From contig JAFKJJ010000546.1 of the NCBI GenBank assembly GCA_017306025.1, positions 1 through 40,272 of the forward strand: 40,272 nucleotides of DNA, read 5' to 3'. Shown one piece after another: positions 1 through 40,272 of this stretch. The translations under genes were made by a program, and so were the position numbers. How positions within the stretch are numbered: position 1 is the first letter of the stretch; every line of letters begins with the position of its first letter. The DNA comes from Planctomycetota bacterium. GTDB taxonomy: Bacteria; Planctomycetota; Planctomycetia; Gemmatales; Gemmataceae. The notes under the pieces are model-generated. The model ran no database searches, was not told the DNA's origin, and saw only the letters and a list, made by a program, of their open reading frames with translations.

Positions 1-415
1 AGTCGAGGCAGTGCCGCTTGAACAGCTTCGAGCCTTCGGCGAGGTGCGCCTTCGTGAGCTTGAGCGGCCCGGACACGTCGCCGGGGTCCGCGGGCGTGCG
101 AAACGTGGCCCCGAGGAAGATGTCGAGCGCGGAGCGGGGGTCGGCCGGGTCGTCGAGGTTGGCGGGGAACGTGGCGGGATCGACGGTGCGCCCGCCGAGA
201 GAATCGAGCGCGGCGATCTCCTCGTCGCGCTTGCCCGCGGTGTTCATCGCGGGGGCGGGCTTGTCGGGGAGCTTCAGAACGAGCCGGTCGGTGCGGGGCG
301 GGAAGGTGAGGTTCGGCGGGTATTCGGACTTCGAACCGCACCCGCCGCACCCGGGCGCGGCCGCCAGGAGCGCGGCCGTCGCGATCAACCACCACCGCCC
401 ACCGGAGGCGCGCAT
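1..415 (-). CDS. Cytochrome-c-like lipoprotein, 3' end missing (window edge)
   Basis: This open frame starts at an ATG (413-415) and runs off the left edge after about 138 codons. The N-terminus has a hydrophobic segment (residues 10-21) followed by PGCGGCG, a plausible lipobox, so the product is probably an exported lipoprotein. The visible end reads EGSKLFKRHCLD, which looks like the first half of a c-type haem site (CxxCH) just beyond the edge; KLFKRHC is typical of the segment before the haem cysteines in monohaem cytochromes. The gene starts only 15 bases after the stop of oxidase subunit IV, so it is probably the last visible member of the act-cox operon. It could carry electrons or help assemble the oxidase; the haem assignment is inference because the second Cys and the His lie outside. 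Confidence 0.6.
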   Translation of the reverse strand, partial: MRASGGRWWLIATAALLAAAPGCGGCGSKSEYPPNLTFPPRTDRLVLKLPDKPAPAMNTAGKRDEEIAALDSLGGRTVDPATFPANLDDPADPRSALDIFLGATFRTPADPGDVSGPLKLTKAHLAEGSKLFKRHCLD

Positions 416-430
416 CTCACGGGTCTCGGT

Positions 431-781
431 TCAGCCGATGACGTACTGCCGCGTCATGTAGTCGGACAGGAACAGGACGAACAGAATGCCCATCCAGAAC
501 AGCGACGACAGCGCCGTGAGGATCACCACCCGGTCGCCCTGCTTCAGGTGCATGAAGTGGTACGCGACCAGTCCGGCCTGCACCGACCCGATGGCCAGTT
601 GCAGCGGGAGCGTGTACCGCGTCGGCCCGATGGACTTCGACAGGAAGATGTTCACCAGCGCCAGCCCGACGACGGCGAGGAACACGACCACCAGTTGCCC
701 GGGGCTGTCCAGGTCCTTGCGGATGCCGTGCGGGTCGTCCGTCGGCGCGGCGGACGTCGTGGTCGGAGTGGGGTCGGCCAT
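431..781 (-). CDS. Cytochrome c oxidase subunit IV (CoxD/CyoD-like)
   Basis: A 116-residue membrane protein with three predicted spans (about 30-48, 58-75 and 85-107) after a Thr/Pro-rich cytoplasmic tail. The motif AYHFMHLKQGDR is characteristic of the prokaryotic subunit IV family (CyoD/CoxD-like), small subunits that stabilise haem-copper oxidases without binding cofactors. It follows coxB-coxA-coxC in the same direction, which is the usual order. Unlike its neighbours it is separated from coxC by 129 bases containing a large hairpin, and no strong ribosome binding site is seen before its ATG. Its expression may therefore be set separately from coxC. Family assignment is confident from motif, size and context. 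Confidence 0.85.
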   Translation of the reverse strand: MADPTPTTTSAAPTDDPHGIRKDLDSPGQLVVVFLAVVGLALVNIFLSKSIGPTRYTLPLQLAIGSVQAGLVAYHFMHLKQGDRVVILTALSSLFWMGILFVLFLSDYMTRQYVIG

Positions 782-839
782 TGGAAGGATCTCAACCGGT
801 GCTTTGGTTCGTGGAATGATACGAGCAACACGTGTTTCG

Positions 840-909
840 GTGAACCCCGCAAGGGCGGTGGGTCGCGCACCACTTGCGAACGACCCACCGCCCTTGCGGG
901 CGGGTTCAC
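840..909. repeat. Large hairpin between coxC and subunit IV gene
   Basis: Arms 847-865 and 881-899 are perfect 19-base complements around a 15-base loop. An outer 7-bp stem (840-846 with 903-909) extends it past a three-base bulge at 900-902. It begins one base after the coxC stop codon and has no T-run, so it looks more like an mRNA processing or stabilising element, or a palindromic repeat of the genome, than a classical terminator. Confidence 0.7.
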
Positions 910-910
910 C

Positions 911-1723
911 TCAGTGGTGCCCGCCGTACCCGATGCCCGCAAGGTACAGGAGCGGCATCAGGAACAGCCAGATCGCGTCCACCAAGTGCCAGTACAGGCT
1001 GACGATCTCGACGGTGGAGTAGTTCTCCGGCGGGATGGTGCCGCGCCACGCCTCCCACGTCACCCACAGGATGCACCCGATCCCGACGAGGATGTGGATG
1101 CCGTGGATGCCCGTCATGATGTAGTAGAAGCAGAGGAACAGTTGCACCTTGCCGGGGTCGGCCGCCATCAGGGGCGAGCCGTCCTTGTTCCGCAGCGCCA
1201 GGTCGGCGGCCCAATTCTGGTGCCGCGGGTGCTCGCCCTGGGTGTTCTGCTTGAAGTACTCTTCGGCCTGGGAGTAGCTCATCGACCGGACCGCGGCGGT
1301 CGCGTCGTCGTACTCGGCCGCGAACAGCGGGCCGGGCACGTACCGCTCGTGGAAGTCCTGGGCGTACTCGAACCCCTTGACCACCATGAACGCGGTCGCC
1401 AGCGCCGCGGTCAGCAGCAGGTTGCGGTACAGCGCGCTGCGGTCGCCCAGCTTGGCCGAGCGGATCGCCAGCGTCATCGTGAGGCTGCTGGTGATCAGGA
1501 ACACGGTGTTGACGGTCGCGAACTTCCAGTTCAGGTGCGAGCTGGCGAGTTCGAACTCGTGCGGGTACCACAACCGGTACATGGTGTAGGCGCCGAAGAG
1601 CCCGCCGAAGAACAGGATCTCCGTGGCCAGGAACATCCAGATCCCCAGCCGCTCGCAGGCGTGCTGCTGCCCCAGGTCTTCGAAGTGGTGCTTCAGCGCC
1701 GGTGTGTGGGTGCTAGCCGACAA
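911..1723 (-). CDS. coxC: Cytochrome c oxidase subunit III
   Basis: A 270-residue integral membrane subunit of the haem-copper oxidase. It has about five hydrophobic spans, beginning with [17 protein letters not shown], the classic first segment of the subunit III family, and ending with [19 protein letters not shown], the conserved last helix. A hydrophilic stretch of about 60 residues (roughly 130-195) lies between the third and fourth spans. The start is taken as TTG at 1721-1723: an AAGGAG Shine-Dalgarno (1731-1736 on the complement) sits seven bases upstream and the protein then begins MSASTHTP. It overlaps the end of coxA by 11 bases, so translation is probably coupled. Identity is confident; the rare start codon is inferred from the ribosome binding site. 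Confidence 0.92.
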
Positions 1724-3479
1724 CGTGGGTCTCCTTCTGCATGGGGCCTGCGGGGCCGGTCGGGCCGACCTTCCCGTGAGGGCCTTCCGCGCCGCCCGGC
1801 CCCGGAGGTTCGGGCAGCCCGCGGCCCATCTGATCCACCCCGATCGCGTACTCGTACGGCCCGCACACCACCACCGGCGTGCTGTCGAAGTTGTGGACCG
1901 TCGGCGGGCTCGGGCTGGCCCACTCCAGGCCCGTCGCGCTCCACGGGTTGGCCGGCGACTTCTGGCCGAAGAACAGCGACAGCGTCAGGTACACCGCCGG
2001 CATCAGGTAGCCGATGCCCAGGATGCTCGCCCCGGCCGTGGACATCACGTTGAGGAACTGAAACTCGTCCGGGTAGTTCGGGTACCGCCGCGGCATCCCA
2101 TGGTAGCCCATGATGAACTGCGGGATGAACGTGAAGAAGAACCCGACGATGATGATGGACGCCGCGACCCGGCTCCACCAGTCGGAGTACATCCGCCCGG
2201 TCATCTTCGGCCACCAGTAGTGCAGCCCCGCGAAGTAGCCCATCACCATCCCGCCCACCATCACGAAGTGGAAGTGGGCGACCACGAAGTACGTGTCGTG
2301 CAGGTGGATGTCGGTGCCCAGCGTCGCCAGGTACAGGCCCGTGAGGCCGCCGATGATGAACAGCACCACGAACCCCAGCGAGAACAGCATCGGCGCCTGG
2401 AACGTGATCGAGCCCCGGTAGAGCGTCGCCGTCCAGTTAAAGACCTTGATGGCGCTCGGCACCGCCACGAGCATACTCAGGAGGCTGAACAGCAGCGCCG
2501 CGTAGAAGCTGATGCCCGCGACGAACATGTGGTGGGCCCACAGGAGGAACCCGACCACCGCAATGCCCACGCTCGACCACGCCACCGCGTGGTAGCCGAA
2601 CACGTTCTTACGGCTGAAGCACGTCAGCACCTCCGAGATCACGCCCATCCCGGGGAGGATCATGATGTAGACGGCCGGGTGGCTGTAGAACCAGAACATG
2701 TGCTGGAACAGCACCGGGTCGCCGCCCAGCGCCGGGTCGAAGATCCCCACGCCCCAGGCTCGCTCGACCGCGATCAGCACGAGCGTGATGGCCACGACCG
2801 GAGTCGCCAGGAGCTGGATGAGGCTCGTCGCGTACAGCGACCAGACGAACAGCGGCAGCCGGCTCCACGTCATGCCGGGGGCGCGCATCTTGTGGACCGT
2901 CACCATGATGTTCAGCCCCGTCATGATGGAGCTGAACCCGCTGATGAACGCCCCGACGACGCCCGGTATCACGTACGACTGACTGGCCCGCGTGCTGTAC
3001 GGCGGGTACAGGGTCCACCCGGTGTCGATGCCGCCGGCCAGCACCGACCAGATGGCGAACGCGGCCCCGATCATGAACACGTACCAGCTGGCGATGTTCA
3101 GTTTGGGGAACGCGAGGTCCTTCGTCCCGATCATCATCGGGATGAAGAAGTTCCCGAACACCGCCGGCACGGCGGGGATCAGGAAGAAGAACAGCATCAT
3201 CACCCCGTGCGCGGTGAACGCCCGGTTGTACGCGTCCTCGTCGACGATGAACCCGCTACTGGACAGCAGGTTGAGCCGAACGATCCCGGCCGCGGTCCCG
3301 CCCGCGACGAAGAACACCGAGATCGAGATCAGGTACAGGATGCCGATCCGCTTGTGGTCGACGGTGAACAGCCACGACCAGATCGAGTGGCCGTTGTTCA
3401 GGTAGTCGACCTTCGCCGGTTCGGGCTCGGGGGGGACCGGGGCGGCCGTCAGGCCGCCGTGCGTGACAGCGATGCTCAT
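1713..3479 (-). CDS. coxA: Cytochrome c oxidase subunit I, A2-type
   Basis: A 588-residue catalytic subunit of the terminal oxidase, which reduces oxygen to water and pumps protons. All metal ligands are visible: His91 (haem a) in FTAHGVM; His267 cross-linked to Tyr271 in YSHPAVY (CuB); His316-His317 in WAHHMF (CuB); His402 (haem a3) and His404 (haem a) in [11 protein letters not shown]. The YSHP motif in place of the Glu of GHPEVY marks an A2-type oxidase, as in Thermus caa3, in agreement with the cytochrome c domain fused to coxB. About 12-13 membrane spans are present and the length is normal. The ATG start lies four bases after the coxB stop, and the 3' end overlaps coxC. The proline/glycine-rich C-terminal tail is poorly conserved in the family. 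Confidence 0.97.
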
Positions 3480-3483
3480 GGCG

Positions 3484-4579
3484 TTACTGGCCCCCCTTCG
3501 GCGTCGGCAGCGGCGACGGCGTGCGCTCGGTCGGCGCCCCGTTGGGCGCCGGGAACTGTTCGGTGCGGTCGGGCGTGGCGCCCTTCTTGAGACTGCGGAT
3601 GTACGCGACGAGCGCGTTCAGCTCCTCGGCGCTGACCTGGCTCTCGTCGTAGGCCGGCATGATCGCCTCCCACCCGTCCACGACCTTCAGCCGCGGCCGC
3701 CGGATGGACTCGATGATGTACTGGTCGTCCACGATCTCGGCCCCGCCGCCCCGCAGGTCGGCGCGGCTGCCGTAGAGCCCCTCCAGCACCGGCGCCTTGC
3801 CCGTCGGCGTGGCCGAGTGGCAGCGGATGCACTGGAGCTTCAGGAACAGTTGACGCCCCTCGTGCGCGAGCGACCCGTCCACCGCGTTCTCGGTGCCCTG
3901 CAGCGGCTTGAAGCCCAACAGCCAGTCGTCGAACTCCCGCTCCTCGACGACCTTGATCTTGCCGACCATGAGCGAGTGCCACGTGCCGCAGTACTGGTCG
4001 CAGAAGATGTGGTACTCGCGGGTGGTACCACGTCTGGGTGTAGCGGCCGGGCAGCACGTCCATCTTCTGGCGGAACGCGGGCACGCCGAAGTCGTGGATC
4101 ACGTCCTCGGACGTCAGGACGATCTTCACCGGCCGGTTGACCGGCAGCACCAGCTTGCCGATCGACCGGCGCTCGGCCTCGGTCATGTTCCGCGGGTTGC
4201 CGCCGATGATGACCCGCTGGCCGTTGGGGTACTGCGCCTTCCACATCCACTGCTTGCCGATGACGAACACCTCCATCGCGTCTTCGGGCGGGTGGACGGC
4301 CTTGTTGTAGACGTACGCGCCCCACGCGTAGTAGGTGAGGAACACGAGCAGCGGGACGACGGTCCAGGTGAGTTCGAGCCGCACCGACCCGAGGATGCGC
4401 GGCGTGCTCCCGGTGGTCGCGCCGCGGCGGTACCGCACGCAGAAGTACAGGAGCGCGGCGTACACGGCCCCGCCCACCGCCGCGCTGGTGATCGTGATGT
4501 ACCAGAACAGGGCCTCGAAGTGGCGGGCGCTGTCGGACCCCATCTCGGGGATGAACGGCAACATGCTCGCGGTGGTCAT
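3484..4579 (-). CDS. coxB: Cytochrome c oxidase subunit II with fused cytochrome c domain, frameshifted as given
   Basis: This gene encodes the CuA subunit that takes electrons from cytochrome c and passes them to subunit I. The first frame (from ATG 4577-4579, overlapping the Sco stop as ATGA) gives two membrane helices (about 22-50 and 68-90), the [11 protein letters not shown] motif, and His162 ([10 protein letters not shown]), the first CuA ligand. Near residue 188 (4015-4021) the frame must change by one base to reach [17 protein letters not shown], the rest of the CuA site, then a cytochrome c domain with CIRCH and the C-terminus, ending with TAA at 3484-3486. The span of 1096 bases is one more than a multiple of three. 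The bases around the break may also be short: most homologues have a few more residues between the TW and EYH motifs. Sequencing error, true mutation or recoding are all possible; error is the simplest. Confidence 0.88.
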
Positions 4580-5727
4580 GCGGTCCCCCCTGAGGGCAGC
4601 GTGTTCGGCCCCTCGACGGGGGCGGGCGGGTCTTCGGTGCGGGCCGCCCGTCCGCGGCGGTACGCGATCACCGTGACGCCCAAAACGGACAGGAAGCTGA
4701 GCGCGAGCAGGACCGAGGCGAGGGTGGTGTCGCCGCTCCGCCAGAGGGAGCCGCCCAGCCCCAGCCCGCTCACCGCCACGCAGATCAGAACGAAGAGCAC
4801 GACGCGCCCGAGGACGCCCCGCAGGATGCCCTCCCGCCGGACGGCGATCAGCGCGCCGGCCGCGACGGCCAGGAGCGTGACCAGCCCGCCGATCTGGACG
4901 GCCCGGAGCACGTTCAGCGAGTACCCCTGGTGCAGCCGGTCGTACCGGTAGCACAGGAGCGTGATCTGGTCCAGGAGCGAGCCGCCCTTGCCGTCGGCGG
5001 CCTCGACGAGCGACAGCCGCAGCGTGGTGGTCGGGCGGGTGACCTTCCCGTCCGGCCCCCGCACCTCCGGCCCGGCGAGCTTCTTCTCGCCGCGGTAGCT
5101 CAGGCCGTGGAAGTACCGGGTCACCTTCCCCTGCGGCGACAGGATCACGATGCCGCTGGGGTGGTCGTACTCCTTCAGCATCTTGTCGAACTCGAACCGG
5201 TAGCCCACGGTGTCGAGCAGCGCCGCGATGCTCTCCTTGGTGCCGGTGAGGAACCGCCACCCGCGGTCCGCGCCGGGCCGGCCGTACTCGGTCAGGTACG
5301 CCTTCTTCTTGGCCCGCGCCAGGTCGCCGTGCTCCTTCGGGTCCATGCTCACGGTCACGACGCTGAACTGGTTGCCCGCGGTGAAGTTCGCCGGCATCTC
5401 GCGCAGGGCGTCGAGCACCTCGTTGAGGATCTCCGTGCAGAGCATCGGGCACCGGTAGTAAACCGGCACCAGGATCGTCGGCCGGCCGCCCATCGCGTCG
5501 CCGAGGGCGATCGGCTGCTCGTTCTCGTCGCGGAACGTCAGGTCGAGCGGCACCTGCGCGCCGATCTGTTCCGTGATGCCGGCCTCGGGCCGCGGCCCCT
5601 GGGACCGGTCGTGCTGCGGCACGAGCCCGTCGTTGCCGGCGCGTGCCGGCAGCGGCAGCGCGACGATCGTCGCCAGCGCGGCGGCCGCAACCGGCACCAA
5701 CAGGGTGTACCGCCTGACGCGGGTCAC
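4576..5727 (-). CDS. Sco/SenC-family copper chaperone with C-terminal membrane anchor
   Basis: A 383-residue protein with a signal peptide (residues 1-30) and a thioredoxin-fold Sco domain (about 50-210). The copper-binding motif CPMLC (Cys93, Cys97) and the partner His189 (YDHPSG) are present. Sco proteins deliver copper to the CuA site of oxidase subunit II and act outside the cytoplasmic membrane; coxB directly follows, overlapping by ATGA. The C-terminal part has three hydrophobic segments (about 275-297, 305-325, 338-357), an extension that anchors the protein and is not part of the classical Sco fold. The start is GTG at 5725-5727, overlapping the upstream stop as GTGA. Function is confident from motif and context; the role of the C-terminal spans is unknown. 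Confidence 0.9.
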   Translation of the reverse strand: MTRVRRYTLLVPVAAAALATIVALPLPARAGNDGLVPQHDRSQGPRPEAGITEQIGAQVPLDLTFRDENEQPIALGDAMGGRPTILVPVYYRCPMLCTEILNEVLDALREMPANFTAGNQFSVVTVSMDPKEHGDLARAKKKAYLTEYGRPGADRGWRFLTGTKESIAALLDTVGYRFEFDKMLKEYDHPSGIVILSPQGKVTRYFHGLSYRGEKKLAGPEVRGPDGKVTRPTTTLRLSLVEAADGKGGSLLDQITLLCYRYDRLHQGYSLNVLRAVQIGGLVTLLAVAAGALIAVRREGILRGVLGRVVLFVLICVAVSGLGLGGSLWRSGDTTLASVLLALSFLSVLGVTVIAYRRGRAARTEDPPAPVEGPNTLPSGGTA

Positions 5728-6461
5728 TTCTTCTCCCCCGGTTTCGGTTCGGACTTCTTGGGCGCCTCGGGCTGTTTGGGCGTCTCCGGCTTCTTCGGCG
5801 CCTCGGGCTTCTTGCCCTCGATCTTGGGCACGGGCGGCCGAACGACCGGCGACTCCCCTCCCCCGCGCCCGGCGTTAGACGCGCTCGGGGCGTGCTGGGA
5901 GTCGATCGGCCGGGACCCGTCGGCCTGGACCGGGAACAGCGCCTTCAACTTGTCGTCGCCCAGGTCCAGCACCTTGTCGATACCGTACTTGCCCCCGCCG
6001 GTCTGGAAGAGCGCCGGGTAGTGCTCCTTCGTGGCCCGCAGGTCCTCGGGGTGCAGCTCGGGCGAGTTCCCCTCGGCCGTTTCGGGCCGCGTGATCGCGC
6101 GGGCGAGGTCGCCGCCGGTCCGCTGTCGGAGCACTTCGAGCCGCGGCTGTTCGCGGGTCTGCTTGGCCTGGTCGTCGTGGCCGATCCCGGCGAGCCGCTC
6201 GTTGAGCGGGCGCTTGTTCCGCTCGGCCGCGGCCGGATGCACCCTCGGGTCGGCCTTCGGGTAGGCGATGAACCGGAAGATCACCGTGACCGTCCCGAAC
6301 GCCAGCACGAAGAAAAAGACCACCAGGAGCGGCACGCTGATGACGCTCTTGGCGTCGTAGACGTCGGCCTCGTAGCCGCGGGCGATGACCTCCGGGGGCG
6401 GCGGCCCCATCGGGGCGTGGTCGTCGGCGGCCGGCTGGCTCGCGGGGTTAGTGGGCTGCAT
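5724..6461 (-). CDS. Single-span protein with Lys/Pro/Glu-rich tail, between actF and sco
   Basis: I do not recognise a named family. The 245-residue product has one strong membrane helix (about 45-66, VPLLVVFFFVLAFGTVTVIF), a charged middle region, and a low-complexity tail built from repeats of the type PEAPKKPE (about 210-245). The ATG is preceded by GGAGG, and the first 14 bases overlap the end of actF; its own end overlaps sco by four bases. The tight packing argues for a real subunit or assembly factor of alternative complex III or the oxidase. The segment FRFIAYPKADPRVHPAA after the helix followed by ERNKRPLNERL may be a docking region. An accessory subunit is inference from position only. 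Confidence 0.75.
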   Translation of the reverse strand: MQPTNPASQPAADDHAPMGPPPPEVIARGYEADVYDAKSVISVPLLVVFFFVLAFGTVTVIFRFIAYPKADPRVHPAAAERNKRPLNERLAGIGHDDQAKQTREQPRLEVLRQRTGGDLARAITRPETAEGNSPELHPEDLRATKEHYPALFQTGGGKYGIDKVLDLGDDKLKALFPVQADGSRPIDSQHAPSASNAGRGGGESPVVRPPVPKIEGKKPEAPKKPETPKQPEAPKKSEPKPGEKK

Positions 6462-7899
6462 GGTGGTGCCCCTCCGGCAGCAGGAACGCCTGGTTGTCCG
6501 GGAACAGCGGGCGCTTCTTCAGTTGGTAGAGGAAGTACAGCCCCCACACGCCGCCGACGCCCAGGATCGCGCCGACGTCCATCAGCCACGCCGGGAACCC
6601 GTGGTCCGGCGCGCTGGGCGCGATCCACCACGTCACGTCGACGGCGCAGATCACCAGCAGGTACACCGCGACCACCCGCAGCCGCACCGGGTGCAGCTTG
6701 ATGTTGCGGAACAGGAGCAGCAGGAACGGCAGCGCGAAGTGCAGCGCGATCAGCGCCGCGGACACGTACCACCAGCCCGACCGCTCCCCGCCGTGGTTGG
6801 ACCGCTTCAGGAAGAACGGGATCTCTTCGGGCAGGTTCCCGATCCACACCAGCATGAACTGGGAGAACGAGGTGTACGACCAGAACATGGTGAACGCCAG
6901 CATCAGGGTGCCCATGTCGAGTTGGAACTTCGGCCGCATGTGCCCCTTGAACGGCGGCCGGCCGGCCAAGAGCAGGAACAGCGCCACCGAGAAGGCGAAA
7001 CAGGTGAGGAACTGGTTCACCGCGTAGATGACCGGGAACATGGTCGAGGACCAGCCCGGCTCCAGCGACATCACCCACTGTGTCGCGGCCGCGGTGGTGG
7101 TGATCGCGAAGATGATGAGCCCCGGCCCGGAGAGGTTCGAGAGCTTCTCCAGGTTGCGGTCCACCACGCGCGGGTCGTTCGAGTCGGACGCCGCCCGGCC
7201 CCACGCGTTGAGGAAGTAGATCATCGCGCCCCAGATCGCGAACAACGCGAGCCCGACCCCGATGTAGGCCGGGGCGGAGAGGAACCCGTAGTTGCCCGCG
7301 GCGATCTCCTCCTTCTCCTCGCGCTTGCGCTGGTCGATCGCGCGGTTGTAGAGCCGCATGCCGACCTCGACGGTCTGCTCGCGCTTGTCCGCCCCGGCCA
7401 TCGTCGCCGGCTCGTTCACGTCCTGCTGCGGCGCGTGCTCCGGCTTCGACCACCAGTACGGCGAGAACTCCGCCTCGTGCGTGTTCGCGTCCTTCATCGC
7501 GACCCCGACGGCCAGCGGCGCCCACAACAGGAGCAGGAGCGGCAGCGTGCGGGTCGCGGCCTCGAACGGGCGCGTCAGCAGCAGCCCCCACGACGTCTTC
7601 GCGAGGTAGCGGATCATCAGGAGGGCCATCGCGCCGAGCGGCAGGCTGGCCCAGTAGGTGTAGCCGGTCAGGTAGCCGAGGAGGAACCGCGCCTTGGCGG
7701 CGTGCTTGGCCTCGTCGGTGTTCGCGGCCGACAGGTTCATGACCCCGGCGACGGCGTAGAGCACCCAGCCGGCGATCGCGGCGATCACCGCGACGCGGGT
7801 GAACGCGCCCCAGTCGGGCTGGTCGGTGTGCGCGGGCGGCAGGGTCCCGCCCGCCGGCGGGGCGGTCGACGGGGGGGTGCTCGCGGGGTCGGTGCTCAC
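6448..7899 (-). CDS. actF: Alternative complex III subunit ActF (NrfD/PsrC-like quinol-binding membrane subunit)
   Basis: A 483-residue polytopic membrane protein with about ten helices after a Thr/Pro-rich N-terminus. Position and features match the second NrfD-like subunit of alternative complex III, a menaquinol:cytochrome c oxidoreductase that replaces the bc1 complex. WVMSLEPGWSSTMFPVIY and the long run FTMFWSYTSFSQFMLVWIGN are the kind of helix-loop signatures seen in these subunits. The start is GTG at 7897-7899, overlapping the actE stop (GTGA), so translation is coupled. The end overlaps the next gene by 14 bases. A hydrophilic loop (about 130-200, including KREEKEEIA) interrupts the helices. 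Assignment is confident from gene order plus hydropathy; the precise quinol site cannot be read from the sequence. Confidence 0.9.
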   Translation of the reverse strand: MSTDPASTPPSTAPPAGGTLPPAHTDQPDWGAFTRVAVIAAIAGWVLYAVAGVMNLSAANTDEAKHAAKARFLLGYLTGYTYWASLPLGAMALLMIRYLAKTSWGLLLTRPFEAATRTLPLLLLLWAPLAVGVAMKDANTHEAEFSPYWWSKPEHAPQQDVNEPATMAGADKREQTVEVGMRLYNRAIDQRKREEKEEIAAGNYGFLSAPAYIGVGLALFAIWGAMIYFLNAWGRAASDSNDPRVVDRNLEKLSNLSGPGLIIFAITTTAAATQWVMSLEPGWSSTMFPVIYAVNQFLTCFAFSVALFLLLAGRPPFKGHMRPKFQLDMGTLMLAFTMFWSYTSFSQFMLVWIGNLPEEIPFFLKRSNHGGERSGWWYVSAALIALHFALPFLLLLFRNIKLHPVRLRVVAVYLLVICAVDVTWWIAPSAPDHGFPAWLMDVGAILGVGGVWGLYFLYQLKKRPLFPDNQAFLLPEGHHHAAH

Positions 7900-8723
7900 T
7901 GCTTGCCTCCCGCCGCGTCGAGCAGCTTCTTGATCTCCGGGGACACGTTACCGCCCTGGCTCATCTGCAGCACGCGAATGTAAGCGACGATCTTCCACCG
8001 GTCGGCGGCCGGGATCTGGGCCGAGTAGCTCGGCATGCCGCCGTAGCCCTTCGTGACGACCTCGAAGATGTACCCGGGCGGCACCCGGTCCATCGGCACG
8101 GTGTGCCCCCACAGCGAGAAGCCGCGGGAGATGCCGAGGCCCTGCGGGTTGCTCACCGTGACCTCCTTCGGGTCGACCTTGTGCGTGTGGAACGAGGTCG
8201 GGTTCAGGTACCCGCGTTCCCAGATCTTCCCCTGCCCGTTCCCGAGCGGGCCGTGACAGACGGCACAGAAGACCGTGTACCGCTCCTGGCCGCGTTTCAG
8301 GGCGGCCTGGTCGATCGGGAACGGGAACTCGTTGACGTACACCTTCGGCGCGGCCGGGTCCAGCGGGTTGTACCGCGGGGCGCCGACGGCCCGGAGGATC
8401 TTCTCGGGCTCGTTGAGCGCGCCGACGTCCACCTTCGTGGGCGGCACCGCGTACTCGTAGGACCGCTCCCACTCCTCGCGGGTCAGCCCGGTGGCGATCG
8501 GGTCGGTTTCGAGCCGCTGGGCGCGGTGGATCGTGCCGCGTTCGATCGGCCGGCTGGCCCGCCCGTCCGGGAAGAACTCGGCGTGTTCGAGCGGCCGGTA
8601 GTACGGCTGGTCGGCCATCCGCTGGCGACACCCGGCCCCGGCCGACAGCGCCAGGGTCGCGGCGTATACGGCCCAGAGGACGCGCCGACGATTGGCGCGG
8701 CTGACGTAACGAAGGGCACTCAT
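7896..8723 (-). CDS. actE: Alternative complex III subunit ActE, monohaem cytochrome c lipoprotein
   Basis: A 275-residue exported cytochrome. The N-terminus has a hydrophobic segment ending in SAGAGCRQ, a lipobox, so the protein is probably lipid-anchored on the outer face of the membrane. One c-type haem site, CAVCHG, lies near residue 160, and a likely axial Met follows in GYGGMPSY. After the haem domain comes WKIVAYIRVLQMSQGG, a typical C-terminal cytochrome c helix. ActE passes electrons from the complex towards the oxidase. The start ATG (8721-8723) overlaps the actD stop as ATGA, and the end overlaps actF. Gene order and haem count match the family. Confidence 0.92.
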   Translation of the reverse strand: MSALRYVSRANRRRVLWAVYAATLALSAGAGCRQRMADQPYYRPLEHAEFFPDGRASRPIERGTIHRAQRLETDPIATGLTREEWERSYEYAVPPTKVDVGALNEPEKILRAVGAPRYNPLDPAAPKVYVNEFPFPIDQAALKRGQERYTVFCAVCHGPLGNGQGKIWERGYLNPTSFHTHKVDPKEVTVSNPQGLGISRGFSLWGHTVPMDRVPPGYIFEVVTKGYGGMPSYSAQIPAADRWKIVAYIRVLQMSQGGNVSPEIKKLLDAAGGKQ

Positions 8724-9325
8724 TCCATCACCTCCTCGACCGCCACCGGGTGGAGGTCGTTGAGGAAGGTCCGCGTTTCCGCGAGGTTGAACTTCGGGTC
8801 GGTCGCTTCGATGCACACGAAGAACCGGTCCCTCGTCGCGCGCTCGAAGTTCTTCGAGTTGAACAGCGGGTGGTTGTACCGCGGCAGCCCGCAGATCGCC
8901 ATGAGGCCGAAGAAGCCGGTCAGCGCGGTCGTCAGCACCATCATCTCGAACGTGATGGGCACGAACGACGGCCACGAGAAGTACGGGCGGCCGCCGATGT
9001 TGAGCGAGTAGCCCCAGGTGTTCGCCCAGTACTGCATGATGAAGCCCGAGCAGGCGCCGGTGAGGCCGCCGATGAACATCACCGGCCCCATCTCGGACTT
9101 CGGGAACTTCAGCGCGTCGGCCGCCTCGCCCACCGGGTACGGGCTGAACCCGTCCAGGTGCGTGTAGCCGGCCGCGACGGCCTTCTCGATCGCGTGCGCC
9201 ATCTGGTCGCCGGTCTCGAACATGGCCAACAGGCCGTGCGTGACCGGGACGGTCGGGTCGGCGTGCCCGTGGTCGGGGGCGTGGCCCGGGGCGTGCCCGG
9301 GGCCGGGGGTGACGGTCGTACTCAC
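8720..9325 (-). CDS. actD: Alternative complex III subunit ActD (DUF3341)
   Basis: A 201-residue protein matching the DUF3341/ActD family, a two-helix membrane subunit of alternative complex III. The cytoplasmic part contains AVAAGYTHLDGFSPYPVGE, the family hallmark, followed by two hydrophobic segments (GPVMFIGGLTGACSGFIMQY and FEMMVLTTALTGFFGLMAIC) and a conserved end with DRFFVCIEATDPKF. The start is GTG at 9323-9325, overlapping the actC stop as GTGA; the N-terminus is unusually His-rich (several HAP/HGH units within the first 25 residues). It overlaps actE by four bases. Its exact role in the complex is structural as far as is known. Confidence 0.92.
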   Translation of the reverse strand: MSTTVTPGPGHAPGHAPDHGHADPTVPVTHGLLAMFETGDQMAHAIEKAVAAGYTHLDGFSPYPVGEAADALKFPKSEMGPVMFIGGLTGACSGFIMQYWANTWGYSLNIGGRPYFSWPSFVPITFEMMVLTTALTGFFGLMAICGLPRYNHPLFNSKNFERATRDRFFVCIEATDPKFNLAETRTFLNDLHPVAVEEVME

Positions 9326-10746
9326 GGCGCGTTCTCCATGATCGAGTGACCGCCGCCGCCGCCCTGCTTCTTGGGCAACAGCTCGCGCATCTCGGTGATC
9401 GAGATCATCGGCAGGTAGCGGAGGAACAGGAAGAACAGGAAGAGGAACAGCCCCAGGGAGCCGATCATCGTCGCGTAGTCCCAGAACGTCGGGGCGTAGG
9501 TCCCCCAGCCGGCCGGGACGTACTCCCGGGCCAGCGTGATGACGATCACGTACCGCTCGAACCACATCCCGATGAGCACCGAGATGCAGATCAGCTCCAT
9601 CCAGAACGGACTCGTGCGGATCTTCTTCGACCAGAGGAACGTCAGCGGGAAGACGCAGTTGAACCCGATCAGGCACCAGTACGACCACCCGTAGGGGCCG
9701 AACATGCGCTCCATCGTGGTGCCCCACTCGTAGAGCGTGTGCCCGTACCACGCCATCCAGGCTTCACTGAAGTAGCCGTAGGTGACGAGGAACCCGGTCG
9801 CCAGCATCACCTTGCCCATGATGTCCATGTGGTGGTCGCTGAAGAAGTCCTCCAGCTTGTACCACTTGCGGACCGGCAGCGCGATCGCCACCACCATCGC
9901 GAAGCCCGAGTAGATGGCCCCGGAGACGAAGAACGGCGGGAAGATCGTGGCGTGCCACAGCGGGACGATCGACACGGCGAAGTCGAAGGACACGACCGTG
10001 TGCACCGAGAGCACGAGCGGCGTCGAGATGCCGCCGAGGATCAGGTACACCTTCTCGTACCGCCGCCAGTGGATCGCCGAGCCGCGCCAGCCCAGGGCGA
10101 GCAGGCCGTAGGCGATCTGCTGCCACCGCTTACGGGCCTGGTCGCGGAGCGCCGCGAGGTCCGGGACGAGCCCCAGGTACCAGAACACCAGCGACACGGT
10201 AAAGTACGTCGTGACCGCGAACACGTCCCAGGTGAGCGGGCTGCGGAACTGCGGCCAGACGCCCGCGACGTTGGGGAACGGGTAGAGCCAGTAGAAGAAC
10301 CACGGGCGGCCCATGTGCAACAGCGGGAACAGGCCCGCGCACATGACCGCGAAGATCGTCATCGCCTCCGAGAACCGGTTGATGCTCGTGCGCCACTTCT
10401 GGTGCAGGAGCAGGAGGATCGCGGAGATCAGCGTGCCGGCGTGGCCGATGCCGATCCACCACACGAAGTTGACGATCGCGAAGCCCCAGGCGACCGGGAC
10501 GTTGATGCCCCAGATGCCGACGCCGACGTAGAAGAGCCAGCACACCGCGATCGCCAGGATCTGCAGCATGGCGAACCCGGCCAGGAAGCCGATCCACCAG
10601 CCGCGCGGGTGTTCGCCCTTGAGCACGACCTCGCCGATCGCGTCGCCGACGGAGACCAGGTCGTGCTTGTTCCGCACGAGCGGGTGCATCTCCGGTTCGA
10701 GCGGCAGCTCGGTGGAGCGGGCGGGAGGTAGTTCCGCGGTCGCCAC
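9322..10746 (-). CDS. actC: Alternative complex III subunit ActC (NrfD/PsrC-like)
   Basis: A 474-residue membrane protein with about ten helices, of the NrfD/PsrC polysulfide-reductase membrane subunit family. It carries the first quinol-binding module of alternative complex III. Recognisable segments are FVWWIGIGHAGTLISAILLL, followed by LHMGRPWFFYWLYPFP and SVHTVVSFDFAVSIVPLWH, all typical of this family. The start is GTG (10744-10746) after an AGAGGG ribosome binding site. It lies 75 bases downstream of actB, the one wide gap among the act genes downstream of actB, and that gap holds a hairpin. The C-terminus (PKKQGGGGGHSIMENAP) is a flexible tail. Identity is confident from motifs and order. 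Confidence 0.94.
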   Translation of the reverse strand: MATAELPPARSTELPLEPEMHPLVRNKHDLVSVGDAIGEVVLKGEHPRGWWIGFLAGFAMLQILAIAVCWLFYVGVGIWGINVPVAWGFAIVNFVWWIGIGHAGTLISAILLLLHQKWRTSINRFSEAMTIFAVMCAGLFPLLHMGRPWFFYWLYPFPNVAGVWPQFRSPLTWDVFAVTTYFTVSLVFWYLGLVPDLAALRDQARKRWQQIAYGLLALGWRGSAIHWRRYEKVYLILGGISTPLVLSVHTVVSFDFAVSIVPLWHATIFPPFFVSGAIYSGFAMVVAIALPVRKWYKLEDFFSDHHMDIMGKVMLATGFLVTYGYFSEAWMAWYGHTLYEWGTTMERMFGPYGWSYWCLIGFNCVFPLTFLWSKKIRTSPFWMELICISVLIGMWFERYVIVITLAREYVPAGWGTYAPTFWDYATMIGSLGLFLFLFFLFLRYLPMISITEMRELLPKKQGGGGGHSIMENAP

Positions 10747-10764
10747 GTCTTGCCCTCTTTCTTC

Positions 10765-10818
10765 TGTAGCCGGTGCTACACGGGTGGCATCGCACCGGCC
10801 TCACAGGGGCCGGCTACA
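10765..10818. repeat. Inverted repeat between actB and actC
   Basis: TGTAGCCGG (10765-10773) and its complement CCGGCTACA (10810-10818) bracket the gap between actB and actC. Inside, GCCGGTG (10769-10775) can instead pair with CACCGGC (10793-10799), giving two alternative folds. The TGTAGCCGG palindrome looks like a dispersed repeat. No T-run follows, so full termination is unlikely. Confidence 0.6.
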
Positions 10819-10821
10819 GTT

Positions 10822-13800
10822 TTACTTCGGCATCGCCGGATTCGGGTTCCGAACGACCGCCGTGTACGTCAGGCGCGGCCGCGTGTTCAGTTCGGCCAGG
10901 AGGCCGTAGTTCGACGGCTCGTTCTTCCACTTCGAGACGGCCGCGTCGGCGTCGTTGATGTCGCCGAACACGATCGCCCCGGACGGGCAGGCGGACTGGC
11001 AGGCGGTCAGGATCTCGCCGTCGCGGATCGGCCGGCCCTCGCGCTCCGCGACGATCTCCGCCCCGCGGATGCGCTGGACGCAGAAGGTACACTTCTCCAT
11101 CACGCCGCGGCTGCGCACCGACACCTCCGGGTTGCGGCCCAGTTTGATGGTGTCGGTCTCCCAGTCTTGGAGCGTAAGGAAGTTGAACCGGCGGACCTTG
11201 TACGGGCAGTTGTTCGAGCAGTACCGCGTGCCCACGCACCGGTTGTAGGTCATGTCGTTGAGGCCGTCCGCGGAGTGGACGGTCGCGCCGACCGGGCAGA
11301 CGATCTCGCACGGGGCGTTCTCGCACTGCACGCACATGCGCGGCTGGAAGTACGCCTTCACCGCGTTCGGGTCGTTGCCTTCGAGCCCCTCGTAGTACCG
11401 GTCGATGTTGATCCAGTACATTTCGCGGCCCTTCGTCACCTGGTCCTTGCCGACGACGGGCGTGTTGTTCTCGCTCTGGCAGGCGACCACACACGCCGAG
11501 CAGCCGGTACAGGCGCTGAGGTCGATCGCGAGCGCCCAGCGCCGGCGCTGCGCGTCGCGGAGGTCCGGAACGAGCCCCTCGGCCGGCTTGTACATGTTCA
11601 GCGGGATGAGTCGCCCGTCGTGCTCGTGCTCGCCCGCTCCGTGGCTGTGATCGTGGTCGTGGTCGCTCTTTTTCTCGTGCTTCTTGGGCAGCGGGACGTT
11701 CTCGTTGATGAGTTCGGTCTCGCCGGCCGCCATCGGCGGGATCTTGGCGAACCGCGGGTTCTTGGCGTAGTCGGCGAGCGACCCGCGGCGGACCGGCTTG
11801 CGGTCGAGCATCTTTCCGGAGATCGGGTCCTTCTCGGCCATTGCCCAGTGGCCCTGGGTGCAGGCCAGGAAGTACTTCGCGCCGCTACCGGACTTCGCGC
11901 CGGCGCCGACCCGCGCCGCCTTCGCCCCGACCGCCCAGGTCGAGCCGGTGCGGAGCGGGTAGACGTTGAACCCGCGGACCCCGTCCTGCCCGGCCGCGTT
12001 CTTCTCGCCCGGCGCGTTGGCGACGTAATCGCCGGCGCGGGTCCGTCCGTACCCCAGGTGGACCGTGACCGCGTCGTCCGCGTGGCCGGGCAGAATCCAC
12101 GCCGGCGCCCGCACTTTGCGGTCCTCTTCCTTGCCGTCGGCGAGCTTGACCTTTACCGTCAGCTCGATGACGTTCACCTCCATCCGGCCGTGCTCGCCGC
12201 CGGTCCAGCGGGCCTCCGCCTTCACGCCGAGCTTTTCCGCCGTCTTGGGGCTGACGAACGCCGCGTTGTCCCACGAGATCTTCGTGAGCGGCTTGGGCAG
12301 TTCTTGCAGCCAGCCGTTGTTGGCGAACCGACCGTCGTAGAGCGTCGGGTCGGGGCGGAAGTTCAGTTCGAGCTCGCCCGCGGCGACCGCGGGGCCGGTC
12401 CCGGCCGCCAGGTCCGACGACCAGTTGGCCGCCAGCGCCGGCGCCTTCTCCTCGACCGCCGCGGTGCCGGCGACCACCCCCGACCGCACCGCCTCCTGCC
12501 AGAACACCTCGAACGCCGCGGCCTTCGGGAGGGCCGGGAAGTTCGGGAACGTCTTCTTCACCTCGTCGGCCTTCTGCCACGTCGACTTCACGATGTCGAA
12601 CGGGTCGCGCGGCGCGCCGGGCACGCTCGCCTCCGGCGACCGCATGATCGTGGTGAACAGTTCGATGGCCGACTTGCCGCCGTGCAGGGGGGCGATGAGC
12701 GGCTGCTGGATCGCGACCGTCCCGTCGTGGCCGCGGATGTCGCCCCAGGTTTCGAGGTAGTGCGCCTCGTTGACGTGCCAGTCGCACAGCACGGCCGTCT
12801 CGTCCTGGTGCGAGCCGAGGTGCAGGCTGAACTTGGTCGCGTCCTTGTGGTACTCGCGCATCGCGCCGGCGAAGTCGATGTCGGCCGGGGCGGAGTACGC
12901 CGGGTTCGCGTCGCCGAGCACGAGGAGCACGTCGACGGTCTTCGCGTTCAGTTCGTTGACGAGCGTCCTGAGGTCGCTCATCTTACCTTCGACCGACGCC
13001 TCGACCGGCGCCGTCAGTTTCACCGTCTGGCCGACGTTGCCGAGCGTCGAGTTGATCGCGGCGACGAGCGTGTGGACCCACGCCGGCAAGTGGTCGCCCG
13101 CAACCACGACGCTCTTGCCCTTCTTCGCCAGGAGATCCTTCGCCAGCTCCTGGAGCCACTTCACCTGAGCGTCCGCCCAGGAGCCCGCGCCGGTGACGCC
13201 CGGCACCTTGAGCTCGGCAGCCAGCGAGCGAACGAACGCACCGATCTGGCCCGTGGTGAGCGCGATCCGGTGGTCCGCGACGGCACCCGTGTTGGTCGGC
13301 ATGCACTCGACCGCGTACAGGCGGTTGATGAGCGAGTCTTTCGGGTCGGCCTTCGGATCGACCTTCACGCCCTCCTTGAAGGACCGGCCCGCCTGTCGCC
13401 CGGCTTCAAGCTCGGCCCGGTCCTTCCCCTCGGCGCGGATCTTGCGCCGGTCGGCGAAGTCGCGACTGTAACGGACCGCGCCCGGACCGGAGCAGAGGAA
13501 GTCGGAGTCGAGCGACAGAACGACGTCGGCCTTCAGGAAGTCGTAGGTGACGTTGAGCGACTTGCCGAACGCCTTCTTGACGCCGCTGCGGGCGTTCTCG
13601 GTACTGACCGCGTCGAACTGCACCCAGCGGGCGTTCGGGAAGGTGTTGAGGAATTGCCCGATCTGCCAGGCGAACGTCGGCGAGGTGACGGTTTCCGTCA
13701 GCACGCGGACGCGGAGGGCGGTGTTCGCGTTGTTGTTGCCGGTGAACAACTTCCCGCGGAGCGCGGCAACGGCCTGCTCGTAGCTGGTCGGCGTTCCGCG

Positions 13801-14280
13801 CTGGGTAACACCACGCGACCGGTCCGGGTCGTACAGATCGAGGACGCTTGCCTGGGCGTGGATGTCGGTACCGCCGAGGCTCGACGGGTGGTCCGGGTTG
13901 CCCTCGATCTTGGTCGGCCGCCCCTCGTTGCTCCGCACCAACACGCCGCGGCCGTAACCGGCGAACGGGGCTGCGGAGGCGAAGAACAGCGGCACGCCGG
14001 GGGTGAGTTCGTCCGGTTGCGTGGTGTAGGGGATGATCTTGCGCTGACTGGCGGGGCGGAGGTTGCACCCGGCGGCGCCGGCCAGCGCGAGCGACGCGCC
14101 CATGTAGGTGAGGAACCGTCGGCGGCTCGGCTCGTCGAGTTCGGTGGCCCCTTCGGGGAACTCGTTGAGCGCGGCCTCCGCGTACCCCGGCGCGCCCTGG
14201 AACTCGTCCAGCCCGCGCCACAGCTTGTCGGGCGGCGCGGCCGGCTCGTTCGCGGCGCTGTCGGTGATGTCGGGTTTCAT
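10822..14280 (-). CDS. actB: Alternative complex III subunit ActB, molybdopterin-like and Fe-S fusion
   Basis: A 1152-residue subunit. The N-terminus has a twin-arginine-like signal (SRRRFLTYMGASLALAGAAGC) whose last Cys looks like a lipobox. Residues of about 60-850 resemble a molybdopterin oxidoreductase domain, which in ActB normally holds no molybdenum cofactor. The C-terminal part (about 910-1150) is ferredoxin-like with four cysteine clusters: CTGCSACVVAC, CVQCENAPCEIVC, CVGTRYCSNNC, and CTFCVQR with CQSACPSGA. These fit three [4Fe-4S] and one [3Fe-4S] centre that carry electrons in the complex. A His-rich linker (about 872-888) joins the halves. The ATG at 14278-14280 is preferred over an upstream in-frame start because GAGGGA precedes it and the Tat motif is at the usual distance. 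Confidence 0.93.
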   Translation of the reverse strand: MKPDITDSAANEPAAPPDKLWRGLDEFQGAPGYAEAALNEFPEGATELDEPSRRRFLTYMGASLALAGAAGCNLRPASQRKIIPYTTQPDELTPGVPLFFASAAPFAGYGRGVLVRSNEGRPTKIEGNPDHPSSLGGTDIHAQASVLDLYDPDRSRGVTQRGTPTSYEQAVAALRGKLFTGNNNANTALRVRVLTETVTSPTFAWQIGQFLNTFPNARWVQFDAVSTENARSGVKKAFGKSLNVTYDFLKADVVLSLDSDFLCSGPGAVRYSRDFADRRKIRAEGKDRAELEAGRQAGRSFKEGVKVDPKADPKDSLINRLYAVECMPTNTGAVADHRIALTTGQIGAFVRSLAAELKVPGVTGAGSWADAQVKWLQELAKDLLAKKGKSVVVAGDHLPAWVHTLVAAINSTLGNVGQTVKLTAPVEASVEGKMSDLRTLVNELNAKTVDVLLVLGDANPAYSAPADIDFAGAMREYHKDATKFSLHLGSHQDETAVLCDWHVNEAHYLETWGDIRGHDGTVAIQQPLIAPLHGGKSAIELFTTIMRSPEASVPGAPRDPFDIVKSTWQKADEVKKTFPNFPALPKAAAFEVFWQEAVRSGVVAGTAAVEEKAPALAANWSSDLAAGTGPAVAAGELELNFRPDPTLYDGRFANNGWLQELPKPLTKISWDNAAFVSPKTAEKLGVKAEARWTGGEHGRMEVNVIELTVKVKLADGKEEDRKVRAPAWILPGHADDAVTVHLGYGRTRAGDYVANAPGEKNAAGQDGVRGFNVYPLRTGSTWAVGAKAARVGAGAKSGSGAKYFLACTQGHWAMAEKDPISGKMLDRKPVRRGSLADYAKNPRFAKIPPMAAGETELINENVPLPKKHEKKSDHDHDHSHGAGEHEHDGRLIPLNMYKPAEGLVPDLRDAQRRRWALAIDLSACTGCSACVVACQSENNTPVVGKDQVTKGREMYWINIDRYYEGLEGNDPNAVKAYFQPRMCVQCENAPCEIVCPVGATVHSADGLNDMTYNRCVGTRYCSNNCPYKVRRFNFLTLQDWETDTIKLGRNPEVSVRSRGVMEKCTFCVQRIRGAEIVAEREGRPIRDGEILTACQSACPSGAIVFGDINDADAAVSKWKNEPSNYGLLAELNTRPRLTYTAVVRNPNPAMPK

Positions 14281-14319
14281 CGGTCCCTCATTCCGAAAGT
14301 GCTGGGTGTTTTGTGTTGG

Positions 14320-14381
14320 GTGTTTCGTGCTCGGCGAGCCCCGGCCCCGTCGGACGCGCCGGCCGCCCGAACACGAAACAC
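14320..14381. repeat. Inverted repeat between actA and actB
   Basis: GTGTTTCGTGCTCGG (14320-14334) faces CCGAACACGAAACAC (14367-14381), 15-base arms with one mismatch around a 32-base GC-rich spacer. Weaker complementarity continues outward (GTGTTTTGTGTT against AAAATCCCAAACAC). The AT-rich arms stand out from the GC-rich genes. It fills the 114-base gap between actA and actB. Confidence 0.65.
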
Positions 14382-14394
14382 AAAATCCCAAACA

Positions 14395-15087
14395 CTACCT
14401 GTGGCACATCGAGCAGTTGGTGAGCGTGACCGCGTCGCGGACGCGGTGCTTTTCCTTCAACTCCAGTCCGAGCTCGCGCTGCGTGTACGGCTTGCCGGTG
14501 GCCTCGTTCTTGCCGGCCATGCTGGCGTCCCACCTCATGTTGAACACCTCCTCCTTCGGGCGGAGGTGTTTCTCGGGTTCGCGGTGGCACGCGATGCACC
14601 ACTCCATGAGCAGCGTGCTCGACTGCATCGTCAGGTTCATCTGGTCGAGCCGCCCGTGGCACGACACACACCCGACCCCCTTCGCCACGTGGATCGAGTG
14701 GTTGAAGTAGGCGTAGTGCGGCAGGTTGTGGACCCGGTTCCACTCGATCGGCGTGTTCGTCTTGTAGCTGTTACGGACCGGCTCCAGGAGGTCGGCACCC
14801 TGCCAGATCTGCTGGTGGCAGTTCATGCAGGTCTTGGTGGGCGGGATGTTGGCGAACCCGGACGACTCGACCGACGTGTGGCAGTAGACGCAGTGAATGC
14901 CGAGCTGCCCGACGTGGTGGGCGTGGCTGAAGGCGACCGGCTGCGGCGGGATCTCGCCGACCCCCGTCGCGTAACTCGACCGGTAGAACGCGGCCCCGGT
15001 GACGCCCGTCGCCCCGGCCAAAAGCGGCAGGCCGAGGACGATCATCTTGGCGATCGGGTTCAGCGCCTTCGGGAAGATCTGGGCCAT
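14395..15087 (-). CDS. actA: Alternative complex III subunit ActA, pentahaem cytochrome c
   Basis: A 230-residue exported cytochrome with one N-terminal membrane anchor (about 14-34, MIVLGLPLLAGATGVTGAAF). Five c-type haem sites are visible: CVYCH, CMNCH, CVSCH, CIACH and, at the very C-terminus, CSMCHR. Five haems and about 230 residues is normal for ActA, which takes electrons out of the complex on the periplasmic side. The ATG (15085-15087) follows an AGGTGG ribosome binding site. It is the first act gene and is separated from actB by a hairpin. Assignment is confident. Confidence 0.95.
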   Translation of the reverse strand: MAQIFPKALNPIAKMIVLGLPLLAGATGVTGAAFYRSSYATGVGEIPPQPVAFSHAHHVGQLGIHCVYCHTSVESSGFANIPPTKTCMNCHQQIWQGADLLEPVRNSYKTNTPIEWNRVHNLPHYAYFNHSIHVAKGVGCVSCHGRLDQMNLTMQSSTLLMEWCIACHREPEKHLRPKEEVFNMRWDASMAGKNEATGKPYTQRELGLELKEKHRVRDAVTLTNCSMCHR

Positions 15088-15167
15088 TGTCCCGCCACCT
15101 TTCCTGCACCGACCGGTTTCTTGCGGTTAGAAGGCCCGGCCACGGGAGCGGCCGGAGCACACTCACG

Positions 15168-15503
15168 TCAGAACAGGTACGGAAGCGTGTCCCACTGCAG
15201 GTACCGCAGCGCCTGGTTGAGCGTCACCGTGATGCCGAGGCTGGTCGCACACAGGAGCGTGCCGACCATCGCGTAGTTCTCACCCCGCAGACCGCCCTTC
15301 ACCCCGCGGGCCAACGAGATCAACCCCAGGGTGAGACCGACCGACGACAGGAGCGAGGTGAACGGCGTCCAGAAGAAGATGACCGCGCTGAAGAAGCCCA
15401 AACCGACCGAAGCGGCCGCCATGCCGCGGGCGACGTACGAGTCGTTCACCGTGCCGGTGGGGGCGGGGGTGGAGGTCGTCGTCGAGGGTTCCGGGTGAGC
15501 CAC
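15168..15503 (-). CDS. Small membrane protein heading the act-cox cluster
   Basis: A 111-residue protein with about three hydrophobic segments (ARGMAAASVGLGFFSAVIFF, SLLSSVGLTLGLISLARG and ENYAMVGTLLCATSLGITVT) after a Thr/Pro-rich tail. I do not recognise a named family. The start is taken as GTG (15501-15503) because GGAGG (complement of 15511-15515) lies exactly seven bases upstream; longer upstream frames have no such site and are not membrane-like. It lies 80 bases before actA in the same direction and is therefore probably the first gene of the operon. Function is unknown; an accessory or assembly role for alternative complex III is inference. Confidence 0.75.
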   Translation of the reverse strand: MAHPEPSTTTSTPAPTGTVNDSYVARGMAAASVGLGFFSAVIFFWTPFTSLLSSVGLTLGLISLARGVKGGLRGENYAMVGTLLCATSLGITVTLNQALRYLQWDTLPYLF

Positions 15504-15708
15504 AATTAAGCCTCCGTCCGAGGGAACGTGCGGAGGGTGGTGAGATATCCCTGCATCGATCCCTCGACTACAGAAGACCGGGAGCGACGGTTTTGGGGAA
15601 ACCGTTGGGCTCCGTGCGAAGCCGGTGAGGCTGCGAGTCGGTCGGGGCGCCGAGTGCGGTGCGAAACGCACCGCCATGCCGGCCGACCGGGTGCCGGCGG
15701 GGAGAGGT

Positions 15709-15772
15709 GGAAGTGTCCGCCCGTCCGCCGGCGTTCTTGTGATTACGAGTCGTGTCGGGAAGTGTCCACCCG
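15709..15772. repeat. Direct repeat pair upstream of act-cox operon
   Basis: GGAAGTGTCCGCCCG (15709-15723) recurs as GGAAGTGTCCACCCG (15758-15772), 14 of 15 bases identical and 49 bases apart start to start. The second copy lies inside a small inverted repeat (GTCGGG...CCCGAC). Lying upstream of the operon, they could be activator or repressor sites, or remnants of a mobile element end. Confidence 0.45.
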
Positions 15773-15841
15773 ACTTTGCCGCTCTCGTCACAAAGTCGAG
15801 ATGGTAGTCATGGAACGGGCATCGACAACGGCAAAATGTGG

Positions 15842-15874
15842 AAAAAAATCGCAGTGACAATGCGATGTCACTGC
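15842..15874 (-). terminator. Intrinsic terminator, minus strand
   Basis: Read on the minus strand, GCAGTGACA (15874-15866) pairs perfectly with TGTCACTGC (15859-15851) around a six-base loop, followed by GATTTTTTTC (15850-15841). A nine-bp stem plus a seven-T run is a classical Rho-independent terminator. It would end transcripts of the Pmp3-like gene before the act-cox operon. Confidence 0.8.
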
Positions 15875-16046
15875 TGCAGCCGTGAGGGCGGCCGGCAGAA
15901 CGCCCGGCGCGCCGGGCCGAGTAACAAACGGTAACGGAGGCCGACACGGGTGTCGGCGAAAGACCCGCGGGTTGGAGGTTCTTGATTTGCGTTTATGACG
16001 GCCGACTTCAAAAGCAAAAATCACAAATAAAAAACCGACAATTCAG

Positions 16047-16277
16047 TCATGCCGCTTGAGGGCGAGGGCGACGAGCGGACGGCTCCCGGTTTTCGAGCAG
16101 GCGCATGAGCGCGTCATAGCGACGGGATACGGTGTAGCGCTCGACCTCGCGGCGCGCGTGTAGAACCCCGGGGAGATAGCAGAGCAGCGTCAGGCCGAAG
16201 TTTTTCGCGGCCGAGGACGGGGACGCGGTTAGGAGCACCGCGAGCGGCGGGCACAGGAGAACGAGAACGACGAGCAT
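16047..16277 (-). CDS. Pmp3/UPF0057 (YqaE-like) small membrane protein
   Basis: A 76-residue protein with two hydrophobic helices. PPLAVLL in the first, then NFGLTLLCYLPGVLHA in the second, match the conserved pattern of the Pmp3/UPF0057 family (PPLAVF... N..LTL.GY.PG..HA). Members are tiny membrane proteins linked to membrane potential and to salt or cold stress in yeast, plants and bacteria. Beyond residue 50 the protein has a basic hydrophilic tail (VSRRYDALMRLLENREPSARR) that is longer than in minimal members. The ATG is preceded by GGAG at eight bases. It stands alone, ahead of the minus-strand terminator. Family assignment is by motif; its role here is unknown. Confidence 0.75.
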   Translation of the reverse strand: MLVVLVLLCPPLAVLLTASPSSAAKNFGLTLLCYLPGVLHARREVERYTVSRRYDALMRLLENREPSARRPRPQAA

Positions 16278-16677
16278 GGGAATGACTCCACTATCCGAAT
16301 CCGTTCGATGAGGATAGATTCCGTCGCCGGCAATTCGACCTTACACGGCAAGGAGGAGGAGAGCAGGTTCGGGGTTCGTATCGCGTTTTCGCAATTTTTC
16401 GGCGCCGGCGGCCACCGCACTTCACTGACGCACTTTTAGCAGACGAGTGGTTAAACCCCACTTAACCCTTCCTGAGTAACGTCTGAGAAATCCCTCGAAA
16501 CCGAAAAATGTACCGGAACTCCGATTCTCGCGAGTGCGCGAAACGGTTCCGAACGTGCCGGTTATAACGCCCGCGCGCTCGACCGCCCTGTGCCCTTGAA
16601 TGCCACGGCGAAACGAGAGTGGAACGCGGCGTGCAGGCGTGTCACGCTCGGAGTATTCCGGGTGCGGAGGACGCGCG
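16278..16677. other. Non-coding divergent intergenic region
   Basis: This 400-base stretch lies between the Pmp3-like gene (minus) and the AsmA-like gene (plus). No gene is convincing in it. It probably holds both promoters. A small inverted repeat, GGTTAA...TTAACC, occurs near 16449-16467. A GGAGG at 16666-16670 is the ribosome binding site of the plus-strand gene. Confidence 0.5.
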
Positions 16678-19600
16678 ATGAGCACAGCACGACGGGTCGG
16701 ACGGTGGGCACTGATCGCGGTCGGCGGGGCGCTGGCCGTGGTGGTCCTCCTCCGTGTGGGCCTCGGTATCTACCTCAACACCGCGTCCGGCAAGGCGTTG
16801 GTCGCCCGGCAGATCACCGCCCGCATCGGAATGCCGGTCGAGGTCACCCGCGTCCGGTTCGGGCTGGTCACTTCCGCCATCGGGCTGAAAGTCTTCGACC
16901 CCTCCGTCGCCGACCGGTCCAGGTCCGAGGTGTTCTCGGTGGAGTCTGCGGACGCGGACATTACGCTATTCGATTTGGCCCGCGGGCACATTGCGCCGAA
17001 AACCGTCGAATTGAAAAACGTGGACCTCCAGCTTCACGTCGACGCCGACGGGAAGGTGCTCACGACGATGCCGAAGATGCCCGAAGGCACCGGCGGGGGC
17101 GCGCCGATGCCCGCGGTAAAGCTCACCGGCGGACGGGTGACGATCCACCAGGACGGCCGCCCGGAGTTCGCGCTGAAGGGCGTGGACGTTCTGGTCGAGC
17201 CGAACGGGGACCGGGTGAAGCTCTCCGGCACGGTCGACGACCCGCTGTGGTCGAAGTGGACCGTCGCGGGCGAGATCAACCAGGCCACGAAGACCGGTTC
17301 GGTCGAGGTGGCGACGCCCGACGGCCCGCTGACGATGGACCGGCTCGGCTCGATCCCGTTCGTACCCGCGGCCGTGTGGAAGCACATCGGCGCGGACGGC
17401 CGCGGCGCGATCGACCTGAAGCTGTGGATGGGCAGCGACCACGAGGTGCATTACGCGATCGAGGTCCGCCCGAACGCCGCGAGCCTCACGCTCCACGACG
17501 CGGAGGTCACGCTGACGCAAGCGGTCGGGCTGGTCCGCGTGTCGGGCGCGAAGATCGAACTCCGGGGCGCGAAGGCGGCGCTCGCGACGGGCACGATCAC
17601 CGCGGACGGGATGGTCGATTTCGGCCCGGAACCGACGGTCGCGAACGTGAAGGTCGGTGCCGAGGGGTTGGACGTGACCCGCCTGCCGGCCGCGTGGGGG
17701 CTGCCACACGACATCGAGGGGAAGTTGCAGGGCAGCGCCGACCTGAAGCTGAAGATCTTCGACAACGGCCGGATCGAGACGGCGGGCGGCGGCGCCGGGG
17801 AGATCGTCGGGGCGAAGATCCGCGGCATCCCGATCACGTTCAAGGTGGAACTGCGCAGCGACGGGCAGCGGTACCGGTTCGACAAGCCGATGGGGGTGGG
17901 GGGTGCGAAGAACCTAACCCCCCAACCCCCTTCCCTGGAAAGGAAGGGGGAGAAAAACCTATCGGATTCCGTCACGTCTTCGATGTCGGCGGAGGCGACA
18001 CCCGAAGTCCCCCCCCTTCCCTTCCCCCGGCCCGCGAGAAGCTCCGCTGACAGGGGCGGGGAGGGAACCGAGAGGGGACGAGGGGGGGTAGGTTCCGCGC
18101 ACCGCGCCGCCCCGCGCACCTGCGCCCAGCCGCCCAAGCCACCCGGTCCCAAACAGCCCGACCCGAAGAAGCCCGCGGACCCCAAAGCCAAGTCCGCCCC
18201 GACCACGCTCGACGCGACCATCGCGCTGCGCGACATCGAGATCGGCGAACTGCTCCAGAAGCTCAACGTGAAGATCGGCTACCGCGTCAGCGGGAAGGTG
18301 ACCGCGGAACTGACGCTCGCGGTGCCGATCGAAAGCGCCGCGAGCCGCTCGGCGTATGAGTTCACCGGGAAGGTGTCGTCGCCGGCGCTGACGCTCGAAG
18401 GGCTCACGATCCGGGGCCTCTCCGCGCACGCGACCTACAAGAACGGGTTCCTCACGCTGCGCGAACTCAAGGGCACGATCGACCAGCCCGGCGACCCGAA
18501 GGCGGCGCCCGGCACGTTCCACGGCACCGCGACCGCGGCAGTCGATCCCGCGGGCGACGTGACCGCCGCTCTCACGCTCGACCGCATCCCGCTCGGCCAG
18601 GTGCTCAAGGCCGTCCCCAACTGGTCGATGGACGTGAGGGGCACCGTCAGCGGCAAGGCGGACCTGAAAGGCCCCTACGACAAGCTCTCCGACACGACCG
18701 CATGGACCGGTTCGGCCGAGGTCACATCGCAAGAGCTGGTCGTCGCAGGTCGCTCGGCAAGGGGCGCGAAGCTCTCGGTGGGCGTCGCGAAGGGCACCGT
18801 CACGCTGAAGGAGCTCTCCGCGGCGGTCGAGGGCATTCCGGTGAACGCGACCGCGACGCTGGAGCTGACCGGCAAGTACCCGTTCGCCGCGAGCCTGAAG
18901 ACCACCGGCACCGACGTCGCCGACCTGCGCAAGCTCGTGCCCGAACTCGAACTTCCCGCGCCGGTGGAGGGCGCACTCGAAACCGACACGCGGGCCACGG
19001 GTACGATTTCGCCGCTGGAATTCACCGCGTCCGGCACGGTGAAGGCGACGAAGCTGACGCTCGCGAAGACGCCCGCGAACAGCCTCGAACTCAAGTGGGA
19101 GGTCACCCGCGACCGCTTCCTCGTGAAGTCTCTGAAGGCGGACGTGTTCGGCGGGTCGCTCTCGGGCACCGCGGACGTGCCGTTCGCGGCCGACAAGGGC
19201 GGCTCGTTCGATCTGGGCTTCAAGGACTTCGACATCGCGGCCGCGACGCCGCTCATCCCGGATTTTCCGGTGAAGGTGGGCGGTAGGGTGTCGGGCGGCG
19301 TGAAGGGCACCATCGCCCCCGCGAAGGAGGGTCAGTCGCGAGTCGGCAACCTCGACGTGGACATCACCGCGCCGAAGTTGACCGTCCAGGGCATCCCGGC
19401 CGAGCGGCTGGTGGGCAAGGCGGCCGTGAAGGGCGGCGTGCTGGAATACTCGCTCGAAGGGAAGACGCTCGGCGGCTCGTTCGAGCTGAAGGGCCGCTAC
19501 CCCGGCCAGAAGAAGGAGGCCGCGCCTGCCGGGGCGGCCCCGGCACGGGCCGGTTGGGGCGGGGGCGACGAGTGGCTTCAGAGTGGTCCGCTCGCTCCGC

Positions 19601-21012
19601 GAGCGGTGCGACACGTCGAGAAGCGCGAGGCGAGTTCCGGTCCCGCTTCGACATCCGCAAAGCAACCGCTCGCGGACCACGCTTTTGTTCGCGCGCAGCC
19701 CAAGGACCGCGGCTCGTTCCGGCTCACCGGCGCCGACCTGTCGCGCGCCGCCGCCGAACTCGGCTTCCAGGCGCTTCGCCCGCTCAGCGGCCGACTGGAC
19801 GTTCAGTTCGACTTCGAAAACGACCTCTCCGCCGGTTCGGGCCGCGTCACCCTCACCGGGCTGCGGTGGGGCGACACCGGCATCACGCGCGACCTCAGCG
19901 CGGTCGTCGTTCTGCGCGACGGGGCGTTGGAGGTGACCGAGGTGAACGGCCTGGTCGCCGGCGGCAGCGTCCGGGGGCGGGCCCGCGTCCTCCTGAACAA
20001 CACCGAGCGCAACTTCTTCTCGCTCGCGCTCACCGGTGCGGAAGCGAAGCGGCTGTTCGCGATCGTCCCGCAGGTCGGCGAGAAGGTGGACGGCCCGGTG
20101 TCGATCACGGTTTACGGGCGGTTCGGGCGGGAGGTGCGCGGGTCGGGCACGCTCACGATGGAGCGCGGGACGGTCGCGGGCGTCACCGTCGCCGGGCTGC
20201 GAGTCCCGTTCAACCTGGCGACCGCCCCCGGCGGCTACGGGCGGTTCACGATCCGCGACGCCAGCGTCCACGCCGGCAGCGGCACCGCCACCGCGGACCT
20301 CACGGCCCACTGGGGCACCGAGACGCGCCTGGACGGGCAGGTGAAGCTCGTGAACGTACCGTTGCGCACGGTGGCGCCGGGCATCGGCGACTTCGCGCTC
20401 CTGGGCAACGGGCGCATCACCGGCCGGCTCGACGTCGCCGGCACCAACGTGCGCTCGCTGGACGACCTCACCGGCACGTTCGTCGCGCGGCTCGGCAACA
20501 CCTCGCCGCGCGAGATCCCGCTGCTCCAGCAGGCCGTGCCGTTCCTCAACACGGCCAACCTGGTGAAGCCGTTCGACGGCGGCGACATCCGTGCCAGCCT
20601 GAACCGCGGCGTGATCCGCGTGCAGCGGGTGACGCTCGTCAGCCCCAACGCCCAGATCTTCGCCGAGGGCAACGTCACCACGAGCGGCCGCGTGGACATG
20701 AGCGTGATCGCGCACACCGGCTCGATCGGCCCGGAGGCGCCCGCGTTCCGGCTGCTCGGACTGCGGCTGCCGGTGATCGGTCCGGTCCCGGTCGGGTTGC
20801 TCCGCGACCTGGGCGACGCGCTCTCGAACCGCACGATCCGGCTGTCCATCACCGGCAGCGTGAGCGACCCGCAGGTGAAGGTGAACGTCGGGGCGCTGAT
20901 CTCCGAAGAGGTCGCGCGGTTCTTCCTGAGCCGGTTCGTGCCGGCCGACGCCGCGGGCGTGCTGGGCGTGAGCAGCGGGATCGGCGCGCTCTCGGGCAGC
21001 AACAGGAAGTAG
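16678..21012 (+). CDS. Giant AsmA-like membrane-anchored protein
   Basis: A 1444-residue protein. It has one N-terminal membrane helix (about 11-33) followed by a very long beta-rich periplasmic region. Repeated motifs such as GTISPLEFTASGTVKATKL, LDGQVKLVNVPLRTV and GNGRITGRLDVAGTNV, and the C-terminal LLGLRLPVIGPVPVGLL, are typical of the AsmA/TamB-like superfamily, whose large members bridge the envelope and are linked to lipid transport to the outer membrane. The start ATG (16678-16680) has GGAGG seven bases upstream. Two segments look foreign: about residues 405-500, low-complexity and Pro/Lys-rich, and about 950-1005; both coincide with palindromic DNA repeats, and the reading frame stays open through both. 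It stands alone in its operon as far as can be seen. Confidence 0.8.
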   Translation: MSTARRVGRWALIAVGGALAVVVLLRVGLGIYLNTASGKALVARQITARIGMPVEVTRVRFGLVTSAIGLKVFDPSVADRSRSEVFSVESADADITLFDLARGHIAPKTVELKNVDLQLHVDADGKVLTTMPKMPEGTGGGAPMPAVKLTGGRVTIHQDGRPEFALKGVDVLVEPNGDRVKLSGTVDDPLWSKWTVAGEINQATKTGSVEVATPDGPLTMDRLGSIPFVPAAVWKHIGADGRGAIDLKLWMGSDHEVHYAIEVRPNAASLTLHDAEVTLTQAVGLVRVSGAKIELRGAKAALATGTITADGMVDFGPEPTVANVKVGAEGLDVTRLPAAWGLPHDIEGKLQGSADLKLKIFDNGRIETAGGGAGEIVGAKIRGIPITFKVELRSDGQRYRFDKPMGVGGAKNLTPQPPSLERKGEKNLSDSVTSSMSAEATPEVPPLPFPRPARSSADRGGEGTERGRGGVGSAHRAAPRTCAQPPKPPGPKQPDPKKPADPKAKSAPTTLDATIALRDIEIGELLQKLNVKIGYRVSGKVTAELTLAVPIESAASRSAYEFTGKVSSPALTLEGLTIRGLSAHATYKNGFLTLRELKGTIDQPGDPKAAPGTFHGTATAAVDPAGDVTAALTLDRIPLGQVLKAVPNWSMDVRGTVSGKADLKGPYDKLSDTTAWTGSAEVTSQELVVAGRSARGAKLSVGVAKGTVTLKELSAAVEGIPVNATATLELTGKYPFAASLKTTGTDVADLRKLVPELELPAPVEGALETDTRATGTISPLEFTASGTVKATKLTLAKTPANSLELKWEVTRDRFLVKSLKADVFGGSLSGTADVPFAADKGGSFDLGFKDFDIAAATPLIPDFPVKVGGRVSGGVKGTIAPAKEGQSRVGNLDVDITAPKLTVQGIPAERLVGKAAVKGGVLEYSLEGKTLGGSFELKGRYPGQKKEAAPAGAAPARAGWGGGDEWLQSGPLAPRAVRHVEKREASSGPASTSAKQPLADHAFVRAQPKDRGSFRLTGADLSRAAAELGFQALRPLSGRLDVQFDFENDLSAGSGRVTLTGLRWGDTGITRDLSAVVVLRDGALEVTEVNGLVAGGSVRGRARVLLNNTERNFFSLALTGAEAKRLFAIVPQVGEKVDGPVSITVYGRFGREVRGSGTLTMERGTVAGVTVAGLRVPFNLATAPGGYGRFTIRDASVHAGSGTATADLTAHWGTETRLDGQVKLVNVPLRTVAPGIGDFALLGNGRITGRLDVAGTNVRSLDDLTGTFVARLGNTSPREIPLLQQAVPFLNTANLVKPFDGGDIRASLNRGVIRVQRVTLVSPNAQIFAEGNVTTSGRVDMSVIAHTGSIGPEAPAFRLLGLRLPVIGPVPVGLLRDLGDALSNRTIRLSITGSVSDPQVKVNVGALISEEVARFFLSRFVPADAAGVLGVSSGIGALSGSNRK
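17892..17950. repeat. Palindromic repeat element inside the AsmA-like gene
   Basis: G-rich 17892-17904 faces C-rich 17917-17930, and CCCCCTTCC (17926-17934) pairs perfectly with GGAAGGGGG (17942-17950). The purine/pyrimidine-rich, repeat-like tract continues to about 18090. The core CCCCAACCCCCT is shared with the element in the DUF1549/DUF1553 gene (30134-30191). It is translated in frame as a low-complexity insert. Confidence 0.65.
19583..19680. repeat. MITE-like 98-bp segment with terminal inverted repeats, inside the AsmA-like gene
   Basis: The segment is bounded by GTGGTCCGC (19583-19591) and its exact complement GCGGACCAC (19672-19680). Near its left end CCGCTCG (19588-19594) and CGAGCGG (19600-19606) form a small hairpin. 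It codes in frame for a stretch unlike the flanking AsmA-type repeats. It could be a non-autonomous mobile element remnant. Confidence 0.55.
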
Positions 21013-21095
21013 GAGTGCGGCGAGCGCGGTGGACAGGGGCGACGGGTCGGCGTACCTTCGCCTTCACCGTCGCCCACACCCACCGAGCCCTCTCC

Positions 21096-21425
21096 ATGTC
21101 TCGCTTCTTCCCCGCCCCGGACGAGTGCGGCCGCCACACCATCTTCGGGGCGGTGCCGATCCGCACGTTCGCGGGCGACCACGTTCAGCTTTCGCTCGTG
21201 GACGTGCCCGCGGGCGGAGTGATCGACTGGCACAGCCACCCGAACGAGCAAACCGGAATGGTGACGGCCGGGGCGCTGACGTTTTACATCGGAGACGAGG
21301 AGCGAACGCTGACCGCGGGCGACTTCTACTTCATCCCCGGCGGGGTGCGGCACCGGGTCGTCGCGCCGAACGGCCCCGCGCAGGCGCTGGACGTGTTCTA
21401 CCCGATCCGGGACGAGTACCGCTGA
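21096..21425 (+). CDS. Small single-domain cupin protein
   Basis: A 109-residue protein consisting of one cupin beta-barrel. The first metal motif is visible as DWHSHPNEQTGMVTAG (His46, His48 and Glu51 as likely ligands), and the second as GDFYFIPGGVRHRVVA (the last His as ligand). Such small cupins often bind a divalent metal and act as sensors, isomerases or binding proteins; the substrate cannot be told from the sequence. The ATG is at 21096-21098, 83 bases after the AsmA-like gene and in the same direction, so the two may be co-transcribed. Its last codons (YPIRDEYR and stop) form the left arm of a 27-bp palindrome. Confidence 0.8.
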   Translation: MSRFFPAPDECGRHTIFGAVPIRTFAGDHVQLSLVDVPAGGVIDWHSHPNEQTGMVTAGALTFYIGDEERTLTAGDFYFIPGGVRHRVVAPNGPAQALDVFYPIRDEYR

Positions 21426-21470
21426 GGGCGGCGGTTCCTCCGTCGCCCTCAGCGGTACTCGTCCCGGATC
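21404..21470 (+). terminator. Perfect 27-bp palindrome, probable terminator between convergent genes
   Basis: Bases 21404-21430 and 21444-21470 are exact complements over 27 bases, with a 13-base loop. The right arm is followed by GTTTATTT, so it works best as a terminator for the plus-strand cupin gene. The left arm overlaps the last eight codons and stop of that gene. Two bases later lies the stop of the converging minus-strand gene. Confidence 0.75.
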
Positions 21471-21472
21471 GT

Positions 21473-22072
21473 TTATTTCCCGTTGCCCGACTTTTCGTCC
21501 GCCTTGCCGCCGGTTTTGCCCCCGTCGGTTTTGTCGGGGGCGACGAGCGGCCGGGTGTTCCAGGTACAGAGGATCTGATCCCCGACGATGCGAGCGGTCA
21601 CGTCGATGTACTCCAACTTCCGCCTCCGGATCGGGTCGCCGATCATCCCCGTTCCCTTGTAAACGCCCGGTTCCGTCTCGGTCAGCGTCAGCCCCTGCGG
21701 CCGCTCGCCGATCTCCTTTCGGATGGCATCGACCGCGAAAAACGTCACCGCGTCCCCGGTGTGCCGCTGTTTGGCCTGCCACTTGATTTCGGTCTTCTCG
21801 ACGGTCGCCGTCACGTCCCAGACCTGTTCGCCGCGCTTCGCCGTGCCCTTGTACCGCTTGTCGCCGTCGGGCTGCAACTCGACCGCGTCGGGCGCCGTAC
21901 CGGTCTTCTGCGCGAGCCCCTCGCGGACGGCGTTTTCGACCTGCGTTTTCTCGGGCACTGCGGCCGCTTGCGGGCCGTTCCCGGATTTGGCCCCACAGCC
22001 CGTGAGGCCGGTGAGGCCCACGGGCAGCAGAACCAGGAGCACGGCGACGGCGGCGCGCGTCGAGATTACCAT
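21473..22072 (-). CDS. Putative lipoprotein, unrecognised
   Basis: A 199-residue protein with a signal peptide whose end LTGLTGCGAKS is a clear lipobox (Cys about residue 26). The start is taken as the ATG at 22070-22072 because the signal sequence (MVISTRAAVAVLLVLLPVG) then starts immediately; an upstream in-frame ATG would add 23 unrelated residues. The mature part shows two repeats of a pattern around LQPDGDKRYKGTAKRGEQ and LTETEPGVYKGTGMIGDP, a simple beta-type fold also seen in other planctomycete lipoproteins, and a Lys/Gly-rich C-terminal tail. I recognise no catalytic motif. It converges on the cupin gene. Confidence 0.7.
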   Translation of the reverse strand: MVISTRAAVAVLLVLLPVGLTGLTGCGAKSGNGPQAAAVPEKTQVENAVREGLAQKTGTAPDAVELQPDGDKRYKGTAKRGEQVWDVTATVEKTEIKWQAKQRHTGDAVTFFAVDAIRKEIGERPQGLTLTETEPGVYKGTGMIGDPIRRRKLEYIDVTARIVGDQILCTWNTRPLVAPDKTDGGKTGGKADEKSGNGK

Positions 22073-22177
22073 CGGGTCCCCTACTCGATCTCGGAACGAA
22101 CACACGTGCGGAACACGTCGTATTACGTCCGCCCCGCCCATTTTTGGCGCCGAAGAGGGAAGGGGCGAAAAACGCGC

Positions 22178-23536
22178 TCACGCCCGACTGAACACCGGCT
22201 TCGGCTCGTCCTTCACCTCCTTCGCCCCCTCGCTCGCCGCGGCGTCCTCCGTCGGCTTCTCGCTCGACGGCGCCGGCGCGGCCGGGTTCTTCAGCCGCTC
22301 CACGAACGCGGCCATGCGGTTCAGCCCCTCGCGCAACCGGCCGTCGTCGGCCGCGAAGCTCACCCGAACGTGCCCCGCCCCACTCGGCCCGAACGCACCT
22401 CCCGGGCCGACCAGGACGCGTTCCTCCTTCAGCAAGCGTTCGGCGAAGGCGCGACCGTCGAGCCCCAGCGCCGAGACCGGCACCCACACGAAGTACCCGC
22501 CGCCGGGCAGTTCCGGCTCCAGCCCCATCGCGCGAAGCCGGTCCGCCGTGTACTGCCGCTTCGCGCGAAAGCGGTCCGGCACGTCGGGCGGAGGTGGTTC
22601 GGAGAGCAGCCGTGCCGCGGCCTGCTGGCAGACCGGCGGGACGTAGGGCGCGGTGAGGTTGGCGGCGAGCTGGCACGCGCGGACGAGGTGCCGCGGCCCG
22701 GCGAGCCACCCGACCCGCATCCCCGGCTGGCCGAACTCCTGCGACACCGAACCCGCGGTGATCGTGAGCCGGTCGGCCCCCGGCATCGCGGCCAGGCTCC
22801 GCGGACGTTCCGCCGCGCCGTAGCGGAACGACGTGAACGATTCGTCGAGATACACGAGCACGCCGTAGCCGCCCGCGATCCACGCGATGTGCTCCAGGTC
22901 CTCGTTCGCCAGGCACCCGCCCGCAGGGTTGCCCGGATCGCTGATGACGAGCACCTTCGCGCCGCGCATCGCGCGCTCGAAGTCCGCCGCGATGTACCGG
23001 CACCGCCCGTCTTCGGTCCAAGTCGGCACCCACCGTATGTTCGCGTGCCGCGACTTCGCCCCGAGCGAGAACAGCGGCGAACACGGATCGAACAGCACGA
23101 CGCGATCGCCGGGGTTGACGAACGCGTCGAGGGCCGCGGTGTAGGCGGCCGTCGCGCCGTGCGTCGCGACGACGTCGGTATCGGGATTTACGGTGCGGCC
23201 GGCGCGCCGGTAGCGCTCGGCCACGGCGCGGCTCAGTTCCGGCAGCGTGACCGGTACGCGCCCCGGCGCGGAGGGCGCGTGCGTGCTCCCGACGCTCACC
23301 GCACCCCGCGCGGGCGGGGCGTCCGGCGTGGGCTGGTTCAGGTCGATGGCGTCCGGCCCCGGCGCGTGCGGCACGAACGCCGAATCGAGCAGCTCGTCGA
23401 GCGGCGCACTCAGGACACGATCGGAGTAGTATTTGAGGTACGCGGTGCCGCCGCCGGTGAGCCGCCGCGCCCGGGGGGTGACCCCCACGAGCCGCGTGCG
23501 GACGAGCAGCTTCGTGAGCCAAAAGGGAATCGCCAC
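22178..23536 (-). CDS. Class I/II aminotransferase-fold protein lacking the PLP lysine
   Basis: A 452-residue protein of the fold-type I aminotransferase family. Recognisable are the cofactor-side GATAAYTAALDAFVNPGDRV region, the Asn of SDPGNPAGG, the Asp of YLDESFTSF, and the substrate-binding Arg of GHVRVSF. At the position where SxSKxxxxPGxRxGW holds the PLP-binding Lys, this protein has SVSQEFGQPGMRVGW: Gln266 (CAG, 22739-22741) instead of Lys. The family Tyr after the Asp is also absent. It is thus unlikely to be a normal transaminase. The start is GTG (23534-23536), with GGAGG seven bases upstream. The C-terminus is a disordered Ala/Lys/Pro tail. Substrate and role are unknown. Confidence 0.85.
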   Translation of the reverse strand: MAIPFWLTKLLVRTRLVGVTPRARRLTGGGTAYLKYYSDRVLSAPLDELLDSAFVPHAPGPDAIDLNQPTPDAPPARGAVSVGSTHAPSAPGRVPVTLPELSRAVAERYRRAGRTVNPDTDVVATHGATAAYTAALDAFVNPGDRVVLFDPCSPLFSLGAKSRHANIRWVPTWTEDGRCRYIAADFERAMRGAKVLVISDPGNPAGGCLANEDLEHIAWIAGGYGVLVYLDESFTSFRYGAAERPRSLAAMPGADRLTITAGSVSQEFGQPGMRVGWLAGPRHLVRACQLAANLTAPYVPPVCQQAAARLLSEPPPPDVPDRFRAKRQYTADRLRAMGLEPELPGGGYFVWVPVSALGLDGRAFAERLLKEERVLVGPGGAFGPSGAGHVRVSFAADDGRLREGLNRMAAFVERLKNPAAPAPSSEKPTEDAAASEGAKEVKDEPKPVFSRA

Positions 23537-23681
23537 GACGGTGCCTCCGTGCGGAATTTCGGGCGTGAGATTGTGCCCGAACGGGGGCCGCGGTGTAAAG
23601 ACCGGCTTGGAACGGTCGGGCGCGGGATGCGACGGGCGCCGTTCGAGGTGCGAGCGTTGGGTGCGGTCGCGGGCCGACACC

Positions 23682-24161
23682 CTACCCCGCGGCGCGGTAG
23701 CAATGATCGAACAGCAGTTGCCACTCCAGCTCTTGCACGCGCTTCGCGACCTCTTCCTCGGCGCTCCCCGAACCCCGGACGCGCTCGCAGAAGTCCACGA
23801 AGTCGAAGGGCGTCGTGTAGGCGTAGCCGAGCGCCGGGACCCGCTCGGCGAGTTGCTTCAGGACCGGGTGCGCGCCGACCCGGCGCCACCAGTACTTGCT
23901 GTTCCCCGCGTCCGGCTCGCGGCGGTGCATGATCGCGTGCCAGAAGTCGCGGTCCGGCGCGCCCTCGTCCTCCTGGCTGATCGCGTGCGACTCGTCGAGG
24001 AAGTCGAACCGCAGCCACAGCCCGGCCGCGCACGCCGGCGGTACCAGCGCGCACGCCGCCTTGATTTTCGCGCGCAGCGCACCGGCCGGCGCGCCGGGTC
24101 CGAGTGACGTCGGGTGGTCCGTCGCCAGCAGTTCGGCGACCGCGGGAGGGTAGTCGGGCAC
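23682..24161 (-). CDS. Unrecognised conserved-looking protein with HxxMHRxE motif
   Basis: A 159-residue soluble protein; I do not recognise the family by name. It is rich in charged and aromatic residues and has a striking run FWHAIMHRREPD, then SKYWWRRVGAHPVL, with several His, Glu, Asp and Arg in fixed spacing that could be a metal or phosphate site. The C-terminal half (VQELEWQLLFDHCY) looks helical. The GTG start (24159-24161) is chosen because a GAGGA box precedes it and the upstream in-frame extension is low-complexity and Pro/Arg-rich. It is divergent from the WGR protein gene across 134 bases that hold both promoters. Confidence 0.65.
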   Translation of the reverse strand: MPDYPPAVAELLATDHPTSLGPGAPAGALRAKIKAACALVPPACAAGLWLRFDFLDESHAISQEDEGAPDRDFWHAIMHRREPDAGNSKYWWRRVGAHPVLKQLAERVPALGYAYTTPFDFVDFCERVRGSGSAEEEVAKRVQELEWQLLFDHCYRAAG

Positions 24162-24295
24162 GCTGCGTCCTCGGTCGGGTTCGGGCGGCTCGAATGTCCG
24201 TTGTACGCGGCCAACGGCGCTTGTCCGCGGGCGCGGCACGGGCCACAATGGCCGCGATCCCGAACCGGAGCCGCCCCGACGCGACAGGAGCCCGC

Positions 24296-25801
24296 ATGCG
24301 CACGTTCGTGTTCACCGAGGCGAAGTCCAACAAGTTCTGGAACATCGAGCTGAGCGGGAAGACGTTCACCGTGACCTTCGGCCGCGTCGGCACCAACGGC
24401 CAGTCGCAGATGAAGGGGTTCGCCGACGCGGCCACCGCGAAGAAGGAGCACGACAAGCTCGTCGCGGAGAAGCTGAAGAAGGGCTACGTCGAGACCACGG
24501 CCAGCACGCCGGCGCCCGCAAAGCCCGCGAAGCCCGAGCCCTCGACCGAGCAGAAGGCGCTGGAGGCGGCGCTGGTCGCGCATCCGGACGAGGCCACGGC
24601 GCACGCGGTCTACGGCGATTATCTGGTCGAGGCGGGCGACCCGCGGGGCGAACTCGTTCAGGTGCAGTTGGCGCTCGAAGACGAGACCCGGCCGAAGGCA
24701 GACCGCGACGCGCTCCGCAAGCGCGAGAAGGCGCTCCTGAAGAAGCACGCCGGCGAATGGATGGGTGAGGCGGGGCGGTTCCTGGTCGGCGAGTGGAGCG
24801 GCAAGGACAAGCCGTACCACGGCGCGTTCGCCCGCGGCTGGCTCGACACCGTCCGCACACTCCCGGTGCCGGAAATGCTCATCGAGGCCGTCGCCAAATC
24901 GCCGGAGGCGCGGATGCTGCGCCGGCTCGAAGTGATTTACGACATGCGTTACCATCCGTTCGACTTCGACCAGTTCATCGAAAAGCTGAACGGGGTGCTG
25001 ACGGAGGACGAGCAACTCGACGAGGAGGGCTTCTACATGTCCGACCCCGGCACCCTGCTGCCCCCGCTCGCCGGATCGCCGTATCTGACCAACCTGCGCG
25101 TACTGAAGTACGGGTTCAGCGACGACCACCCGCGCGGGCCGTCGCATAGCACGATGGTCAGCCCGTTCGGGTCGAAGGCCGCGGAACTGCTCGACGTGCT
25201 GAAGAACTGTCCGCGCCTGGAGGAGTTGTACCTGAACACGGACCTGCGCCCCATCGACACCGTGTTCTCCTCGAAGCTGCTCGGGAACCTCCGGGTGTTC
25301 CAGTACTACTACGGGACCAACTACTCGGACTACCGGAGTCGGGCGAACCCGTACCCGCTGAGCGTGCTGGCCCAGAACAAGGCGCTCAAGAACCTCGCCA
25401 CGCTCCGCCTCCACCCCGGCCGCGAAACCACCATCGACATCGACGAGTTCGACGCGCTCGTCCGCTCGAAGAACCTGCCGGCGCTGGCGCACCTACAAGT
25501 CCACATGACGACCTTCGGCGACGAGGGGGCGGATCGGCTCGTGTCGTCCGGCATCCTGAAGCGCCTGAAGACGCTCGACATCGGCTACGGGAACATGACC
25601 GACGACGGCGCCCGCGTGCTCGCCGCGTGCCCCGACCTGAAAAACCTCGAAGTGCTCGACGTGTCGAAGAACGCGCTGACGCGGGCGGGGATCAGCGCGC
25701 TGAAGGGCGCAGGAGTCCGGATCGTCGCCGACGACCAGCACAGCAACGACGAGGGCGACGACACATACAACGAGTACCTCTACAGCGTGGACTGGGAGTA
25801 A
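24296..25801 (+). CDS. WGR-domain protein with TIGR02996 and leucine-rich repeats
   Basis: A 501-residue protein. Residues 1-65 form a WGR domain (NKFWNIELSGKTFTVTFGRVG), a module thought to bind nucleic acids or proteins and found in PARP and MolR-like proteins. A Pro/Ala linker (70-83) is followed by TIGR02996, the Gemmata repeat-companion domain (AVYGDYLVEAGDPRGELVQVQ, about 100-130). The remainder contains degenerate leucine-rich repeats (about 250-480), e.g. LKNLEVLDVSKNALTRAGI. The ATG at 24296-24298 follows AGGAG. TIGR02996 usually precedes LRR arrays; joining it to WGR suggests a signalling or binding scaffold, but the ligand is unknown. Confidence 0.85.
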   Translation: MRTFVFTEAKSNKFWNIELSGKTFTVTFGRVGTNGQSQMKGFADAATAKKEHDKLVAEKLKKGYVETTASTPAPAKPAKPEPSTEQKALEAALVAHPDEATAHAVYGDYLVEAGDPRGELVQVQLALEDETRPKADRDALRKREKALLKKHAGEWMGEAGRFLVGEWSGKDKPYHGAFARGWLDTVRTLPVPEMLIEAVAKSPEARMLRRLEVIYDMRYHPFDFDQFIEKLNGVLTEDEQLDEEGFYMSDPGTLLPPLAGSPYLTNLRVLKYGFSDDHPRGPSHSTMVSPFGSKAAELLDVLKNCPRLEELYLNTDLRPIDTVFSSKLLGNLRVFQYYYGTNYSDYRSRANPYPLSVLAQNKALKNLATLRLHPGRETTIDIDEFDALVRSKNLPALAHLQVHMTTFGDEGADRLVSSGILKRLKTLDIGYGNMTDDGARVLAACPDLKNLEVLDVSKNALTRAGISALKGAGVRIVADDQHSNDEGDDTYNEYLYSVDWE

Positions 25802-25814
25802 CCGAGCTCGCCCC

Positions 25815-26273
25815 TCACGGCTTCTCGGTGAGCGGGATGTCGTGCGGCTGGTCTCCGGCCTTCACGTCGACCGTCAGCCCGGACGTCTCGGCCTTCTCGT
25901 ACTTGGCCGGGATCTTGACGTAGATCGGCCACTCGCCGGTGGCCGGGTCGGTGAAGTTCACCGGCCCCTTCTTGGCCGACGGCGGCGGCACGTCCTTGAG
26001 CGGCGACGTGATGACCGCCAGCTTGCACGCCCCCAGCGGCGGGTCGAGGATCGTGTAAGAGCCGTTGTTGCGGATCTTACCGGACATGGAGTGCTTGCCG
26101 TCGGCGCTGGCGACGATGACCTCGCCCCCGCCTACCGGCTTGCCGTCGAGCGTCACCTTGCCGGCCAGCTTGCCGCCGCGGTTCACCCCGTCGCCGGACC
26201 CGCAGCCGACCGCCGCTAGAAGAACCGTCAGGAGCGCGCCAGCCGCGGCGCGCCGGGATGTGGTCCCGCGCAT
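25815..26273 (-). CDS. Small lipoprotein with carboxypeptidase-regulatory-like fold
   Basis: A 152-residue lipoprotein. Its signal ends in LLAAVGCGSG (lipobox Cys about residue 22). The mature part has KLAGKVTLDGKPVGGGEVIV, typical of the beta-sandwich regulatory-like domain found in many small planctomycete lipoproteins, then SYTILDPPLGACKLAV. Such genes frequently follow a DUF1559 gene, as here, with 105 bases between them, and the two are probably co-transcribed. The ATG at 26271-26273 directly precedes the signal peptide; a longer start is not needed. The role is unknown; a partner of the pseudopilin-like protein is inference. Confidence 0.75.
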   Translation of the reverse strand: MRGTTSRRAAAGALLTVLLAAVGCGSGDGVNRGGKLAGKVTLDGKPVGGGEVIVASADGKHSMSGKIRNNGSYTILDPPLGACKLAVITSPLKDVPPPSAKKGPVNFTDPATGEWPIYVKIPAKYEKAETSGLTVDVKAGDQPHDIPLTEKP

Positions 26274-26325
26274 CGGAATCTCACTTCGGGGAAGAAAGGG
26301 AACGGGCGATCGGACGCGAGGGCCG

Positions 26326-26347
26326 GACCGGGCGAACACGCCCGGTC
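26326..26347. repeat. GC-rich hairpin between DUF1559 and lipoprotein genes
   Basis: GACCGGGCG (26326-26334) and CGCCCGGTC (26339-26347) form a perfect nine-bp stem with an AACA tetraloop. It lies between the DUF1559 stop and the next start, with no T-run. It may protect the upstream mRNA and thereby let the pseudopilin-like protein be made in excess. Confidence 0.6.
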
Positions 26348-26378
26348 CCTCGGTCCGCGCACGTGCCGGCGCAAGCGG

Positions 26379-27323
26379 TCAGTAACTCGGGACCACCTGA
26401 CCGTCGGCCGGATCGCCCAGGAGCGTCCAGGCGGTCGCGTCGATGCCGCTGCTGAGGCTCCGCACCGACCCGTCGCCGAACGAGACGTTGATTCCCCCGG
26501 CCGTGAACGCGTGGGCCACGTCCATGTTGCAGTTCTGCTGCGTGACCCCGGTCTGGAACTTCGTCCCGACCGACCGGCCGTTGAACATCGGGGCGTAGGA
26601 CGAGTCCCACCCGCCGTGGAACAGCAGGTCGGCGCGGTTCTGCGCCTCGCACACCATCAGCTTCTCGGCGAAGAACATCGTCTGCGAACTGCCGTCGGGG
26701 ATCGTGTCGATCTTGTAGCCGGTCCACCAGTACCGGGTTTCGGAGTACGGGTTATTGCGTCGCGCGAACACCTGGTAGTTGAACGCGTAGCTGGTCGCCG
26801 ACCAGTTCGTGTTCGCCCCGCCGCTGAGCCAACTGTAGGAGAGGGTGAAGTAGTCGCGCGGGCTGGGGTCGTGCGGCGCCTTGAACGTCTTCACCTGGGC
26901 CGTCCACACGTCGATGCCGCCGGCGTTGGAGAACAGTTGCTGCCCGTTGCCCGGCTTGTACAGCGCGTCCTGCTCCACGAACGGCATCAGGTGGTAGTAC
27001 AGGGTGACGTCGCCGGTGAGCGTCTTCCACGGGGTGTTGTTCCCGCCGTTCTGCCAGGCGCTGGCGCTGGCCCCCGGCTCGCCCTGGTGGTTCCACCACG
27101 GGTCCCACGCGTTGGGCAGGATGCCGCCGCGGGCGTCGGCCGCGGAGTGGACCGCCAGCGTGATCTGCTTCATGTTGTTCTGGCTGCTCATGCGTGCGGC
27201 GGCCTCGCGCACCTTCTGGACGGCCGGGAGCAGAAGACCGATGAGGATCGCGATAATCGCAATCACCACCAACAACTCGATGAGCGTGAAGCCCCGTGCG
27301 CGGAGGCGCGGAGAAGAGGACAT
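26379..27323 (-). CDS. DUF1559 pseudopilin-like protein
   Basis: A 314-residue protein. Its N-terminus has the type IV prepilin signal [20 protein letters not shown], with the expected Gly-Phe cleavage site and Glu5, followed by [16 protein letters not shown], the start of the DUF1559 family. Near the C-terminus is the family signature [20 protein letters not shown]1559 proteins are hugely expanded in planctomycetes; their export and assembly are thought to resemble type II secretion pseudopilins, but the function is unproven. The ATG (27321-27323) is at the usual distance. It lies 98 bases downstream of the DUF1501 gene, with a hairpin between. Confidence 0.93.
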
Positions 27324-27359
27324 GAGACCAACTCCGGACGAAATGAGGAGAGTATCAGG

Positions 27360-27381
27360 CGCCGGGCTGCGAGACCCGGCG
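27360..27381. repeat. Hairpin between DUF1501 and DUF1559 genes
   Basis: CGCCGGG (27360-27366) pairs with CCCGGCG (27375-27381) around an eight-base loop, in the 98-base gap. There is no T-run, so it could be an mRNA boundary element rather than a strong terminator. Confidence 0.45.
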
Positions 27382-27421
27382 AACCCGATATTAAGCCGCG
27401 GCGCGGAGGACCGTCAACGAT

Positions 27422-28849
27422 TTAAGCGAGGATTTCCGTCACGACCTTGCCCTTCACGTCGGTCAAGCGTTCGTCCTTGCCGTTGTGCCGGAACGTGAGC
27501 TTGGTGTGGTCGAAGCCCAGCAGGTGCAGGATGGTGGCGTGGAAGTCGTGGACGTGGACGCGGCCCTCCACGCCGTAAAGGCCGAACTCGTCGGTCCGGC
27601 CGTGGACGTACCCGCCCTTCACCCCGCCGCCGGCGAGGAGCATCGTGAACCCGTAGGGGTTGTGGTCGCGGCCGCTGGTGCCCTCGGTCATCGGGGTGCG
27701 CCCGAACTCGCCGCCCCAGATCACCAGCGTGTCGTCGAGCAAGCCGCGTTGCTTGAGGTCGCGGAGCAGCGCCGCGGACGGCTGGTCGGCGCGGAGGCAC
27801 ATCTTCGTGTGGTTGCCCTCGATGTCGGCGTGGGCGTCCCACTGGCTGCCGGCGCCGCAGTACACCTGCACGAACCGGACGCCGCGCTCCACCAGCCGCC
27901 GGGCGAGCAGGCAGCGGGTACCGAACTCCGCGGTCTCCTTGCGGTTGAGCCCGTAAGCCTCCTTCGTCTTCTCGCTCTCCTGGGACAGATCGACCGCGTC
28001 GGGCGCGCTGGCCTGCATGCGGAACGCGAGTTCGTAGGCGGCCTGTCGGGCGTCGAGTTGCGTGTCGCCGGGGCGCTCGCGGCGGTGGATGTCGTTGAGT
28101 TCGCCGATGAGGCCGAGCTTGGCCTTCTGCCGGTCCGCGCCGACCTCGGCGGGGGTGTTGAGGTTGAAAATCGGGTTCGGCCCGCTCTGGAAGAGCGTGC
28201 CCTGGTAGGTGGCCGGCATGTACCCGGTGCCCCACACCCGTGCGCCGCCGAACACCTGCCCGCCGCCCTCGGTGAACACGACGAACCCCGGCAGGTTGCG
28301 GTTGACGCTGCCCAGCCCGTAGAGCGCCCACGCACCGAGGCTCGGCCGGCCCGCGAGGATCGAACCGGTGTTCATCTGGCACACGCTGCCGACGTGGTTG
28401 AGCCCGTCGGCCCAGCACGCGCGGAGGACGGTGATGTCGTCGGCGCACTTCGCCATGTGCGGCAGCCAGTCGCTGAAGTCGAGGCCGCTCTTGCCGTGCT
28501 TGGAGAACTTCCGCTTGCTGGCGAGCAGGTTGTTGCCGCCGGTGCCCATCGGGGTGATGACCTTCCCGAAGCTGGCGGGCAGCGGCTTGCCGTGCTGGCG
28601 GGTGAGTTCGGGCTTGGGGTCGAACAGGTCGACGTGGCTCGGTCCGCCCTCCATGAACAGGAAGATGACACGCTTGGCGGTCGCGGGGAACTGCGGCGCC
28701 CGGGGCGCGAGCGGGTCGGCGGCGCGCGGCGCCTCGGAGGCGCGGGCCTCCTCGGCGGCCATCGCGGCGAACGCGAGCGCGCCGAACCCGCCCCCGGCGT
28801 TGCGGAGGAACTCGCGGCGCGACGAAAACAGGGGAACGTGGTTGTTCAT
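27422..28849 (-). CDS. DUF1501 family protein (Tat-exported, alkaline-phosphatase superfamily)
   Basis: A 475-residue protein with a twin-arginine signal (SRREFLRNAGGGFGALAF). The mature part has the DUF1501 signatures KRVIFLFMEGGPSHVDLFDP near residue 60, then GGEFGRTPMTEGTSGRDHN and a terminal HDFHATILHLLG. DUF1501 belongs to the alkaline phosphatase/sulfatase-like superfamily; in planctomycetes it is nearly always encoded next to a DUF1549/DUF1553 protein, as here. The pair is thought to act on polymers at the cell surface, but no reaction is proven. The ATG at 28847-28849 is preferred; a GTG three codons earlier is possible and neither has a strong ribosome binding site. Confidence 0.9.
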   Translation of the reverse strand: MNNHVPLFSSRREFLRNAGGGFGALAFAAMAAEEARASEAPRAADPLAPRAPQFPATAKRVIFLFMEGGPSHVDLFDPKPELTRQHGKPLPASFGKVITPMGTGGNNLLASKRKFSKHGKSGLDFSDWLPHMAKCADDITVLRACWADGLNHVGSVCQMNTGSILAGRPSLGAWALYGLGSVNRNLPGFVVFTEGGGQVFGGARVWGTGYMPATYQGTLFQSGPNPIFNLNTPAEVGADRQKAKLGLIGELNDIHRRERPGDTQLDARQAAYELAFRMQASAPDAVDLSQESEKTKEAYGLNRKETAEFGTRCLLARRLVERGVRFVQVYCGAGSQWDAHADIEGNHTKMCLRADQPSAALLRDLKQRGLLDDTLVIWGGEFGRTPMTEGTSGRDHNPYGFTMLLAGGGVKGGYVHGRTDEFGLYGVEGRVHVHDFHATILHLLGFDHTKLTFRHNGKDERLTDVKGKVVTEILA

Positions 28850-28860
28850 ACGGGTCACGG

Positions 28861-29097
28861 TCAGCGGGCTTCGGTACGGGTCGTGTTTCGGGTGTCGTCT
28901 TGGACGGGCCGACGGAAGAGGGCAAAATTCGTGACCGCCAGGAGAGACGCGGCCGCCAGTACGAGACCGAGCATGTAACCGAGGAACTCTTGGAGCTTGT
29001 TACCTTCCAGCCGGAAGGGGTTCCCGAAAGCAACGGCGACGGCGACAACGACGCTGCCGACAAACACGAGCAGGAACCAAAAATCCGTGCGGGTCAT
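28861..29097 (-). CDS. Two-helix small membrane protein inside the DUF1549/DUF1501 operon
   Basis: A 78-residue protein with two hydrophobic segments (about 6-25, WFLLVFVGSVVVAVAVAFG, and 39-60, GYMLGLVLAAASLLAV) and a short charged C-terminal tail (FRRPVQDDTRNTT). No named family is recognised. The ATG (29095-29097) overlaps the stop of the upstream coiled-coil gene as ATGA, and the DUF1501 gene starts 11 bases after its stop, so translation is likely coupled. Its codon use matches its neighbours. A role as a membrane partner of the DUF1501 or DUF1549 proteins is inference. Confidence 0.7.
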   Translation of the reverse strand: MTRTDFWFLLVFVGSVVVAVAVAFGNPFRLEGNKLQEFLGYMLGLVLAAASLLAVTNFALFRRPVQDDTRNTTRTEAR

Positions 29098-29423
29098 GAG
29101 TCGGCTCCCTTCCCCTCGTCGAGTAGTCGGCGGAGCAATCGGTCGCGGTCCTTTGTCGCCGCCTCGGCACTGGCGATCAATCGTTCCACCTCTTTATTCA
29201 GCGAGGCAATGTGTGCGGCGTGTTGAGTTTTCAGGTCCTCGACACGAGCCGCCGTCAACTCGTTAATCGCTTTTACTTCAGCCGCATGGCGCTCTCCGAG
29301 TATCTGCGTCGCTTCTTTGTGCTTCGCGTCCAAGAACCGGGCGGCCCGCCAGACAACAAGGGCACATAAAACGACGACCGGAAACTGCTTGCTCAGTTCA
29401 GACAGCCAAGTCGGAAACTCCAT
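29094..29423 (-). CDS. Single-span membrane protein with long coiled coil
   Basis: A 109-residue protein with one membrane helix (about 14-30, FPVVVLCALVVWRAARFL) and then a highly charged, helical stretch (about 33-100) with heptad-like spacing of Ala and Leu, e.g. EVKAINELTAARVEDLKTQH, that should form a coiled coil. No named family is recognised; the layout resembles phage-holin-like or stator-like accessory proteins, but that is weak. The ATG (29421-29423) lies 31 bases after the stop of the DUF1549/DUF1553 gene, and the end overlaps the next gene as ATGA. The pair with the next gene may form a small membrane complex. Confidence 0.7.
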   Translation of the reverse strand: MEFPTWLSELSKQFPVVVLCALVVWRAARFLDAKHKEATQILGERHAAEVKAINELTAARVEDLKTQHAAHIASLNKEVERLIASAEAATKDRDRLLRRLLDEGKGADS

Positions 29424-29454
29424 GAGGGCGCCCCGGGCTTCCCGCGTTCCCTTT

Positions 29455-31677
29455 TCAATCGACGTACAGGAACTCGTTCAGGTTCAGCAGCGTGTGACAC
29501 AGGTCCGTCACCGCTTCGACTTCGGTTCCCTTGTGGCGCTTCAGGAAGCCCAGCATCGCGGCGCGCTCCTCGCTCGTCGGCGGGCGGCCACAGGACAGTT
29601 TGAAGGCGCGCTCGATTAACTTCTCGCGATCCGTGCCCGCCTCCTTCGTCACGCGGACCGCGAACGACTTCGCCACGCCCAGCACCACCGAATCGTTCAG
29701 GAGCGTTAGCGCCTGCGGGGCGGTCGTCGTGGCGAACCGGCGGGCGCACGTCTCGTTGCGGTCGGGCGCGTCGAACAGCGTGAACAGCGGGTACCGCAGG
29801 TTCCGCTTCACGTACACGTACACGCTGCGGCGGTTCCGCTCGCCCACGTCCGCCGACGGCTTCCACGCGGGGTACGTCTTCTGCAACTCGACGGGCAGTT
29901 CCGGGAACACGCTCGGGCCGCCCGCCTTCGGGTTCAGTTGCCCCGCCACCGCCAGCATCGCGTCGCGCAGCGCCTCGCCGTCGAGTCGGCGCCGCGGGTA
30001 CTGCCACAGCAGTTTGTTCTCGACGTCGGCCTTTGCGGCCTCGTCCGAGCCGCGCGCCCCCTGCCGGTACGCCGCGCTCGTCACGATCAGCCGGTGGATG
30101 TGCTTCGTCGACCAGGGCTTTGCAGAACCCTGCCCCCCAACCCCCTCAGCCGGATTTAGCCCCCTCTCCCCTTGGGGGAGGGGGTTGGGGGTGGGGTCTT
30201 GGAACTCGCTCGCGAGCCAGTCGAGCAGTTCCGGGTGCGTCGGCTTGTCGCCGGCCGCGCCGAAGTCGCTCGACGTGCGGACGATCCCGTAACCGAAGTG
30301 CTGCTGCCAGAGCCGGTTCACCAGCACCCGGGCCGTCAGCGGGTTGTCCTTCGACGCGATCCAGTTGGCCAGGGCCGCGCGGCGGCCGGACGAGCCGTTC
30401 GCGGGCTTCGCGTCGGCGTCCTTGTCGGTGATGACCGCGATGAACCCCGGCACCAGTTCCTCGCCCGGCTTCCGCCAGTCGCCGCGCTTGAGGAGCTTCG
30501 TCGGGGGCGGCTCGGGCAGGTCGGTCATCGCCAGCGCCCGCGCCGGGTCGGCCGGCTTCTCCTTCGACAGCTCCGCCAGCCGCGCCTTCAGCGCCTCGTA
30601 CCGCTCCTTCTCGGCGCCCTTGAGGCTCTTCGACACGTCCACGGTGCGCCCGTACACCTGCTTCTCCACCATCGCGCCGATCTGCTTCTCCAGCGGCGAC
30701 CGCTTCTCGACCGGCACGTCGAGCAGCCGCGCGTACTCCTCCGGGAACCGGCCCCGCTCCTTCGCCTGCGCCTTGAGGCGGTACGGCTCTTCCAGCTTGG
30801 CGATCGCGGCACGGACCTCGGCGGTCTTCACCTCCCACGCGGCCAGCTTCTTCTCGTACTCGGCCCTTTCGGCGGGCGAGATCATCAGCACGTCCGCCGG
30901 CCAGATGCCCGCGAAGAACGCCTGCATCCGGAAGTAGTCGTTCTGCGTGACCGGGTCGTACTTGTGGTCGTGGCACCGGGCACAGCCGGCCGTCAGGCCG
31001 AGGAACGCGGCCGCGGTCGTGTCGGTGATGTCGGTGATGATCTCGTAGCGGCGCTGTTCGAGGTTCACCGCGTTGTACTCGTCCGGGAAGTGCCGCAAGA
31101 AGCCCGTCGCGACGAGGGCCTCGCGGTCGCCCGGGAACAGTTCGTCGCCGGCGAGCTGCTCCTTCACGAACCGGTCGTAGGGCTTGTCGTCGTTGAAGCT
31201 CTTGATGACGTAATCGCGGTACCGCCACGCGAGCGGGCGCGCGCCGTCGGAGTTGAAGCCGTCGGTCTCGGCGAACCGCACCACGTCGAGCCAGAACAGC
31301 GCCTGCCGCTCGCCGAACTGCGGGCTCGCGAGCAGCCGGTCGACCACCTTCTCATAGGCGTCCTTCGACTTGTCCGCGACGAACGCCTCGACCTCTTCCG
31401 GCGTCGGGGGCAGCCCGATCAGGTCGAAGTAGACGCGGCGGATGAGGGTGCGGCGGTCGGCTTCCGGCGCGTAGGAAAGCTTCTGCTCGGCGAGCTTCGC
31501 CAGCAGGAACCGGTCGAGGTCGTTTCGGATCGCGGACCGCGGGTTGCGAATTTCCGGCACCGCGGGGCGCTGGAACGCACGAAACGCCCAGTCGTCCGGC
31601 AGCGGGTCGGCGGCCGGAGCGGGGGGGGCGGCGAGGAGTAGAAGGGCGATCGCGGAAAGGCGGGGCAGCAGCCGCAT
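29455..31677 (-). CDS. DUF1549 and DUF1553 domain protein (PSD1 family)
   Basis: A 740-residue exported protein. A signal peptide (1-23) is followed by DUF1549 (about 48-255, with LIRRVYFDLIGLPPTPEEVE, then TAGCARCHDHKYDPV, which carries a c-type-haem-like CxxCH) and DUF1553 (about 425-720, with LTARVLVNRLWQQHFGYGIV and the final ELSCGRPPTSEE-like block). The family is a planctomycete speciality, usually paired with DUF1501, as here. Function is not established; extracellular polymer breakdown has been suggested. An insert near residues 493-520 (PTPNPLPQGERG) comes from a palindromic DNA repeat, and EIRNPRSAIRN near residue 42 looks like a second repeat-derived stretch. It is the first gene of an operon that ends with the DUF1501 gene. 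Confidence 0.93.
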   Translation of the reverse strand: MRLLPRLSAIALLLLAAPPAPAADPLPDDWAFRAFQRPAVPEIRNPRSAIRNDLDRFLLAKLAEQKLSYAPEADRRTLIRRVYFDLIGLPPTPEEVEAFVADKSKDAYEKVVDRLLASPQFGERQALFWLDVVRFAETDGFNSDGARPLAWRYRDYVIKSFNDDKPYDRFVKEQLAGDELFPGDREALVATGFLRHFPDEYNAVNLEQRRYEIITDITDTTAAAFLGLTAGCARCHDHKYDPVTQNDYFRMQAFFAGIWPADVLMISPAERAEYEKKLAAWEVKTAEVRAAIAKLEEPYRLKAQAKERGRFPEEYARLLDVPVEKRSPLEKQIGAMVEKQVYGRTVDVSKSLKGAEKERYEALKARLAELSKEKPADPARALAMTDLPEPPPTKLLKRGDWRKPGEELVPGFIAVITDKDADAKPANGSSGRRAALANWIASKDNPLTARVLVNRLWQQHFGYGIVRTSSDFGAAGDKPTHPELLDWLASEFQDPTPNPLPQGERGLNPAEGVGGQGSAKPWSTKHIHRLIVTSAAYRQGARGSDEAAKADVENKLLWQYPRRRLDGEALRDAMLAVAGQLNPKAGGPSVFPELPVELQKTYPAWKPSADVGERNRRSVYVYVKRNLRYPLFTLFDAPDRNETCARRFATTTAPQALTLLNDSVVLGVAKSFAVRVTKEAGTDREKLIERAFKLSCGRPPTSEERAAMLGFLKRHKGTEVEAVTDLCHTLLNLNEFLYVD
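30134..30191. repeat. Palindromic repeat element inside the DUF1549/DUF1553 gene
   Basis: CCCCCAACCCCCTC (30134-30147) and GAGGGGGTTGGGGG (30178-30191) are perfect 14-base arms, with a second C/G-rich hairpin nested between them (about 30160-30180). Read on the minus strand it gives the in-frame peptide PTPNPLPQGERG, a peptide signature of palindromic insertions in several bacteria. The core is shared with the element in the AsmA-like gene. Confidence 0.75.
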
Positions 31678-31783
31678 CTCCGGCTCCTGGGGTGGGGTGA
31701 AGCCTCAAAGACCGATCATACCCAGCGGACCCGGCCGCGGAAACGGGAAACTGGCGCCATCCTTCGAACGACCAGACGGGCCG

Positions 31784-34336
31784 TCACTTCTTGGGCTCGT
31801 CCCACTCGATTTTACACTTGGGCAGCGCCTTCCGGAGCTTCTCCACCCCGGCCGTGGTGACCTTGGACGAGCGCAGGTCGAGCAGCACCAGCCCGTTCAG
31901 GCCGGCGAGGTGCATCAGCCCCGCGTCGGTCACCGGGGTGTCCTGCAACCCCAGCGTGTCCAGCTTGGGCAGCACCTCCATCCACGCCAGCCCGTCATCG
32001 CCCACCGCCGTCCCGGCCAGGTTGAGGTTCGTGAGCGCCTTCAGCGGCGCCAACTGTGCCATCCCCGGCCCGGTTACCTTGGTCCCGCCGAGGTTCAGAC
32101 TCCGGAGGTCCGTGACCGTCTTCAGCCGCGCCAGAGCGTCGTCGGTCACCTTGTCCCCGAGCGGTTGGAGCGAGACGGCGGTCAGGGCGAACGCCCCCGC
32201 CGGGAGGTCCTTCGCCGCAGCGACCTCTCGGTCCCCGTCCGCCCCGCGGATCGCCACCTTGCCGCCGACGAATAGCGCCCACGCGGCCGCCGCGCGGTCG
32301 CCGGCCGCGGGCTCGATCGTCCACCGGTCACTCAGCACCCGGCACCGGGGCCGGGCCTTGGCAAGAACCTCCGCCCCGGCAGCGGTCACCTTGGTCTGGT
32401 GCAGGTGCAACTCGCCCAGGTATTCCATCCCGGTCAGTTTTGCCACGCCGGTGTCGGTCACCTTCGTGCCGTAGAGGCCGAGTATCCCGAGCCGGGACAT
32501 CTTCCCGAGGTGTTCGAGGCCGTCGTCGGTGACGCCCGCCACGTTGTCCAGGAACAGGGCGCGAAGCGCCGGCAGCTCGATCAGGTGCTTGAGGCCGGCG
32601 TCCGTCACGTCGGTCCCGTTCAGCGCGAGTCCGGACAGCGCCTTGAGCCCCTTCAGATGCCCGACCCCGGTGTCGGACACCCGCGTGTAGTGAAGGCCGA
32701 GGTTGGTCAGCCCGACCATCTCGCCGATGTGCTTGAGGCCGGCGTCCGTCACCCCGGAGTGGGGCAGGTCGATCGACCGCAGGCCGGGCAGCGCCTTCCA
32801 CTTTTCGAGCTGCGCGTCGACCCCGGCCGCCCCGCCGAGGTCGATCGCGACGACGAGGAACGGCCCGGCGGGCAGGTCCTTGACCGCCCGGACCTCGCGC
32901 TCCGTCCCCGCGTCGGACACGACCACCATACCGCCGGCCCCCAGCACCCACTCGGCGGCCGCCCGATCCGCGGGGCCGCCGACCGGGGCGGCCTTGGGGG
33001 CCGCCTTCGGCAGTTGGACCGTCGGGTTGCCACTCGGGTCGATCGTGACCTTGCTGCCGTCCGGAACTTCGAGCGTGGTCTGGGTGCCGTCCGGCCGGGT
33101 GATCTTGATGATGACGCCCGCAACGGCCGCGGCCGCCAGGACGCCGACGAGCGCGACGACCGCCCACACCCGGCCCACGCCCGCGGTGCGCTCGGTCCGC
33201 CGCACGGGCTCCACTTCGGTCGCCTCGTCGTCCTCCACGTCGAGATCGGCGAACGCGTTCTCCGGGGGCACAGTGATCTGCAGCGGCAAAACGACCGGCG
33301 GCTGAACGGGCACCGGGTGGACCACCACGGGCCGCGAAAGCGACAGTTCCCCCGTCCCGGGGGTGGCGACGGCCGGCGCGGGCGAGAGCACCCGATCGAG
33401 GATCGCGCGGAGCCGCTTGGCGACCTCGGCGGCGGTCTGCGGGCGGTGCTCCGGATTCTTGGCGAGCAGTTGGTGGATCAGTTGCGCGAGTCCCTCGGGC
33501 ACGGCCGGGTTGAGTTCCCGCACCGGGGTAGACTCCTCGGTACCCAGGGCCATGAGCACGGCCATCACGTTCGGCCCGACGAACGGCGCCCGACCGGTAC
33601 ACAGCCGGTACAAGACCGCGCCGAGGCTGAAGAGGTCGGTGCGGTGATCGACCTTCTGTCCGCGGGCCTGCTCCGGGCTCATGTACGCCGGAGTACCCAC
33701 CACCGCACCGCTCTTGGTCAGTTCGACGTCGGCGCCGACGGGCTTGGCGAGCCCGAAGTCGAGTACCTTCACCCGACCGTTGGGCGCCTCCAGCCACAGG
33801 TTGGCCGGTTTGACGTCCCGGTGGACCAGCCCCAGCGCGTGCGCCGCGGCCAGCCCCAGCGCCGCCTCCCGGGCGATCCGGATCACGTGAGGAAGGGGCG
33901 GCGCGCCCTTGTGCTTGAGGTACTCGTCGAGCGGGTAGCCCTGCAAGAACTGCATGGCGATGTACGGGACGCCCGCGCGCTCGTCGGCCTCGAACACCGT
34001 CACCACGTTGTCGTGGCTGACCTTCGCGGCGGCCCTCGCTTCGCGCAGGAAGCGCTCCTTGGCGTCGCGGTCGGCGATGAACTCCGGCAGCATCACCTTC
34101 AGCGCCAGCTTGCGGTCCAGGCGCGTGTCCACGGCCAAGTAGACGGCGCCCATGCCGCCCTTGCCCAACTCCTTCACCACGCGGTACGGGCCGAGCGTGC
34201 CCACCTCGCCCGGCGCCGGCGGGCCGAACTTCGGCTCGCCCGTGTTGATGCGGGGTGTTGTTTCATCGGCACTGGTAGCGACGGACGCGGCCGGGTTCTG
34301 CTGGGCCGCGCGGGCGAACTCGGTCGGGTCGGACAT
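31784..34336 (-). CDS. Membrane Ser/Thr protein kinase with LRR ectodomain
   Basis: An 850-residue receptor-like kinase. The cytoplasmic kinase domain (about 50-315) has the glycine loop GKGGMGAVY, Lys80, Glu99, the catalytic HRDVKPAN (172-179), DFG (193-195) and the SPE motif (220-222), so it should be active. One membrane helix follows (about 400-425, [20 protein letters not shown]). The outer part has two similar modules, each beginning with a block of the form AAAxWxLxxGGxV and EVxAxKDLPAG and followed by leucine-rich repeats ([17 protein letters not shown]-like). LRRs probably bind a surface ligand and pass the signal to the kinase. The ATG at 34334-34336 begins a Pro/Thr-rich tail; longer in-frame starts are Arg-rich and unlikely. 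Confidence 0.92.
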
Positions 34337-34430
34337 GGGCGGCTCCGGCGGGCGCGATACGGGAGGGTAATGATATTCGATCGCCGTTACGCGAGCCAGC
34401 CACGGTCCGGCCGGTTTCCGAACGACCGAG

Positions 34431-34799
34431 CTACCTCCCCTTCCCCTTCGCGGGCTTCGCCTTCTTGTCGTGGGCGTGCGGTTCGAGCGTACCCTCCCGG
34501 CGCTGCGCGAGCATGAATTCGTAAAGCCGCTCGGTCGCGCCCTCCCACGCACCGGACTTCGCCTTCCGAATGACGGCGGCGAGTTCGTCGGCTGCGTCGG
34601 GCGGCAGCTTGCCCGCGTCGCGGTAGCCGACGAGCCGCTGCTCGCACTCGCCGACGCGCTTCTCGTCGCGGTTCCGCACGGCCGTGTACAGAGCGTCCAC
34701 CGTGTTGAACACCTCCTCGCTCACCCCCATCTGCGGCGGACGGTTCAGGTAGGCGTACAGGACGAACGCAACGGCTACGAGCGCGAGCCCGCCCAGCAC
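34431..34799 (-). CDS. Single-span small protein, unrecognised
   Basis: A 122-residue protein with one N-terminal helix (about 2-18, LGGLALVAVAFVLYAYL), then a mostly helical, charged domain (VDALYTAVRNRDEKRVGECEQ-like) and a Lys-rich tail (DKKAKPAKGKGR). It starts with GTG at 34797-34799; an in-frame TAG lies six codons upstream, so no longer start exists. It sits 37 bases after a DUF1559 gene in the same direction and is probably translated from the same mRNA. The family is unknown; pairing with the pseudopilin-like protein, as small partner genes often are, is inference. Confidence 0.65.
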   Translation of the reverse strand: MLGGLALVAVAFVLYAYLNRPPQMGVSEEVFNTVDALYTAVRNRDEKRVGECEQRLVGYRDAGKLPPDAADELAAVIRKAKSGAWEGATERLYEFMLAQRREGTLEPHAHDKKAKPAKGKGR

Positions 34800-34836
34800 G
34801 AACAGGGCGACGCGCTAGCGCGAGCGCCGGGGGGGT

Positions 34837-35907
34837 TCAGTAGTCGCCACCCGCCACCTCCCCCCCATCGCGGGTGGACAGCGCCACCCACGTGTCCGGC
34901 CGAATGAACGTGGTGATGAACCGCACCGACCCGTCACCGAACAGCACGTTGCACCCGTTGCCGTGCTCGCCCCACATCTCGTCCGTGTGCCCGAACGGGT
35001 CGTTGGGCGCGTGGATGATGACCTGCGGGTGGTCGTGCGTGTCCGGCCCGCTGTGGACGCCCACGAGACACCCGGCGCCGTTGTTCTCCGACGGCCACGG
35101 CCGCATGTCGAGCCGGGGCGGGGTCACCGCGCCCGGCACGACGCCCACCCACGTCTTGTTGCTCAGGACCGAACTGTGTTCGCCGATGAACACCGTGTTC
35201 GACAGGCCGTCGGAGACCATCGCGACCGACACCTTCGAGTTCCGGTAGAACGGGCCGTCGATCCGGGCGGCCTTGCCGCCGTTCTCCGGGACGGGTTCCG
35301 GGGTGTCGTAGTCGTAGCAGTACGCGGTAGTGCGGCCCCACGGCTGGTGGATGCCGGCGTTGGTGACGTAGTGCGCGTGCGCGAACCGGATGCGGCTCCC
35401 GTCGCTCCGCGCCATCGGGGTGCCGTGCCGGACGTCCGCTCCCTCGCGCTCCACGTCGAACCCGTCGCTCCCGCCGGTCGCCGACGGGCAGAGGAACGCC
35501 GCCACGCGCGTCTGCACCGCGGCCGCGTTCGCCGGCGCCCAGCACGGCTCGTTCAGGTTGAACTGCCGGTACAGATTGTCTTGTTCCAGATGCGGCAGCA
35601 GGAAGACGCCCCACGCCCAACCGGGCGGACCGTTGCGGTACTCGTCGCCGTAGGCGATGCCGTAAGCCGAACCGTCGAGCGAAGTGCTCGTGGTGACGTA
35701 GGCGGGCGGAAACACCTTGTTCACGCCCTCGTAGTTGTGCAGTGCGAGGCCGATCTGTTTGAGGTTGTTCTGACACTTCAGGCGCGCCGCAGTCGAACGC
35801 ACCTTCTGCACGGCCGGTAGCAGCAATCCGATGAGGATGGCGATGATCGCGATCACCACCAACAACTCGATCAGCGTGAAACCGCTTCGGAATCGCAGCA
35901 CTTTCAT
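34837..35907 (-). CDS. DUF1559 pseudopilin-like protein
   Basis: A 356-residue protein. The prepilin signal [20 protein letters not shown] is at residues 8-27, followed by the family start [20 protein letters not shown] and LKQIGLALHNYEG. A DGLSNTVFIGEHS motif in the middle and NVLFGDGSVRFITTFI near the end are the standard DUF1559 signatures. The N-terminal helix should be processed by a prepilin peptidase and the rest exposed outside the membrane. ATG at 35905-35907. Upstream lies an AT-rich inverted repeat (35936-35971), likely a control site; downstream is a small membrane protein gene. Function is not established. Confidence 0.94.
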   Translation of the reverse strand: MKVLRFRSGFTLIELLVVIAIIAILIGLLLPAVQKVRSTAARLKCQNNLKQIGLALHNYEGVNKVFPPAYVTTSTSLDGSAYGIAYGDEYRNGPPGWAWGVFLLPHLEQDNLYRQFNLNEPCWAPANAAAVQTRVAAFLCPSATGGSDGFDVEREGADVRHGTPMARSDGSRIRFAHAHYVTNAGIHQPWGRTTAYCYDYDTPEPVPENGGKAARIDGPFYRNSKVSVAMVSDGLSNTVFIGEHSSVLSNKTWVGVVPGAVTPPRLDMRPWPSENNGAGCLVGVHSGPDTHDHPQVIIHAPNDPFGHTDEMWGEHGNGCNVLFGDGSVRFITTFIRPDTWVALSTRDGGEVAGGDY

Positions 35908-35935
35908 ATGGTCCCCTGTGTGAGAAAGGCCCTGC

Positions 35936-35971
35936 GAAATCGAAATTTAGTTTAAGCTAAATTCCGATTTC
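35936..35971. promoter_or_regulatory. AT-rich inverted repeat upstream of DUF1559 gene
   Basis: GAAATCGAAATTTAG (35936-35950) and CTAAATTCCGATTTC (35957-35971) are 15-base arms with one mismatch and a six-base loop. It stands in the divergent gap between a DUF1559 gene (start 35907) and an LRR gene (start 36082). Its AT content contrasts with the rest of the window. It could be an operator for a dimeric regulator, or a 5' leader hairpin. Confidence 0.55.
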
Positions 35972-36081
35972 GTCTAGATACACACTCTAATTTGTCCCAG
36001 CGAATCCGTTCCCGTGTGCAACGACCACCGCGGGCCGGCGTGCTAAAGTGAAGTTCACCGTTCCCGACGGACGACCCGGCC

Positions 36082-37332
36082 ATGCAGACCGAAGCGGAAG
36101 CGTTCTTGCAGCGAATCCGCGCGTACCCCGACGACGACGCGCAGCGGCTCATCTTGGCCGACTGGCTCGACGAGGAGGGCGACCCGCGCGGCCGGTTCAT
36201 TCGCGTTCAGCTCGCCCTCGCGGAGCTGCCCCCGGACGCTACCGCGCGCAGGGACCTGCAGATCCAGGAGCGCGAGCTGCTCACGGCGCACCGCGACGCG
36301 TGGCTGGCGCCGTTCCGCGGGCTGGCGACCGGGTGCGAGTTCCGCCGCGGGTTCGTGGACGAGTTGAAGGTGGAGGCGCGTCAGTTCCTCCGCCACGCGG
36401 ACACGATCTTCGCCGCCGCGCCGGTGCGGCACGTCCACCTGCTCGACGTGAGCGAGAGCCTGCCGGCGGTGATGCAGGTGCCCTACCTGGGTCGCCTCGC
36501 GGCGCTCACGGTCCACGCGCAGCACACCGGCGAGCCGCTGGCGCGGGCGGTGGCGCGGTCCGAACACCTCGCGGGGCTGAAGCGGCTAACCCTCACGCGC
36601 AACCGGCTCGGCGACGACGCGGCCGAGCAGCTCGCGCGGTCGCCGCACCTGACGAACCTCGAAGAACTCGACCTCAGCGAGAACGAGATCGGCGAGGCCG
36701 GCGCCCGCGCGCTGGCCGCGTCGTCGCACCTCGGTAAAGTCTGCCGGTTGGAACTCCGTGACAACCGGTTCGGACCGGTCGGGGCGGAGGCCGTCGCCGG
36801 GTCGGACCGGCTCGCGTCGCTCTACCGGTTGGGGCTGGCCCACAACGACGTCGGGCTGCCGCGGCTGCTCTCGCTGGGCCGCGCCTGCGCCCTGCTCGGC
36901 GTGCCGGTGCTCGACCTCTGCGCGAACGGGCTGAAGGCCGCCGCGCTGCAGACGATCTTCACGCGCCCGCAGGGGCCGGACGCCGGACCGGTGCGGCTCA
37001 CCGAACTCGACCTCGGCCACAACAAGGAACTGGGCGACGACGGCGCGCGGGTGCTGGCCGGCTGCCCGCACCTGGAAGAGTTGGCCGCCCTTCGGCTGGC
37101 CGACTGTGGGATCGGCGACGAGGGGTGCCGCGCGCTGGCGAACGCCCCGCACCTGAACCGGGTGGAGGTCCTCGATCTGGAAAGCAACTCGATCAGCGAC
37201 GCGGGGCTGCGCCCGTTCCTCGATACGCGGTACTGGCGCGCGCTGCGGCACCTCGGGCTCCCGCGCGGCGGCCTTTCGATCGGTCTCCGGAAGGACATCG
37301 ACAGCAAGTTCAACCGCCCGCGCCGCGCGTGA
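36082..37332 (+). CDS. TIGR02996 domain protein with leucine-rich repeats
   Basis: A 416-residue protein. Residues 1-45 form the TIGR02996 domain (AFLQRIRAYPDDDAQRLILA, then DWLDEEGDPRGRFIRVQ), which in Gemmata precedes LRR arrays. Ribonuclease-inhibitor-like leucine-rich repeats follow (about 110-390), e.g. LTNLEELDLSENEIGEAGAR and LNRVEVLDLESNSISDAGL. No signal peptide or membrane span is visible, so it is probably cytoplasmic. No enzyme motif is seen. It is divergent from the DUF1559 gene. The role is unknown; LRR arrays of this kind usually mediate protein-protein contacts. Confidence 0.9.
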   Translation: MQTEAEAFLQRIRAYPDDDAQRLILADWLDEEGDPRGRFIRVQLALAELPPDATARRDLQIQERELLTAHRDAWLAPFRGLATGCEFRRGFVDELKVEARQFLRHADTIFAAAPVRHVHLLDVSESLPAVMQVPYLGRLAALTVHAQHTGEPLARAVARSEHLAGLKRLTLTRNRLGDDAAEQLARSPHLTNLEELDLSENEIGEAGARALAASSHLGKVCRLELRDNRFGPVGAEAVAGSDRLASLYRLGLAHNDVGLPRLLSLGRACALLGVPVLDLCANGLKAAALQTIFTRPQGPDAGPVRLTELDLGHNKELGDDGARVLAGCPHLEELAALRLADCGIGDEGCRALANAPHLNRVEVLDLESNSISDAGLRPFLDTRYWRALRHLGLPRGGLSIGLRKDIDSKFNRPRRA

Positions 37333-37593
37333 CGCCGGCGCACGGTCGAATTGCCGCGAAACGGCTCACTTCTGAACGCGAGCGCCGGCAAGCGGCACCT
37401 GTTGGTCCGAGCTCCTCCGGCCGCTCGGCACCGCGGGGCGTTTAAGCGCACTTCAGTGCGTCGGGAATGTGCGCGATTGGCGAATTTTGTGGAGAACCGG
37501 GCGCAAGTGTTGCACGCATTCACGGCCCGCGGGGCGCCCCTTCCGGCGGCCAAGTGTCGGCTCGCCCGCCCCGCCACACTGTGAGGGATCGCG

Positions 37594-38181
37594 ATGCGCA
37601 ACTTGACTCTGTTCGCCCTTACGATCGTCGCAACGGCCGCGGTGGCCGCGGACGCCTCCGCCATCGGCAAGCGGAAGCGCGGCGGCAATTCGTCCTGTGG
37701 CGGCTGCGGCGGCGCGGCGGCCGCGGCGCCGATGTACGGCTACGGGTACTCCGGCGGCTCCTGCTGCGGCTCGCCCGGCGGCGTGTACGGCGCGGCGGCC
37801 GGCTCGTTCATTCAGGGCAATTACGCGGCCGGGGTCGCCGACCTCGCGTCCATGAGCGCGCAGAGCGGAACGATCCGCACCACCGACGGCCAGACCTACG
37901 TCCTCGGCACGGACGGCCACTACTACGCCCCCGGGTCCGTCCCAACGCTCGGCGGCTTCACGACGCAGCCCTACTACGGCAGCGGCATCTACCCGGCGGG
38001 CTATTCGGGCACGTACCGGTCGGGCTACTATCCCTCGGGCGTGTACCCGGCGGGCTATTCGGGCGGGTACTACGGCTCGGGCGTGTACCCGGCCGGCGGC
38101 ACCGGCGCGATGACCATGCCGGGCATCAACATCGGCGCCGGCGGGATCACGGTCGTTCCCGGCCTGATGCCCCGGCGGTGA
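37594..38181 (+). CDS. Secreted Gly/Tyr/Cys-rich repeat protein
   Basis: A 195-residue protein with a signal peptide (1-23, ending VAADASA). The mature part is low-complexity: a Cys/Gly-rich block (SSCGGCGGAAAAAP, SGGSCCGSPGG), a central hydrophilic part (TIRTTDGQTYVLGTDGHYYA) and a repeat region (GSGIYPAGYSGTY, SGVYPAGYSGGYYGSGVYPA). The ATG follows a GAGGGA ribosome binding site. Such proteins are common in Gemmata-like genomes, but I know of no assigned function; a wall, matrix or surface role is inference. It is preceded by a 261-base non-coding gap in which I see nothing. Confidence 0.75.
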   Translation: MRNLTLFALTIVATAAVAADASAIGKRKRGGNSSCGGCGGAAAAAPMYGYGYSGGSCCGSPGGVYGAAAGSFIQGNYAAGVADLASMSAQSGTIRTTDGQTYVLGTDGHYYAPGSVPTLGGFTTQPYYGSGIYPAGYSGTYRSGYYPSGVYPAGYSGGYYGSGVYPAGGTGAMTMPGINIGAGGITVVPGLMPRR

Positions 38182-38233
38182 GGCCGCGCTCGGATTCGGG
38201 TTTGCGAATCGAGACGATGTCGCGGTCTTTTAT

Positions 38234-38263
38234 CGTGGGGCAGGCCGCCCGGCCTGCCCCACG
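38234..38263. terminator. Strong hairpin between convergent genes
   Basis: CGTGGGGCAGGCC (38234-38246) and GGCCTGCCCCACG (38251-38263) form a perfect 13-bp stem with a four-base loop, between the secreted protein gene and nth, which converge. No T-run follows on either strand, so this may be a repeated palindromic unit that also limits read-through. Confidence 0.6.
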
Positions 38264-38296
38264 ACCGAGCCGCACTACCGTTCCCCTACAGAGCCG

Positions 38297-39028
38297 TCAG
38301 TCGTGCGCGGTCACGCCGACCTGCTGACACATCGTCAGTAACGGACAGGTCGAGCACTTCGGCCGGTCGCCGGTGCAGACGTGCTTGCCGAACGGCACCA
38401 ACAGCGCGTTGATCTCCACGCGGTAGCGCGTCGGCAGCTTCTCGTGGAGCTGCTCCATCGTCTTTTCCGGCGTCTTCGCGGCCACGTAGCCCCACCGGTT
38501 CGTGACCCGGTGAACGTGGACGTCCACACCGGTCACGAGCGTGCCGCAGGTGATGCCCAGCGCCAGGTGCGCGCACTTCGGGCCGACCCCCTTGAACGCC
38601 ATCAGCGCGTCCGCGTCGCACGGCAGCGTGCCGCCGTGCTTCTCGACCGTACCGACCGCGATGTCGCGGACGGTCTTCGCCTTCACGTCGTGGTAGGTGC
38701 AGGGGTAGATCAGCCGCTCGATCTGCTTCACCGACAGCGACGCGACCTCCGCCGGTGTGCGGGCCGCGGCGAACAGCCGGCGCGACGCCGGGAGCGTGAC
38801 CTCGTCGCGCGTGCGGATGGAAATGACGCACGCGACGAGGATCTCGAAGACGGAGGTGTGCCCCTCGCCGGCCAGTTCGAACAGGGCGGCCTTCGGGTAC
38901 GGTGCCACCGCTTCCCGAAGAAGTGACACCGCCTTCTCGATGTCGAACGGCTCCTTGCCGGGTCGGGTCGACCGCGCGGCGGGCGCCGGGGCCGCGGGCT
39001 TTTGGGGAGCTTTCTTTTTCGTCGCCAT
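38297..39028 (-). CDS. nth: Endonuclease III (DNA glycosylase/AP lyase)
   Basis: A 243-residue base-excision repair enzyme that removes oxidised pyrimidines and cleaves the abasic site. The helix-hairpin-helix has the catalytic Lys (MAFKGVGPKCAHLALG), the catalytic Asp is in GVDVHVHRVTNRWG, and the C-terminus carries the four-Cys iron-sulfur loop with 6-2-5 spacing (CTGDRPKCSTCPLLTMC). The ATG at 39026-39028 is preferred over an in-frame ATG 12 codons earlier because its N-terminal tail (ATKKKAPQKPAAP) is a plausible leader and nothing in the longer start is conserved. The usual LSAQTTD block is replaced by ISIRTRDEVT, a variation seen in some relatives. Its promoter faces the cobalamin riboswitch. 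Confidence 0.93.
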   Translation of the reverse strand: MATKKKAPQKPAAPAPAARSTRPGKEPFDIEKAVSLLREAVAPYPKAALFELAGEGHTSVFEILVACVISIRTRDEVTLPASRRLFAAARTPAEVASLSVKQIERLIYPCTYHDVKAKTVRDIAVGTVEKHGGTLPCDADALMAFKGVGPKCAHLALGITCGTLVTGVDVHVHRVTNRWGYVAAKTPEKTMEQLHEKLPTRYRVEINALLVPFGKHVCTGDRPKCSTCPLLTMCQQVGVTAHD

Positions 39029-39131
39029 CGGTCGCACCCTGAAGAACCAAAAGCACTTCCGCACCCGACGGGGAGCAAGTCGCGGGCCGCGCGTTGACGC
39101 GCGGACGGCGGCCGGTATGTTAGTGGTCGCT

Positions 39132-39302
39132 CGACGGGTTCCGTGACGGAAGGATCGTCACGGACGAAGAGGGAAGCCGGTGCGATTCCGGCGCAGGGCC
39201 GCTGCTGTGTTCGGCCAGAACCTCGGGTAACTGCCACTGCGCAAGCGCGGGAAGGCCGCCCGAAGTTCGTTACGAGCCGTGAGCCAGAAGACCTGCCCGT
39301 CG
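39132..39302 (+). promoter_or_regulatory. Cobalamin (adenosylcobalamin) riboswitch
   Basis: All parts of the B12 aptamer can be read. P1 is CGACGGG (39132-39138) with CCCGTCG (39296-39302). P2 is a perfect nine-bp hairpin (39140-39148 with 39156-39164). The core has GGGAAGCCGGTGCGATTCCG (39171-39190) then GCGCAGGGCCGCTGCTGT, followed by CCACTG (39234-39239), GGGAAGGC (39249-39256) and the B12 box AGCCAGAAGACCTGCC (39282-39297). It senses cobalamin and normally lowers expression of B12 uptake or synthesis genes when the vitamin is plentiful. It stands 148 bases before the GTG of a DUF1559 gene on the same strand. Confidence 0.95.
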
Positions 39303-39312
39303 GCACGTCCGT

Positions 39313-39343
39313 CGTTCGAGGCCCCGGCCTGGGCCGCCGAACG
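39313..39343 (+). promoter_or_regulatory. GC-rich hairpin in the riboswitch expression region
   Basis: CGTTCG (39313-39318) with CGAACG (39338-39343), and inside it GGCCC (39320-39324) with GGGCC (39331-39335), make an 11-bp interrupted stem just after P1. No T-run follows, so it is not a clear terminator; it may be part of the switching structure. Confidence 0.5.
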
Positions 39344-39418
39344 GGCCGGTCTTCACCTTGCGCCGCGCGTGCGGCCGCCGCCCCGTCCCAGCGCCACAGG
39401 TCCGCGGGTCCCGACCAC

Positions 39419-39436
39419 CTCACCCGACCCGGTGAG
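39419..39436 (+). promoter_or_regulatory. Small hairpin abutting the Shine-Dalgarno of the riboswitch-controlled gene
   Basis: CTCACC (39419-39424) pairs with GGTGAG (39431-39436) directly against the AAGGAG ribosome binding site (39437-39442), which is seven bases before the GTG start. It could help control access of ribosomes, as in translational riboswitches. This is inference. Confidence 0.45.
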
Positions 39437-39449
39437 AAGGAGCGAACCC

Positions 39450-40272
39450 GTGCGCGCCGCCTTGCACAAGCGTGGCTTCACGCTGATCGAGCTGTTGGTC
39501 GTGATCGCGATCATCGCCATTCTGATCGGGCTCCTGTTGCCCGCCGTCCAGAAGGTCCGCGAGGCCGCCTCCCGGGCGAAGGGCCAGAACAACATGCGGC
39601 AGCTCACCCTGGCCGCGATGAACTTCGAGTCCGCCAACGGGGTCCTGCCCCACGTCTACGAGCTCCAGACCCCGGACTTCCTCCAGGCCAAGTACCCGTT
39701 CGGCTACGCGACCTCGGACCCCTCCACCTTCAAGGTCGCGTCGGTGGACCCGAACCAGGGCATCCTGAGCCCCTACTACGAGGGGAACAACAAGATCAAC
39801 GTGTCCCCGAAGTTCGAGGCGAACCAGGCCTCCGTCTCCCTCGTCTTCCTGGGCGCGACGGGGGGCTACGCCTTCAACCGGAACTTGCTCGCGAGCCCCG
39901 CGAGCCCACAATCGTTCACGGTCAAGGCGCCGGTGAAGGGCCGGACCATCGCCACCATCGCCGCGACCTCCCAGACCTACATGTTCGCGGAGATCCTCCT
40001 GCTCAATTCGAGCGGGGGGCTGACGGAGCAAGGGTCCTGCATCTTCGGCTCGCCCCTGATCCCGAACGGCAGCAACACGCAGGCCACCGCCAGTTCGGGC
40101 GTCGTCTTCTCCCCGTTTTGGTGGAACGGCCTGACGATGGTCTCCTTCGTGGACGGCCACGTCGAGCTGCGCGGGCCGCTGGCGCCGGAGCCCCCGGTCG
40201 CCCCCTTCGCCCAGGCGACCTGGGACGCGGCCAAGACGACGTACAAGACCATCCAGCCCGGTTTCTTGCCCC
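39450..40272 (+). CDS. DUF1559 pseudopilin-like protein, 3' end missing, under a cobalamin riboswitch
   Basis: The gene begins with GTG (39450-39452), preceded by AAGGAG at seven bases, and runs off the right edge after 274 codons. The prepilin signal [20 protein letters not shown] (residues 7-26) and [20 protein letters not shown] are classic DUF1559. The middle contains a [20 protein letters not shown] segment and the C-terminal family signature [10 protein letters not shown] is visible, so most of the domain is present. Compared with the other two DUF1559 proteins in the window it is shorter before the signature. The riboswitch immediately upstream is the unusual feature: regulation by B12 points to a role in cobalamin uptake or in B12-dependent physiology. 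That link is inference; the products further downstream are not in the window. Confidence 0.93.

Follow-up and report, generated by a model that had tools for sequence, protein, structure and literature searches.

The PMP/PLP-dependent 3-dehydratases ColD and E1 are fold type I proteins with a histidine in place of the Schiff-base lysine, and this histidine is both catalytic and conserved. Tryptophan synthase beta (TSB) belongs to another fold type. The TSB-like protein of eudicots, a pseudoenzyme related to PLP enzymes, is no longer catalytic and acts by way of a partner (PMC12727527). LCB1 (SPTLC1) of serine palmitoyltransferase is an inactive PLP-enzyme relative without the PLP lysine and also acts through a partner (PMC3794620). 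In the related guanitoxin cyclase GntC, the K219A mutation abolishes activity (PMC10367076). The protein described here, from the Gemmata lineage of the Planctomycetota, resembles LCB1 in that the PLP lysine is missing. However, LCB1 pairs with a homologous active subunit, whereas the Gemmata genomes hold no active paralogue of the subfamily (one match each). TSB-like is a paralogue beside an active enzyme, while the Gemmata protein is the single copy of its subfamily. In contrast to ColD and E1, it has glutamine at the lysine position, which drifts among relatives, and histidine is found in one relative only. The best match among curated families is to GntC and the capreomycidine synthases (NF041364, TIGR03947) with 187.2 bits, far under the 415-bit cut-off of NF041364, and glutamine stands where GntC needs K219. 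The Pyrococcus aspartate/aromatic aminotransferases 1gd9 and 1dju have the same fold (Z 45, 27% identity) and the equivalents of D222, S255, R266, and R386 in pig aspartate aminotransferase, but the Gemmata protein differs from them in lacking the Schiff-base lysine and the equivalents of Tyr225 and Trp140, and in having an N-terminal extension and an FSR tail. The literature searched contained no paper on this protein.

The window, by which we mean the whole analysed stretch of 40,272 nucleotides, contains the gene with the features listed in Table 1. The bases directly 5' of the GTG codon read ACGGAGGCACCGTC, a good ribosome-binding site with GGAGG, and the GTG start is common to the homologues, giving the N-terminus VAIPFWLTKLL. 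The Pfam match to Aminotran_1_2 indicates that a fold type I domain is present, and the top phmmer match among solved structures is Pyrococcus aspartate aminotransferase. The AlphaFold model (mean pLDDT 82.4, pTM 0.80) matches class I aminotransferases over residues about 30–418, with an rmsd of 2.4 Å to 1gd9 and 2o0r. Model and sequence together show that the fold is the aminotransferase fold, in line with a preliminary description which held that the fold and perhaps the cofactor pocket remain; the pocket is partly kept. The N-terminal extension is also present in Lys-bearing relatives and lies mostly outside the aligned part of solved aminotransferases. Although it is hydrophobic and basic, its helical moment is low and we therefore do not claim a membrane anchor. 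A MocR-type wHTH DNA-binding domain was not found: Pfam gives the aminotransferase domain only, and the N-terminal extension has only about 39 residues.

Table 1 Features of the gene for the lysine-less protein, in window coordinates.
Feature	Coordinates	Strand	Basis
Coding sequence, lysine-less aminotransferase-fold protein	22178..23536	(-)	452 aa, GTG start; ORF and Pfam, homologue start, GGAGG upstream
N-terminal extension, residues 1–39, PFWLTKLLVRTR...SD, hydrophobic and basic	23420..23536	(-)	Structural matches mostly start at residues 30–39
Aminotransferase class I/II fold, about residues 39–411	22304..23422	(-)	PF00155, E 1.1e-37; Foldseek/VIA Z 45 to 1gd9, 2o0r
Codon CAG, Gln266, position of the PLP Schiff-base lysine	22739..22741	(-)	Sequence reading, phmmer alignment, relatives
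Low-complexity variable linker, about residues 416–446	22199..22291	(-)	Both models of low confidence here; on average 12.7 changes per column at 418–445
C-terminal motif PVFSRA (PxFSR[AV]-COOH)	22181..22198	(-)	F449, S450, and R451 invariant in 29/29 clade members

The codon for residue 266 lies within the SxSK...PGxRxGW-type block SVSQEFGQPGMRVGW. The preliminary description had read it as glutamine at the PLP lysine, and the phmmer alignments to 1gd9, 1dju, and Thermus aspartate aminotransferase confirm this, as Q266 falls on that lysine free of gaps. From the phmmer alignments and knowledge of the family we take Asn203, Asp231, Ser263, Arg274, and Arg391 to be the equivalents of N194, D222, S255, R266, and R386 of pig aspartate aminotransferase. 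All five are present in the window's protein, so the earlier observation that the family Asn, Asp, and Arg are retained holds, but it had not covered two changed pocket residues: Phe234 replaces Y225 and Ser153 replaces W140 (pig numbering). Nor had it noted that Y70* has no clear equivalent.

In many relatives the C-terminus consists of a variable linker and, behind it, PxFSR plus a single small residue, which is A or V except for one S and one T. We refer to these relatives as the tailed clade, which for counting was delimited by the tail itself and has 29 intact members. Lysine is missing at position 266 in all 29, near-complete genomes among them; 22 members have Q, two have A, and the others have H, P, Y, G, or a deletion. 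The equivalents of Tyr225 and Trp140 are missing throughout the clade, and D231, the Asp of the pyridine nitrogen, and R391, the Arg of the substrate carboxylate, are invariant. Since an entire clade is without the lysine, we reject a sequencing error or an isolated mutation, one of the two outcomes that could have overturned the preliminary reading. The other, a substitute lysine, is likewise rejected at the sequence level: none of the Lys columns is invariant across the tailed clade (the best is K194, 26/29), and the window's protein has no Lys within 20 residues of Q266.

Nearly all members of the subfamily belong to the window's family, in which 52 of 95 genomes have a match (E ≤ 1e-35) and 43 have none; 397 sampled genomes of the class added one member outside the family. 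Within the genus Gemmata the gene is present in 17 of 19 genomes, with Gln in 16 of the 17 and His in one. Conservation of Gln is limited to the near clade; in more distant Lys-less relatives residue 266 is Q, P, A, G, or Y, or is deleted. The relatives with Lys at 266, one of them from Zavarzinella formosa, are all at 49% identity or below. Throughout the tailed lineage there is one subfamily copy per genome (E ≤ 1e-35), from which it follows that the lysine was lost in the orthologue itself and not in a spare duplicate. A second Lys-less group has Ile or Val at the lysine position (L095, L096, L029/L097, L098, L100, L121, L122). There the N194 and R266 (pig numbering) equivalents are mostly gone too, and the D222, S255, and R386 equivalents are kept. 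Outside the tailed clade, Lys is also missing from two paired rows, which have W, and from a single row, L030, which has Y. One sequence from a draft genome, L046, has Pro at the lysine position and a frame broken before the C-terminus, which may be a sequencing error.

In a tree of 58 rows, built with column 266 left out, at least three changes are required to explain the distribution of Lys and non-Lys. The AU test weakly rejects a scenario in which all Lys-less rows go back to one loss (p-AU 0.040), and it does not reject the tailed clade as a single group (p-AU 0.28). The lysine has thus probably been lost more than once; because a number of deep branches are long and have poor support, the exact count of losses is uncertain. 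Among the 30 columns that are invariant in Lys-bearing relatives, column 266 is the most changeable in the tailed clade, with 6 parsimony steps, and it lies at the 60th percentile of all core columns for changes. The N194-equivalent column goes from 1 step to 7 steps in the tailed clade, where Asn203 is repeatedly lost. The columns of G108, D222, S255, and R386 take 0 steps there (Gly127, Asp231, Ser263, and Arg391 never change), and Arg274 seldom changes. The catalytic position is released and part of the pocket is kept. Close Q/Q pairs have dN/dS values of 0.04–0.20, and close pairs of Ile members in the second Lys-less group have values of 0.06–0.13. These low values show purifying selection and that the gene is maintained.

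Two facts tell most and were absent from the preliminary description: the drift of position 266 across the lineage and the invariant C-terminal PxFSR(A/V) motif. What is new here is that a disordered linker with this motif ends the proteins of the Gln lineage and of no other. No Lys-bearing relative and no member of the I/V group has the tail. Of the other Lys-less rows, the only ones without it are the pair with W and the row with Y (L030), both distant, and L046 with its broken frame. A residue that turned invariant at the same time as the tail is Gly377, in the VxPG loop. A degenerate DNA pattern covering the motif and the stop codon matches the gene in the window's genome and in 9 of 12 other Gemmata-genus genomes. 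The pattern is strict, missing AGR arginine codons and a final Ser, and it missed the members in two genomes (G004, G006). With this pattern, no other protein in the 13 genomes has a credible C-terminus of this kind, the sole other match not being of that form. A general sorting tag is therefore not supported for Gemmata. Lys-bearing relatives end in AA in 9 of 13 cases (L083, L084, L023, L026, L091, L027, L101, L102, L118), compared to a background of 5.6%, and members of the I/V group often do so too. This end resembles that of the tmRNA tag of these bacteria, AEPQYSLAA, and is possibly a degradation signal that was replaced in the tailed clade. In two AlphaFold monomer models made with different alignments the tail is disordered (pLDDT about 30–45), and docking of the tail is seen with neither.

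We consider it probable that the Gemmata-lineage protein is a non-catalytic aminotransferase-fold protein, a pseudoenzyme that works by binding and uses its tail as a docking motif. This is the best explanation because the lysine is gone, no residue substitutes for it, the position drifts, and a new invariant motif has appeared at the end. An ancestral single-copy PLP enzyme would have lost its Schiff-base lysine in place, as the tree and the single copy suggest. Position 266 has since drifted, as the alignment shows, and the lysine-less lineage has acquired a disordered tail with PxFSR(A/V)-COOH at its end. The folded body, probably dimeric as in related proteins, may serve as a scaffold or ligand sensor, whereas the C-terminal motif, being free, would dock on a partner protein; as the tail is disordered in the monomer models, we infer this docking only. 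Asp231, Ser263, and Arg391 may hold a small ligand non-covalently or serve the fold. Catalysis is presumably absent. The proposal of a binding or regulatory protein in the preliminary description thus appears likely, given the lost lysine and the kept fold and partial pocket in the sequence. A more specific version, which we offer tentatively, is the in-place conversion, probably repeated, of a single-copy aminotransferase of one bacterial family into a dedicated non-catalytic adaptor. Its function would lie in the PxFSR(A/V)-COOH end as a docking motif that a receptor might read, and the old pocket might act as its ligand sensor.

The protein could still be an enzyme, with PLP, PMP, or an already formed aldimine of PLP and an amino acid bound non-covalently, and carry out a reaction that needs no lysine, as do the His-type PMP-dependent 3-dehydratases. 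Residues for the pyridine nitrogen, phosphate, and substrate carboxylate do remain, with Asp231, Ser263, and Arg391 never changing and Arg274 rarely, and because the D222, S255, and R386 equivalents are fully kept, the sequence is compatible with bound PLP, PMP, or an amino acid and with some degree of chemistry. However, nothing is conserved at 266, Asn203 is repeatedly lost, the Tyr225 and Trp140 equivalents are missing in the clade, and the I/V group keeps the D222, S255, and R386 equivalents too, which hints at a structural reason. We regard an enzyme as unlikely, and one based on glutamine chemistry in particular, because Gln is not conserved; the unusual reaction offered earlier as an alternative is weakened, Gln being kept only in the near clade and replaced by H, P, A, G, Y, or a deletion elsewhere. 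A role as the inactive partner in a heteromer whose active subunit is an ordinary aminotransferase from another locus, like LCB1 with LCB2, seems slightly less likely again. Proteins of the class I fold form dimers with interfacial active sites, and the window's own genome has other aminotransferases at 24–30% identity to the lysine-less protein, but the genomes of this lineage have no Lys-bearing member of the subfamily (one match each), and no aminotransferase gene adjoins in the neighborhoods examined.

It is improbable that the protein gates itself, with the C-terminal motif folded into the old substrate pocket and Arg391 holding the carboxylate of the motif. The motif is specific to the lysine-less protein in the Gemmata genomes searched, Arg391 is invariant, and Gly377 became invariant along with the tail; against this, neither model places the tail with confidence and Arg391 is just as invariant in tail-less relatives. 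A decaying gene heading for loss is hardly credible and is disfavored: the catalytic residue is gone, 43 of 95 family genomes have no match, and L046, from a draft genome, has a broken end, but dN/dS is well under 1, frames are intact in nearly all members, and the tail motif is invariant. The subfamily offers a within-family series from a PLP enzyme that keeps its lysine to a Lys-less protein with several replacements and probably at least two losses. Relatives exist on either side of the change from Lys to non-Lys, which is marked by the new invariant tail motif. The series makes the conversion of an enzyme fold into a binding protein without gene duplication testable. Pfam-based annotation will label the Lys-less proteins aminotransferases, though an internal aldimine is impossible.

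The gene upstream is small and belongs to no known Pfam family; downstream are a lipoprotein-like gene and a convergent cupin gene. No conserved operon is found among the genomes examined. Recurrent neighbors, namely a 427-residue exported protein, a 235-residue protein, a cupin, and a sigma-factor-like protein, lie mostly on the opposite strand and are not constant. As the neighborhood varies between genomes, it suggests no pathway. Elsewhere in the window, positions 1–10746 (-) hold a gene run that by sequence look resembles a candidate alternative complex III and cytochrome c oxidase cluster, and positions 16678–21012 (+) encode a 1444-residue AsmA-family protein (Pfam 5.3e-16). Start segments of the pilin-like type are a common expansion in planctomycetes, and three proteins in the window, at 26379–27323 (-), 34837–35907 (-), and 39450–40272 (+), have a nearly identical pilin-like start.

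Follow-up and report, generated by a model that had tools for sequence, protein, structure and literature searches.

A cobalamin riboswitch precedes a DUF1559-type pseudopilin gene in planctomycetes: evidence for a probable role in B12 acquisition

Introduction

Why would a gene for a pilin-like protein stand behind a cobalamin riboswitch? The question is raised by a stretch of 40,272 nucleotides (here referred to as the window) from a planctomycete of the family Gemmataceae, which is one entire contig (C577, 40272 b) of an assembly of 707 contigs that is 82% complete. The gene encodes a DUF1559-type protein. An essential-gene study calls DUF1559 a large family of unknown function; in Planctopirus limnophila no paralogue group is larger, with 68 copies of which two are essential (PMC10632474). 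An older paper calls it a solute-binding protein family (PMC2754498). The genome to which the window belongs yields 138 DUF1559 matches. No paper linking DUF1559 or pilins to cobalamin riboswitches was found in the open-access literature searched.

The topic bears on the passage of nutrients through the planctomycete envelope, and a regulatory tag that is defined by its ligand provides a testable substrate for one DUF1559 branch. The best explanation, which we regard as likely, is that the riboswitch-controlled pseudopilin (Group I, see below) serves cobamide acquisition, i.e., that it would capture cobamide and hand it over to the inner membrane.

The riboswitch and the pseudopilin gene in the window

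An earlier note on this DNA had proposed a complete B12 aptamer upstream of a gene with a type IV prepilin signal. In a cmscan search of the window against Rfam 15, RF00174 is the sole over-threshold match (Table 1). All model positions are covered, the score lies well above the RF00174 gathering score of 31.5 bits, and the core and the B12 box are in place in the alignment (GCCACTG, GGGAAGGC and GAGCCAGAAGACCTGCC). The Infernal search hence bears out the presence of the full-length aptamer as a significant match, while its start had to be moved 13 bases upstream of where the note had put it. The riboswitch is flanked by a divergent HhH-GPD gene (38297-39064, minus strand) and the GTG-started pseudopilin gene, and it is the one RF00174 match found in its own genome.

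Table 1. Features of the riboswitch-pseudopilin locus, in window coordinates
Feature	Position	Strand	Basis
RF00174 cobalamin riboswitch aptamer, full length	39119..39314	+	cmscan 109.5 bits, E 9.9e-27, model 1-189
Candidate expression-platform hairpin directly 3′ of the aptamer (helix 1)	39314..39342	+	23-leader alignment
Conserved hairpin CTCACC...GGTGAG abutting the Shine-Dalgarno sequence (helix 2)	39419..39436	+	Stem ends at the Shine-Dalgarno sequence
Shine-Dalgarno AAGGAG	39437..39442	+	Sequence; seven bases to GTG
DUF1559-type pseudopilin gene, Group I, GTG start, 3′ end cut by the contig end	39450..40272	+	Prepilin signal, N_methyl, SBP_bac_10

The GTG is located 135 bases past the aptamer, and 274 residues of the translation are available in the window. 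The contig end cuts the gene, so that the downstream genes are unreadable in this genome; complete homologues in two other genomes (G016 and G002, 79% identical) extend about 10 residues beyond the cut. The prepilin signal that had been read from the sequence is corroborated by Pfam N_methyl (E 1.2e-8) and is of class III, RG/FTLIE, with E at +5 and a hydrophobic N-terminal helix spanning residues 12-63. The match to SBP_bac_10/DUF1559 (PF07596) reaches 34.9 bits versus a cut-off of 23.3, with an alignment limited to profile columns 1-40 of 268, which falls short of full length. The protein is therefore filed as a divergent DUF1559-type branch and not as a canonical member. Besides N_methyl and SBP_bac_10, the window protein has no Pfam match, and Plug and beta-barrel are absent. 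Against the Group I profile it scores 297.8 bits, being itself a row of that profile. The C-terminal H-X9-DG motif (TIGR04294), present in 14 of 37 Group I members, did not come up in the window protein, which is missing its last residues at the contig end. The protein also lacks the HFRH motif and both cysteines, of which its relatives keep one or both. Two more DUF1559 genes lie in the window on the minus strand (34837-35907 and 26379-27323), both with a nearly full-length PF07596 match.

AlphaFold2 models of the window protein (mean pLDDT 86, pTM 0.82, N-terminal helix 12-63) and of a relative heading an operon in genome G008 (pLDDT 88, pTM 0.81) both have a long helix at the N-terminus and a head that contains beta structure. 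Neither model gave a Foldseek match at E 0.001 or better. With VIA-align, the window model matched pilins weakly, at Z 5.3 or less with PilA4 on top. Neither a close solved structure nor a known B12-binding fold was matched, a result with which B12 binding would still be compatible. A sequence profile search led to the helices of Geopilin, PilA and GspG. The class III signal and the N-terminal helix are common to these proteins and the pseudopilin, which, unlike them, has a large ectodomain without a good match and is placed under a cobalamin riboswitch.

The leader and its possible mode of control

Two hairpins between the aptamer and the start codon are kept by compensatory change in the Group I leaders. 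Across 23 aligned leaders, 96.9% of the cells of helix 1 are paired, with changes on both sides in 5 of 10 pairs, and the corresponding values for helix 2 are 99.3% and 5 of 6. Taken together, the two hairpins have 97.8% of cells paired and both-side changes in 10 of 16 pairs; slid controls are 26.8-46% paired. Four of five covariation measures exceed all 500 shuffles, and the fifth, the number of further pair types, is as high in 171 of the 500. Folded as a single sequence, the window leader is no better than shuffles (z -0.57). A contact between the loop of hairpin 1 and a GGTCCG stretch that lies 5′ of hairpin 2 is not claimed, as it pairs in 13-19 of the 23 rows and the window copy is imperfect.

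The second hairpin ends at the Shine-Dalgarno sequence, which suggests translational control of the pilin. From the usual behavior of RF00174, we infer that cobamide would repress the gene.

Recurrence of the riboswitch-pilin pairing

RF00174 is present in 51 of 59 genomes (the window's own is one of the 59), where it has 88 matches in total. A prepilin gene follows 53 of these 88 riboswitches (51 identified by motif scan plus two more), and in all 53 loci it starts 31-413 bases past the aptamer with no called gene in between. The background is low: a prepilin motif is present near the start of 12 of 692 other called genes of the same regions (1.7%, with a few regions counted twice). The calls were made with a simple codon-score script that misses some genes, for example a DUF4465 gene behind riboswitch h35 that was seen by tblastn only. 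At least one linked pair occurs in 47 of the 51 riboswitch genomes, and in 17 of 17 riboswitch genomes of the window's genus.

The earlier note had named two outcomes that would speak against its idea: a pairing private to one genome, and downstream genes that account for the B12 control. The first is rejected, since the same pairing recurs across many planctomycetes, and the named genomes retrieved separately (see below) agree. As to the second, in 15 of the 53 linked loci, 12 of which belong to Group I, the next gene called lies on the other strand. Downstream genes cannot explain these 15 loci, where the pilin is the regulated product.

The other 35 riboswitches mostly precede recognizable genes of the B12 regulon, with Pfam confirming one example of each type. 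These targets are DUF6580 with a BtuF-like protein, NrdA/NrdB-like ribonucleotide reductase, cobalamin-independent methionine synthase, DUF4465, TonB receptors and a ChlI-like gene; a clear target was not seen behind some of the 35, e.g., h37 and h78.

A phylum-wide sample has RF00174 in 136 of 147 genomes. Among 68 of its riboswitches that were inspected, five are in class-mates (two with a pilin) and 63 outside the class, where a Group I-like pilin stands behind one, as the second gene (G125). First open reading frames, chosen heuristically, were obtained for 61 of these 63 regions (L168 has none long enough and the frame of L175 is apparently spurious). They match Plug (20 of 61), Peripla_BP_2 (BtuF-like; five), CbiM (three), DUF4465 (one) and several beta-propeller models, and N_methyl and DUF1559 are absent among the 25 families listed for them. 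A regular-expression match at L211 was discarded as a false positive. One locus within the window's genus (L061, G002:C1:1322683-1325401) has tandem riboswitch-pilin units with near-identical leaders and different Group I heads, as if leader and gene had been duplicated.

Two groups of riboswitch-linked pseudopilins

The ectodomains of the linked proteins, together with three from the phylum-wide sample, fall into two groups: Group I, with 41 proteins including the one in the window, and Group II, with 15. Of the Group I members, 37 were scanned, and every one has a PF07596 match with E no worse than 1e-3. When the Group I profile was run over the 59 genomes, with at most 42 candidates scored per genome, the matches listed comprise 39 full-length loci of at least 267 bits, seven at 224-247 bits and the rest at 171 bits or less, a distribution that sets the subfamily clearly apart. 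RF00174 is linked to 37 of the 39 top-tier loci listed, and most of these 37 are rows of the profile. The remaining two are a pilin in G029 with a sub-threshold AdoCbl-II match just upstream (35.0 bits, cut-off 36.5) and one on G032:C132, where no riboswitch match was found and the contig offers only 231 bases upstream. A further linked copy, on G032:C73, is split across two frames, scores as fragments and is outside the 39. A cobalamin riboswitch is absent at the seven middle-tier loci and at 11 lower ones examined; given the seven middle-tier relatives, the subfamily is not exclusively B12-regulated. Eight genomes are without RF00174, and among these only G029 has a top-tier Group I member. 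The AdoCbl-II (RF01689) match of G029 (L241, 1096-1154) takes the place of RF00174 and suggests a swap of riboswitch type. Short sub-cut-off matches to microRNA families in another genome (L246, G014), mostly on both strands, are likely inverted repeats and not microRNAs.

The association was also approached from the protein side. An ectodomain profile search of named genomes that was blind to riboswitches retrieved 45 loci, 42 of them with an in-frame prepilin motif (L281, L296 and L297 are without). Of the 42, 38 are preceded by a riboswitch signature or an RF00174 match, namely 34 by motif and four more by cmscan alone, three of which lie 430-658 bases before the prepilin motif; about ten of the retrieved contigs are shared with the 59-genome set, e.g., Zavarzinella formosa (L266) and Gemmata sp. 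IIL30 (L292). The motif matched 3 of 405 random stretches, and all 12 motif loci given to cmscan were confirmed. No riboswitch was found at four of the 42 loci (L276, L279, L302 and L305). As a control, 40 ordinary DUF1559 loci contained no over-threshold cobalamin riboswitch. Two retrieved loci labelled Candidatus Kuenenia stuttgartiensis (L298 and L299) have a Group I pilin and RF00174, and are possibly misassigned bins. In Limnoglobus roseus PX52 (L281), only the C-terminal Group I part is in frame and no riboswitch was found, so this copy may be broken.

Do all riboswitch-linked DUF1559 proteins form one clade, as the earlier note had asked? A quick IQ-TREE search with SH-aLRT support was run on 103 rows (35 Group I, six of the seven middle-tier, four of the 11 lower-tier and 13 of the 15 Group II proteins, plus 45 background paralogues, which were drawn from the best-scoring PF07596 matches and are therefore biased toward canonical members). 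Group I and the middle tier form one side of a branch with SH-aLRT 95. Group I shares the prepilin signal with the DUF1559/SBP_bac_10 (PF07596) paralogues, whereas its head is divergent and its branch is separate from the 45 sampled. Group II sits among ordinary DUF1559 paralogues and needs three label changes on the tree. A single clade is thus rejected: there are at least two lineages, and DUF1559 genes have come under cobalamin riboswitches at least twice.

Neighboring genes and the question of a structural role

In the fullest operon (G008), the pilin is followed by DUF6580, Peripla_BP_2 (BtuF-like), Diphthami_syn_2 (DUF71), CobT, CobS and His_Phos_1 (CobC-like). Another genome (G046) has a Group I pilin followed by Peripla_BP_2 and FecCD, and a separate Group II pilin followed by CobN. 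Genes of the B12 set occur on the same strand within 6 kb downstream in 26 of 92 regions, a count in which h69 rests on the unnamed c8 family alone, L288 is the contig of h23 and several queries come from these loci themselves. The B12 genes searched for were not found in the other 66 regions, some of which are ended by the contig. In the window's own genome, B12-binding domains give four matches and DUF6580 one; Peripla_BP_2 (BtuF-like) was not found in its 82% complete assembly.

In an alternative reading, the pseudopilin would support cobamide uptake as a building block of a filament or a secretion pseudopilus, or in the assembly of one, and another protein such as DUF4465 or BtuF would bind the cobamide. 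Its class III signal and pilin-type helix would suit such a part, every one of the 19 genomes searched has T2SSF platform proteins, and 8 of 15 Group II pilins have DUF4465 behind them (one of these with a PF14717 match at E 1.7e-50). DUF4465 (BtuJ) thereby shares the riboswitch-linked context of B12 acquisition, and a paper on this family reports that it binds B12 and has a jelly-roll fold (PMC13398666); by comparison, none of 37 Group I members matches PF14717. We regard a purely structural role as unlikely. DUF4465 is behind none of the Group I pilins among the downstream regions searched, 12 Group I loci have their next called gene on the opposite strand, and a single fixed subfamily has stayed under riboswitch control in spite of the many DUF1559 copies in the window's genome.

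TonB receptors and uptake

The TonB barrel model, which matched the E. coli, Caulobacter and Bacteroides controls, has no match in 19 genomes of the window's genus, and the plug model matches in one (G004, a 416 aa frame); a missed TonB receptor in the genus was rejected on these results. A linked pilin is present in all 37 riboswitch genomes that lack a barrel match and in 10 of the 14 that have one; the other four of the 14 are the only riboswitch genomes with no linked pilin (Fisher P 0.004, a statistic that ignores shared ancestry). BtuB (PF07715, PF00593) is likewise the first gene behind RF00174, both outside the class, as the Plug count above indicates, and in the class members G047 and G056, where the riboswitch leads directly into a TonB receptor. 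In contrast to BtuB, the pseudopilin has neither plug nor barrel, and it is found in a genus in which no TonB barrel was detected.

Pilins often mediate adhesion. A fibre subunit or adhesin could be made in B12 starvation for attachment to B12 producers or particles, with no part in B12 uptake. One paper, in which the term DUF1559 does not appear, describes dextran bound by fibres tied to the crateriform structures of planctomycetes (PMC5394234). The operons with DUF6580, BtuF-like, CobT, CobS, FecCD and CobN, however, point to uptake, as does the association with missing TonB barrels, and we consider this explanation quite improbable.

It is very improbable, in our view, that the solute handled by this subfamily is cobalt, or another one linked to corrinoids, and not cobamide. 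Riboswitches elsewhere in the phylum do precede CbiM cobalt transporters, and one Group II pilin precedes CobN, but the operon partners of Group I are genes of cobamide salvage and uptake.

Least probable of all is hitch-hiking, with the riboswitch serving downstream B12 genes or being coincidental and the pilin having no B12 role: some linked pilins do head B12 operons and DUF1559 genes are very common, but this explanation is disfavored by the enrichment of the pairing over background, its recurrence, the opposite-strand next genes, the recruitment of two separate DUF1559 lineages, the pilin kept behind a different cobalamin-clan match in G029 and the covarying hairpin at the pilin's own ribosome-binding site.

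A proposed route for cobamide

The recurrent pairing, the B12 uptake neighbors in some genomes and the frequent lack of the usual receptor suggest that the Group I pseudopilin probably helps these cells obtain B12. Group I would then be a cobamide-acquisition subfamily, mainly of the class Planctomycetia, and would probably act in the envelope as a capture component that replaces or complements BtuB. In this scenario, scarcity of cobamide would cause the riboswitch to switch on the dedicated pseudopilin, which would be exported and anchored via its N-terminal pilin helix. Of the possible mechanisms, direct B12 capture by the pseudopilin would be the likeliest: the C-terminal head would most likely capture cobamide at the outer envelope or beneath it and could pass it on to inner-membrane components, i.e., BtuF-like, DUF6580 and FecCD/BtuC-like proteins. 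With envelope capture and handover, the pseudopilin would fill the place held elsewhere by BtuB, propeller or DUF4465 proteins.

The earlier note had suggested a pseudopilin for cobalamin "in place of or beside a TonB system". Its acquisition role has gained strong comparative support, from the recurrence, the single subfamily, the shared B12 operons in some genomes, the barrel-free genus and Plug as the commonest first gene outside the class; binding, surface location and transport stand as predictions.

The regulatory tag also points to a way in which planctomycetes that have the riboswitch but no detectable TonB receptor could acquire B12. Should B12 binding hold true, the pseudopilin would represent a new kind of vitamin-capture protein and offer a route to decode other DUF1559 paralogues. 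A wider proposal is possible, if somewhat doubtful: cobamide acquisition would be pilin-based and TonB-independent, and the DUF1559 paralogues, which number from dozens to more than 100 per genome, would constitute a bank of solute-specific capture pseudopilins, the B12-switched ones being the first with an assigned substrate.

Other protein families at these loci

Membrane proteins of the DUF6580 family (PF20221) recur behind riboswitches or linked pilins (L103 and 13 further cluster 2 loci), often beside a BtuF-like gene, and DUF6580 is a probable component of cobamide uptake. Seven genomes of the window's genus encode a 209 aa protein behind a linked pilin (L093, L100, L107, L043, L046, L112 and L061); one copy matches a GDSL-type hydrolase model, and the L046 copy was called as two pieces. 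Finally, a secreted-looking family with no Pfam match, 'DDVDVWVGTGSNRAAFVVDW', follows cobalamin riboswitches or linked pilins at L094 (G007), L095 (G009), L035 (G012), L069 (G051), L156 (G067) and L157 (G125), and may be another B12-related surface protein.
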